Shown: positions 1-40,377 of the stretch, one piece after another
How positions within the stretch are numbered: position 1 is the stretch's first letter
Layout of the letters: every line of letters begins with the position of its first letter
Virus record (IMG/VR): IMGVR_UViG_3300022213_000016
Span: 1 to 40,377 of that record
From: a virus
Length of the DNA: 40,377 nt
Reading direction: 5' to 3' (one strand)
The notes under the pieces: generated by a model
Databases searched by the model: none
What the model was told of the DNA's origin: nothing
Seen by the model: only the letters and a program-made list of their open reading frames with translations
Made by a program: the position numbers and the translations under genes

Positions 1-141
1 ACATGGAAGTGCGGTGGCAGCCCAGTCAAGGTCTACCATCGGGCCGAACTTCTCCTCGCCGGTTACGATTGATAACACAAAGTTCACTGGCTTCCCGAAG
101 TGTCTAGAACTCGGATGCCGTTGAGCACGTTCGACTTGATT
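1..141. repeat. Terminal direct repeat, left copy (contig overlap)
   Basis: These 141 bases recur at 40237-40377 with one difference (T at 15, C at 40251); the last 126 bases are identical. A gene on the minus strand reads straight through the joint without a frame break. This fits a circular or circularly permuted genome whose assembly overlaps itself better than a physical terminal repeat, which would cut that gene. The single difference changes Ala to Thr in the encoded protein and so looks like population variation. Confidence 0.95.
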
Positions 142-237
142 TAGGAACGTCCGTATCTGTTCAACGAACTCGTCTACATGTTCTCGCGTGGCGATGACAT
201 GTCCCGTCATTGTTGACTTCTGCCGGAGTTCATTCAT
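1..237 (-). CDS. Helix-turn-helix protein, N-terminal part (split by contig end)
   Basis: This is the 5' part of a 145-codon gene that continues at 40377-40036 once the ends are joined. The ATG is at 237-235, one base after the TGA (241-239) of the beta-helix gene, so the two are probably translationally coupled. The first 50 residues (MNELRQKSTMTG...) are polar and probably helical. The DNA-binding-like part follows at residues 70-130 of the joined protein. It is a late-operon gene, upstream of terL. I do not recognise a named family for the N-terminus. Partial in this window only because of where the circle was opened. Confidence 0.7.
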   Translation of the reverse strand, partial: MNELRQKSTMTGHVIATREHVDEFVEQIRTFLNQVERAQRHPSSRHFGKPVNFVLSIVTGEEKFGPMVDLDWAATALPC

Positions 238-238
238 A

Positions 239-1666
239 TCAATACTCCACGGTCTGGTTTGTCTTGGCCGTACTGTCTAACTTGTAAATCGTAGACTCTC
301 GATACTCTTGTCCGTTGTACCAGGCTTTCCCTGGACCACGAAAGGCATTGAGTGAGAAGGCACTTGTGTTCACTGACGGCACTGCATAGATCCAGTACTG
401 CGACTCGGCTTCAAAGATATTCCCGACGATCTGCCATCCGCCAAAGGCATCGTTACCAGGCTCGTTCGACTTATCGATGTAGAGACCAACTTCTCCCCCA
501 CGAGAAATGTTGTTACTAAACACGCTCGTCTCTGTACTGTCGTTTGCAAGTTTGTAGTTACGGATGTTGTCGAACGACGTGTTCCCAGAAATGATACAGG
601 CCCCGCCGTATCCAGTCCGCTCTTCTATCCCGTTATTGCCGGAGGCATTGTTTGCGGTGTAGTGCCTGTGTCCAAATACTGTGTTATTCAGGATGCGACA
701 CCCAACGGTTCTGTTCTGACTATTCCCCCACACTTCGATCCCGTCTGATTCGTTTTCATACACGACGTTCCCTTGGATGGTGATATAGGGAGACATCTCG
801 CTCCCAATCCCGTAGGACTCACCCAGCATGGGAAAGGCCAGCCGTGAGTTGTAATAGGAGATGTTCTCGCGAATGATGACGTTTGCAGCCATGTGGCTGT
901 AGATCCCATCTCCGTTTGCAAAGGTGCGACAGCGGCTAATCACGACATGTTGAATCAGATATGGGTCCGTGGCTGTCCCGTCTAGGGACACGCCCCCGCG
1001 TCTGTTTCCATGCGCGACACACTTATCGATCGTGATATGGTGCGTATTCGGTATGGACGAGTTCTGCACTCGAATCCCATGTCCGTAGTTATTACGTGAG
1101 ATCGCGCCTACCGACGTAATGTAGCTGCTTCCCCCTGCAATGAAGAGCCCGTGTCCACGTGTGGCCCCTGGTGTTGGTGACGACTCGGTGTTTGACTGTG
1201 TCACGGTTGAGTACATCTGAATATGTGTTACACTCCTCGTGACAAGCTGTGCGCCATACAACCCCGTATTGGATGTGGGGCCTGTAATCGACACGTTCCG
1301 GATCACGAGGTAGTGACTGTCTTGAATCAAGAACCCGTAGGGCGTTGTGCCGGTGAGTGTCACCGTGGCAGGTGTCCCTCCTGGGCATGACCAGTCATAG
1401 GTAATCGGAAGAGAACTTGTTCCCGCACGATTATGCAGCTCAACAGGAGGCTGCAACGGTCCGCACAAAAAGACAGTATCTCCTGGTGCGGGTGTGCACG
1501 ACGGGTCCGTCAAGCCTTGACATGCATTGGATGCACTCGACCCCGATCCGTTGCCTGAATAGACTTGGGCGACATACAGGTTTGCAGCCAGAGTGAGTGA
1601 TGGAAGACTCAACCCACATAAGACTACCGTACTAATTCTTTGGAGCACTAACCGTAGCAAATACAC
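239..1666 (-). CDS. Secreted right-handed parallel beta-helix protein
   Basis: About 475 residues, late operon. The body is a run of repeats such as 'ITIDKCVAHGN', 'VVISRCRTFANG', 'VIIRENISYYN', 'ITIQGNVVYEN', 'RILNNTVFGH' and 'IISGNTSFDN', the coil signature of pectate-lyase-type right-handed beta-helices (roughly residues 100-430). Such folds occur in tailspikes, depolymerases and bacterial surface proteins. The frame is open to an ATG at 1795, but that part overlaps the 98-aa gene. I prefer GTG at 1666 (GGGGG five bases upstream), with TTG 1660 and GTG 1648 as alternatives. All keep a clear signal peptide: LQRISTVVLCGLSLPSLTLAA followed by NLYVAQ. An export signal is unusual for a phage structural protein. 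No catalytic motif is obvious. Confidence 0.8.
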   Translation of the reverse strand: MYLLRLVLQRISTVVLCGLSLPSLTLAANLYVAQVYSGNGSGSSASNACQGLTDPSCTPAPGDTVFLCGPLQPPVELHNRAGTSSLPITYDWSCPGGTPATVTLTGTTPYGFLIQDSHYLVIRNVSITGPTSNTGLYGAQLVTRSVTHIQMYSTVTQSNTESSPTPGATRGHGLFIAGGSSYITSVGAISRNNYGHGIRVQNSSIPNTHHITIDKCVAHGNRRGGVSLDGTATDPYLIQHVVISRCRTFANGDGIYSHMAANVIIRENISYYNSRLAFPMLGESYGIGSEMSPYITIQGNVVYENESDGIEVWGNSQNRTVGCRILNNTVFGHRHYTANNASGNNGIEERTGYGGACIISGNTSFDNIRNYKLANDSTETSVFSNNISRGGEVGLYIDKSNEPGNDAFGGWQIVGNIFEAESQYWIYAVPSVNTSAFSLNAFRGPGKAWYNGQEYRESTIYKLDSTAKTNQTVEY

Positions 1667-1928
1667 GAACACCCCCAGTTGTGCTAATCCACCAATCTGA
1701 CTTCCGAGAGATTGCATCAAGCTTGACTGTGTACCATCCCACCGGAACAGTCGTGCTAATGATCTGCACGGGTGACGCCCCTGAAGGGTTGTCACTAATT
1801 TCTACAATCTGCGTCGTTGAGGCGACGTTGAATATGAGTGTGCCTAAGATCGCTCCTGGGCCTGATTTCGTTAACTGCGAATTGGCACTGCCCAAAGCTG
1901 TGCCTGGTGCAACGGTAATTAAGTGCAT
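1632..1928 (-). CDS. Small beta-rich late protein, possible virion or fibre-associated
   Basis: A 98-aa protein starting at ATG 1928 with a good ribosome site (AAAGGGAG, four bases before the ATG). It is rich in Thr, Ser, Val and Ile with no charged clusters, and its strand pattern ('ILGTLIFNVASTTQIVEISDN', 'VGWYTVKLDAISRK', 'GVRVFATVSAPK') suggests a compact beta-sandwich like small head or tail decoration proteins. Its end overlaps the beta-helix gene by 35 bases, so the two are probably co-translated. No family recognised. Confidence 0.7.
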   Translation of the reverse strand: MHLITVAPGTALGSANSQLTKSGPGAILGTLIFNVASTTQIVEISDNPSGASPVQIISTTVPVGWYTVKLDAISRKSDWWISTTGGVRVFATVSAPKN

Positions 1929-2093
1929 GATGCTCCCTTTCTATTTTCTATGGCCGTTTTTAATACGATGTAAAAAATGGAATACTTGTTCACTGCTCTA
2001 GACGCACATGGACCTTGCTCGTTTTTAACCCCCACCCCCTTGATCTACGTATAAACAACTAAGGGGACCCTTTGCTTAATGAAAAATACTTAG

Positions 2094-2130
2094 TACGTAG
2101 TAGTACTGTACGTAGAAACGAGTTACGTAG
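2094..2130. repeat. TACGTAG direct repeats, 15-bp period
   Basis: Three exact copies of TACGTAG start at 2094, 2109 and 2124, exactly 15 bp apart. The palindromic core TACGTA also occurs at 2046-2051, and TACGTG at 2152-2157. A further TACGTAG lies at 3165-3171, near the start of the late operon. Regular spacing in non-coding DNA suggests protein-binding iterons. No known protein motif is assigned. Confidence 0.75.
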
Positions 2131-2167
2131 TTACAACTAGGTGGGCACATCTACGTGGAAACAGAAG

Positions 2168-2291
2168 CACTAGTAATACACATAGTCTATGCCCCCTCAC
2201 TAGTAAGACTTTACACCGTGGATTGGTCACTAGTAATACATTGCATCTAACTAGTAACTAGCTCCACGTTGTTACGCTAGTTTAGTAATAC
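2168..2291. repeat. TAGTAA / ACTAGTAA iteron-like repeats
   Basis: TAGTAA starts at 2171, 2201, 2231, 2252 and 2283 (spacings 30, 30, 21 and 31 bp, close to whole helical turns). The first four are ACTAGTAA, and 2168-2180 and 2228-2240 share the 13-mer CACTAGTAATACA. An inverted copy (GTATTACTA, 2302-2310) follows. The same-face phasing suggests cooperative binding of a replication initiator, small terminase or regulator. Confidence 0.8.
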
Positions 2292-2298
2292 TCGTTAT

Positions 2299-2340
2299 CT
2301 AGTATTACTAGTTATATATTATATTAATATATAATACTAG
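2299..2340. repeat. AT-rich inverted repeat next to the iterons
   Basis: CTAGTATTA (2299-2307) and TAATACTAG (2332-2340) are perfect inverted arms around 24 bases made almost only of A and T, which include the 12-bp palindrome TATATTAATATA (2320-2331). An AT-rich, easily melted element beside iterons is typical of phage and plasmid origins. A similar element occurs at 7079-7107. Confidence 0.7.
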
Positions 2341-2357
2341 GGCCGGAATAGTAGCTG

Positions 2358-2462
2358 TTAGTCCTTGTGCCGATCGTTAAACGTGTCGATTCGATGCTGT
2401 ATCTCACCAATCACGATAGCTAACAAGGCGACTGCCATGATCGTCCAGAATATGCTATCCAT
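2358..2462 (-). CDS. Short single-pass membrane peptide
   Basis: A 34-codon frame: MDSIFWTIMAVALLAIVIGEI is one hydrophobic helix and the rest (QHRIDTFNDRHKD) is polar, giving an N-out or N-in single-pass topology. The ribosome site is weak (AAG at seven bases). It sits between the terS-like gene and the repeat region, in the same direction. Supported by composition and position only. Confidence 0.45.
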   Translation of the reverse strand: MDSIFWTIMAVALLAIVIGEIQHRIDTFNDRHKD

Positions 2463-2549
2463 TGTCTTAAACATCAGACATAATACCTTTCTAGTAGTTT
2501 GTCATACAATCGAGCAAATAATAAGACAGCAAGTAGTAGTAAATGCTCC

Positions 2550-2954
2550 TCAACTGAGTTCAGCATTGGTCGTAATCTCCTCAGGCTTGGGAGTGATATT
2601 CTTGGGGTCTTTCATTCCCTTTGTGGCGAATGCTGGTAACTTGACAACGGCCTTGATTGTAACCTTAGGTGCCTCTTGTTTCTTGACTCCAACAAGACCT
2701 AGGTTAATTGCTTGATCGATTGCCTTGCCTTGTGTGGCATGATCCACCATAGGCTTGGTATACACGATCGTTCCCTTATAGTTAAACACCTTAACCTCTG
2801 TGGCCTGCATCCGCTTGACCGTCTTATCAAAGACCTTACGGAGCAATTGTGCTCTGTCTTCCTTCGTGATACCCGCTCTTGCGAATATCTCTTCGTTGAT
2901 ATCTGGGACTGTGGGGAGGTTTCTGACTGTGTTATCTTTTCGTGCCTTGCTCAT
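2550..2954 (-). CDS. Small terminase-like protein
   Basis: A 134-aa protein. The N-terminal third is helical and basic ('ITKEDRAQLLRKVFDKTVKRMQATEVKVFNY'). It is followed by 'GTIVYTKPMVDHATQGKAIDQAINLGLVGVKKQEAP', which matches the general small-terminase pattern of a short beta-hairpin, then 'VDH..R..A...A..L.G'. The tail is Pro/Lys-rich. Its place at the head of the late operon fits; terL lies about 3.7 kb downstream on the circle. The start ATG 2954 is six bases from the preceding gene's stop. TerS would recognise the viral DNA and load TerL; the neighbouring repeats could be its target. The call rests on pattern recall and is not certain. Confidence 0.55.
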   Translation of the reverse strand: MSKARKDNTVRNLPTVPDINEEIFARAGITKEDRAQLLRKVFDKTVKRMQATEVKVFNYKGTIVYTKPMVDHATQGKAIDQAINLGLVGVKKQEAPKVTIKAVVKLPAFATKGMKDPKNITPKPEEITTNAELS

Positions 2955-2957
2955 ATC

Positions 2958-3152
2958 TTAGGCCTCACTCATGAAAACACATTGCAGTTTGTAGACTGTA
3001 CCCTTTGGGTAGGTATACTCCATGTCTTGCTGTATTCTGTCTCGATCAAGAATACACTCGTTATGAGCATTGACGCCAGTATATGTATTCAGCTGGTGCG
3101 TATGAGACACGCCAGTAGGTGCCGATATCAGAACCAAGAATAAGTACCACAT
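2958..3152 (-). CDS. Small exported late protein
   Basis: A 64-aa protein with a signal peptide (MWYLFLVLISAPTGVSHT) followed by a short domain with two cysteines ('NECILDRDRIQQDMEYTYPKGTVYKLQCV'), which could form a disulphide in the periplasm. Small exported proteins of this style are common and uncharacterised in phages. It is the first gene of the leftward operon, with GAGG nine bases before the ATG. Confidence 0.6.
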   Translation of the reverse strand: MWYLFLVLISAPTGVSHTHQLNTYTGVNAHNECILDRDRIQQDMEYTYPKGTVYKLQCVFMSEA

Positions 3153-3257
3153 AATAAGGCCTCATACGTAGATTTTAGGGTATCTCATAAGATATAAGAC
3201 GGCAAACTAGCCTTTTGTCTCACATAGGTCTAACCTGTTGATTTTATTATATGAAAA

Positions 3258-3304
3258 AATATGTGGCTATCGTACTTGACAAGTCAAACTGTAGCTGGTA
3301 GAGT
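3258..3304. promoter_or_regulatory. Divergent sigma70-type promoter pair
   Basis: TTGACA (3276-3281), a 17-base spacer and TAGAGT (3299-3304) point right, to the early genes. On the other strand TTGACT (3287-3282), an 18-base spacer and CATATT (3263-3258) point left, to the late operon. The two -35 boxes form an inverted repeat (TTGAC-AA-GTCAA), so the two promoters would compete, or one bound regulator could control both. The -10 boxes match consensus at only 4 of 6 positions. Confidence 0.5.
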
Positions 3305-3338
3305 AGCCATTGACATGAGAGTGTCGTAAGAAAGGTAG

Positions 3339-3395
3339 GTGAGTTATGGTGACCATGTTTGACGGAAAGACTAAGTTGAACATGGTCCTACTCAC
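3339..3395 (+). promoter_or_regulatory. Hairpin in the early-operon leader
   Basis: GACCATGTT (3351-3359) pairs with AACATGGTC (3379-3387), and GTGAG (3339-3343) pairs with CTCAC (3391-3395) outside it, leaving a 19-base loop. The structure ends nine bases before the first ribosome site and could control translation or stability of the early transcript, or be an operator dyad. Confidence 0.45.
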
Positions 3396-3413
3396 TCTTA
3401 CATGGAGAGAATT

Positions 3414-4142
3414 ATGAAATACTGCCTCTGGCATGGAGAAGAATACGGTGAGGAGTGTTTAGGTTGTCTCTATGATCAACAAGAACAACCCTTTGAAGAC
3501 GTACTCAAGGATTTACACGCAATAGCCGATAAGACACTAACCAGGGAGGTTACTATGAAAACACAAGACCAGCTAGACAGAGAATGGTTTGAAAGAACGA
3601 TTGCGATTGATACTCAGGCTGGAGCAAGTTATGATCAAGTTACTGCAGAAATACAAGCTATTAGTGATTGGTACGACAAGACGCCAAGCATCATAAACGA
3701 ACAAACCGTGACCATGTATCACTGCTTCTCGAATGAATGTCACGATCAAGCCAAGTGGCTAACAAAGAAGCACAACGTCAAGATTGAATTGGTCACAGGT
3801 CAACCCTACCTTACCCTTGAGGAAATGTCTGCAGACATCCGCCAGGGAATTCTGAAGATTACAACCGATAACACAAATCATCCGATTATGTTTCTTGAAG
3901 ATACGATAGCCTTAAGAATTTGGCATGATCTGACCCACTACGAAATCCAAGCAAACTTTGGGTTCTATGGTGAGGTTAGAACCTACGAAGCACAATGTCT
4001 ACACGTGGAAACCTCTTGGCGAAACCAAGTCTACTTGCAACATGTCTTATACTGTGATATAGTAGGACAGGTCGCTAACGGTTTGGTTCATCGTGTATTT
4101 CCAGAGCAGAAAGTATTCACCCTTTACTCAAGGAGTAACTAA
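3414..4142 (+). CDS. Phage protein with N-terminal Cys/His motif and HDxxH motif
   Basis: First early gene. ATG 3414 has GGAG six bases upstream and is preferred over ATG 3402. The N-terminus carries CLWH...CLGC, probably a small zinc site. In the C-terminal half, 'LRIWHDLTHYEIQANFGFYGEVRTYEAQ' has an HDxxH motif and a following Glu, a metal-site-like arrangement in a conserved phage protein of unknown function. An in-frame internal ATG at 3555 has an excellent ribosome site (AGGGAGG, five bases away), so a shorter product without the Cys/His part may also be made. Function unknown. Confidence 0.7.
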   Translation: MKYCLWHGEEYGEECLGCLYDQQEQPFEDVLKDLHAIADKTLTREVTMKTQDQLDREWFERTIAIDTQAGASYDQVTAEIQAISDWYDKTPSIINEQTVTMYHCFSNECHDQAKWLTKKHNVKIELVTGQPYLTLEEMSADIRQGILKITTDNTNHPIMFLEDTIALRIWHDLTHYEIQANFGFYGEVRTYEAQCLHVETSWRNQVYLQHVLYCDIVGQVANGLVHRVFPEQKVFTLYSRSN

Positions 4143-4143
4143 C

Positions 4144-4314
4144 ATGATTGACCTATTTATCAGCCTTGTTCTTGCTCTGAGCCTTGGAACGATTGACCTA
4201 GAATGTACGTTCTATTCTGGTACTGACACATGCGTAGGATGTACCGACGATTGCTTAGAACCGGCGCAAAACGATGGAGTCCTAGAATCAACCGTTAACC
4301 TCACAGAGGCCTAA
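4144..4314 (+). CDS. Small exported cysteine-rich protein
   Basis: 56 residues from ATG 4144, with AAGGAG eight bases upstream. The hydrophobic start (MIDLFISLVLALSLGTIDL) is a signal peptide or membrane anchor, followed by an acidic part with four cysteines (CTFYSGTDTCVGCTDDC). It is likely exported and disulphide-bonded, or membrane-tethered. Function unknown; small exported early proteins sometimes affect superinfection. Confidence 0.6.
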   Translation: MIDLFISLVLALSLGTIDLECTFYSGTDTCVGCTDDCLEPAQNDGVLESTVNLTEA

Positions 4315-4316
4315 CC

Positions 4317-4925
4317 ATGCACGAAACCTTCACACAAAACGTTAAAGACTGGGTTGATCGAATCCGTGCCGATCATTGGCAACAAGGCAAAGTCTGGTAT
4401 AAGCATGCTAATCAATTATGTCGTACTCTTTCTGATAATACCCAAACTCCTCTAGACAACGTGGTAGGCGTCTTAGCTGCCCTCTCTCCCCAAGTCTCTT
4501 GGGATATCAATATCACATCGTGTGAATCGATCGTGAAAGACGGTATTATAGATCCTGGCTATACCGGCTACAAGATCAACGTAGAAAAGGCTCTGCAGTG
4601 TCTTGTGTCTCCTCCACTTGAGGTATTAGGCGGACGCAAAGTCATAGCCTTTTATCACAATATCATTGATCCAACCAAGAGCCAAGAAGTCACCATTGAC
4701 ACGCATATCGGACGAGTATTATACGACAACCTTGACTTGACAGCGCAACAAATCAGGTATATATTTTCAAAGACAGGCAACGAATTAGCGCAAGAGGCCG
4801 TCCGTAAGGTAGCCAAGAAGCTTAGGACAATTCCCCATGTGCTCCAAGCTTCGTTGTGGGTATGTGTTAGAGAAATGACCCAGGCACGGGCAGATAAGAA
4901 CCAACTAAGTCTGTATTTCAAGTAA
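4317..4925 (+). CDS. Conserved phage protein, helix-hairpin-helix-like, unknown function
   Basis: 202 residues. The motifs 'VVGVLAALSPQVSWDINI', 'YKINVEKALQCL', 'VLGGRKVIAFYHNIIDPTKSQEVTIDTHIGRVL' recall a group of uncharacterised phage proteins with an 'ALSP..W..N' and 'KV.AFY.NI.DP....VT.D.H' signature (of the DUF7178 kind), whose helical pattern resembles HhH DNA glycosylases. The Asp and His of TIDTH would be candidate active-site residues. That comparison is from memory. It follows the previous gene by two bases. Confidence 0.65.
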   Translation: MHETFTQNVKDWVDRIRADHWQQGKVWYKHANQLCRTLSDNTQTPLDNVVGVLAALSPQVSWDINITSCESIVKDGIIDPGYTGYKINVEKALQCLVSPPLEVLGGRKVIAFYHNIIDPTKSQEVTIDTHIGRVLYDNLDLTAQQIRYIFSKTGNELAQEAVRKVAKKLRTIPHVLQASLWVCVREMTQARADKNQLSLYFK

Positions 4926-4946
4926 CCTGTAACCAAGGAGTCAACC

Positions 4947-5078
4947 ATGTACAAATACGTTGTGTTAAACGGAGATGTGTATATCAGGACTGAACCACGC
5001 GTTCAGGTTGTACGAAGAATCAAAGGACTCGTTGCCTTCGTTCAGGCCTTCGTTGGAAAGGTAAAGAGCCATGTATAA
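4947..5078 (+). CDS. 43-aa basic protein
   Basis: A very short gene from ATG 4947 with AAGGAG six bases upstream; the stop (5076-5078) overlaps the next start at 5071. The product is basic, with an amphipathic helix ('QVVRRIKGLVAFVQAFVGKVKSHV') that could bind membrane or nucleic acid. Function unknown; the ribosome site and coupled overlap support it. Confidence 0.55.
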   Translation: MYKYVVLNGDVYIRTEPRVQVVRRIKGLVAFVQAFVGKVKSHV

Positions 5079-5331
5079 AAAAGTCGAACTAACAGAGCGA
5101 GGAGATAATGACTTTATCATGAAGATCTGGTACAATGATCTCAATGGATCATTTGACTACTATACTTCGGCTAGTACCATGCAAGACTTGTTTAATAAAC
5201 TTGGTCAGATCATGAACGAAGACGAAGAACAAGAGTACTGGTACGAGTTAGAGCGTAAGATTCTCAGAGCAGATTATGAACGTGATAAACAACAAGAGGA
5301 GAACTACTACCATGCAAACATGGTTTCATAA
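5071..5331 (+). CDS. Small acidic early protein
   Basis: 86 residues. It opens with a beta-hairpin-like segment ('DFIMKIWYNDLNGSFDYYTSAS') and continues as a charged, probably helical tail ('NEDEEQEYWYELERKILRADYERDKQQEEN'). It starts inside the end of the 43-aa gene and overlaps the next gene by 20 bases. Unknown function; such acidic early proteins are often host-takeover factors. Confidence 0.65.
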   Translation: MYKKVELTERGDNDFIMKIWYNDLNGSFDYYTSASTMQDLFNKLGQIMNEDEEQEYWYELERKILRADYERDKQQEENYYHANMVS

Positions 5332-5626
5332 CACATGGGTCACTATCGAAGCCGGTAGTACAAGTGAAGCACTAGACAAGGCCTATGGCTTGGCCTCACC
5401 ACATGAGAGAAAAGAATTGAGCGTACTGTCAGACAGAGTCAAAGAAGGTGTATACAATATCCGCTATGGCTTGATCGGAGTGCAGGCCAATACTCCCCTT
5501 GAGGCCTATAAAATCTTGAAGGCTCACTTGACTGAGCGCACCATTTCTGCTAACATCGACACATACACGATCCAAAACGGACTGACAGAGTTTCCTGTGT
5601 CCAAATTCCTTGAACCTTTAACATAG
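5312..5626 (+). CDS. Small early protein, unknown
   Basis: 104 residues from ATG 5312, chosen because GAGGAG lies ten bases upstream; the longer frame to 5276 has no such site. Two similar halves are visible: 'TWVTIEAGSTSEALDKAYGLA' and 'GLIGVQANTPLEAYKILKAH', each a strand followed by a helix, suggesting an internal duplication. No family recognised. Confidence 0.65.
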   Translation: MQTWFHNTWVTIEAGSTSEALDKAYGLASPHERKELSVLSDRVKEGVYNIRYGLIGVQANTPLEAYKILKAHLTERTISANIDTYTIQNGLTEFPVSKFLEPLT

Positions 5627-5658
5627 GAGTACGACTAACCTAAACCAGAGGAGAAAGT

Positions 5659-5862
5659 ATGAATCAATTACCTAGTCTCTATCGTGAAGTCTACAAGATT
5701 GATCGAGTCAAGCCTACCAATCTACGGTTTAAGGTTGACTTGAAAACCATTCATCCGTTTGCAGATCAAGGAAGACTTCAGCAATTTGCACAACGGAACG
5801 GTAAACGGCTAGTTTATATTTCGCGCAAAGAACGCTATGCCACTTTTAAGTTGAGAGGGTAA
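5659..5862 (+). CDS. Small basic early protein, unknown
   Basis: 67 residues, ATG with AGAGGAG eight bases upstream. Basic, with a mixed strand/helix pattern ('LRFKVDLKTIHPFADQGRLQQFAQRNGKRLVYISRKERYATFKL'). It may bind nucleic acid, but no motif proves it. One base separates it from the next gene. Confidence 0.6.
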   Translation: MNQLPSLYREVYKIDRVKPTNLRFKVDLKTIHPFADQGRLQQFAQRNGKRLVYISRKERYATFKLRG

Positions 5863-5863
5863 C

Positions 5864-6058
5864 ATGCCATATCCTGAGGGAGTACGTACGGTTAGGTGGG
5901 ATAAAGAAGGTTTGGTTGTAGTCGAAGAGGATAGATTGCTTCAGAGTATGCTGAAGAATAGAGAGATAAAAGCCGGATTGGCTAGGCTAATAAAAAACAA
6001 GCTAGAACCCGTAGACTTAGAAGACTGGCAAGAAGACAACTACAACGTTATGGCTTAA
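5864..6058 (+). CDS. Small early protein, unknown
   Basis: 64 residues starting one base after the previous stop, with GAGAGGG as ribosome site. Contains a charged helix ('EEDRLLQSMLKNREIKAGLARLIKNK') that could mediate binding or dimerisation. No family recognised. Confidence 0.6.
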   Translation: MPYPEGVRTVRWDKEGLVVVEEDRLLQSMLKNREIKAGLARLIKNKLEPVDLEDWQEDNYNVMA

Positions 6059-6077
6059 TCTTAACCAAGGAGACATT

Positions 6078-6389
6078 ATGACAAAAGAGGCAAAGCGTAG
6101 TAAGGTCCGACGTGCATTTGACAAAATTATCAACTACTCACCTAGTTACACTGAGTTTGTTAGGAATGGATCTAAAAGCCTCTTACTCTACAAAGAAAAT
6201 ATACAGGCTACTGTAACGCCGTTCTGGGGTGTTGTGACGCCAGAGGGACCAGAATGCTTATCGTTTGAAATGAAGGTTGAAGAGATATCCTCAGAAGACG
6301 TGTGTTGCTTAGTCTGGTCCAGCAACGTCTTGTCCCTAGAGTTCGTTATTCACAAAGTCAACGAGACATTCGCAAGGGTGATAGCATGA
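6078..6389 (+). CDS. Small early protein, unknown
   Basis: 103 residues with a strong site (AAGGAG, six bases). Basic N-terminus (KEAKRSKVRRAFDK) followed by a beta-rich part with adjacent cysteines ('EDVCCLVW'). Its TGA overlaps the next ATG (ATGA at 6386-6389), so the two are coupled. Function unknown. Confidence 0.6.
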   Translation: MTKEAKRSKVRRAFDKIINYSPSYTEFVRNGSKSLLLYKENIQATVTPFWGVVTPEGPECLSFEMKVEEISSEDVCCLVWSSNVLSLEFVIHKVNETFARVIA

Positions 6390-6637
6390 CAAGTATTTAT
6401 CGAATCTACACAGAGCGAAGAACAAACTTAGCAGAGATTGCGTCTCGATACTTTGAGAGTTTTACAATCTTTGACGGGCAAGGAGTGTACAAGAAAACGT
6501 TTGAGTACTCTGCAGTTATTGCCGTCATAGGAGCAGATTGGCAAGGCGTCAAACGTCTAGCACAAGACATCAAACAAGAGAACAATCAAGAATCCGTCAT
6601 AGTCACAGAACAACCTGTAACCGTTCACTTAATCTAA
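6386..6637 (+). CDS. Small early protein, unknown
   Basis: 83 residues from ATG 6386, which overlaps the previous stop; this start is preferred over the open frame to 6302 because of the overlap and the AAGGGTG site. Strand/helix alternation with no cysteines. No family recognised. Confidence 0.6.
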   Translation: MTSIYRIYTERRTNLAEIASRYFESFTIFDGQGVYKKTFEYSAVIAVIGADWQGVKRLAQDIKQENNQESVIVTEQPVTVHLI

Positions 6638-6651
6638 CCTGGAGGTATACC

Positions 6652-6852
6652 ATGCGTGGAGGAAAACTAAACGAAGATTTGCAGGAGTACGGAGTACTGG
6701 CGGAATATCGCAAGGCCTTGGAGTTTGACGCGCACAACCACGCGGAACTCATTCGCTCAGCGAATCCACAGGTACATATGAGCAAGTTTGACGCTATTTA
6801 CGACGAAATCACAGAAAAAACACATGGCCCAAATGAACCAAACGAGGAGTAG
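6652..6852 (+). CDS. Small acidic early protein, unknown
   Basis: 66 residues from ATG 6652, with GGAGG five bases upstream; the longer frame to 6538 is antisense-like Arg/Thr filler. Helical, acidic C-terminus (TEKTHGPNEPNEE). Two bases separate it from the next gene. Function unknown. Confidence 0.6.
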   Translation: MRGGKLNEDLQEYGVLAEYRKALEFDAHNHAELIRSANPQVHMSKFDAIYDEITEKTHGPNEPNEE

Positions 6853-6854
6853 CT

Positions 6855-7082
6855 ATGCCAAATCAGTTACCAGAAACACAAGAAGAAATGGAATGGTTAA
6901 AGCGGAGATTCTTTAACCTAATGTGCTTCAGATTGGGTGGTGAAGTTACCGTGACACAGGCAGAACTGGAAGACGTTACACGGTTTGTAGAACGAACACA
7001 GATACTTTTGCTCCAACATCCTGATAAGCCAAACGAATTCTTGCTTAAGACGATACGAAGAAAGGGACCAGGAGAAACCTAG
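6855..7082 (+). CDS. Small helical early protein, unknown
   Basis: 75 residues, GAGGAG eight bases upstream. Mostly helix ('TQEEMEWLKRRFFNLMCFRLGG', 'TQAELEDVTRFVERTQILLLQH'). It is the last gene before an AT-rich hairpin and the sigma-like gene; its stop lies in the hairpin's left arm. No family recognised. Confidence 0.6.
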   Translation: MPNQLPETQEEMEWLKRRFFNLMCFRLGGEVTVTQAELEDVTRFVERTQILLLQHPDKPNEFLLKTIRRKGPGET

Positions 7083-7170
7083 TATTATATTATATATATT
7101 ATACTAGTATAACTAGTACTATATCACGTTGTATCTAGTTCGTAACGACAGTGAAGAACTAGAACTAGTA
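7079..7170. promoter_or_regulatory. AT-rich hairpin plus ACTAGTA repeats upstream of the sigma-like gene
   Basis: CTAGTAT (7079-7085) and ATACTAG (7101-7107) flank an almost pure AT core, much like the element at 2299-2340. ACTAGTA follows at 7103, 7112 and 7164. The region is a 105-base gap in an otherwise gapless operon, so it probably holds a promoter or operator for the sigma-like gene, or a second target of whatever binds the 2168-2291 array. Confidence 0.55.
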
Positions 7171-7187
7171 GAACGGGGGGGATTCAC

Positions 7188-7838
7188 ATGCAGCAAAGGG
7201 AATTCAAACAACTAGTGCGCCAGAGTATCACGAAGCTAAGGCAACAAGTAAGCAAGACTGGTATTGCCTATGATGATTGCCAGGATATTCTGGCTACTGT
7301 GTTTGATAGAGCGTACCGCAAGAAAGCCTATACTAGGCTATCGAAGGCTAAGGCCTTCTCATACTTGGCGAGTCGCGTCTACTTTGCTGCACATGAATTC
7401 TTGCGACAAGAACAAAATAAGAAAACAAGAGAGTGTTTCTTACCAGACGATACCGAGAGTCCCTTGATCCGCTTTGTTGAAGAACATACCGTTCCGGTAA
7501 CAGAGTGTCCGTTTTGTTTCCAAGAAACCCTAAACGCGCTAGGCACGTGTAGTGCCTGTCATACTGCCTGTCCATCGTATGCTGTGCTCCATCGTGGAAC
7601 ATACTCGATTGAAACTGTAAGCCTAGCCTTGGACGAAGACGTAATGCAGAAGACAGACATCAATCAAGCCATAGAAAGCTTGAACCCGATGGAGCAGAAG
7701 GTCGTTAAAGCCTGCATCATGGGCAATGAAAGTCTCGAATCCTTTGCCCAAATTGAAGCGCTGAATAGGAAGACACTCTGGAGAATTTGGGTAAAAGCCC
7801 GTGAAAAGCTTACACAGAAATTAGCAGAATATGCCTGA
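7188..7838 (+). CDS. Sigma-factor-like protein with inserted zinc ribbon
   Basis: 216 residues. Residues 25-75 ('AYDDCQDILATVFDRAYRKK...AFSYLASRVYFAAHEFLRQE') follow the sigma70/ECF region 2 pattern. Residues 157-213 ('DINQAIESLNPMEQKVVKACIMGNESLESFAQIEALNRKTLWRIWVKAREKL') follow the region 4 helix-turn-helix pattern. Between them sit C107-x2-C110 and C121-x2-C124, a zinc-ribbon insert. It would redirect host RNA polymerase to phage promoters; no phage RNA polymerase is seen in the genome. The start has an unusual seven-G ribosome site (7175-7181). It could instead be a sigma-derived replication or regulatory factor. Family assignment is by pattern only. Confidence 0.65.
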   Translation: MQQREFKQLVRQSITKLRQQVSKTGIAYDDCQDILATVFDRAYRKKAYTRLSKAKAFSYLASRVYFAAHEFLRQEQNKKTRECFLPDDTESPLIRFVEEHTVPVTECPFCFQETLNALGTCSACHTACPSYAVLHRGTYSIETVSLALDEDVMQKTDINQAIESLNPMEQKVVKACIMGNESLESFAQIEALNRKTLWRIWVKAREKLTQKLAEYA

Positions 7839-7884
7839 TTGGTAAAAATAACACAGTTTTCTCCCTTGTATAACAAGTAGTTAG

Positions 7885-7914
7885 AGGCCTGAGACAAACG
7901 CATGTTTCAGGCCT
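7885..7914 (+). terminator. Hairpin after the sigma-like gene, possible terminator
   Basis: AGGCCTG and CAGGCCT arms (outer limits 7885-7914) enclose a second small stem (AAAC/GTTT). Only three T residues follow, so termination would be partial. It lies in the 102-base gap before the primase gene and may set the ratio of sigma-like to replication mRNA. Confidence 0.5.
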
Positions 7915-7940
7915 TTAACTCTATACAGGGGGGGAAAACT

Positions 7941-8627
7941 ATGAGTTATGAACATGAGCGGTATACCTCACGTGAGAAGAATACAGCATTCAATACGGTA
8001 TGGCCTGCAGTAGAATGCGGTGAGACTGCAGACAACGAACTACGCCACTATCTTCGCTCTAGACGTTTAGACTTCGAGACGGCCTATCTTGCTGGTTGGT
8101 ATCCATCGGTAATAAACAATTGTCTTCGCCTTGTAATACCCTGTAAGTCTCTCAATCCTAAACATGCGTACTACCAAGCCAGAGCCTTAGACAAGAGCAT
8201 CCGTCTTCGCTACGTCTCTCCTTCTGGCCCTAGGCTCGGCGCTTTGTGTATTGTCGATCCTGTCTTATTTGACTGGGACGATACGCTATCTCCCTCTGTC
8301 ACGGCGATTGTAGAGGGTCCCATGTGCGCCCTGGCTCTTGCCTCTTTGGGAATTCCAGCTATTGCCTTAATGGGTATCAGTCCAGAGCCTAGCGCATGTT
8401 CGCACCTTGTTTCTATTCTTAAGTCTCGCCACCACGATGCAGCTATCTTGCTAGACAATGAAGACGAAGCACAAGCCAGTGCTTCAAATCTTGCTGTCTT
8501 TCTAGCAGGGAACGGAATTATCAACCACGTCTTCTTGTTAAAAAGCAAAGACGTTGCCGATTCTTCAGACAAGGAACGCAAGAAAATAGCAGGAGACATT
8601 CTACAATGGCAAAGGAAGTCAAGGTAG
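7941..8627 (+). CDS. TOPRIM-domain DNA primase-like protein
   Basis: 228 residues from ATG 7941; the site is a seven-G run (7928-7934), so the open frame to 7902 is not used. 'LRLVIPCKSLNPKHAYYQARALD...RYVSP' is the core seen in phage and DnaG primases. 'VTAIVEGPMCALALASLGIPAIALMG' supplies the TOPRIM Glu, and 'DAAILLDNEDEAQASASNLAVFL' the DxDxA-type metal site. I see no N-terminal zinc-binding domain or helicase domain. It would prime DNA synthesis with the polymerase (overlaps its start by 22 bases) and the DnaB-like helicase. Confidence 0.8.
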   Translation: MSYEHERYTSREKNTAFNTVWPAVECGETADNELRHYLRSRRLDFETAYLAGWYPSVINNCLRLVIPCKSLNPKHAYYQARALDKSIRLRYVSPSGPRLGALCIVDPVLFDWDDTLSPSVTAIVEGPMCALALASLGIPAIALMGISPEPSACSHLVSILKSRHHDAAILLDNEDEAQASASNLAVFLAGNGIINHVFLLKSKDVADSSDKERKKIAGDILQWQRKSR

Positions 8628-11116
8628 TTAATAACAAGTTTGGTACTGTAGCTGAGTGCTCAGAGAACGCCAAGCTATCGCGTAAGGCTTGCCAGGAATG
8701 CGGATTGGCTAATACCTGCAATGAACCTTTCTTACGTCCGTATCTTCCCTTGAATTGGACTAGCGAATATTTATTTATTGTCGAGGTATCTAGCCAAGGC
8801 GAAGCAAACTACCCTAGGCGTGGCGTGTTCTTGTCAGAATCAGAAGGCAAGGTATTAGGTCGCGTTCTCTCAAGGGTTGGTCTGAACAAGGACCAAGTGG
8901 CTTTCTACCCTGTGCTCCGTTGCCGTCCGAACCTATCCGGCTCTAAGAAAGCTAAGATGCACTCTCTTAGGGCTTGCCGTCCGTTTCTCTTGGATGCACT
9001 TAGAGAGGCTGAAGCAAAACATATCTTGCTATGTGGCGAAGCCTGTGTACGTGCGTTCACGAACTCAGGAAAGTCTAGCTCGATCAATACCACACGTGGA
9101 CGTGAGCTATCACTAGACAACTACAAAGCCTACGCCACAGTGTCACTCAAGAGCCTTGTTGCAGACCCTCATGCTTCAGCAAGATTTACTGAAGACTTGC
9201 AACGGTTCAACCGACCGCTCTTGAAGTATCCAGGGATTCTACCTAGTGTATCTAAAAAGATACAGTCAAGTGTTGCACAAAAAACACAGTACCTCGGCTT
9301 CGATACCGAATTCAGTCCGGACCTTGCGCCGATTACCCTAGGAATCGCCACAGAGGCCAACGCCCTGGGCGTAGGCATTGAGAAAAGTGCTCAGGCCCTA
9401 CCTTACCTTCAGGATTCCATAATCGTAGGCCACAACGTCACTGTGGATGTCGAGAGTTTGATAAGACTTCACTCCAAAACGTTGGACAAAGCCTTGAACA
9501 GGTGGTTACAGGGTGATCGTCTACGAGACACAAGCCTACTGGCTAGGTTGGCGGACGAGAACAGAGGTAAGGGCGGGTACAAGCTGGAGAGTCTCGCGAC
9601 CAGTCTCCTCAACGTCAAGGACTGGAAGGGACCTACTGAGGCACTGGGTACCGATTCGACAAAGTGGCCGAAGCATCTCCGCGACGAACGCTGTCGGTTA
9701 GATGCGTGGGCAACACTTCAGATTTATCGAGCACTCGAACCAGACGTTGAAGGCCCCGCTAGACTCTCACATAAGATAGCCATGACCTTGCGCCGCTTTT
9801 ATTGGACTGGGGTGTACATCTCGAAGAAGAACTACCAGACCATGAAAGTGCAAGTCGAGAAAGAACGAGCGGCAGCACTCGGAGACCTCACACAATTTGC
9901 AAAGAAGTTTGGACTTAAGGATTTCTCTCCGACAAAAGACGATCACCTTAGAGATTACGTCTATGGAGAGAACGGAGTAGGGTTGCGGGTCGGCAAACTA
10001 ACTAAGGGCGGCTTGCCCACTGTGTCTGTCAAGACCTTAAAAGAATTCAAAGACCGGCCCGCAATCTCTGCCCTGATTCAGTTTTCTAAATACGACAAGC
10101 TACTCTCCACGTACTGCGAGAGTCTTGCCAAGAAGTTCCAGCCAGTCAAGGATGGTATCTGGATTCCAGTTATCATTAATCCATTGGCAGCGAAGACAGG
10201 TAGGCGATCGAGCGCCGCACCAAACTTTCAGAACTGGCCGGTGGCTGTCCGCAAGATCATCACGTCACGTTGGCAGAACGGAGTCATCGCCGACAACGAC
10301 TACAGCAAGCTTGAGCCTATCTTAGGTGGATGGGTCACAGGAGAACCCAAGCTGACCGATTACTTTGTGAAGCACTCAAACGGGTACATCAAGATCGGCG
10401 AAGACTTCTTTCAAACTTCAGTAGACAAGAACAGCGACCAGTACAAGGCGATGAAGTCCCTCGTGTTGGCGATTCTCTACAACAAAAAGAAATGGAGTCT
10501 TGCCGAGGATCTGTGGGTCAACTACGGAGTCAAGCTGAATACAAACTATGACGACCACATCGAAGAATCCGGCAAGCTCTTGGATAAGTTTCTTAAGCTG
10601 TTCCCGCGTGTGAAGAAGTACCACGAAACTACTGAAGACCTGGTCTTAACGGAAGGAGTAATCTATAATGCCCTAGGCCAAGCCAGAAGGTTGCCGCTAC
10701 CAATCGAACCACAGCGTTCAGACAAGTTAGCCTATAAGATCTACATGAAGTACAAAGCCCACGTGATCAATCAGGCTATCAACTACCGCATTCAGAGTCT
10801 TGCAAGCTATGTCACTGGGTGTGCTGCTATCGATCTTGAGGCTGCATTCTTACGACACTGGAAGTGGGACTACCTGCCCTATCAGCAAGCCTTAATGGAA
10901 AAACGTTGGCCCCGCATTCCGTTGATCTGCATCGAAGTCCATGACGACCTGGTGCAGGACATTCCACCAGAGCACGTCAAGAAAGCCCACGACATTACGC
11001 ATGAGATCATGCAGTGTCCTCCAAGTCTGAAGGCTGTGCTTCCAGAACTGTTTGACTCCAATGTCACGTTGACTGTAGACACGAATACGGGTCCGACCTG
11101 GGGGTTAAAATCATGA
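8606..11116 (+). CDS. polA: DNA polymerase, UDG-like domain + 3'-5' exonuclease + family A polymerase
   Basis: 836 residues. Residues 25-200 resemble family 4 uracil-DNA glycosylase, with C29, C32, C106 and C124 placed as its Fe-S ligands; the GEAPG and HP catalytic motifs are absent (VSSQGEA and SLKS instead). This N-terminal layout is known from phage SPO1 polymerase. Residues 228-380 are a DnaQ-like exonuclease (D233/E235, N277/D281, D366). Residues 390-836 are family A: motif A D565-Y-S with E570; motif B K617 with Leu621 at the Klenow 762 position and Tyr625; motif C H779-D780-D781, where Glu is usual in the last place. It is the replicative polymerase, acting with the primase and helicase. 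Overlaps primase (22 bases) and the next gene (ATGA). Confidence 0.92.
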   Translation: MAKEVKVVNNKFGTVAECSENAKLSRKACQECGLANTCNEPFLRPYLPLNWTSEYLFIVEVSSQGEANYPRRGVFLSESEGKVLGRVLSRVGLNKDQVAFYPVLRCRPNLSGSKKAKMHSLRACRPFLLDALREAEAKHILLCGEACVRAFTNSGKSSSINTTRGRELSLDNYKAYATVSLKSLVADPHASARFTEDLQRFNRPLLKYPGILPSVSKKIQSSVAQKTQYLGFDTEFSPDLAPITLGIATEANALGVGIEKSAQALPYLQDSIIVGHNVTVDVESLIRLHSKTLDKALNRWLQGDRLRDTSLLARLADENRGKGGYKLESLATSLLNVKDWKGPTEALGTDSTKWPKHLRDERCRLDAWATLQIYRALEPDVEGPARLSHKIAMTLRRFYWTGVYISKKNYQTMKVQVEKERAAALGDLTQFAKKFGLKDFSPTKDDHLRDYVYGENGVGLRVGKLTKGGLPTVSVKTLKEFKDRPAISALIQFSKYDKLLSTYCESLAKKFQPVKDGIWIPVIINPLAAKTGRRSSAAPNFQNWPVAVRKIITSRWQNGVIADNDYSKLEPILGGWVTGEPKLTDYFVKHSNGYIKIGEDFFQTSVDKNSDQYKAMKSLVLAILYNKKKWSLAEDLWVNYGVKLNTNYDDHIEESGKLLDKFLKLFPRVKKYHETTEDLVLTEGVIYNALGQARRLPLPIEPQRSDKLAYKIYMKYKAHVINQAINYRIQSLASYVTGCAAIDLEAAFLRHWKWDYLPYQQALMEKRWPRIPLICIEVHDDLVQDIPPEHVKKAHDITHEIMQCPPSLKAVLPELFDSNVTLTVDTNTGPTWGLKS

Positions 11117-11301
11117 GCTACTACTGGGACGATTACTTCAGATATCTAGACCAACGAAAGGAGAAAGAAGTTGAAGAAGAAATCCGGCTCCAAGACGGGA
11201 GCCAAATCAGTCTCGTCGGCCAAGACACATTCACGAGTCAGAACCAAGAAGGCGAACAAGATCTCACGGACCAAGATCAAGCCGACGAAGACGGTGGTTG
11301 A
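11113..11301 (+). CDS. Small acidic protein overlapping the next gene
   Basis: 62 residues; ATG overlaps the polymerase stop (ATGA). The N-terminus (MSYYWDDYFRYLDQRKEKEVEEE) looks protein-like, but the second half overlaps the 93-aa frame for 131 bases and is low in complexity (Q, D, E). It may be a short coupled gene, or only its first 17 codons may be used if ribosomes change frame at 11156-11170. Function unknown. Confidence 0.45.
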   Translation: MSYYWDDYFRYLDQRKEKEVEEEIRLQDGSQISLVGQDTFTSQNQEGEQDLTDQDQADEDGG

Positions 11302-11452
11302 ACAGACTGAACAGCAAGATGACTTTGACACGTTGCTTGCCGATGACGAACTTGTAGATAACTCTCCTGAGTCGGATGACGATTGCGGCCCCACAGACTA
11401 CCACGAGGAAGACTTCTTTTCAGACCTTGACGAGGAGGACGCTGATGTTTAA
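11171..11452 (+). CDS. Small protein with basic N-terminus and acidic C-terminus
   Basis: 93 residues, TTG start with AAAGGAG eight bases upstream. Residues 1-42 are very basic (Lys, Ser, Thr, Arg) and 45-93 very acidic ('DDFDTLLADDELVDNSPESDDD'), so it is probably disordered and could bind DNA or a basic partner. It ends eight bases inside the next gene. Unknown function; the unusual start makes it less certain than its neighbours. Confidence 0.55.
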   Translation: MKKKSGSKTGAKSVSSAKTHSRVRTKKANKISRTKIKPTKTVVEQTEQQDDFDTLLADDELVDNSPESDDDCGPTDYHEEDFFSDLDEEDADV

Positions 11453-11666
11453 AATTGCAGGTAAAAAAGGTAAGCACGAAATGGATCATGTGTTTGATGT
11501 GGACGTTGACAAGGATGGAGACTTGGTGCTTACCTGTAACGAGCAAAATATATTGTGGATCTGCAAACACGATGGATCTATTCACACGGCGTATGGTGTG
11601 GATAGCGAATATGTACCGGCTTTGAAGTTAACCAAGGATAACCGTGTGCACATTGAAAACCTGTAA
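11445..11666 (+). CDS. Small beta-rich protein, unknown
   Basis: 73 residues from ATG 11445, with GGAGG six bases upstream. The strand pattern ('HVFDVDVDKDGDLVLTCNEQNILWICKHDGSIHTAYGV') looks like part of a beta-propeller or small barrel. No family recognised. It sits between the polymerase block and a possible ssDNA-binding protein. Confidence 0.6.
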   Translation: MFKIAGKKGKHEMDHVFDVDVDKDGDLVLTCNEQNILWICKHDGSIHTAYGVDSEYVPALKLTKDNRVHIENL

Positions 11667-11686
11667 TTTTAACCGAAAGGATTAAT

Positions 11687-12115
11687 ATGAGCTGGGGAAA
11701 AAAGAAACGCGGTGGGAATGATGGTAAGTACCTCCGATTGACTGGGCTGTGGCAGAGCAAGAATAAAGAGAACCTGTACACAGGGAAACTTCGAGCTGAA
11801 GACGTGGAGAAGTTAGCCGCGAAGATCGAGGAAGCAGATGGGTCCGATATCGGGTTCTTCTTGTGGGTGAATGAGCAGGAGTCACGCAAGGACCCCCAGT
11901 TTACTTTGCAGTGTGCTGTCTCTGAGTCTGACGGGGGATTCTCCTCGAAGAAAAGGAACCGACGAGACGAAGAGGAACAAGAAGAGCAGGCAGAGGAGGA
12001 ACAAGAAGAGGATGAAGACGATAAGCCGAAGAAGTCTGGAGGAAAAGCTAAAGCTTCTGGTAAAGCTAGCACGACAAGTGGAAAGAGCAAAGGCAAGAAA
12101 AGGGACGACTGGTAA
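11687..12115 (+). CDS. Possible single-stranded DNA-binding protein
   Basis: 142 residues. Residues 14-80 ('KYLRLTGLWQSKNKENLYTGKL...IGFFLWVNEQESRKDPQFTLQCAVS') look like a compact beta-domain. Then a Glu/Asp-rich segment (95-112), a Lys/Ser-rich linker, and the extreme end RDDW, an acid-plus-aromatic tip like that of many SSBs. Position among replication genes fits an SSB, and no other SSB is visible. This is inference; the OB-fold is not proved. Confidence 0.5.
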   Translation: MSWGKKKRGGNDGKYLRLTGLWQSKNKENLYTGKLRAEDVEKLAAKIEEADGSDIGFFLWVNEQESRKDPQFTLQCAVSESDGGFSSKKRNRRDEEEQEEQAEEEQEEDEDDKPKKSGGKAKASGKASTTSGKSKGKKRDDW

Positions 12116-12128
12116 ATAAACTATTAGA

Positions 12129-12240
12129 TTGGGACATGGTAGAAGACAATCTACACCAGCGTGGAGCTGGAGACGGACAAGTTATAGAGGATAGACACCG
12201 GAACGCTCGTGAAATCCCTCTGGTTGTAGTCCTGTCCCGA
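12129..12240 (+). ncRNA. Candidate structured RNA in a packed operon
   Basis: An 8-bp closing helix is possible between 12129-12136 and 12233-12240 (one U-G pair). Inside are hairpins 12139-12143/12150-12154 (GTAGA/TCTAC), 12156-12160/12166-12170 (CCAGC/GCTGG) and 12186-12190/12217-12221 (AGAGG/CCTCT). It lies in one of the few gaps over 100 bases in the early array. It is not a tRNA, because there is no T-loop or acceptor end. A competing 36-codon frame occupies the same bases. Confidence 0.3.
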
Positions 12241-12246
12241 CCATAG
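12136..12246 (+). CDS. Possible 36-aa protein (alternative to the structured RNA)
   Basis: The frame ATG 12136 to TAG 12246 reads MVEDNLHQRGAGDGQVIEDR and onward. The same frame is open upstream to 12109 without a better start. No clear ribosome site precedes it, so it could only be made by coupling to the preceding gene. Either this or the folded RNA explains the gap; I cannot decide. Confidence 0.3.
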   Translation: MVEDNLHQRGAGDGQVIEDRHRNAREIPLVVVLSRP

Positions 12247-12254
12247 GAGATAAC

Positions 12255-12455
12255 ATGATTGATGCAGTCGGTAAGACAATTACGAAAACTAAGACGTGCA
12301 AGATTGCTGGCCTAGCCCTGAGTTCGTGGGCACAACCGTGGTTCTACGTCGGAAAGATTTCTAAACTTTCTGAGTCTGAGAACACGATCTACGTGCGTTC
12401 AGGTGGTGAAACATTTTATATGGACCCAGGCGACTGCGTGGTAATACATCCTTAA
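12255..12455 (+). CDS. Small beta-rich protein, unknown
   Basis: 66 residues, GGAG seven bases upstream of the ATG. Mostly strands ('TCKIAGLALSSWAQPWFYVGKISKLSESENTIYVRSGGETFYMDPGDCVVIHP'), resembling a small SH3-like barrel. Function unknown. Confidence 0.6.
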   Translation: MIDAVGKTITKTKTCKIAGLALSSWAQPWFYVGKISKLSESENTIYVRSGGETFYMDPGDCVVIHP

Positions 12456-12469
12456 TGTGCAGGAGCTTT

Positions 12470-12577
12470 ATGGCGGATACAGTTTTCACATTAGGCATCT
12501 TTATTCTAATCATACTGACTGTGGGTGAGCCCGACCTTCTTGATGCATTAACTTCTTATATTCAAAAGTGCAAGTAG
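12470..12577 (+). CDS. 35-aa single-pass membrane peptide
   Basis: ATG 12470 with a strong site (AGGAG, four bases). MADTVFTLGIFILIILTVGEPD is one transmembrane helix, followed by a short polar end. First of several tiny membrane proteins in the early array. Function unknown. Confidence 0.55.
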   Translation: MADTVFTLGIFILIILTVGEPDLLDALTSYIQKCK

Positions 12578-12584
12578 GAGAACT

Positions 12585-12698
12585 ATGGACAAGATCGTAA
12601 CTGGTTATCTGTATAGCGTGGGTGCAACGGCTGGCTTTGCTACGTGGTATTATGTAGCAGAGATTTTCTTTTACCTGATCGACCGACTCGTCTTCTGA
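12585..12698 (+). CDS. 37-aa membrane peptide
   Basis: ATG 12585 with AGGAG four bases upstream. Aromatic-rich hydrophobic peptide ('GYLYSVGATAGFATWYYVAEIFFYLIDRLVF') long enough for one membrane helix. The TGA overlaps the next ATG. Function unknown. Confidence 0.55.
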   Translation: MDKIVTGYLYSVGATAGFATWYYVAEIFFYLIDRLVF

Positions 12699-12940
12699 TG
12701 AACAAACATGATGTGCTGGCCCATATCTGGCAATTCATCGGCTATGTCGAAGATAGAATGGCAGCACCCAAGCTATTCGACAAAGACGTGATGCGTATCA
12801 AACTTGAACAAATCAAAGAGGTACTAACTAATGCTGACCCTGCCGAAGAATCTGAAAGAGGGAGTCACCCGAAACAAAAAGGCAGAGGCAAGCCTGATTC
12901 AAAAGACAAGGGAATGGCTCGAACACGACTCAAAAGATAG
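12698..12940 (+). CDS. Small helical protein overlapping the nuclease gene
   Basis: 80 residues from ATG 12698, coupled to the previous stop; no independent ribosome site. Residues 1-45 form amphipathic helices ('HDVLAHIWQFIGYVEDRM', 'MRIKLEQIKEVLTN'); the rest is Lys/Gly-rich and overlaps the nuclease frame by 110 bases. The overlap suggests only the N-terminal part is constrained by its own function. Unknown. Confidence 0.5.
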   Translation: MNKHDVLAHIWQFIGYVEDRMAAPKLFDKDVMRIKLEQIKEVLTNADPAEESERGSHPKQKGRGKPDSKDKGMARTRLKR

Positions 12941-13568
12941 GACGGGTATCCATGCCTCAGATCTCCTCGATCCTCGAAAGGCGTACTTCGATAAACGCTA
13001 TCCTCAAAAACTTACAGATAGACTCGTTGGTACGTTCTTTGTTGGTAAGACCCTCCATGCCTTCTTTCTTTCAGCCTTTACAGGTGCCAAGGGTACGGAC
13101 TGGAAGACAGATGGAGGAAGTCACGAGAACAAAAAGCTTGGCATCACCTGGAGTGCAGACTGGATCAAAGACGGAATCCCATACGAGTTCAAGACAAGTC
13201 GTTCTAAATACGAACAGTCGTTTTCAGATCTCAAGAGTTACTTGGAACAGTTGCTTATATACATGGTTGGAACCAAATCCACCACAGGACGGCTTATTAC
13301 TCTCATGTACAACCTCCCAGCAGCTAAAGGAGAGGGTTGGGGAAGCTATCCTCAGTATCGAGCATACGATGTTGAAGTCACTCCTAAAGAACTCAAGCAG
13401 TACGAAGCACAGCTACTTGACACAGCAAACCTTTTACGAGCTGCACTCAAGAAGAAATCGCACAAAGACCTACCCTTGTGTCGAGAGTTCAAGTGCATGG
13501 GGTGTCCACACATGGAGCGGTGCAAACCTGAAGGACGCTACGGCCTAAAGAGGTTTATGCCACGATGA
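12831..13568 (+). CDS. PD-(D/E)XK nuclease, Cas4/RecB-like with cysteine cluster
   Basis: 245 residues. 'TGIHASDLLDPRKAYF' is the entry motif of the RecB/Cas4 family. H76 (KTLH), D110 (WSADW) and E119-F-K121 make the PD-(D/E)XK site, followed by 'YLEQLLIYMVGT', the usual helix after the core. C217, C222, C225 and C231 near the end fit an Fe-S cluster, although Cas4 normally has one of its cysteines at the N-terminus. It would process DNA ends in replication or recombination, alongside endonuclease VII. Start ATG 12831 has GAGG eight bases upstream. No cas genes or CRISPR array are present. Confidence 0.85.
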   Translation: MLTLPKNLKEGVTRNKKAEASLIQKTREWLEHDSKDRTGIHASDLLDPRKAYFDKRYPQKLTDRLVGTFFVGKTLHAFFLSAFTGAKGTDWKTDGGSHENKKLGITWSADWIKDGIPYEFKTSRSKYEQSFSDLKSYLEQLLIYMVGTKSTTGRLITLMYNLPAAKGEGWGSYPQYRAYDVEVTPKELKQYEAQLLDTANLLRAALKKKSHKDLPLCREFKCMGCPHMERCKPEGRYGLKRFMPR

Positions 13569-13606
13569 AGTATGTACCAGACTACGCAAAGTATGGAGCC
13601 ATATGA
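13565..13606 (+). CDS. 13-codon linker frame between nuclease and helicase genes
   Basis: ATG overlaps the nuclease stop (ATGA) and the frame MKYVPDYAKYGAI ends in a TGA that overlaps the helicase ATG. It may have no product function and serve only to carry ribosomes from one gene to the next, since the helicase has its own GGAG. Low confidence as a gene. Confidence 0.25.
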   Translation: MKYVPDYAKYGAI

Positions 13607-14736
13607 AACGAAAGAAGGACGAGAGAGTACTCCCGCTTGGTCCGGTGCTGGAACAGGCTGTCGTCGGAGCCCTCGTCGCCGGTACGCTGAGCCTCAAGGG
13701 AGTCCGTAAAGAGGAACTATCCAAACCAGGACAGGCTGTCTACAAAGTTCTTCACGAGAATGAAGGAAAGCCTGTCAGTCTCAAGACCTTGAAGATCGCT
13801 GCATCTGAAGTTTATGGCATCGACAAGGCAGAGTTTAAAGAGTACCTTGACAACTTGATTTCCGACTCTGACATAGCTAGCGTCTTGCAAACGCTCCGAC
13901 GTAAACGCACCGTGAACCAGCTTGTCAATGAAGCCACGAATCAAATAGCCTCAGGTGACTACGACCTGTCGCCACTCAGTCACATTCTAGAGAACACTCA
14001 GGTAGAACGCAAGAAGCTAAGTCCGCTCGGCGATGATAAGAGTGAGATCAAGCATCCTCCGGCACTACCAATTAAGTCTTTACCTAGGCTCACGGCAGCC
14101 GTCGGCGGTGTATACGGAACGTGGATCATCGGAGGTACACCCAAAGCTGGAAAGAGTACGCTCACCACACAGATTGCGGTGTCGATCGCAAAGCGTTATA
14201 TGCCGTGTTTGTATTATGACTTTGAGTTAGGATATGACGTTGTCAGGGATAGGTTGTTAGCGGCTTTCGATGGAGATCGGGAGCAATACGACATCGCTGT
14301 CAAGAACTTCTACTTACGCAGGAGCATTTCGACACTCGAAGAAGACCTCGTAAGTATCGGGCAGCCCTGCTTGATCGTTGTCGATTCAATCCAAGATCTT
14401 CCAACATCCTCGCAGCACAACGTTGAAGACTTGGGAAGGTGGGTCAAGAGGTTGGACGCACTGAAACATCGAGGACATCATACCATCATGGTCTCGGAAG
14501 TCAATCGGTTCTCATACGGAACACCCACACCCAAGGGATACAAAGGTTCTGGAGAAATTGAGTACGCTGCTGATGTGGCAATCACGGCAGTGCTCCCTAA
14601 CGAAGAAGACCCCAGTACTGTAGATTTGTTTGTGACTGAGAACAGACACTTCCGGAAACGTGGCCTGGTTTGTCAGTTAGAACGAGTCAACAACTGGTGG
14701 TTCAAGGAGGCTGGCAATCATGGCGCTAGTAATTAA
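13603..14736 (+). CDS. DnaB-like replicative helicase
   Basis: 377 residues. Residues 10-115 resemble the helical DnaB N-terminal domain. The RecA-type motor follows: Walker A G178-TPKAGKST, catalytic Glu in 'YYDFELG' (E208), Walker B 'LIVVD' (D261), then 'GHHTIMVSEVNRF' and 'GSGEIEYAADVAI' matching DnaB motifs H3 and H4. It is shorter than cellular DnaB (about 470), as in other phage versions. It unwinds DNA at the fork for the primase and polymerase encoded upstream. Confidence 0.85.
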   Translation: MKRKKDERVLPLGPVLEQAVVGALVAGTLSLKGVRKEELSKPGQAVYKVLHENEGKPVSLKTLKIAASEVYGIDKAEFKEYLDNLISDSDIASVLQTLRRKRTVNQLVNEATNQIASGDYDLSPLSHILENTQVERKKLSPLGDDKSEIKHPPALPIKSLPRLTAAVGGVYGTWIIGGTPKAGKSTLTTQIAVSIAKRYMPCLYYDFELGYDVVRDRLLAAFDGDREQYDIAVKNFYLRRSISTLEEDLVSIGQPCLIVVDSIQDLPTSSQHNVEDLGRWVKRLDALKHRGHHTIMVSEVNRFSYGTPTPKGYKGSGEIEYAADVAITAVLPNEEDPSTVDLFVTENRHFRKRGLVCQLERVNNWWFKEAGNHGASN

Positions 14737-14905
14737 AGTGATGACGGCACTGATTCTGTTATTACTTCTGCTTGGTGTGTTCGTGACATTCTCAGCCTTG
14801 GCTGAAGAGACCTACAAGCTACAGCCTCAACAGTTTCGCTTCCAGCAACCACCCAGTCTTGATGTCAGACCAGATTACGGAGAACCGAAACCATGTCGGC
14901 AGTGA
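14720..14905 (+). CDS. Small exported protein
   Basis: 61 residues, AGGAGG ten bases upstream, start inside the helicase gene. MALVIKVMTALILLLLLLGVFVTFSALA is a signal peptide with a likely cut after ALA; the mature part is Gln/Pro-rich ('YKLQPQQFRFQQPPSLDVRPDYGEPKPC'). It resembles small outer-membrane spanin subunits in its proline content but lacks a lipobox cysteine, so I do not call it one. Confidence 0.6.
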   Translation: MALVIKVMTALILLLLLLGVFVTFSALAEETYKLQPQQFRFQQPPSLDVRPDYGEPKPCRQ

Positions 14906-15213
14906 AGAAAGAGAAAGACCCAAACGCAAAGAAAGCCGCCTACGTCAAGAGGAAGTACGGCCTAACATATGAAGCCTACGAAGCCATGCTCAAGAAGAAT
15001 GGAAACAAGTGTTGGATCTGTTCTCGTCCACCTAAGAAGCTAGCCCATAACATCGACCACGATCATAAGACGGGACAAGTTCGAGGGTTACTGTGTTTCT
15101 TCTGTAACAAGTTCCTGATTGGGAGACGGAGACGAGAACACGCTCACCTCTTCCGTAAGTCGGCAGAGTATCTTGAGTCAACCTACGATTGGAGGGACTA
15201 TGACGAAGAATAA
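14893..15213 (+). CDS. Recombination endonuclease VII
   Basis: 106 residues. 'YGLTYEAYEAML', C40-x2-C43, 'NIDHDHKTGQVRGLLC' and C68-x2-CN are the complete signature of the T4 gp49 (endonuclease VII) family: four cysteines bind zinc and the DHDH motif is the His-Me finger site. It resolves branched DNA before packaging and debranches replication intermediates. It overlaps its neighbours by 13-14 bases. Confidence 0.93.
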   Translation: MSAVKKEKDPNAKKAAYVKRKYGLTYEAYEAMLKKNGNKCWICSRPPKKLAHNIDHDHKTGQVRGLLCFFCNKFLIGRRRREHAHLFRKSAEYLESTYDWRDYDEE

Positions 15214-15361
15214 GTGTACCCACAATCACGGAATGATTGAGTTGTCTCATAATGTATGGGCATGTGATGAATGTGGGAAGCTTTTTGAACAAGTTAATCT
15301 ATGGAAGCCCGTGTCAGATAAAGAGTATGATAGGAGGAGGAGGAATGCCAAACAAGTCTGA
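15200..15361 (+). CDS. Small zinc-finger-like protein
   Basis: 53 residues from ATG 15200 with GGAGG four bases upstream. 'CTHNH...VWACDECGKLFEQ' supplies a C-x-H/C-x2-C metal site like a short zinc ribbon; the end is basic (YDRRRRNAKQV). It may be a small DNA- or RNA-binding accessory. Confidence 0.6.
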   Translation: MTKNKCTHNHGMIELSHNVWACDECGKLFEQVNLWKPVSDKEYDRRRRNAKQV

Positions 15362-15521
15362 AGCCCTGCACATAGCCCTACTTGATGCGAAGTTGGCGAA
15401 ACTAGAAGCGATTCAAGAGGAGATTCTTGTATATCTTAAAGTCGCGGTTAAAACAACATCGTATGGTCGTGATTACTACTTACGTTCATGGGAGGATAAT
15501 AGTGCCATACAAAAATCCTAG
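15345..15521 (+). CDS. Small helical protein, unknown
   Basis: 58 residues from ATG 15345, preceded by a repeated GGAGGAGGAGG site. A helical, possibly coiled-coil stretch ('HIALLDAKLAKLEAIQEEILVYLKVAVKTT') dominates. It overlaps both neighbours. Function unknown. Confidence 0.55.
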   Translation: MPNKSEALHIALLDAKLAKLEAIQEEILVYLKVAVKTTSYGRDYYLRSWEDNSAIQKS

Positions 15522-16374
15522 TGATGAAGCAGAGAGAAGCCGTCGCTACCGGCAGGCTCGTCGCGAGGAGCTTGGGACAAATGCTCCGCATGCTCAACTC
15601 GTCAAGCCTCTCAAGATCAAGGGTCCTGCCCACGGGCTTCAAGTCGCGGTAATTCCAGATTGCCAGGTTAAACCTGGTGTTCCGCTTGGTCACGTAGAGT
15701 GGTGTGGAAAGTACTTAGCTGCTAAACGACCAGACGTGGTGATTTGTGGTGGAGACTTCTCAGACTTACCGTCTCTTGGTACACATGACGTGCCAGGGAG
15801 CCGCAAGGTCGAAGGTCGGCGGTATAAAAAGGATATCGATGTCACACATAGAGCAATGGAGATGTTCCTGAATCCTATTCAGAAAGTATCTGGCTGGAAT
15901 CCTAGTCTACTATTCCTCTATGGAAACCACGAAGACCGGATCGAACGCGCCATTAACCGCGATCCAAAGCTTGAAGGGTTTATGTCGGTGGATGATTTGG
16001 GATATACGAGATACGGTTGGACGACGTTTCCTTTTCTACAACCTATCTCAATCAATGACGTAGCCTTTTGTCACTATTTTCCATCTGGAATTATGGGAAG
16101 ACCAATTACGACAGCCAAGGCAATTCTTACCAAGCTGCACATGTCGGCATTCGCTTTTCATCAGCAAGGACGAGACATTGCCTATTCTAAACGAGCAGAC
16201 GGGAAAGACTTGACGGCGATTATATCAGGATCGTTCTATCAGCATCACGAAGACTACCTCTCCCCGTTTACGAATCAGCATTGGCGTGGAATGTACGTCC
16301 TGCATGAAGTCAAAGACGGTAACTTCGATGAAATGGCGGTATCAATTAACTACCTAAAAAGGAAGTTTGCATAA
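15502..16374 (+). CDS. Calcineurin-like metallophosphoesterase
   Basis: 290 residues from GTG 15502, with GGGAGG seven bases upstream. The motif set is D53-C-Q55 (Gln where His is usual, a variant I recall from phage members), GGD85FSD, G141NHE and later His residues in 'FCHYFP' and 'FYQHHEDY'. It is predicted to bind two metals and hydrolyse phosphoester bonds; the substrate could be DNA ends, RNA or nucleotides. The first 40 residues are a separate basic segment ('DEAERSRRYRQARREEL'). Confidence 0.82.
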   Translation: MPYKNPSDEAERSRRYRQARREELGTNAPHAQLVKPLKIKGPAHGLQVAVIPDCQVKPGVPLGHVEWCGKYLAAKRPDVVICGGDFSDLPSLGTHDVPGSRKVEGRRYKKDIDVTHRAMEMFLNPIQKVSGWNPSLLFLYGNHEDRIERAINRDPKLEGFMSVDDLGYTRYGWTTFPFLQPISINDVAFCHYFPSGIMGRPITTAKAILTKLHMSAFAFHQQGRDIAYSKRADGKDLTAIISGSFYQHHEDYLSPFTNQHWRGMYVLHEVKDGNFDEMAVSINYLKRKFA

Positions 16375-16532
16375 TGAGTCTTCCTAGTTTACTGTTTGTA
16401 GTATTTCTTACGTTGAAGTTGACGAACTATATTGACTGGTCCTGGTGGTGGATAACATCTCCGTTGTGGATCGTGGCATGTATTTGGTTCGTGTGTACGA
16501 CACTATACACCATTGCGAAAGGGATCGAATAA
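16374..16532 (+). CDS. 52-aa two-helix membrane protein
   Basis: ATG 16374 overlaps the previous stop (TAATG). Two membrane helices (SLPSLLFVVFLTLKL and WWWITSPLWIVACIWFVC) separated by a short Trp-rich loop. The arrangement is like small phage proteins often labelled 'transmembrane Fragile-X-F-like'. Function unknown. Confidence 0.65.
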   Translation: MSLPSLLFVVFLTLKLTNYIDWSWWWITSPLWIVACIWFVCTTLYTIAKGIE

Positions 16533-16856
16533 ATGGCTAAGAAAAAACTTGAGACTCGTGAAGACAGAATGCTGGACGCGATCCGTGAATATGAGGAAGT
16601 CTCCGCTGAATTGAAACCACTAGCAGACAAGAAGGATGCGTTGTGGACTGAACTGAAAGAATTGATGGGGGCATCAGAAGAAAAGATCGTCCCTGGATTT
16701 GGAAAGGTTACCTACGGCTACGACAAGGACAAGCCAATACGAGAGATCGACTGGGATGTATTCAAAGAGGAACAGCCCAAGATTTACAAGAAGTACGTTG
16801 TAGAGGATACCAAGAAGGGGAGTCGCAGGCTTATTCTGAAGGGCATGGAGGAATGA
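16533..16856 (+). CDS. Small protein, possibly recombination-associated
   Basis: 107 residues starting directly after the previous stop. Helical N-terminus ('DAIREYEEVSAELKPLADKKDALWTELKELMG') followed by 'KIVPGFGKVTYGYDKDKPIREIDWDVFKEEQPKIYKKYVVEDTKKGSRRLIL', a pattern reminiscent of the small domain found beside or at the end of YqaJ-type phage exonucleases. Here it is a separate gene, near a Cas4/RecB-like nuclease. Inference only. Confidence 0.6.
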   Translation: MAKKKLETREDRMLDAIREYEEVSAELKPLADKKDALWTELKELMGASEEKIVPGFGKVTYGYDKDKPIREIDWDVFKEEQPKIYKKYVVEDTKKGSRRLILKGMEE

Positions 16857-17005
16857 TTCCAGACGGCGAACATGTGATCCTGGCGATCCTGGTTATCTTT
16901 TATTTTGCACTGGCTGTTGTGGTGATCCTCCAACAGGGGCATCCAGGTAAAGTCTTGTACTACCTAGGAGCCGCACTATTAACACTAGGAGTTTATATCT
17001 TATGA
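16853..17005 (+). CDS. 50-aa two-helix membrane protein
   Basis: ATG overlaps the previous TGA, and its own TGA overlaps the next ATG. 'VILAILVIFYFALAVVVIL' and 'VLYYLGAALLTLGVYIL' are two membrane helices joined by QQGHPGK. Likely inner membrane. Function unknown. Confidence 0.6.
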   Translation: MIPDGEHVILAILVIFYFALAVVVILQQGHPGKVLYYLGAALLTLGVYIL

Positions 17006-17475
17006 GCCTTGTCTATCTGGCTGGTCCAATTGCTAACTGCACTGTCGAGGGCGCAACTGACTGGAGAACTCTTGCGACTAGTGATTTGTTTCACAATTAT
17101 GGAATTGACACACGTGACCCCATGCGAGCTAAAGCTGAGGGTTTTAGAAAGTACGGAAAGATTGGCAGCAACTTCAACGAGTACTCCAAGGAAGGTACAT
17201 TCTTCACCAGTAAAGCCATCATGACTCGTGACTTCAACGACGTGAAGCAAGCCGACGCCCTGTTAGTCAATCTACTAGGCGTCAAGATACCGAGTCTGGG
17301 AACCGTGATGGAATTGGCCTGGGCTTTTGCTTTGCAGAAGCCTTGTGTGGTCTGCATTGAGGAAAGTGGGAACCCTCACGATAACCATCCTATGATTCAT
17401 GAGGCGATGGGGTTTCGCGTGACGACGTTAGAGGAAGGCATTCATTCCGTAGCCGTCATCTTGGGTGGAGCATGA
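17002..17475 (+). CDS. Nucleoside 2-deoxyribosyltransferase-like enzyme
   Basis: 157 residues. 'VYLAGPI' at the start, 'TRDFNDVKQADALLVNLLG' and 'IPSLGTVMELAWAFAL' are the family landmarks; E104 in GTVMELAWA corresponds to the nucleophile Glu. These enzymes move deoxyribose between bases; relatives hydrolyse the bond. In a phage this could supply or remove unusual nucleotides. Next to a dNTP diphosphohydrolase-like gene and near a glycosyltransferase, it suggests control of the DNA precursor pool or base modification. Confidence 0.82.
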   Translation: MSLVYLAGPIANCTVEGATDWRTLATSDLFHNYGIDTRDPMRAKAEGFRKYGKIGSNFNEYSKEGTFFTSKAIMTRDFNDVKQADALLVNLLGVKIPSLGTVMELAWAFALQKPCVVCIEESGNPHDNHPMIHEAMGFRVTTLEEGIHSVAVILGGA

Positions 17476-17849
17476 GAAAGTTTGAAAGCGGGGCTACCCG
17501 TAGCTCGTCAGACAACAAGCCAGATTATGAAGGATTCTTGAATCCTGAAGTTCTCCGTATCTACGGCCAGTACATGCACACACATAGGAAGCAAGAAGAC
17601 GGTTCTTTGCGTGATTCTGATAACTGGCAGAAGGGGATTCCTCAAGATGTCCTGATGAAGTCATTGCTCCGACATGTGTTTGACCTCTGGCGGATGCACC
17701 GAGCTGGAGCGGTGTTCCTAGAAGACTGGGAGGAATCAAAGATCAAGATTGACCAGCTCTGCGCCATCTTGTTTAACACTCAAGCCTACATCTTGGGAAT
17801 GATCAACGAATCACGAAAGGCTACCAATGGGACTACGACGAATCCTTGA
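17472..17849 (+). CDS. dATP/dGTP diphosphohydrolase N-terminal-domain-like protein
   Basis: 125 residues. 'ESGATRSSSDNKPDYEGFLNPEVLRIYGQYM..HR', 'DGSLRDSDNWQKGIP', 'MKSLLRHVFDLWRMHR' and 'EDWEESKIKIDQLCAILFNTQAY' match a small conserved phage domain annotated as dATP/dGTP diphosphohydrolase N-terminal, linked elsewhere to diaminopurine-DNA phages. No PurZ is seen here, so the phage is probably not a Z-DNA phage. Coupled to the previous gene (ATGA). Exact activity uncertain. Confidence 0.7.
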   Translation: MRKFESGATRSSSDNKPDYEGFLNPEVLRIYGQYMHTHRKQEDGSLRDSDNWQKGIPQDVLMKSLLRHVFDLWRMHRAGAVFLEDWEESKIKIDQLCAILFNTQAYILGMINESRKATNGTTTNP

Positions 17850-18045
17850 CCATAGAAAGAGGAAAGAACCTACGCGAGCACATGCATTACAGATCATACA
17901 GAGACAGCAAGACGTGATCAACGCCATGTCTCAGTCCATTCATGAAGCACGGACGATCATGGAAAGTCTACTTCCTCCAAAGCCAGGAGAGATTGTTAAG
18001 CCAACACAGGTTCCTTTTATTATTCCAACAGGAGGTAACCAGTGA
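17827..18045 (+). CDS. Small helical protein, unknown
   Basis: 72 residues, AAAGG ribosome site, overlapping the previous gene by 23 bases. Basic N-terminus (GLRRILDHRKRKEP), a central helix ('HALQIIQRQQDVINAMSQSIHEARTIMESLL') and a Pro-rich tail. Probably oligomeric. Function unknown. Confidence 0.55.
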   Translation: MGLRRILDHRKRKEPTRAHALQIIQRQQDVINAMSQSIHEARTIMESLLPPKPGEIVKPTQVPFIIPTGGNQ

Positions 18046-18311
18046 ACATTGAAGCACTCCGTAAAGCATTTGTCGAACGAGTGTCGTGGGGTCCCTCGAA
18101 GGTTCCATTTGGCGATGCGATTGCATTCTTCGATCAAGCGGCTGAAGCCGTTGGCCTTGTTGTCCCAACGACACAAGTACCAGATACTGCGCCTACTGCA
18201 TCAGACGCGACAACTCCACGGAGAAAGACCAGGGTTGAAGACAGTGGAATGGTGTTAGAGGATGAACAGGAGAACGGGGAAGCCTTAAAGAAGGTAGGTG
18301 TGAAGAAATGA
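18042..18311 (+). CDS. Small protein, unknown (GTG start)
   Basis: 89 residues from GTG 18042, chosen for its GGAGGT five bases upstream. Helical first half ('IEALRKAFVERVSWGPSKVPFGDAIAFFDQAAEAVG') and a disordered, charged second half. Overlaps both neighbours by four bases. No family recognised. Confidence 0.6.
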   Translation: MNIEALRKAFVERVSWGPSKVPFGDAIAFFDQAAEAVGLVVPTTQVPDTAPTASDATTPRRKTRVEDSGMVLEDEQENGEALKKVGVKK

Positions 18312-19045
18312 TTTCTAAAGTCTATGACTCGAAGAGGATCGGGTTGATCCTGCCGACATATGACGGACAGTCTTACAACAGAATTGCTGTTGTGAACTTT
18401 GCACTGCAGTTTCCTGAGTCTAAGAGTGTGGAGATTGCGAGTTCCGCGCTTGGTCACTGCTTCAATACTGGATACCAGACCCTCCTGAAGCTAGTGGATA
18501 AAGGCGAGCTGGACTATATTATGATGCTGCATGCTGATATTGTTCCGGTTCAAGCCTCTTGGGGTGAGATACTAATTCAGGAAATGTTGACGACGAAGGC
18601 CAGCGTTCTCAGTGTGGTATCACCAATCAAGTCACATGCTGGACTATCAAGCACAGGTGTGATGAAGAAAGACGAAGCGGATTCCAACATGTGGAACCCT
18701 ATTAGGTTCACCATGAAGGAAGTCTACAAGTTGCCTGAGACGTTCACACATCCCCGATTGATCGTGAATACTGGGTGCATGATCATAGATGCTAGGCAGC
18801 AATGGGCAAAGGACCTGGTGTTTGATCTGCGATGTTTTGTGCACAAGGAGACTGGTCAGAGTTGGTATGTTCCAGAGGATTGGATGATGTCGAAGGTGTG
18901 TTGGCAAGCAGGCGGTACAGTGTGGGCCACACGCAAGGTTCTCTTAGAGCACCGTGGCGTGATGGGATTTCCTAATACACAACCGTGGGGCACAATGGAA
19001 ACTGAAGGGGCACTGGAAGTCTACAACAACGAAGGGGCAAACTAA
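18308..19045 (+). CDS. Glycosyltransferase (GT-A, GT2-like)
   Basis: 245 residues. 'RIGLILPTYDGQS' is the GT2-type first strand. 'LDYIMMLHADIVP' holds the His-Ala-Asp (D77) in the place of the DXD motif. 'HPRLIVNTGCMIIDARQQW' and 'PEDWMMSKVCWQAGGTVWATRKVLLEHRG' are the acceptor loop and the usual ED/His region. It should transfer a sugar from a nucleotide donor; phage relatives modify DNA bases or virion proteins. Placed after the nucleoside enzymes, so a DNA target is plausible but unproved. Confidence 0.8.
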   Translation: MISKVYDSKRIGLILPTYDGQSYNRIAVVNFALQFPESKSVEIASSALGHCFNTGYQTLLKLVDKGELDYIMMLHADIVPVQASWGEILIQEMLTTKASVLSVVSPIKSHAGLSSTGVMKKDEADSNMWNPIRFTMKEVYKLPETFTHPRLIVNTGCMIIDARQQWAKDLVFDLRCFVHKETGQSWYVPEDWMMSKVCWQAGGTVWATRKVLLEHRGVMGFPNTQPWGTMETEGALEVYNNEGAN

Positions 19046-19236
19046 TGACTGAAGTCAACACCTACTATTCATACTACGATGAAGACATGATCAACTTTCT
19101 TGAACAAGGTAACCACCTTGTAAAGGTGGGCAAGTGGTACGGAGTGGCAAGTCATGTCAACGATGCTGACGGCGTGGAAGGTACCGTGATCTGGGTTCCT
19201 GGTGTGAAGATCTCTGATCTGCCACGGGCTAAATAG
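19045..19236 (+). CDS. Small early protein, unknown
   Basis: 63 residues, TAATG overlap with the glycosyltransferase. Acidic and aromatic ('NTYYSYYDEDMINFLEQGNHLVKVGKWYGV'), beta-rich C-terminus. No family recognised. Confidence 0.55.
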   Translation: MTEVNTYYSYYDEDMINFLEQGNHLVKVGKWYGVASHVNDADGVEGTVIWVPGVKISDLPRAK

Positions 19237-19237
19237 C

Positions 19238-19468
19238 ATGATCTACCGTGGAGTTCAAATCACCGAAGTGTTCAGAGGATATCCAGACACTCCTGAGTAC
19301 TTTCCTGGTGGAGGGTTTGTGACGTTACTATCTAAACACCAAGGCTCTAACGGTGCCACGGTCGTATTCGCCACACGGTGGGATAAATTTTCTATGAGAC
19401 ACGATGACGAATATCGTAGTAGTGCGTATAGTCAACACGTGACTAGGTATCTAAAGAGATTTGAGTAG
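19238..19468 (+). CDS. Last early-array gene, unknown
   Basis: 76 residues, one base after the previous stop. Beta-rich first half ('RGVQITEVFRGYPDTPEYFPGGGFVTLL'), basic end. It is followed directly by the strong hairpin that closes the rightward transcription unit. Function unknown. Confidence 0.55.
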   Translation: MIYRGVQITEVFRGYPDTPEYFPGGGFVTLLSKHQGSNGATVVFATRWDKFSMRHDDEYRSSAYSQHVTRYLKRFE

Positions 19469-19478
19469 CAGAAGTGTT

Positions 19479-19507
19479 GGCCCCCAGCATTCTAGACCCT
19501 GGGGGCC
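19479..19507. terminator. Convergent terminator hairpin
   Basis: GGCCCCCAG (19479-19487) and CTGGGGGCC (19499-19507) form a perfect 9-bp GC-rich stem with an 11-base loop. It lies where the rightward early and leftward late units meet. Neither side has a long T-run, so it may act by blocking collisions or by stabilising both 3' ends. Confidence 0.65.
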
Positions 19508-19513
19508 TTCACC

Positions 19514-19585
19514 CTACCTGACATCCTCACTAAACTCGTCGTCCCAATATCCTAACATTTTATCTAACCACTCGCCAGGTTCCAT
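19514..19585 (-). CDS. Possible 23-aa late peptide
   Basis: ATG 19585 with AAGAGGG four bases upstream; MEPGEWLDKMLGYWDDEFSE then DVR. Acidic and amphipathic. It ends before the convergent hairpin and would be the last gene of the late operon. Evidence is the ribosome site and composition only. Confidence 0.4.
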   Translation of the reverse strand: MEPGEWLDKMLGYWDDEFSEDVR

Positions 19586-19594
19586 ACTACCCTC

Positions 19595-19849
19595 TTATTT
19601 TAATCCTAACTTAGTAAACAAATACCCGATGATGCCTGTAAGGGTTGGTGTTCCAATCCAACCCAGGACATTGAAGTATACGGAGTGTCTAGCGACATCC
19701 TTTTGCAGGATCTCGACTTGACCTAGAACCGCATTTCGTGCTTCATCAACGTATTTATGATGATCATGTAGCATGGCAAGTTGGTCATCATTTTGTTTCT
19801 CGATGCGCTGGAGTCGTTCAACGAGTAACGTAAACGTCCGTTCATCCAT
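19595..19849 (-). CDS. XhlA/holin-accessory-like membrane protein
   Basis: 84 residues. A coiled-coil N-terminus ('FTLLVERLQRIEKQNDDQLAMLHDHHKYVDEA...VEILQKDVARH') followed by one membrane helix at the end ('VLGWIGTPTLTGIIGYLFTKLGLK'). This layout matches XhlA/BhlA-type lysis-accessory proteins. It sits immediately after the holin gene in the lysis cassette. AAGGATAAG serves as ribosome site. Confidence 0.65.
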   Translation of the reverse strand: MDERTFTLLVERLQRIEKQNDDQLAMLHDHHKYVDEARNAVLGQVEILQKDVARHSVYFNVLGWIGTPTLTGIIGYLFTKLGLK

Positions 19850-19862
19850 TGGCTTATCCTTA

Positions 19863-20267
19863 CTACTTTAGCTTCAGTTTTTCATAGGTACGTAACCCAC
19901 CAAACCCTAACAGAGCCAGCAGGAGTTCAAACATCAACGACACATCAGGATTTGGAAGTATGGGTATAACCTTGTCGGTATACATCGACACAATCCCCAT
20001 AGCCCAGTTTAACAAGTCCCTCACCACAACAGAGTAGGCAAGACTTCCAGCACAGGCCCACCCCACAAACGGTCTCCATCCTGACTTGAACAAGTTATCA
20101 CTCTGTGCCTCAATCTTGTTGACTTCGATCTGGGCAAGGTTCAGCTCATGTGCCTGCTTGAAGAAGAACTGTTCAGCCTCTAGTCTCTTGTCGGCATCCG
20201 GTATCCACTTGTCAAGCATTGGCTTGACGACTCCGCTAAACACACCCGCCACAGCATCCGCAATCAT
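19863..20267 (-). CDS. Holin, 3TM family
   Basis: 134 residues. 'SGWRPFVGWACAGSLAYSVVVRDLL' is the hallmark of the GTA-type 3TM holin family; further hydrophobic segments are 'LNWAMGIVSMYTDKVIPIL' and 'LMFELLLALLGFGGLRTYEKL'. The N-terminal half is a long amphipathic helix. It would open the inner membrane to release the lysozyme. ATG overlaps the lysozyme stop. Confidence 0.85.
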   Translation of the reverse strand: MIADAVAGVFSGVVKPMLDKWIPDADKRLEAEQFFFKQAHELNLAQIEVNKIEAQSDNLFKSGWRPFVGWACAGSLAYSVVVRDLLNWAMGIVSMYTDKVIPILPNPDVSLMFELLLALLGFGGLRTYEKLKLK

Positions 20268-20698
20268 GATGGTTCCTTCCAGATAATATCAGCCAGTCGT
20301 GCCGAGCGTCCCTTGACTTGCTGAGCCCACAACGAATTCAACATTTCAGCCTTAGCTTCTTTGTATCTCTTGTCTTCGAGATGAGCCAAAAACTTTCTGA
20401 ATCGGCTCAGCTTATTGATCCCTAAGTTAAACGCCATGTTGAAGACGACGTTCCGCCGGTCTTCTTCCAGTCTCTCAAGCCACGGCCACTTCTTCAAAGA
20501 CTCATGGACATGCTTCTCGATGTCCTTGTCGAGAAGAGCCAAGGCTTCTTCCTCGGTAATCGGTACGGCCCTTTCGTGGGCCGATACCAAATGTCCATAA
20601 CCTATGGTGAGAAATCCTAACGAGTCCGTATAGGGAATGTGCATCCCGTCTTTCTTCACCGACCCTTCATCCCGTACAAGCATATCTCGTAACGTCAT
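20264..20698 (-). CDS. Endolysin, GH24 lysozyme
   Basis: 144 residues. 'RDEG' (E11), 'YTDSLGFLTIGYGH' (D25, T31) reproduce the E-D-T triad of T4-type lysozymes, and 'NVVFNMAFNLG' is the family's second landmark. There is no signal peptide, so release needs the holin encoded next. It cleaves peptidoglycan at the end of infection. Its start overlaps the fibre gene stop (ATGA). Confidence 0.9.
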   Translation of the reverse strand: MTLRDMLVRDEGSVKKDGMHIPYTDSLGFLTIGYGHLVSAHERAVPITEEEALALLDKDIEKHVHESLKKWPWLERLEEDRRNVVFNMAFNLGINKLSRFRKFLAHLEDKRYKEAKAEMLNSLWAQQVKGRSARLADIIWKEPS

Positions 20699-22143
20699 AG
20701 CTTCACCACAATGTTACAGCCAACGCCAGGCGGCGAGACTGGATAGGTTGTTCCACCACCTGTGACAATTGCACTTACGCCAGTGCTTCCTCCACCCAAC
20801 TTAGTTATACCTCCACCAGACGGATTGTTTGCTCCACCACCACTGATCCAAACATTTGGTAAAGTGTGGGAGTGTGGGTGCGAGTGAGGAGCGACCTCTG
20901 TTGACTTAGGTGCGTGGTACTGTTCACCAAACGGAACGCCTAGTTCCCTATCGGCGTAGGTATGGGTGATTGTCCAAACAGGCGAACTCTTAGCCGTTAT
21001 GTTTATGGCTGTGCTGTTCTGGGCATTCAGCATTGTACTCGCTAACTTCACCGTAGTGGAGCTGCTACGCACGATGTAATATGTCGAACCACTCGTCAAA
21101 CCGGTAATGGTCCCGCTAGCTAGGGTGAACACGACTGGCATTCCAGTGATCCATGTGTCCACGTTCGAGCGTACCGTTAGCGTATCGGTTGATACGTTGA
21201 CATCTCCATCCACACCGACTTCAGTTGAGATCCCTTCGCCTTGGCAATACAGGGCACGTCCAACCGTTAACGGCATCCTGATTGTTTTCGTTGCGGCCCA
21301 ATCGGCGGCAGCACTTGCCCCGCGTCCAGTAGAAACTGGACAGAGATCGTCGTCGTAGTTATTCCACCACAATGTGAACAGGTCTTCAACGTCGGCGTTC
21401 TCTCGTGATGTGGCACCACTCCCTACATCTCCGATTGTGCCATCATCCAACAAGAGCCATCCCGTCGTTGCGCTTGGTCGCCACGTGGCCTTCATGTCGC
21501 CTGTCTGCCATCCCGTGACAGCCGCATTGATTGCGTTGTACACGTCCGACAGTATGGCATTGAACGAGTTCAAGGTATCGCTCGCTGACTGTGCGGAGTT
21601 GGCTGCGCTGTTCGCGCTGTCGCTGGCGGCTTGTGCGAAGATCTCGGCTTCTGCAGCTCCACCACCGTCCACCACTGTTAACCCTGTCCCTGTCGAATTG
21701 AACGCAATAACCTTTGCTGCCCTGTCGGCAGCATCAAGACTCAGAACCAAGTCATCAGCACTTGTGAAGTTCGTGACGTTCACGCGAATGCACCTGGTGA
21801 TGCGTTCATCAAGTTGCTGTGTTAGCATGACGGTTCTGTCTTGTGCGGCTTCCACCACGCTTGCAGGAAACTTCTCTCCTTCAGGAATGGAGACTGGCTG
21901 TGTAAAGGCCACGACCCGTTGGAGAACGACGTTGCCTGTTCCTGCGCTAGGTGGTGATGTAAAGGTTACGGTCCCACCGTCTTCAAGTCCGACACCAGAC
22001 ACCGTATACGCAGAGTTACTGATTACGGCATCATCTACGTATACGACTAAGTCAGAGGCTTGGAAGATAAGGAACGGGTAGTCGAAGTCGTCTGCGACAC
22101 CGTCGCCGTCATATCGCACGATATTTGAATTTGACTCGATCAT
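20695..22143 (-). CDS. Tail fibre with collar-like C-terminal region
   Basis: 482 residues. Residues 1-115 are paralogous to the N-terminus of the next fibre ('VRYDGDG..DDFDY.FLIF..SDLVVYVD', 'IPEGEKFPASVVE..DR') and resemble the adaptor end of T7-type fibres. An Ala/Ser-rich linker (160-200) follows, then 'GDMKATWRPSATTGWLLLDDGTIG' (216-240) and 'RMPLTVGRALY', the phage tail collar pattern, and a His cluster HSHPHSH (420-426) that may bind metal in the trimer tip. It should contact the host surface. Confidence 0.82.
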   Translation of the reverse strand: MIESNSNIVRYDGDGVADDFDYPFLIFQASDLVVYVDDAVISNSAYTVSGVGLEDGGTVTFTSPPSAGTGNVVLQRVVAFTQPVSIPEGEKFPASVVEAAQDRTVMLTQQLDERITRCIRVNVTNFTSADDLVLSLDAADRAAKVIAFNSTGTGLTVVDGGGAAEAEIFAQAASDSANSAANSAQSASDTLNSFNAILSDVYNAINAAVTGWQTGDMKATWRPSATTGWLLLDDGTIGDVGSGATSRENADVEDLFTLWWNNYDDDLCPVSTGRGASAAADWAATKTIRMPLTVGRALYCQGEGISTEVGVDGDVNVSTDTLTVRSNVDTWITGMPVVFTLASGTITGLTSGSTYYIVRSSSTTVKLASTMLNAQNSTAINITAKSSPVWTITHTYADRELGVPFGEQYHAPKSTEVAPHSHPHSHTLPNVWISGGGANNPSGGGITKLGGGSTGVSAIVTGGGTTYPVSPPGVGCNIVVKL

Positions 22144-22150
22144 GTGTTCC

Positions 22151-24112
22151 TCACCATTTGAACCCTGCCCGTGATAAGACTGATCCTGTAGCTGCTGTTA
22201 CCGTTAGATAGACTCCGCTTGAACGTCCGACTGGAATCTCTATCGGCGATGTTGGCACCGGTGCTGCCGGTGATCCAACATAGAAGCTGTCCTCTACGTA
22301 GGTTACCGGAATGGCTGCAGGCATATCGCTAGCCCGTTCACCACCAAATCCAAACGAGAGAGAGGCCGAGGTTCCCCATGCTCGTAACGTCTCAACCATG
22401 TTCTCACGATATGGGATGTTCCCAATCGTTGAGGTTGTCGCGTTGTAGCACGACGAGAACCAGTCTGCTGTAACGGTCGTCGGATTCGCCATGACACGTG
22501 CTGATCCGGATACCGCAGATCTGTCGATATACTCTCTATCTTTACCAGAGCAGGAGACGAACTCCGCTCCGTTGGCTATAGTTTGGGCATACCCTAGGAG
22601 ACACTTCTCGTCGTACCCTGTAGGCATAGTCACAGTAGTATCGACGGGGATACCCTGTACCGAGAATCTGGCGTCGGCTCCTGTTCCACTCCATGTCGCT
22701 CCGTCGTATAACAAGGCTGTTCCGCCTGTATATCCACCCGCTGTGACTCGACTCCAAATGACATAGTTCACGCCATCGATCGAGAAGTCACCCTTAGCTA
22801 CGATCCAGTACGTCGTAGCATCCGCGAGGGCTATCCTATTAGCTCCTCTGAAGTGGAATCCCTGCCACTGATAGGCAGTCAACAGACGGCTCACCTGTTT
22901 CGTTTCGCTTGTTGCCAGAGCTGTGCCTGAGGGAGCACCACTCGAATCAGCGTGTATTTCTAGCCAGAGATTACCCGAAGGAGTGCTGACCTTCGCCATC
23001 GACACGACGACGGAGTGTAGTTCGGCTAAGGCTACTGTCGTGGTAAACGACTGTGCGGCCTGTTGGTTTGCCGATGATAACCTCAGGATGTGTGCGCTGT
23101 CTAACCCTGCTACAAACGCGGCTGTTTGGACACGGCTTTGTGCTGGACTGAACAGCAAAGCGTCTTCTGCCGGACTCCCTGGATCGGCTTCCGTGCTTTT
23201 GTAGATATAGTAGACTTCCCACCAGCGGTGACCACTTGTTCCATCGTCGGCTCTGTCTCGTCCACCAGCTCCTACGGTTGCAAAGTCCGCGAGCAATCCC
23301 TTGGACGGGGTGACGATGGTACCTTTGTCTGTCACCAGGTATTGGCAGTCTGTCAATCTGGCTTGATCCGGATTCGAGATATCGATGATCGGACCAGCAT
23401 CAAGCTTGAGGCCTACTGTGTAGCCTTCAAACCTGTCGTGTACGTCAACGTTGGGTTGACCACCGGCTTCCGCTTCGAGTACCGTGCCGTTCATCGCAAG
23501 ACCAGCCCCAAGCGTGATAGCTTCTACCGGACCGTTGCCTGCTGCAGAACCACGCCCTCGAAGTGTACTTGCCGTCGCGTTGATAATGGCTGATGGAGAC
23601 GACTCTATGAGGGACTGTAGCTCTGTGACCGTCGGACCTACCGTCACCGTGTTGCCATCGGGTGAGAACGAGACCACTCGATCGGCCCTCTGGGCCGCGT
23701 TCTGCGCTATCTCTAAGTCTTCATCCCCTGTTGCTGCATACGAGGCGATCGTAATCCCTCGAATGGCTTTATCAAACAACTGGTGGAGCATGACGACAAT
23801 ACGGTCAAGACCAGTCTCGACAAGACGAGCAGGGAACTTACTCCCCTCTGGAATTGCTATGGTCTGTGTATAGGGCACACTCCGTTCAAGGATGATGTTG
23901 GTCGTACCAGTCGGTGGAGCTACTGAGAACTCCACCGTTCCTCCACCTGGTAGCCCTACGCCAGTCACGGTATAATCTGACGACAATGTTTGCAAGACGC
24001 CATCGACATAGACCAAGAGATCCGAATCCGCAAAGATCGGGTAGGTATAGTCGAAGCTTGTCGTCGCGTCATTTCCGTCATACCGCATTACATTGGCTTT
24101 GAATTCAATCAT
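22151..24112 (-). CDS. Tail fibre, paralogous N-terminus
   Basis: 653 residues. The first 115 residues match the neighbouring fibre closely in pattern ('VMRYDGNDATTSFDYTYPIFADSDLLVYVDG', 'IPEGSKFPARLVE'), so both probably attach to the same baseplate position or one binds the other. The C-terminal part is different: Gly/Thr/Ala-rich beta structure ('SSGAPSGTALATSETKQ', 'GGYTGGTALLYDGATWSGTG') with no collar motif. Likely receptor-binding fibre. Overlaps the internal virion gene by four bases. Confidence 0.82.
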   Translation of the reverse strand: MIEFKANVMRYDGNDATTSFDYTYPIFADSDLLVYVDGVLQTLSSDYTVTGVGLPGGGTVEFSVAPPTGTTNIILERSVPYTQTIAIPEGSKFPARLVETGLDRIVVMLHQLFDKAIRGITIASYAATGDEDLEIAQNAAQRADRVVSFSPDGNTVTVGPTVTELQSLIESSPSAIINATASTLRGRGSAAGNGPVEAITLGAGLAMNGTVLEAEAGGQPNVDVHDRFEGYTVGLKLDAGPIIDISNPDQARLTDCQYLVTDKGTIVTPSKGLLADFATVGAGGRDRADDGTSGHRWWEVYYIYKSTEADPGSPAEDALLFSPAQSRVQTAAFVAGLDSAHILRLSSANQQAAQSFTTTVALAELHSVVVSMAKVSTPSGNLWLEIHADSSGAPSGTALATSETKQVSRLLTAYQWQGFHFRGANRIALADATTYWIVAKGDFSIDGVNYVIWSRVTAGGYTGGTALLYDGATWSGTGADARFSVQGIPVDTTVTMPTGYDEKCLLGYAQTIANGAEFVSCSGKDREYIDRSAVSGSARVMANPTTVTADWFSSCYNATTSTIGNIPYRENMVETLRAWGTSASLSFGFGGERASDMPAAIPVTYVEDSFYVGSPAAPVPTSPIEIPVGRSSGVYLTVTAATGSVLSRAGFKW

Positions 24113-27100
24113 GGTCTACCTGCCTTAAAGCGTTGGGCCTTTTCCACGTCGTCAACTAAGTCTTTCCATTTTAACTGTCCGTTCTCACGTTGACCAAGCA
24201 ACGTGTTCCACGCTGCCGTCTTGTATGCTGTCGTGACGGACGAGATCATATCCTGCTTCGATCCGTTCGGACCATTCGTTCCCTTCTGGAATGCAGGCAT
24301 TGACTGCAATTCATTCAAGGATTGGAACACCGTCTTCCCACCTACTTCCATGTTTCCATAGAGTCTACGTAGTTCCATATAGGCATCTACAGGAAGCTGT
24401 ACGTGCGGAGACTGCGTCCGAGCAGGTCCCGTAATGTGGTTCTGATCCTTTTCGAGTTGTGCGTAGACCTGTTGTTTCAACGGGTCTGTTGTCGGAATGG
24501 GTGTCCATCCGAACTGCTTCCCTAATCCACTCCATGACCGCCAGTCGGGTACCTCGGAGAGTTCACCCGCTTCGTTATAGTATGGGATTTTGTTGAACCC
24601 AGGAATCGTATTCGTAATGTTTCCTAAGGGTCCTTCTGCGGCTGTGACATGACCCTCCACTTGTTGGACGATCTGTCGCAGCATACTAGAATAGGGAACC
24701 ATCTTGGCTGGAAGTTCTTCGATGAACTTCACCATGCCTTTTTCATCACGCATGCTCAAGGCTCCGACGAGATCGTGGAGGTCTTTCGCTACGCGCACGT
24801 CAGTAAACGCACTTGCCAGTGTTCCAGATATGGCGAGTGTCCACTGCCTGGCGGCGTCCTCGTTGTCGATACGTGGAAGCATATAGGCCATGTTTGCCAC
24901 GGTCCTGAGGAGCTGACCCTGTGATCCGAGCTTCTCATAGGGTATGACTGTATCACCAATATGAATCCCTGGCTTGTTCGCCTGATCCATTCGGTAGACT
25001 CGTCGCATGGCTGGATCTGCCGGTCCATCAGAGACAAGGACCCCTGCTCCTGTCAGAGCTGCAGCAGATGTTGCCACCATCGCGCCCATACCAACTCGTG
25101 CCATTGCCATAGCTCTGCGCTCACCACCAGCCAGGAAGTCGGATACGTTCTTTGGTGATACAAGACCGAGTACCGGATTCCGATAAATGGCTTCGGCAGA
25201 ACTGTTGTACATCACGCGAAAGAATGGTACCAGCATTCTGAACGCCAGACTGTTTTCAGTTTTGGCTTGTATCACACCACCGATAGGTCCTCCACGTATC
25301 TCCTTCATCATGTTAATTAAGTCGGCTTCGTGTTCCCCTATCTGTGAGAGGGGAGTCAGATTACCTTCGTGCATCACCTTGGTGTCAGGGTTACGCATGA
25401 GTTCTTGTCGCCTGTCGGCAACCATCTTGGCAAACTCTTTGTCCGACAAAGCCTTGCCTACACGTTGTGCGGCTTGGGCCTGGAACATCGCTTCACGGTA
25501 GGCTGCGGCTTCCATCGCAGACTGCTTCACAGCAAATCCTAGGATCGCGTCACCATTCCCGATTATGAAGGAAGGAAAGTTCAACACGCGAGTTAGGGCA
25601 TCGACTCCCCACTCAAAGACTGTGTCGCTTCCAGTCAACTTTGGACCAGAGATGTTCCGGATAGGATCTTCTCCACGCCATCTCGCGACGGCTTTCTTCG
25701 ATCGCTCTTGAAACTCTTTCGAGACCTGTGCCTCTGTCTCTGTCAGGGGCAATCCCTTCTTGTTTTTATAGGCAGCACTCGCCAGATCACTATAACTCTT
25801 GACGAATGACCACGCCTGAATACCGGCTTCGTTCGGAAGTATGTCGGCAGAGAACATCGCTGCCATGCGCTTCTCTGCAAGCTTCGTCCCTAAGAGGGCT
25901 GCTCCTGCGGTGAAGTTCCCGACGAAGACTCCTAGTCCTGCCGTGCTCGACAGGATGCTGTTCAGATAGATCCCTAACAGATTACCCTTCGCTCCCTTGA
26001 TCGAACCCATCAGCCCCTTGACGAACTCAGACTTCTGGGCTGGTTCAGACAGGGAGTTAAACATTTCCACCATCCGCTCTGGTGTCGTCCCAGGAGGAAG
26101 GTCCTTGATCATAGACTCCATCGCCTGTACGACAGGACGCTGTCTTGTCTTCTCGGCTCTGAGGGCCGCTCCGTGTTTCGCGGCATCAGCCATCAATGCG
26201 CTGGTGACTTCCTTCGCTCCGGTGAGTTTCACCATCAGCTCTTCGAGCTTGGCAGACGAGGGATTAGCCTGATAGGCTTTTGCGAATTTCGAGAAGTCTT
26301 CTGCAAAGCTGGCTTCTACGGCGGCACTCGCCGCGATGTAGTCCTGCTCTTTGAACTCGTGAGGCTTGAACCCTGACTTAGCGGAGGGTTCGAGTCGTGC
26401 CCCAGACTTAATAGACCACGGGGTTACGAGATGTTGATCAAGCAACACTCGTGCACGTGCGGTCATGTCTTTGTCACCATGAGAGGCTAAGTCTAACTTG
26501 ACGAGGGCTCGCTTGTGCCAATCTTCTACATCCATGACCTTCTTGAAGATCATGGTTTGCTGTGCTGGATCGGGTACGGCGTAGGCGTCTGGACCTGTCG
26601 GCTCAGGCAACCCTTCCTTCTGTCGGACACTTCGTCCGAAACCTGGAAGCACAGTCTGCTTGATGTCTGTCGTGTTGGTCAGTGTGACCTGCGGGGGAGT
26701 TGCTTTTGGAACCTCGACTCCACCTTTCTTTGGCACGAACACGTCGGCATGAAGTTCGGTCACGCCTGCGCGTCCTGCTCCGGCTAGCCTACCGTTACCC
26801 GATACAGGTTGATACCGGCCATCCGGCTTTTGTTCTAGAACGAGACGGTCAACGGCCTCACCCTGCTTGAACTTGGATTCGTACTTCAAGGCTGAGGCGA
26901 CGCCTTCCGGACTCGTCATGTCGTGCGCCAGGTCAATCTGGTTGGTCGGAATAGTCTTCGCACCCTCGAACTTCAGGTTCGGATCTGCAGCCGCTAGATC
27001 AAAGTGCCGGTCGCGGTTGACGCTTTCTAGGGTATTCTGTTCCCCTGGTTTTGGTAAAACTGGCTCAGGACCCCCTGGTTCCTTGCCAGCCTGGACTTGA

Positions 27101-27708
27101 GCGGAGACTTTTTGCTGTTCCTGTAGGGCAGACTTAGTTGCTTGCTTTTCGGTGGCTACAGCCTGATCTACGGAGACCGACCGTCCAACTGCCTTTTCGG
27201 CTGCGGTGACTCCACCTTTAGCAGCCCTGGCAGCAACACCAGCCCCAAGGGCTAGGTTCAACGGGTCGGTTGCCATCTCCACAGCAAAGTTGACTGCGGC
27301 CTTCGGACGCTGAGCCACGATGGAGGCAGCGGCTAAGGGTGCCTTATACCACGGCCCATCGAACAGTTCGGCTTCCATTTGCTTGGTAAACTGTTCATCC
27401 TTAAGGCCGGTAATGTCCTCGCCTGTGGCTTCCTTCTCAGGTTTCCCTACGAGGGTTCCCCTGAAGTGTCCGGCAACCTTCTCATAGGCATCGATCGCCG
27501 CTCCGATCGGGCGGATTACATAGTCCATGATCGGTTTCGTGGCAGACGATCCAGCCAATGCCGAACCAATCTGTCGAAGACTGAGATGTTCCTGGTGTCG
27601 GACGTTGCCGATCTGGTTGGCTTCAGCAGGACCCACCATCGGACGGATCTGATCAAGTTCTTCCTCGCGTGTGCGTCCCGCTGCGTAGTCGTCCCAAAGG
27701 TCTGCCAT
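24109..27708 (-). CDS. Large internal virion (ejection) protein with ParB-like segment
   Basis: 1199 residues, in the position of T7 gp16. Residues about 245-325 ('IPTNQIDLAHDMTSPEGV...DGRYQPVSGNGRLAGAGRAGVTELHADVFV') follow the ParB/sulfiredoxin pattern, including a GNGR-type turn. Long helical regions follow, with hydrophobic stretches near 615-655 ('LLGIYLNSILSSTAGLGVFVG') and 865-890 ('GMGAMVATSAAALTGAGVL') that could insert in the membrane. It would leave the capsid with the DNA and help form the channel across the envelope. The ParB-like part is unexpected here. Function inferred from size and order. Confidence 0.75.
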   Translation of the reverse strand: MADLWDDYAAGRTREEELDQIRPMVGPAEANQIGNVRHQEHLSLRQIGSALAGSSATKPIMDYVIRPIGAAIDAYEKVAGHFRGTLVGKPEKEATGEDITGLKDEQFTKQMEAELFDGPWYKAPLAAASIVAQRPKAAVNFAVEMATDPLNLALGAGVAARAAKGGVTAAEKAVGRSVSVDQAVATEKQATKSALQEQQKVSAQVQAGKEPGGPEPVLPKPGEQNTLESVNRDRHFDLAAADPNLKFEGAKTIPTNQIDLAHDMTSPEGVASALKYESKFKQGEAVDRLVLEQKPDGRYQPVSGNGRLAGAGRAGVTELHADVFVPKKGGVEVPKATPPQVTLTNTTDIKQTVLPGFGRSVRQKEGLPEPTGPDAYAVPDPAQQTMIFKKVMDVEDWHKRALVKLDLASHGDKDMTARARVLLDQHLVTPWSIKSGARLEPSAKSGFKPHEFKEQDYIAASAAVEASFAEDFSKFAKAYQANPSSAKLEELMVKLTGAKEVTSALMADAAKHGAALRAEKTRQRPVVQAMESMIKDLPPGTTPERMVEMFNSLSEPAQKSEFVKGLMGSIKGAKGNLLGIYLNSILSSTAGLGVFVGNFTAGAALLGTKLAEKRMAAMFSADILPNEAGIQAWSFVKSYSDLASAAYKNKKGLPLTETEAQVSKEFQERSKKAVARWRGEDPIRNISGPKLTGSDTVFEWGVDALTRVLNFPSFIIGNGDAILGFAVKQSAMEAAAYREAMFQAQAAQRVGKALSDKEFAKMVADRRQELMRNPDTKVMHEGNLTPLSQIGEHEADLINMMKEIRGGPIGGVIQAKTENSLAFRMLVPFFRVMYNSSAEAIYRNPVLGLVSPKNVSDFLAGGERRAMAMARVGMGAMVATSAAALTGAGVLVSDGPADPAMRRVYRMDQANKPGIHIGDTVIPYEKLGSQGQLLRTVANMAYMLPRIDNEDAARQWTLAISGTLASAFTDVRVAKDLHDLVGALSMRDEKGMVKFIEELPAKMVPYSSMLRQIVQQVEGHVTAAEGPLGNITNTIPGFNKIPYYNEAGELSEVPDWRSWSGLGKQFGWTPIPTTDPLKQQVYAQLEKDQNHITGPARTQSPHVQLPVDAYMELRRLYGNMEVGGKTVFQSLNELQSMPAFQKGTNGPNGSKQDMISSVTTAYKTAAWNTLLGQRENGQLKWKDLVDDVEKAQRFKAGRP

Positions 27709-27709
27709 G

Positions 27710-28171
27710 TTATTTCCTCTTCGTCATGGAACGATAGATGCGTTCCAGGTTTGGAAAGTGATTTGCGTTGAGTCCGGATGGATCGTTGTCCACCCCAAGA
27801 GGGGCATAGCCCCGACTGCTCGACTCTTTCAACCCTAGGGCTTTCCCACCCCAGGAAAAGTACTGCAAGAACTCAGGAAGATATTTTCCACTTGAATCGA
27901 CTGGGGGTCTGCCCATCTCTTGCTGGAACCTATCTTCCGTGAGCTTGACTTGGTTCGCGGCTCCCATGAACTGAGCCTTCATTCCAAACCATCGTTTACT
28001 GCCCACACCAAACCCCAGTTCATAGCCCGTCTTGCCTTGTTCTGTTAAGGCCAGAGCAGACAACAAATCAGGATCACTCACCTGTGCCTGTTTGGCGTAG
28101 AATTGGAGGGTGTTGGCTGCAGAGGGACGAAGGAATTTCTGTCCTTCGCTTTCAAAAAATAAGTCACTCAT
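27710..28171 (-). CDS. Internal virion protein, possibly lysozyme/transglycosylase-like
   Basis: 153 residues between two ejection proteins. 'AKQAQVSDPDLLSALALTEQGKTGYELGFGVGSKRWFGMK' and 'YAPLGVDNDPSGLNANHFPNLERIYRSM' resemble the layout of lytic transglycosylases (helix, Glu after 'ALALT', Gly-rich turn), with E44 as possible acid, but the match is weak. T7 carries such a domain at the start of gp16, so a separate gene is plausible. Otherwise unknown virion protein. Confidence 0.55.
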   Translation of the reverse strand: MSDLFFESEGQKFLRPSAANTLQFYAKQAQVSDPDLLSALALTEQGKTGYELGFGVGSKRWFGMKAQFMGAANQVKLTEDRFQQEMGRPPVDSSGKYLPEFLQYFSWGGKALGLKESSSRGYAPLGVDNDPSGLNANHFPNLERIYRSMTKRK

Positions 28172-29910
28172 GGTTTACCCTTCATGACGGGATCGACATA
28201 GAGTCTGATCATCTCACCCAGCTTGGTGTGCATGGCATCTCTGCGTCGTTTCTCTGACGTGTCGAACTGTTCGTCTGGTGCACCAGCTTGTTGAAGACTG
28301 TGCAGTGTCAGGTCGTTGTTCTTGAGCGAGTGCTGAAGGAGCGTCGTATAGAGAAGCTTCTCAGCCTGCGGAAGATCTGACTTGTTGATGTTGTCCAGGG
28401 CTTTGACGTGGACATCCATCCAGTCCATACCGGAGTTCTTGGGAGGCACAAACCGCTTCAGCGAATTGATCACATGTGTTGCATCCTGTTGGAAGCTGTC
28501 TTCCATCGTCTGTGTCAACTCACCCGTAAAGCGCATGACTTCTGACATAGGATCTAGAGAGTCATATCCTGTGTTGTTCTTTCGTGCTTCTTCTGCTTTC
28601 TTTTCCATCCGGATACGGAATTTGGTTAACTGCTGTTCTCCTGCCGAGTCCACAATGCCCAGCTTGTTGAACAGTGGGTTCTTCTCACCCACCCACGCGG
28701 TGGCAAACTTCATCGCGTCTTTATATCGAGACTCGTACCGTCCATAGGACTTGTCGAGTCGTTGCTCATTCTTCTCGATCAACTTATTGGTCAAGGCTTT
28801 CTTGTCACTGAACTCGACATTCGGATCAGCCATGATGTTGTCTATCGTAATACCGGCCTTCCCGTCAATGATCCCGTTCATGATACGCGCATAGACTTGA
28901 GGATCTGTAACCGTGCCTTGTCGTGCGGCATTCTGTAGACCGTCGTGGAGATGCTTCAGGGCTGTTAACTTCTCGCCATTAATCAGGGTACGCGAAGCGT
29001 CCTTGTTGGCAAGGCTCACGACTTCGTCGTAGGCTCTGAGATCTCCACCAATCATGCGCGTGGCATACTCGGTGTAGGTTTGCTCTACCCGCTTGGAAGC
29101 GGTGTGCATTGCCTGGGTCTCTTCCTGTACGACTTGCTGATGATCGAAGTTCAGTCTTGCTCTGGCAATCCCGACGAGTGATTCCCTCGCCTTGGGATCG
29201 AGCTGGAACACGTCCTTCTGCTCACCATCAACATCTATCGTCAGGGCTTGCCCCTCGAACACCGTCTTGAGCATCGTCTGAGGATCTTTGTAGGCGATTC
29301 GTTCAGCCACGGCTAATGCGAGTTCGTTAGACAACTGAGTCTTGAGTTCTGCTTTGTTTGGAAACCATGCCTCAGGCAGATTGTCAGCCTCACTCAACAT
29401 TTCCTTCACCTTGGCTGAGTACTCAGGGCTCCCTGGGTTCAGCGTCGCGGCATCCCGCTTGATCGTATCAAGCTGTGCCCTGAGGTTACTCTTCTGTCCC
29501 TCGATATGCGAGGCTGTGTAGTTCGCAATGTGCTGCGAGGCATGGCTTGTAACGAATCCCTGCATCTTTTGCTGGTACATACCAAAGGCACGGGCAGACA
29601 TACTTTCCTGTGCCTTCGCCCCCCTTTGCGATAAGGTATCCTGTGAAAGCTTCAAAACAGCCTTGCCCTTATCAACCGACGAGAGGTCAGGATTAGCCTG
29701 CAGTGCTGAGAGTTCAGCCATGTAAGCTAACTGGTCATCGTTGACGGCTGACAAATAACTCGACTGGTCCTCTAAGTCTTGTATGGATTGACCCAACTTA
29801 GCTAAGACATCTCCTGCCCCTTCTGAAGTCAAGCCCGATCTGAACGGTGCCGACAACGAGAGATTCGGTGGCAAGTTGCCTGCGATAGTGGGCTGTGATA
29901 GCTGCGGCAT
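28168..29910 (-). CDS. Internal virion protein (T7 gp15-like position)
   Basis: 580 residues, almost entirely helical and charged ('LAKLGQSIQDLEDQSSYLSAVNDDQLAYMAELSAL', 'ALTNKLIEKNEQRLDKSYGRYESRYKDAMKF'). Length and order (after the gp14-like, before the gp16-like protein) match the middle ejection protein of T7-type phages. No enzymatic motif. It would form the periplasmic tunnel during DNA entry. Confidence 0.7.
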   Translation of the reverse strand: MPQLSQPTIAGNLPPNLSLSAPFRSGLTSEGAGDVLAKLGQSIQDLEDQSSYLSAVNDDQLAYMAELSALQANPDLSSVDKGKAVLKLSQDTLSQRGAKAQESMSARAFGMYQQKMQGFVTSHASQHIANYTASHIEGQKSNLRAQLDTIKRDAATLNPGSPEYSAKVKEMLSEADNLPEAWFPNKAELKTQLSNELALAVAERIAYKDPQTMLKTVFEGQALTIDVDGEQKDVFQLDPKARESLVGIARARLNFDHQQVVQEETQAMHTASKRVEQTYTEYATRMIGGDLRAYDEVVSLANKDASRTLINGEKLTALKHLHDGLQNAARQGTVTDPQVYARIMNGIIDGKAGITIDNIMADPNVEFSDKKALTNKLIEKNEQRLDKSYGRYESRYKDAMKFATAWVGEKNPLFNKLGIVDSAGEQQLTKFRIRMEKKAEEARKNNTGYDSLDPMSEVMRFTGELTQTMEDSFQQDATHVINSLKRFVPPKNSGMDWMDVHVKALDNINKSDLPQAEKLLYTTLLQHSLKNNDLTLHSLQQAGAPDEQFDTSEKRRRDAMHTKLGEMIRLYVDPVMKGKP

Positions 29911-29918
29911 AGTACTCC

Positions 29919-30452
29919 TTACATGGCAAATGCTTTAGAAACAGAAGTGAGTGAATCTTGAATGGCTTTACTTTGAGCCATCTTGTTCTGTCTGCGAAGT
30001 TCTTCTTGCTTGTACTTATTGAGATTCACCTGGTTCTGTGCTTGTATCTGCACACGAAGCTTGTCGACCTTGGACCGTGCTATAATTGCGGCTGCTCCGT
30101 TGACGATACTCGCGCTATCGGCAGATACTCCACGCGCTCCGGCTCCAGCAATAAAATCACCAGACATAATACCAGCACGTATATCGATATCCCGTTTAAC
30201 TTGCTTTTCGGCAATCAATACCATCTGTGTGTTGTTTTCGAGGATGTTAATTTCAACCTGTTGCTGTCGTTGAAACTCTGCCATCCTACCAAAGCTGGCC
30301 GCAATATCGCTGAACATGCCCATGGCCTTGGTAGCCATACCGGCTCCCAAACCGCCCATACCACCAGCCATACCAGCAGAGGCACTTGCTCCGCCTGAGG
30401 CCCCGCCCATACCTGCAGACAATCCCGCTGCAGACAGTCCTTCTCCTGCCAT
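29919..30452 (-). CDS. Internal virion protein (T7 gp14-like position)
   Basis: 177 residues. Gly/Ala/Met-rich first 45 residues, hydrophobic enough to enter a membrane, then helices ('FGRMAEFQRQQQVEINILENNTQMVLIAEKQVKRDIDI') and the 'GDFIAGAGARGVSADSASI' segment common in this class ('GA.GV...SGS'). Follows tail tubular protein B. Predicted outer-membrane ejection protein. Confidence 0.72.
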   Translation of the reverse strand: MAGEGLSAAGLSAGMGGASGGASASAGMAGGMGGLGAGMATKAMGMFSDIAASFGRMAEFQRQQQVEINILENNTQMVLIAEKQVKRDIDIRAGIMSGDFIAGAGARGVSADSASIVNGAAAIIARSKVDKLRVQIQAQNQVNLNKYKQEELRRQNKMAQSKAIQDSLTSVSKAFAM

Positions 30453-32606
30453 TTAATCACCTGTCTCCACATGCTGCACCGCCGCAAGGATCGAAGATCG
30501 AAACGGCAGTGGTTGTGTGATAATCACGGTTTCATTCCACCCGATATCTGGCGAGAACGTCAGATCGGTTTGTTCTTCTGACGGAGCACTCCCCATCAAG
30601 TCTTCTGTCGAGCGTGTGTAGTTGGTGGAGTTACCCACCGTCAACCCACGGCTTTCGTTTACTCGAAGAGTTACAGTAGTTGTTCTGATTCTACGTCCTA
30701 CCGTAGTGCCATCCGCAAATTCACGGTGAGGTAAGAACAGCTCGATCGTCGGTGTCTCTCGTTCTAACCCGATATGGATCGTCGTCACAGTAGGATCAAG
30801 GGGCTCTAACAGAGCGGCCCCTATCACCGTCTGGCTTGGGTACGTCGCATCGTCACCCACAATCATGACTTCCTCACCCTCAAGGTGATGGAGACCCGAC
30901 GTAACATTCGACACTGCACTGTTGAAGGTTGTTTTTATGGCACAGTCGAGCTGAACTTCAGGGTCGAAGTACTCGACAAACTTTCTTGTCGTTCCGTTAA
31001 TTGTTCTCTGAGCAATCACCCACACGTCGTCGTCACCAGTCGTCTTAGTGGCGCACACGCTCTTGAATAGACCATTCGTCGTGCGTCGTGCCCAGGCGTT
31101 GATGTTCTGTTCTGACAAGAGTGCGATTGCAATCAGTACACCGTCGTTACGCACAACCCAGACTGTCTCGTTTGGTTCTGACTGGTAGGCGAGCTGTGCC
31201 ATCCCACCACCTTCTTTAGCCAACCTGTTCGCCAATAGAGAAATGTCAGGAGCTATGTACTTGTCGGCTTCAACGCTGAACGACACCCGCCTGAGTTTCT
31301 TTCCACCACGTTGCATAAAGACGATCCCTGACGAAGTCTCAACCGCATCGCGTGGCTCGCTCCCGTGGTTAGCTTGTGGCCGTGCAAAGACTGACGTAGG
31401 AGTAATCCCGCCGTTATCTGAGCCGGTAATCTTAAACAGCTTTCCCGTTGTTCCAACTACCAAGAGATCGTCTGCTGCAAACCATCGAATAAGGTTCGCT
31501 GTCTTTGTCGAGATGTCGTACTGAAATCCATAACTACTGTCTTCTGGGGTCGCCATATCGAAGTTCGTAAACTGTCCGCTTCGACTACCTGAGAACTTCT
31601 GATCAAGGCCGACGACAAGTCGGTTCTCATGAAAGGTTCCGGCTTCCGGATATCCCTGAGCATCGCTCCACTGTCCTTTTGACCAGTCTGTCGTAGCCAC
31701 GTTCACACACGTCTTCGTAATGACTCCGTTGGCGTGTGTACTGTTGATGACTCCTGTGGTGTTGATCCGCACAACCCCGTTCGCTATCCTGTAATGAACC
31801 CCGTTATCATCGGCTGTAAAGACAGCGCCACTTGCGACTACCTGCACGTTCGAGTTGACGGTAGTTCCACCTGGGGTGAGCGTTGTCGCCGACTCGTTTG
31901 TGTCACCAAACGGTACGATCTGCCATAGTTCTCTGGCTAACTGAAACGTCGTCGCAGTTAGGCGAGTGAGTTTGTACGTAGGGTAGTTACGATGAAACAA
32001 AAACATCGTGTCGGCATTCTGTGCTACTCGAACATTACGAACATCTGCTTCAAGCCACGGAGCAGTCAGCTCATAAATGCGCTTGGCTGTCCCACCAGAG
32101 ATGTAAGCATTCGTGAACGTACTCCCTGCTAGCGTGAACTCGTTGGCTGTTGACGCAGTCACAACCCAGTCGCCATTCGCTTCATGTGTCCCAAGGACTC
32201 CACTGATCACAACATACTCTCCGTCACTAAACCCGTGAGATACGGCAGATATGCGGACGAGTCCTCCTCCGTCGTCTTGCACGTCTGTAATCGTAACAGA
32301 GTTTGCTTCGATACGGGCATGCTGTGTAAAGAATCGAAGATAGGCATTCCCCATTTCGATCGCGTAGGTTTGATCAGCACTGAACTCAAACGGGAAGAGG
32401 ACCTGATCCCCATCCTCATGTCTGACGGGTGCTGCCATTAAGGTTCCTGGTGCGGTGTAGACACCACCATGTGGTTGAACAAGCCAGTTCACCATGCTCC
32501 TAACAGCCATGTTGTATTGAGGAAGATCAAAGCGTCCAGCTAGATCCTCACTCCACTCTCCACCTGTAAAACTTGTTTTTGCATGGTACCAGCTTGGAAC
32601 TGCCAT
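30453..32606 (-). CDS. Tail tubular protein B (nozzle)
   Basis: 717 residues. 'SFTGGEWSEDLAGRFDLPQYNMAVRSMVNWLVQPHGGVYTAPGT' and 'LFPFEFSADQTYAIEMGNAYLRFF' are typical of T7 gp12-like nozzle proteins, and the length fits. It forms the end of the short tail and closes the channel, contacting the fibres. One-base overlap with tail tubular protein A. Confidence 0.88.
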   Translation of the reverse strand: MAVPSWYHAKTSFTGGEWSEDLAGRFDLPQYNMAVRSMVNWLVQPHGGVYTAPGTLMAAPVRHEDGDQVLFPFEFSADQTYAIEMGNAYLRFFTQHARIEANSVTITDVQDDGGGLVRISAVSHGFSDGEYVVISGVLGTHEANGDWVVTASTANEFTLAGSTFTNAYISGGTAKRIYELTAPWLEADVRNVRVAQNADTMFLFHRNYPTYKLTRLTATTFQLARELWQIVPFGDTNESATTLTPGGTTVNSNVQVVASGAVFTADDNGVHYRIANGVVRINTTGVINSTHANGVITKTCVNVATTDWSKGQWSDAQGYPEAGTFHENRLVVGLDQKFSGSRSGQFTNFDMATPEDSSYGFQYDISTKTANLIRWFAADDLLVVGTTGKLFKITGSDNGGITPTSVFARPQANHGSEPRDAVETSSGIVFMQRGGKKLRRVSFSVEADKYIAPDISLLANRLAKEGGGMAQLAYQSEPNETVWVVRNDGVLIAIALLSEQNINAWARRTTNGLFKSVCATKTTGDDDVWVIAQRTINGTTRKFVEYFDPEVQLDCAIKTTFNSAVSNVTSGLHHLEGEEVMIVGDDATYPSQTVIGAALLEPLDPTVTTIHIGLERETPTIELFLPHREFADGTTVGRRIRTTTVTLRVNESRGLTVGNSTNYTRSTEDLMGSAPSEEQTDLTFSPDIGWNETVIITQPLPFRSSILAAVQHVETGD

Positions 32607-33208
32607 TATCGAACCTCGTCTAGTGTGGACGGAGTATAATCCTCTGTCGTCCCTTCTTGCCCATCAACGCTTCGTGCAGCCATGAGGACTTCTTTGAACT
32701 CATTTCGTGCTTCCGTCTGTGCATCTGTCTTGCCGGTAATCTGGCGAGCAATGTACATCTTCAGCATCTTAGAGAAAGCCATAACGAAATTTATAGAGAA
32801 GACTTGACTATTTGAGACTCTGTAAATATACTTGATGTCAATGGGCGGGGCTAAGTCAGTGACGATGACTCTGTCGTCATTCTCTGCTGCTACTTCAGCT
32901 TCCCACGCATCATTGACTTCATATCCACCCTTGCCAATAGCAATGACTCGTAGGCAATTCGTCGGATAGGTGTAGGCATACTTATAACCCCAGGCAGGAG
33001 CCGTAGCACGGGCTGCTTGATTGGCGACACGTTTGATCGCAAAGTTCCACTTGTGTGCGACGAGTGTTTGCTCCAAGGCAAGGTCGTAGTATGTCAAAAT
33101 AATTGAGGCTGACGAACTTCCATCTGATGGAAAGAGACTGCTCACACGGGACTGTCCTAGCTCGGACAACGCCATGTTGGCAATGTTAACGGGTGTGATT
33201 GCGGCCAT
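32606..33208 (-). CDS. Tail tubular protein A (head-tail adaptor)
   Basis: 200 residues. 'NIANMALSELGQSRVSSL', 'LEQTLVAHKWNFAIKR' and 'AYTYPTNCLRVIAI' match T7 gp11-like gatekeeper proteins. It bridges portal and nozzle. A strong hairpin (33224-33247) separates it from the upstream decoration gene; its GGAG site lies just after that hairpin. Confidence 0.88.
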   Translation of the reverse strand: MAAITPVNIANMALSELGQSRVSSLFPSDGSSSASIILTYYDLALEQTLVAHKWNFAIKRVANQAARATAPAWGYKYAYTYPTNCLRVIAIGKGGYEVNDAWEAEVAAENDDRVIVTDLAPPIDIKYIYRVSNSQVFSINFVMAFSKMLKMYIARQITGKTDAQTEARNEFKEVLMAARSVDGQEGTTEDYTPSTLDEVR

Positions 33209-33223
33209 CGTAATTCTCCATGT

Positions 33224-33247
33224 GGGGGCCAGGTTATTCTGGCCCCC
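33224..33247 (-). terminator. GC-rich hairpin between capsid block and tail block
   Basis: GGGGGCCAG (33224-33232) and CTGGCCCCC (33239-33247) make a perfect 9-bp stem with a 6-base loop. No T-run follows on the minus strand, so it is a partial terminator, RNA stabiliser or processing site. T7 has its terminator T-phi at the same place, between capsid gene 10 and gene 11. Confidence 0.6.
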
Positions 33248-33259
33248 CGTTGATCTACA

Positions 33260-33823
33260 CTATGCGAGGTAGTACCCAATCTGGAACGTAAGCCTGTCGC
33301 CAATGTCACCATCAAAGGTCCCGCCCCCGTTTGCGGCCTTGATGAACAAGGTCACTGCAGAACGCGAGTTCAGCTTCACCGTCCCAAGGGGGGAGGCAGT
33401 CGCACCAGCAGTGATCGAGGATTCGCCTGTCCCGAAGTAATGACGGGTCAGAGTCGAAGAGTTCCCAAGGTCTGCAAATGTGCAGATCCCGTCAGAGTCT
33501 TCGGCAACGTCCGTCCCATCAGGATTCTTGAACGCTCTCCATCCCAATTCGAGGTTAGCAGCGTCGCCAAGATCGGCACTACATTTGAAGTAGGTCCGCT
33601 TCAGGTCGATCGTAGCACCGGCAGGAAGGACACAGAGGTTGATTTCGTCGGTGTTGGCGACGGTAGAACCCGTTCCATCTGCAGCCACGAGAGTATGATC
33701 AATAAACGCAACCCGCTCTTTTGCTCCCAACTCCTGAGGATCGAGACGATCCCGTGTCGAGTTGACAGCGACTTGGCGGTTATACAGCGTCGTTCCCGAC
33801 GCACTTGAACCAGTACCAGCCAT
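33260..33823 (-). CDS. Capsid decoration or head-fibre-like protein
   Basis: 187 residues, 27 bases downstream of the capsid gene. Beta-rich, with an N-terminus that names a conserved phage pattern ('STRDRLDPQELGAKERVAFIDHTLVAADGTGSTVANTDEINLCVLPAGATI') seen in small head proteins made in large amounts. A hairpin after it fits separate mRNA control. Probably binds the outer capsid surface; not proved. Confidence 0.65.
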   Translation of the reverse strand: MAGTGSSASGTTLYNRQVAVNSTRDRLDPQELGAKERVAFIDHTLVAADGTGSTVANTDEINLCVLPAGATIDLKRTYFKCSADLGDAANLELGWRAFKNPDGTDVAEDSDGICTFADLGNSSTLTRHYFGTGESSITAGATASPLGTVKLNSRSAVTLFIKAANGGGTFDGDIGDRLTFQIGYYLA

Positions 33824-33849
33824 TTTAGTTTCTCCTTATTTCAGAATGA

Positions 33850-34716
33850 TTACTCAGTGACCTGGTTTTCAACTACGAGAGCGTCTTCCACTCGAACCGC
33901 GCCGTGCATGGTCTTCACGAGTACCTGCAAGGTGTTGTTCTTGTCAGCACGTTTGTCAACGCTCGCCTTCACGCGGACCCATTCGGCAAACCCTACCGCA
34001 CTCTTGTGGAAGAGGTACGTACCGCGAACGTTTGCGCCGCTCACGATAGGCAACAAGGTAGACTTAATCCACGCCATGCCCAAGTAGTTTTCAAGCTGAC
34101 CAGTCATCAACGCCATAAAGGGGTTGAAGTCACGGCTGGTAAACGTGCTGATGGACAGCAAGTCTTCCAAGCTAGCAGGGCTGTGCACATACACAACCTG
34201 TGATGGATCAACTTCCACGTCCACATCATGCAACTTCTTCAACGAAGCAATCAGCTTCGCCAAGGTATTGCCTGAGGCAGTCGTTTCTTTCTGCGCCGCA
34301 GGAAGAGCCAACGAAGAAGAACCAGATTCATCATACGCAGCCGATCCTTGAAGGGCATTGATGATTGTCTGATCGATCCGTCGGTTCACGGCAGCAGCCG
34401 CAGCCACAGCCAATTCACTGGTGATGTCTTGAAGGACTTCGAGTTGATCCTCTTCGTCCACCGGATGCGCCCACGAGTAGTTAGCTTTGAACGCAGCCCG
34501 ACGGCTCTTGTCAATGTCCACCCACTCTGTGTCGCCATGTCGGACGGTATTGGCAACCATGTTGCTCGGACCGATCCGATCAAAGAACTTTACTTTACCC
34601 GTAAGGTTCGTCGCCTTGCGGACCCACATCTCTAACTTCGCCATCTTTTGCTGAGTCAGGTGATGGACGTTGTCACTGTAGGCTTGAACTCTCCATTGCT
34701 CAATTGTATCAATCAC
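33850..34716 (-). CDS. Major capsid protein
   Basis: 288 residues from GTG 34716, with AGGTG five bases upstream; the open frame to 34770 adds a hydrophobic stretch unlikely in a capsid protein. 'IDTIEQWRVQAYSDNVHHLTQQKMAKL', 'DTEWVDIDKSRRAAFKANYSWAHPVDEEDQLEVLQD', 'VNRRIDQTIINALQG' and 'VKTMHGAVRVEDALVV' follow the HK97-fold capsid pattern of podoviruses. Directly after scaffold, before decoration protein, it builds the head shell. Confidence 0.88.
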   Translation of the reverse strand: MIDTIEQWRVQAYSDNVHHLTQQKMAKLEMWVRKATNLTGKVKFFDRIGPSNMVANTVRHGDTEWVDIDKSRRAAFKANYSWAHPVDEEDQLEVLQDITSELAVAAAAAVNRRIDQTIINALQGSAAYDESGSSSLALPAAQKETTASGNTLAKLIASLKKLHDVDVEVDPSQVVYVHSPASLEDLLSISTFTSRDFNPFMALMTGQLENYLGMAWIKSTLLPIVSGANVRGTYLFHKSAVGFAEWVRVKASVDKRADKNNTLQVLVKTMHGAVRVEDALVVENQVTE

Positions 34717-34849
34717 AATAACACCTATAACTAAAAACACGTTACAAACATATCGCCAGTTGTCCCACACTGTGGGGCCGACTTGCTCGTAAGTGAGCCT
34801 GACTCTCCTTGTCTTTCCAAGGCGTCATAAGGGGGTCGTAACCTTGTCC
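34717..34849 (-). promoter_or_regulatory. Leader region upstream of the capsid gene with a dyad
   Basis: A 133-base gap in an otherwise packed late operon. It holds the dyad CCCACA-C-TGTGGG (34764-34776) and AT-rich DNA before the GTG start. T7 has a strong promoter at the same place (before gene 10), so a capsid-specific promoter or mRNA processing site is plausible. No consensus promoter is clear. Confidence 0.4.
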
Positions 34850-35704
34850 TTATTCTTTTGGCGCATAAACAATTTTACGTAGCTCGTTGACCATCGAACA
34901 CGCTGCAGCATGTTGAGGATGGGCACTATCATGGTACGCATGTTGTTTATTCGCCAGGATCTCGTCAACTTGGGTCTTGGCTTGTTCTCGCGTAGTAAAC
35001 CTCGCGTTCGACTCACCTGTAACCCAACTGTCTTCATGAATAGCTTTGCCGATAGAGACAAAGGTATCGAAGAACGTCTTATCTGAATTCAACTGATAAT
35101 CGTGGATCGCCTTTACGAGGGCATCCCCACCAAACCGCTTTGCCACCCTGTTAGCTAGGATCGCCGCAGACTGGTACTGATCACCATAGGCATCTCGGAT
35201 AGCTTTGTCCCGCTCTGCTGTAGTAGTCTGAACCGTCTGCTCGTAGTTCTTCACGTCTGCTGCCAGGATGTCCTGGTAGCCAGCAAAGATCGCCTGTGCT
35301 TGTTTCGGGTGCAGTCCTGCTGACCACACTAGATCACTCAGGGCTTTCACCTTGTCGTCAGGAAGGTACTGCTTGAGCTTATCATCCTTGACAGCTAGTC
35401 CGTACTTGTCTGACGTTTCAGGACGAAGCTTCCCGTAGAAGCTGTCCCAATCCTTTTGTTCTGACTTCTCACCAGGGATGCGGACGCTTCCGCCTACCAT
35501 CTTGTGAGCTTCGAGGGCTGACTTGTAGACTTCCGTTACTGGCTTTCCTTCAAAGCCTTTGAAGAATGGCTCCGTTGCCATGTCCTTCGGGAGAGTCGCC
35601 ACGCTAAATGCGGGAATCTGTCCTTGCCCCTGTTGACTTTCGCTACCCTGGCTTCCGCCAGTCTGTCCACCTTCTTGACCCTGATTGCCTGCAACGTCAC
35701 TCAT
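34850..35704 (-). CDS. Capsid assembly scaffold protein
   Basis: 284 residues from ATG 35704, chosen over ATG 35713 because GGAGG would touch the latter. The N-terminus is Gly/Gln/Ser-rich and disordered, then helical and acidic with 'FKGFEGKPVTEVYKSALEAHKMVGGSVRIPGEKS' and 'WDSFYGKLRPETSDKYGL', the usual T7 gp9-type scaffold pattern. It shapes the prohead and leaves before packaging. It precedes the capsid gene as expected. Confidence 0.85.
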   Translation of the reverse strand: MSDVAGNQGQEGGQTGGSQGSESQQGQGQIPAFSVATLPKDMATEPFFKGFEGKPVTEVYKSALEAHKMVGGSVRIPGEKSEQKDWDSFYGKLRPETSDKYGLAVKDDKLKQYLPDDKVKALSDLVWSAGLHPKQAQAIFAGYQDILAADVKNYEQTVQTTTAERDKAIRDAYGDQYQSAAILANRVAKRFGGDALVKAIHDYQLNSDKTFFDTFVSIGKAIHEDSWVTGESNARFTTREQAKTQVDEILANKQHAYHDSAHPQHAAACSMVNELRKIVYAPKE

Positions 35705-35966
35705 ACAATTCATCCTCCATTGGTGACTCTTGATTGCCTGACGGCGGGAGTCCGTTCTCTAGTACATCGTGTATGTACAGAACGACATCCTGTGAGCCGA
35801 GTCTGTAGCCCATCTGTGTCTGTAGGTTTACGCTCTGGGATTGTACCAGGGCTTGGCTACGGTAGTTCACGTACAAATCCCGTAGCCATTCCAGTACGAC
35901 TTGACCCGACGGAGTACTAAAGGTTTCCCTTACGCAGTCTGTGATCAACTCGTTTGTGTACTTCAT
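35697..35966 (-). CDS. Bbp19-like small head-region protein
   Basis: 89 residues between portal and scaffold. 'VRETFSTPSGQVVLEWLRDLYVNY' followed by 'QMGYRLGSQDVVLYIHDVLE' fits the Bbp19-type family found next to portal and scaffold genes in many podoviruses; its role is unknown. Overlaps scaffold by eight bases and portal by four. Confidence 0.65.
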   Translation of the reverse strand: MKYTNELITDCVRETFSTPSGQVVLEWLRDLYVNYRSQALVQSQSVNLQTQMGYRLGSQDVVLYIHDVLENGLPPSGNQESPMEDELYE

Positions 35967-37606
35967 TGATTCCCTGTCGCCTCACTAAATGATTTCTGTG
36001 CAGCGCCCATGTCTTTCGCGGCTTGTGCTCCCTGCTGAAGCTGAGCCATTTGCTGAGACTGTGCTTGTTGTTCAGCACGTTGTGCCCTGATCCCGTCACG
36101 GGTCTCAGTATCTCTGATGTACCTGCGGCTAATGCCGGTCAGTCTAGAGGCGTCAAGTGCCATCTCGTCTAGATCGTAGTTATCCCACACGTCAGGGTTG
36201 ACAGCCGCTAGGTTGCCTACCACTGCCATAGTGTCACCAACAGCACGAAGCTCGTCTGCTCGCTGTGAACGAGCCAGAGGGCCTTCAAAGTTAAAGCGAA
36301 CATGACCTAACTCCGGACGCATGATCGGTGGACGTGGGAGTAAGGCTCCAGCACGTTCCATGATGTTTAAAGCACGGCCAAGCACGGGGGCTAAGAACTC
36401 GTACTTCAGTCGTCCAGTGCTGGGTCCTAATAGTTGATGTAAGAACTCCATTCTCTGAGCCACTTCAGTAGCAGACGGTGGTGTCTTTGCTTGCGGAGCA
36501 AACTGTAAGATCTGCTCCGTAAAGAAAATCTGTCTGATCTGTAACTTCGACTCGTTCTCTGGGATCGAGGCGTGGTCAAATCGCGCACCCGATTCAAGCG
36601 GACGAAGTGCACCGTCAAACCTAATACGAGTTAATCCCCCAGGGATCAGTTTCGGCGTGTTGATCACACCGTCATCGATCGCCAACAAGGGAGGATTCAC
36701 GGCTAAGGCCCACTGTCTCAGCTTGAGCTGTCTAGCTCTGTTCAACGTAGCGACTTCTGGAAGGGCAAGATGTCCTCTACCGAATCCCCAGACTTCGCCT
36801 GTAGCTGTGTCCCATCGTGGGAATGCAAACGGCCATTCATGAAAGAATGACTCGTGAGCTGGCTCGAACTGCGCTGTATTGGCGAACTCTCCACCCGCTA
36901 AGGGTGTCCGTCCTGCCACGTAATACGTACTTTCGTACCTGTTCTTGCCCATCCTCACGTCGTGCACGACGGAGAGGCGCTCATACGGACGCTCAATCAT
37001 CAGCTTCAGAGTACTGGCTTTGTAGCTGCCCTTGGGCCAACGCTTCAGGATCGCACCTGCTGGAAGTCTGAACTCTCGTGTCTGCTGTCGGATCTGACCC
37101 ATACCATCTTCTTGGATTGTATAGGTGCCGATCGGCTGGCCCTTAAAGAGGAGCCCCCGAAAATCATCCGTCATTCTAAACTGCTCTTCGACTTCATTCA
37201 GGAATACCCCGCCGGTACCAAACGCGACGATGTCGCGGATCACACCGGGACCTTCTACCTTATAGTTGCTTTCGTTAATCGCGGCAAACAGCCTGTCCGA
37301 TGTGTCTGACAGCCAGAACTGAACTTCCGGCAGCAAGTTAATGGCGGGCTCGCTAAACTCAGCCATGAACCAGCGCAAGACATCGGACGTTACTGTCCCG
37401 ATGATTAGCGATGTCAATTTGTCGAGGGCATCGATACCTGTGGTGTCGTGAACACGCTCCGTCTTCTTGTATCCTTCAAATCCAGACTTTGTAATACTCT
37501 GAAGGTTTGGGAGAAGGTACTCAGCAATGCGCTGCCACTCAGATGCGGCTTGTCGCCGCTCACTGATAAGGTATTGATACTCTTGCTGCAAGAACTTCAA
37601 GTCCAT
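35963..37606 (-). CDS. Portal / head-tail connector protein
   Basis: 547 residues. 'ERRQAASEWQRIAEYLLPNL', 'TTGIDALDKLTSLIIGTVTSDVLRWFMAEF', 'RDIVAFGTGGVFLNEVEE' and 'PPSATEVAQRMEFLHQLLGPSTGRL' are typical of T7 gp8-like connector portals. It forms the dodecameric DNA channel and docks TerL. Length is normal for the family. Confidence 0.92.
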   Translation of the reverse strand: MDLKFLQQEYQYLISERRQAASEWQRIAEYLLPNLQSITKSGFEGYKKTERVHDTTGIDALDKLTSLIIGTVTSDVLRWFMAEFSEPAINLLPEVQFWLSDTSDRLFAAINESNYKVEGPGVIRDIVAFGTGGVFLNEVEEQFRMTDDFRGLLFKGQPIGTYTIQEDGMGQIRQQTREFRLPAGAILKRWPKGSYKASTLKLMIERPYERLSVVHDVRMGKNRYESTYYVAGRTPLAGGEFANTAQFEPAHESFFHEWPFAFPRWDTATGEVWGFGRGHLALPEVATLNRARQLKLRQWALAVNPPLLAIDDGVINTPKLIPGGLTRIRFDGALRPLESGARFDHASIPENESKLQIRQIFFTEQILQFAPQAKTPPSATEVAQRMEFLHQLLGPSTGRLKYEFLAPVLGRALNIMERAGALLPRPPIMRPELGHVRFNFEGPLARSQRADELRAVGDTMAVVGNLAAVNPDVWDNYDLDEMALDASRLTGISRRYIRDTETRDGIRAQRAEQQAQSQQMAQLQQGAQAAKDMGAAQKSFSEATGNQ

Positions 37607-37613
37607 TGTGTCC

Positions 37614-37898
37614 TCACTGACCCGTCAAAGTTGGTCCGCCTAATGTCTGTGCGACTTGTGCACCAAGCGGTGAAGTCTTAATATTCATGTTTTGACGAGC
37701 AATCATTTGCCGTCGTCGCTTTTCGTCTACTTTTGCTGCCTGGTCGACTTTTTCTTCGTCAACCTTTTCAGCCCCACCACCAGGAGGCGGAGGAGGAGCT
37801 GTTGGCTTCTTCATCGACTGCGCTATTTGCAATCCCGTGGAGGCTGCTGCTGCGGCCACTGATACGGCCAACGCAGCCGCGATAGCTACTGGGGGCAT
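37614..37898 (-). CDS. Small virion-associated protein, unknown
   Basis: 94 residues. Ala-rich hydrophobic start (MPPVAIAAALAVSVAAAAAS), a Pro/Gly linker (APPPPPGGG) and a charged helix ('KVDEEKVDQAAKVDEKRRRQMIARQNMN'). The end 'IKTSPLGAQ' is a pattern I associate with small proteins between terL and portal in podoviruses. Possibly membrane-active. Function unknown. Confidence 0.62.
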   Translation of the reverse strand: MPPVAIAAALAVSVAAAAASTGLQIAQSMKKPTAPPPPPGGGAEKVDEEKVDQAAKVDEKRRRQMIARQNMNIKTSPLGAQVAQTLGGPTLTGQ

Positions 37899-38221
37899 GA
37901 TCGTTCCTTTCGTTTCTTTCGTTTATACTGATACAAAACGCCTACTGGTTCAAAGGACTTCTTGCCCCATTCAATAACATGAGCAGTATGTCCAACAAAG
38001 TAAATGGCAATGTCCGATTTAAAATACGGGAGCAACGCAAGACAGGCTTTCGTTCCTGTTCCAACTATACCAAGAATCATTAAGTGATCTGGGAAGACAC
38101 TATAAAAACACATCCCATCGTCGGCTACCGACACGTAACAGAAGTCCACCTTACTACTAAACTCAGTGGACAAGTCGGAACGTAACTCAGCCGGAAATGT
38201 TCCTGGCGGATAGATGATCAT
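37886..38221 (-). CDS. Small protein next to terL, acetyltransferase/Gp13-like
   Basis: 111 residues. 'DDGMCFYSVFPDHLMILGIVGTGTKACLALLPYFKSDIAIYFVGHTAHVIEWGKKSFEPVGVLYQYKRKKRK' has the layout of the phage 'Gp13/DUF2833' group (internal beta strands then 'WG...FEPVG'). It is a weak match. One-base overlap with terL and 13 bases with the next gene suggest a packaging or virion role. Confidence 0.5.
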   Translation of the reverse strand: MIIYPPGTFPAELRSDLSTEFSSKVDFCYVSVADDGMCFYSVFPDHLMILGIVGTGTKACLALLPYFKSDIAIYFVGHTAHVIEWGKKSFEPVGVLYQYKRKKRKERSCPQ

Positions 38222-39618
38222 CAGTCCTCCATCACGTTGAATTCCATGTCGGCTACAGTAGGAGCGTCGTGCATTTCGTCAAAGTCAATCTGAGCCTGAT
38301 CACCAGCAGTAGTACTGTTTAGGTAGCGCCTGATAGCGATTGCCCCGTAGGTGAATGCTGACCCTCCGTGCGAGGCCCAGTCGTGGAACTCGTTGTCGCT
38401 GTACTCTTTCTTGTCTTCGTCGTACTCTCTGCGATAGCCTAAGAGGGCTCCCCAGCCTGACCTTTCCGGCACACGATGCGTGACGGCTGGTTTGTGGAAA
38501 AAGCTGATAGGGAATATCCTACGGCCAGCATCCACACGGTCAGCCACACCGAGTTTTTTAAGTTGGATAAAATGAACGCCAAGTCTCCGTGCTGTTTCGA
38601 TGCGCGTCTGACCTGTGCCGATTTCAGTGCTCTTAACGTCGAACGGAGCAAAGTGTTTACCATAGCGGTACGTCTTGTCTCTGAGCAGCTTGGCAAACTC
38701 TGGAATACCACCAGACTCCAAGGGCTCGTAGTCGATCCAGAACGGACGACCATTCTTCAGTTGAAAGAACCAGGTAACAAACTTCAAGCCTGTCCCAAGG
38801 TCTGATACCGTGTGAACAGGAAGATCCGGATCATACGGGTAGTTCCCGTATCGATCTTCTTCTTCACAGGCAATGCACTGGTCCGCAAAATAACTTCCAA
38901 TCTGTACGCCAGCAAAAGATGTGTAAAACTCCTGCTGGATCTTTTCCTCAGGCATACCCGAACGTCGTTCGGCTTCGATCATCGAATCAGGAATCAGCCT
39001 GACTCCGTTCCAGTCAAGGATGTCTTCCGCCGTTAGCTTGGAGACTGCCCAGTCTGGATTGTCTTTATTTCTGTCGTAGAGTTCATATCCGTGATTGTGG
39101 CCTCTGGGCGTATAAATGAACATAGCCCATCCACCATTCTTTGCAAGGATGGGTCGGATATAGTCCCAGCCTGCGGCTTTTTGTACTGAGTACTCTGAGA
39201 GAACGGCTCCAACACAGTTTGTACCAAGCGCTGATGTATCAAACGTGTCGATACCAACAAGTTGGATTATTGATCCGTTAACAAGGGAAACTTGTAACTC
39301 GGATTCATTCGGATCTCCTGTGATGATCTCTTTTGGAATGTAGTCACGGAAACGCATTCCGTCGTCTGTCATTCCATCCCAAATGATGCGCTTCGCTTGC
39401 TTGTGCGTCGGTAGAAAGTAAAAGTAAGTCCCTACCCTCTCAAGAGCCCGTGCAACCATGAAGTTAATCGCGGTCAAGTCTTTGCCAGCCCGACGAGGCC
39501 AGACGAGGATAAACCGCTTAAACCCTTCGTGCCATTTCACAAATGGGAATTCTTGATAGGGATAGGGATTATACTTCCAGTCTGGACTAAGATCCATCTC
39601 TTGAATAATTTCAGGCAT
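38221..39618 (-). CDS. terL: Terminase large subunit
   Basis: 465 residues. Walker A W40-PRRAGKD (the RRxGKD form is common in terminases), Walker B region 'CVGAVLSEYS' (E142), and the RNase H-like nuclease with 'VSDLGTG' (D273), 'FDVKSTEIGTG' and a late Asp in 'EFHDWASHGGSAF'. It translocates DNA into the prohead and cuts it. No HNH or intein. Short coupled genes precede it. Pairs with the small terminase candidate at 2550-2954. Confidence 0.93.
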   Translation of the reverse strand: MPEIIQEMDLSPDWKYNPYPYQEFPFVKWHEGFKRFILVWPRRAGKDLTAINFMVARALERVGTYFYFLPTHKQAKRIIWDGMTDDGMRFRDYIPKEIITGDPNESELQVSLVNGSIIQLVGIDTFDTSALGTNCVGAVLSEYSVQKAAGWDYIRPILAKNGGWAMFIYTPRGHNHGYELYDRNKDNPDWAVSKLTAEDILDWNGVRLIPDSMIEAERRSGMPEEKIQQEFYTSFAGVQIGSYFADQCIACEEEDRYGNYPYDPDLPVHTVSDLGTGLKFVTWFFQLKNGRPFWIDYEPLESGGIPEFAKLLRDKTYRYGKHFAPFDVKSTEIGTGQTRIETARRLGVHFIQLKKLGVADRVDAGRRIFPISFFHKPAVTHRVPERSGWGALLGYRREYDEDKKEYSDNEFHDWASHGGSAFTYGAIAIRRYLNSTTAGDQAQIDFDEMHDAPTVADMEFNVMED

Positions 39619-39646
39619 CGCCTTGTTGATCCTCCAGACTGTTGAG

Positions 39647-39742
39647 TTAGTTTTTCTGAATGAGTCGCGCCTCTAATTCTGCAATGCGCTCTTCAAGTTC
39701 TTCTATTTTCTCTGCAAGTGCGTTTAACAGTTCTGTGTTCAT
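39647..39742 (-). CDS. 31-aa coiled-coil peptide
   Basis: ATG 39742 overlaps the previous TGA, with GGGG upstream. MNTELLNALAEKIEELEERI and the rest form one heptad-repeat helix (Leu/Ile at a and d positions). It is too small for an enzyme; perhaps it binds TerL or TerS. Supported by overlap, ribosome site and clear heptads. Confidence 0.55.
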   Translation of the reverse strand: MNTELLNALAEKIEELEERIAELEARLIQKN

Positions 39743-39933
39743 GACGCCCCCAATGCTCCAACCGAAGTTAAACTCTCATGTCGCTTCTTCTGTTCCTCAA
39801 GCTTCATCTTCTTGGCGTAGGCCTTCTCAAACCACTCCAACGTTTCGTGTGAGACTTTGCCTTCATGTCGAAGAGCCCTCGCCGTCTCGGTAACCTCTCG
39901 CCCCCGATATTTTCTCTCGTCATGCTCGTCCAT
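39739..39933 (-). CDS. Small helical protein upstream of terL
   Basis: 64 residues, charged and helical ('TETARALRHEGKVSHETLEWFEKAYAKKMKLEEQKKRHESL'). Overlaps genes on both sides. Function unknown. Confidence 0.6.
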   Translation of the reverse strand: MDEHDERKYRGREVTETARALRHEGKVSHETLEWFEKAYAKKMKLEEQKKRHESLTSVGALGAS

Positions 39934-40039
39934 ATCGTCGCTCCGTTATTTCATCAAGATGTTCATTGCAGAGATAGCACGTCTTGTCTTGCTGAAAGCA
40001 GTACCAGATCATACACGAAAAGCAGAGTAGATACTTCAT
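39920..40039 (-). CDS. 39-aa CxxC/CxxC peptide
   Basis: ATG 40039 overlaps the HTH gene's TGA, with GGGGAGAG five bases upstream. MKYLLCFSCMIWYCFQQDKT is followed by CYLCNEHLDE, giving two CxxC pairs, a probable rubredoxin-type zinc site. Overlaps the next gene by 14 bases. Function unknown. Confidence 0.55.
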   Translation of the reverse strand: MKYLLCFSCMIWYCFQQDKTCYLCNEHLDEITERRYGRA

Positions 40040-40377
40040 ACAATCTCTCCCCTGTCTCGGAGTTTATCTTTGCCAGCACCACGAACTAACATGCGCCCAC
40101 GCAGGACACGTAAATCATGCAAGCTGAGCAACCGAATCCGGCTGTACTGTCCTTTACGAACCATCGTCCTGCGATATACAGGCGGGTCCAGTTGCGGCTT
40201 GCAGACCTTCAGGAGCCAGCGAATGTACTCCTTGGTACATGGAAGTGCGGCGGCAGCCCAGTCAAGGTCTACCATCGGGCCGAACTTCTCCTCGCCGGTT
40301 ACGATTGATAACACAAAGTTCACTGGCTTCCCGAAGTGTCTAGAACTCGGATGCCGTTGAGCACGTTCGACTTGATT
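40036..40377 (-). CDS. Helix-turn-helix (MerR/excisionase-like) protein, C-terminal part
   Basis: C-terminal part of the 145-aa protein whose start lies at 237. The stretch LDWAAAALPCTKEYIRWLLKV looks like a helix-turn-helix. It is followed by a segment with the pattern YRR...KGQYSRIR..SLHDLRVLRGRM, which resembles the wing and C-terminal helix of MerR/excisionase-type winged-helix proteins. Its TGA (40038-40036) overlaps the ATG of the next gene. Two small genes separate it from terL, so it could be a packaging-associated DNA-binding protein (an alternative small terminase) or a late regulator. The function is inferred from the fold only. Confidence 0.65.
   Translation of the reverse strand, partial: NQVERAQRHPSSRHFGKPVNFVLSIVTGEEKFGPMVDLDWAAAALPCTKEYIRWLLKVCKPQLDPPVYRRTMVRKGQYSRIRLLSLHDLRVLRGRMLVRGAGKDKLRDRGEIV
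40237..40377. repeat. Terminal direct repeat, right copy (contig overlap)
   Basis: This is the right-hand copy of the 141-base end repeat, equal to 1-141 except at 40251 (C instead of T at 15). If the overlap is collapsed, the genome is about 40,236 bp. The length of 141 is also a common assembler k-mer size, so the repeat may be purely an assembly product. Confidence 0.95.

Follow-up and report, generated by a model that had tools for sequence, protein, structure and literature searches.

In uncultured phages, it is very rare for an origin or an early/late control region to be located. The virus genome analyzed here, called the window throughout (a complete virus record, 40,377 bp long), offers a candidate for such a site: its largest non-coding gap carries evenly spaced short repeats beside an AT-rich inverted repeat, a locus that an earlier note on this DNA had put forward as a candidate replication origin or packaging site. 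We asked which explanation best fits the repeats, their neighbors, and their distribution among other phages.

Gene layout of the window

Bases 1 to 141 of the window recur at 40237 to 40377 with one mismatch, which indicates a circular assembly of ~40,236 bp (40.2 kb). From its length, we take this 141-bp overlap to be an assembler k-mer overlap and not a true terminal repeat. The structural proteins are of the podovirus (T7-supergroup) type (portal phrog_332, tail tubular protein phrog_376, and an internal virion protein), and a family-A-like DNA polymerase, a helicase, and a small primase are encoded for replication. No phage RNA polymerase was matched among the proteins scanned, which made up part of the ORFs. 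Late genes run leftward from 1928, through the circle, to ~19.6 kb, while early and replication genes run rightward starting at 3402. The gap that houses the repeats, element A, separates these two blocks (Table 1), and no ORF of at least 60 aa was found within 2002 to 2364.

Downstream of the array, the late strand encodes a right-handed beta-helix protein (NosD/Beta_helix; 239 to 1795), possibly a polysaccharide-degrading spike. The candidate early promoter listed in Table 1 lies in a region where the promoter count shows no excess over chance. No Rfam RNA family was found in the window or in the related contigs L126 to L128 described below, and positions 1900 to 5000 had no DNA-level relatives among phage records.

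Table 1. Coordinates of the features discussed in the text
Feature	Coordinates	Strand	Remarks
First minus-strand (late) gene downstream of element A	1632..1928	-	
Largest non-coding gap between called genes	1929..2549		621 bp; houses element A; from the gap list
Outlying TACGTA box	2046..2051		
TACGTA lattice	2094..2129		Palindromic boxes begin at 2094, 2109, and 2124, every 15 bp exactly; the 9-bp spacers between them are unrelated
Degenerate TACGTG box	2152..2157		
ACTAGT(AA) boxes	2169..2255		At 2169, 2199, 2229, 2250; first three in the 15-bp register of TACGTA
Inverted pair TAGTAATAC ... GTATTACTAG	2283..2311		Includes the ACTAGT box at 2307
AT-rich palindrome	2299..2340		25-bp A/T-only run (2312-2336); putative unwinding element
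Candidate host sigma-70 early promoter	3276..3304	+	TTGACA-17-TAGAGT, extended -10
Element B	7079..7170	+	AT-rich stretch with 21-bp A/T-only run (7083-7103); ACTAGT at 7103, 7112, 7164
ECF-sigma-like protein gene	7188..7838	+	216 aa; heads the replication cluster and follows B immediately; candidate regulator
Replication module, colinear with G001	7902..16856	+	Primase, DNA polymerase, acidic 142-aa protein, PD-(D/E)XK nuclease, helicase, endonuclease VII, metallophosphoesterase, RecE-like fragment

Two palindromic box types in element A

The repeats reported earlier were recovered at the same positions, TACGTAG at 2094, 2109, and 2124 with exact 15-bp steps and TAGTAA at 2171, 2201, 2231, 2252, and 2283 (steps of 30, 30, 21, and 31 bp). 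It is more apt to regard the TAGTAA sites as palindromic ACTAGT(AA) boxes, five in number when the one at 2307 is counted. What the array copies have in common is the palindromic core alone, TACGTA or ACTAGT(AA), and the spacers between the TACGTA boxes of the window agree at only 2 to 5 of 9 positions. The ACTAGT boxes at 2169, 2199, and 2229 are offset from the TACGTA boxes by multiples of 15 bp, so that both box types keep one register; this would be a 1-in-15 coincidence if the two were independent and is suggestive only.

The repeats are real and far beyond chance. Shuffling yields 0.005 equally spaced triples of an exact 7-mer per genome; element A contains two independent sets within 150 bp. 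An 8-mer occurring four times in 140 bp was seen in none of 200 shuffled genomes, and local shuffles that kept the AT-richness reproduced the repeats in 1 of 2000 and 0 of 2000 cases.

The spacings had been described as all near whole helical turns, which is wrong for the 15-bp array (1.43 turns). Thirty base pairs correspond to 2.86 turns, and among the spacings only that of 21 bp amounts to two turns. For this reason we do not file element A with the plasmid-type iteron arrays, which are helically phased and bind monomers.

Easily melted DNA and a second element upstream of a sigma-like gene

The AT-rich inverted repeat at the right end of element A is present as the earlier note had it, with a DNA fold of -6.6 kcal/mol (z = -2.8 versus dinucleotide shuffles). 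No GC stem with a T tract was scored there, and an intrinsic terminator was therefore rejected. The least stable 50-bp segment of the genome begins at 2287. When 50- and 100-bp segments are ranked by stability, element A and a second site some 4.8 kb away, element B, come last in the genome (46.2 and 46.4, compared to 54.7 for the next and a mean of 68.5), and the only two A/T-only runs of at least 21 bp in the genome lie one in each element. The GC-skew check suggested earlier did reveal a turning point nearby (detrended minimum at 2894), but it coincides with the divergence of transcription; because GC and AT skew follow gene orientation here, we do not count skew as evidence for an origin.

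Element B, which was absent from the earlier note, adjoins the ECF-sigma-like gene that heads the replication cluster. A fourth ACTAGT at 7211, inside the coding region, extends the element to 7079-7211, and nine of the ten ACTAGT sites in the genome sit in A or B. None of 100 shuffled genomes contained paired clusters of a palindromic 6-mer. Over ~100 bp, B resembles the reverse complement of A and has the same polarity toward its downstream gene: when A was read in the direction of the late genes and B in that of the gene at 7188, the two aligned with a score of 80, versus 41 ± 5.5 for shuffles (maximum 60, n = 1000). Without the AT-rich part the similarity is weak, being reached by 35 of 1000 shuffles, and since TACGTA boxes are absent from B, the two elements do not have a full box set in common.

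The protein encoded at 7188 to 7838 matched NCBIfam TIGR02937 (ECF sigma superfamily) over its whole length with an E value of 4.6e-8, which is below the curated cut-off. A low-confidence model of it (pLDDT 60) had ECF sigma factors as its best Foldseek matches, with a region-4 structure aligning at 1.4 Å over 60 columns. A putative zinc-finger insert with two CxxC motifs separates its halves (regions 2 and 4).

The lattice in distantly related phages

When 2.9 million viral contigs were scanned for exact TACGTA-N9-TACGTA-N9-TACGTA, nine records matched. By eye, four of these represent one apparently coding sequence, one more lies in apparent coding DNA, and two are of low complexity; the remaining two, contig L126 and the 51.7-kb genome G001 (L133/L144), are kin of the window. 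A looser pattern, ACTAGTAA-N-ACTAGTAA, was too unspecific and was dropped. L126 was also among six fragments found independently of the lattice by a portal scan of the viral contigs, while single-protein scans of these contigs with the DNA polymerase and DUF7178, a portal scan of bacterial genomes, and a literature search on TACGTAG phage repeats (judged by title) yielded nothing. The homology of the G001 replication genes was established only after the lattice scan had found this genome, so that a cis-acting lattice, traceable by exact pattern search over millions of contigs, led to distant kin that the first protein search had missed.

L126 carries TACGTA at 5, 20, 35, and 79, upstream of its terminase genes, and the related contig L127 carries two TACGTA at 15 bp (291 and 306); the terminase large subunit and portal of these contigs are 43% and 45% identical to those of the window. 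G001 has five TACGTA at 15 bp plus an outlier. Across the phages, the spacers agree at 1 to 6 of 9 positions, and the palindromic core alone is kept. The expectation in the earlier note that the repeats of an origin or packaging site would stay conserved while their flanks change thus held for the 15-bp TACGTA lattice in L126/L127 and G001. ACTAGT boxes are absent from L126 and L127 and from the array of G001.

This conservation bears on whether the repeats might be no more than a neutral minisatellite or an AT-rich patch that arose by chance. Tandem 15-bp TACGTAG repeats do exist in bacterial genomes, where 19 records contained three copies. These are mostly true tandem 15-mers with near-identical spacers and are not comparable to the phage arrays, in which the core alone persists. 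As the shuffle tests exclude chance and the lattice is conserved in kin, we regard a neutral origin of the repeats as very improbable.

G001 and the window have replication genes in common, with identities of 51% (polymerase), 40% (helicase), 60% (metallophosphoesterase), 51% (nuclease), 47% (endonuclease VII), and 33% (primase), and the sigma-like genes are 38% identical over the C-terminal half. The order of the cassette is the same in both (6855 to 16856 in the window, 3130 to 13126 in L144), and no further close relative of the polymerase turned up in a protein search of the same collection. The two genomes have no structural genes in common, and the G001 portal belongs to another family (phrog_1216). 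A cassette of this kind combined with unrelated morphogenesis genes clearly points to modular exchange. The G001 array is adjoined only by the second least stable 100-mer of its genome, and G001 has no second array. The ECF-sigma-like protein with a putative zinc-finger insert is likewise encoded in G001 (12413 to 13126 in L144), where it heads the replication cluster beside structural genes unrelated to those of the window.

Several further features of these contigs were recorded. Some 75 non-coding bases (TTCAGGGCACCTCAGGGTTTCTACC..., L126 361 to 440) are strictly conserved upstream of terminase in L126, L127, and L128 and had no Rfam match. Between the TACGTA lattice and the terminase genes, L126 140 to 197 holds the perfect palindrome GTTACCAAAAGGTAAC (inverted arms) twice, 29 bp apart, plus GTTACCAATTGG, which amounts to a second box type like the ACTAGT of the window. 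In G001 (L144), a 90-bp repeat (17691 to 17780 and 18030 to 18119, 81% identical) upstream of small leftward ORFs contains a minus-strand TTGACA-17-TACAGT and thus represents repeated host-type early promoters.

Box clusters with other motifs occur in other phages. In the more distant relative ctVRi840 (L130; portal 32% identical), a different motif, GCGGAAA/TTTCCGC, forms two clusters 6 kb apart (28475 to 28590 and 34551 to 34690); the one at the early/late junction lies beside the least stable DNA of the genome, and the other lies just before a helicase-like gene annotated repA. Vibrio phage VP2 (L168) has one dense GTGGACA/CACCGTG cluster in inverted arrangement at 39154 to 39299, between the early and late blocks where no genes are listed, without AT-rich DNA. 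Baldr has no comparable array at its early/late junctions.

Linkage to packaging and replication genes

Element A is found between the early and late gene blocks, the usual place for the ends of T7-like phages. It could accordingly be a packaging initiation region, that is, a pac site or a terminal-repeat processing site, with the lattice bound by the small terminase and comparable to the repeat arrays that adjoin the terminal repeats of T7. L126 and L127, whose terminase and portal are those of the window's type and whose lattice precedes the terminase genes, would fit this explanation if taken alone. The distribution of the lattice does not follow terminase and portal, however, as G001 has the lattice together with an unrelated portal and a terminase-like gene (by eye, on a weak match) ~7 kb away from it. 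Moreover, the early genes contain a partial duplicate of A. The small-terminase gene previously noted beside A, presumably 2550 to 2954, had no family match and did not align to the putative TerS of L126, and its assignment as a terminase small subunit was not confirmed. The 141-bp overlap, read as an assembly overlap, marks no physical ends. Given the G001 lattice and the unverified neighbor, packaging became the weaker half of the earlier proposal, and we consider it improbable.

The lattice travels with the replication/sigma module in G001 and with the structural module in L126, whose replication module lies off the contig. A lattice-binding protein supplied by the early module would explain both linkages.

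Replication origin or transcription control

The recurrence of the lattice in two distantly related phages, the easily melted DNA, and the partial second copy make it most likely that the region is a replication origin or an early/late control region rather than a product of chance. We tentatively prefer the first, with A as the main origin and B as a second, smaller one, after the paired plan of SPP1 or that of lambda. An origin, the other half of the earlier proposal, is the best single explanation because element A adjoins the least stable DNA, has a partial duplicate, and is linked to the replication module; these same facts partly fit transcription control. The anatomy consists of the boxes and their 15-bp register, the conservation in kin, the duplicate B, the melting minima, and the co-occurrence with replication genes in G001. 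A regular array of initiator-type boxes, as in origins of the lambda/SPP1 type, is present, and an easily melted AT-rich segment lies adjacent at both A and B. The paired box clusters of ctVRi840, one of them next to the least stable DNA of that genome, provide a comparable arrangement in favor of this reading. In operation, a phage-encoded dimeric DNA-binding protein would occupy the palindromic boxes, which are of both types in A and of the ACTAGT type in B, strain from the bound boxes would open the adjacent AT-rich palindrome, and the phage helicase, primase, and DNA polymerase, encoded just rightward, would be loaded there. No initiator family (O or gp38-like) was matched among the early proteins scanned; the sigma-like protein and unassigned, conserved small proteins are candidates for this role.

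Some observations speak against an origin. The 15-bp period lacks helical phase, ACTAGT is missing from the arrays of kin, G001 lacks a second array, and A and B are little alike once the AT-rich part is set aside. In every genome, moreover, the late genes are preceded by the lattice, and B lies before the sigma-like gene, which transcription control explains at least as well.

Under transcription control, the AT-rich parts and ACTAGT boxes of A and B would serve as sigma-dependent promoters or operators, and the TACGTA lattice would bind a regulator of the early/late switch; B would turn on the sigma/replication operon and A the late operon. The common polarity of the two elements (AT-rich part, then boxes, then gene), the position of B directly upstream of the sigma-like gene, the presence of both a sigma-like gene and the lattice in G001, and the placement of the lattice before the first late genes in L126 and G001 agree with this. 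That the phage encodes a sigma factor, as such promoters demand, is suggested by the below-cut-off family match and the low-confidence model; the window's sigma had no tblastn match in the phage collection. The late promoters of the phage 7-11 sigma factor are bipartite, GTAAtg-16-aCTA (PMC8948821), and their spacing, GTAA-N19-CTA, occurs five times in A and B versus 0.34 times in local shuffles. This hint is weakened by the facts that two of the five matches form one inverted repeat, that the directions are mixed, and that no spacing-specific enrichment was seen before other late genes or in G001; as an explanation of the boxes, the 7-11 consensus, the one examined, gives a weak hint, and another consensus may apply. 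The orientation of TACGTAG relative to the late genes also differs, being toward them in G001 and away from them in the window, and ~10 dimer sites over 200 bp plus a 25-bp A/T-only palindrome are more than a promoter needs. We judge transcription control to be a lesser but serious possibility. It is not exclusive of the origin reading, with which it is compatible. A bolder combination, which we hold to be a long shot, is a transferable module in which the two-sequence 15-bp lattice (TACGTA and ACTAGT in one register), linked to a sigma-polymerase-helicase cassette moving among phages whose structural genes are unrelated, would act as both origin and early/late switch under one phage protein, possibly the sigma-like one.

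Comparison with known systems

Terminal repeats of T7 are flanked by short repeats. Like these and the pac site of SPP1, the short repeats in the window and its kin lie near the early/late junction or the terminase genes (for pac, PMC6316719). They differ from both in that the lattice accompanies the replication module in a phage whose packaging genes are unrelated, and in that A is partly duplicated in the early region.

The phage-sigma-dependent late and middle promoters of phiEco32 and 7-11 are similar in that an ECF-like sigma is encoded and the element precedes the sigma and late genes. Those known are single promoters (PMC8948821), whereas the window has a palindrome lattice and does not reproduce the 7-11 consensus genome-wide.

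In lambda, the origin array is situated inside gene O. The array described here is non-coding, has two box types, and comes with no O homolog that we found. Its resemblance to the lambda origin lies in having AT-rich DNA next to an array of dyad-symmetric sites that would suit a dimer; lambda iterons are bound by O dimers (PMC5043065).

SPP1 oriL and oriR each consist of direct repeats plus an AT-rich unwinding element (PMC6316719). The window differs from SPP1 in its 6-bp palindromic boxes, the additional TACGTA lattice in A, a distance of ~4.8 kb between the elements compared to ~13 kb in SPP1, and a phage-encoded polymerase without a recognized gp38-like initiator or gp39-like loader. The likeness is that there are two separate sites, one located at the replication genes, and that in each an AT-rich region adjoins repeated boxes. 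If A and B are origins, the lattice offers a way to find origins in metagenomic phages, and the paired-origin plan known from SPP1 occurs in podovirus-like phages with a polymerase of their own as well.
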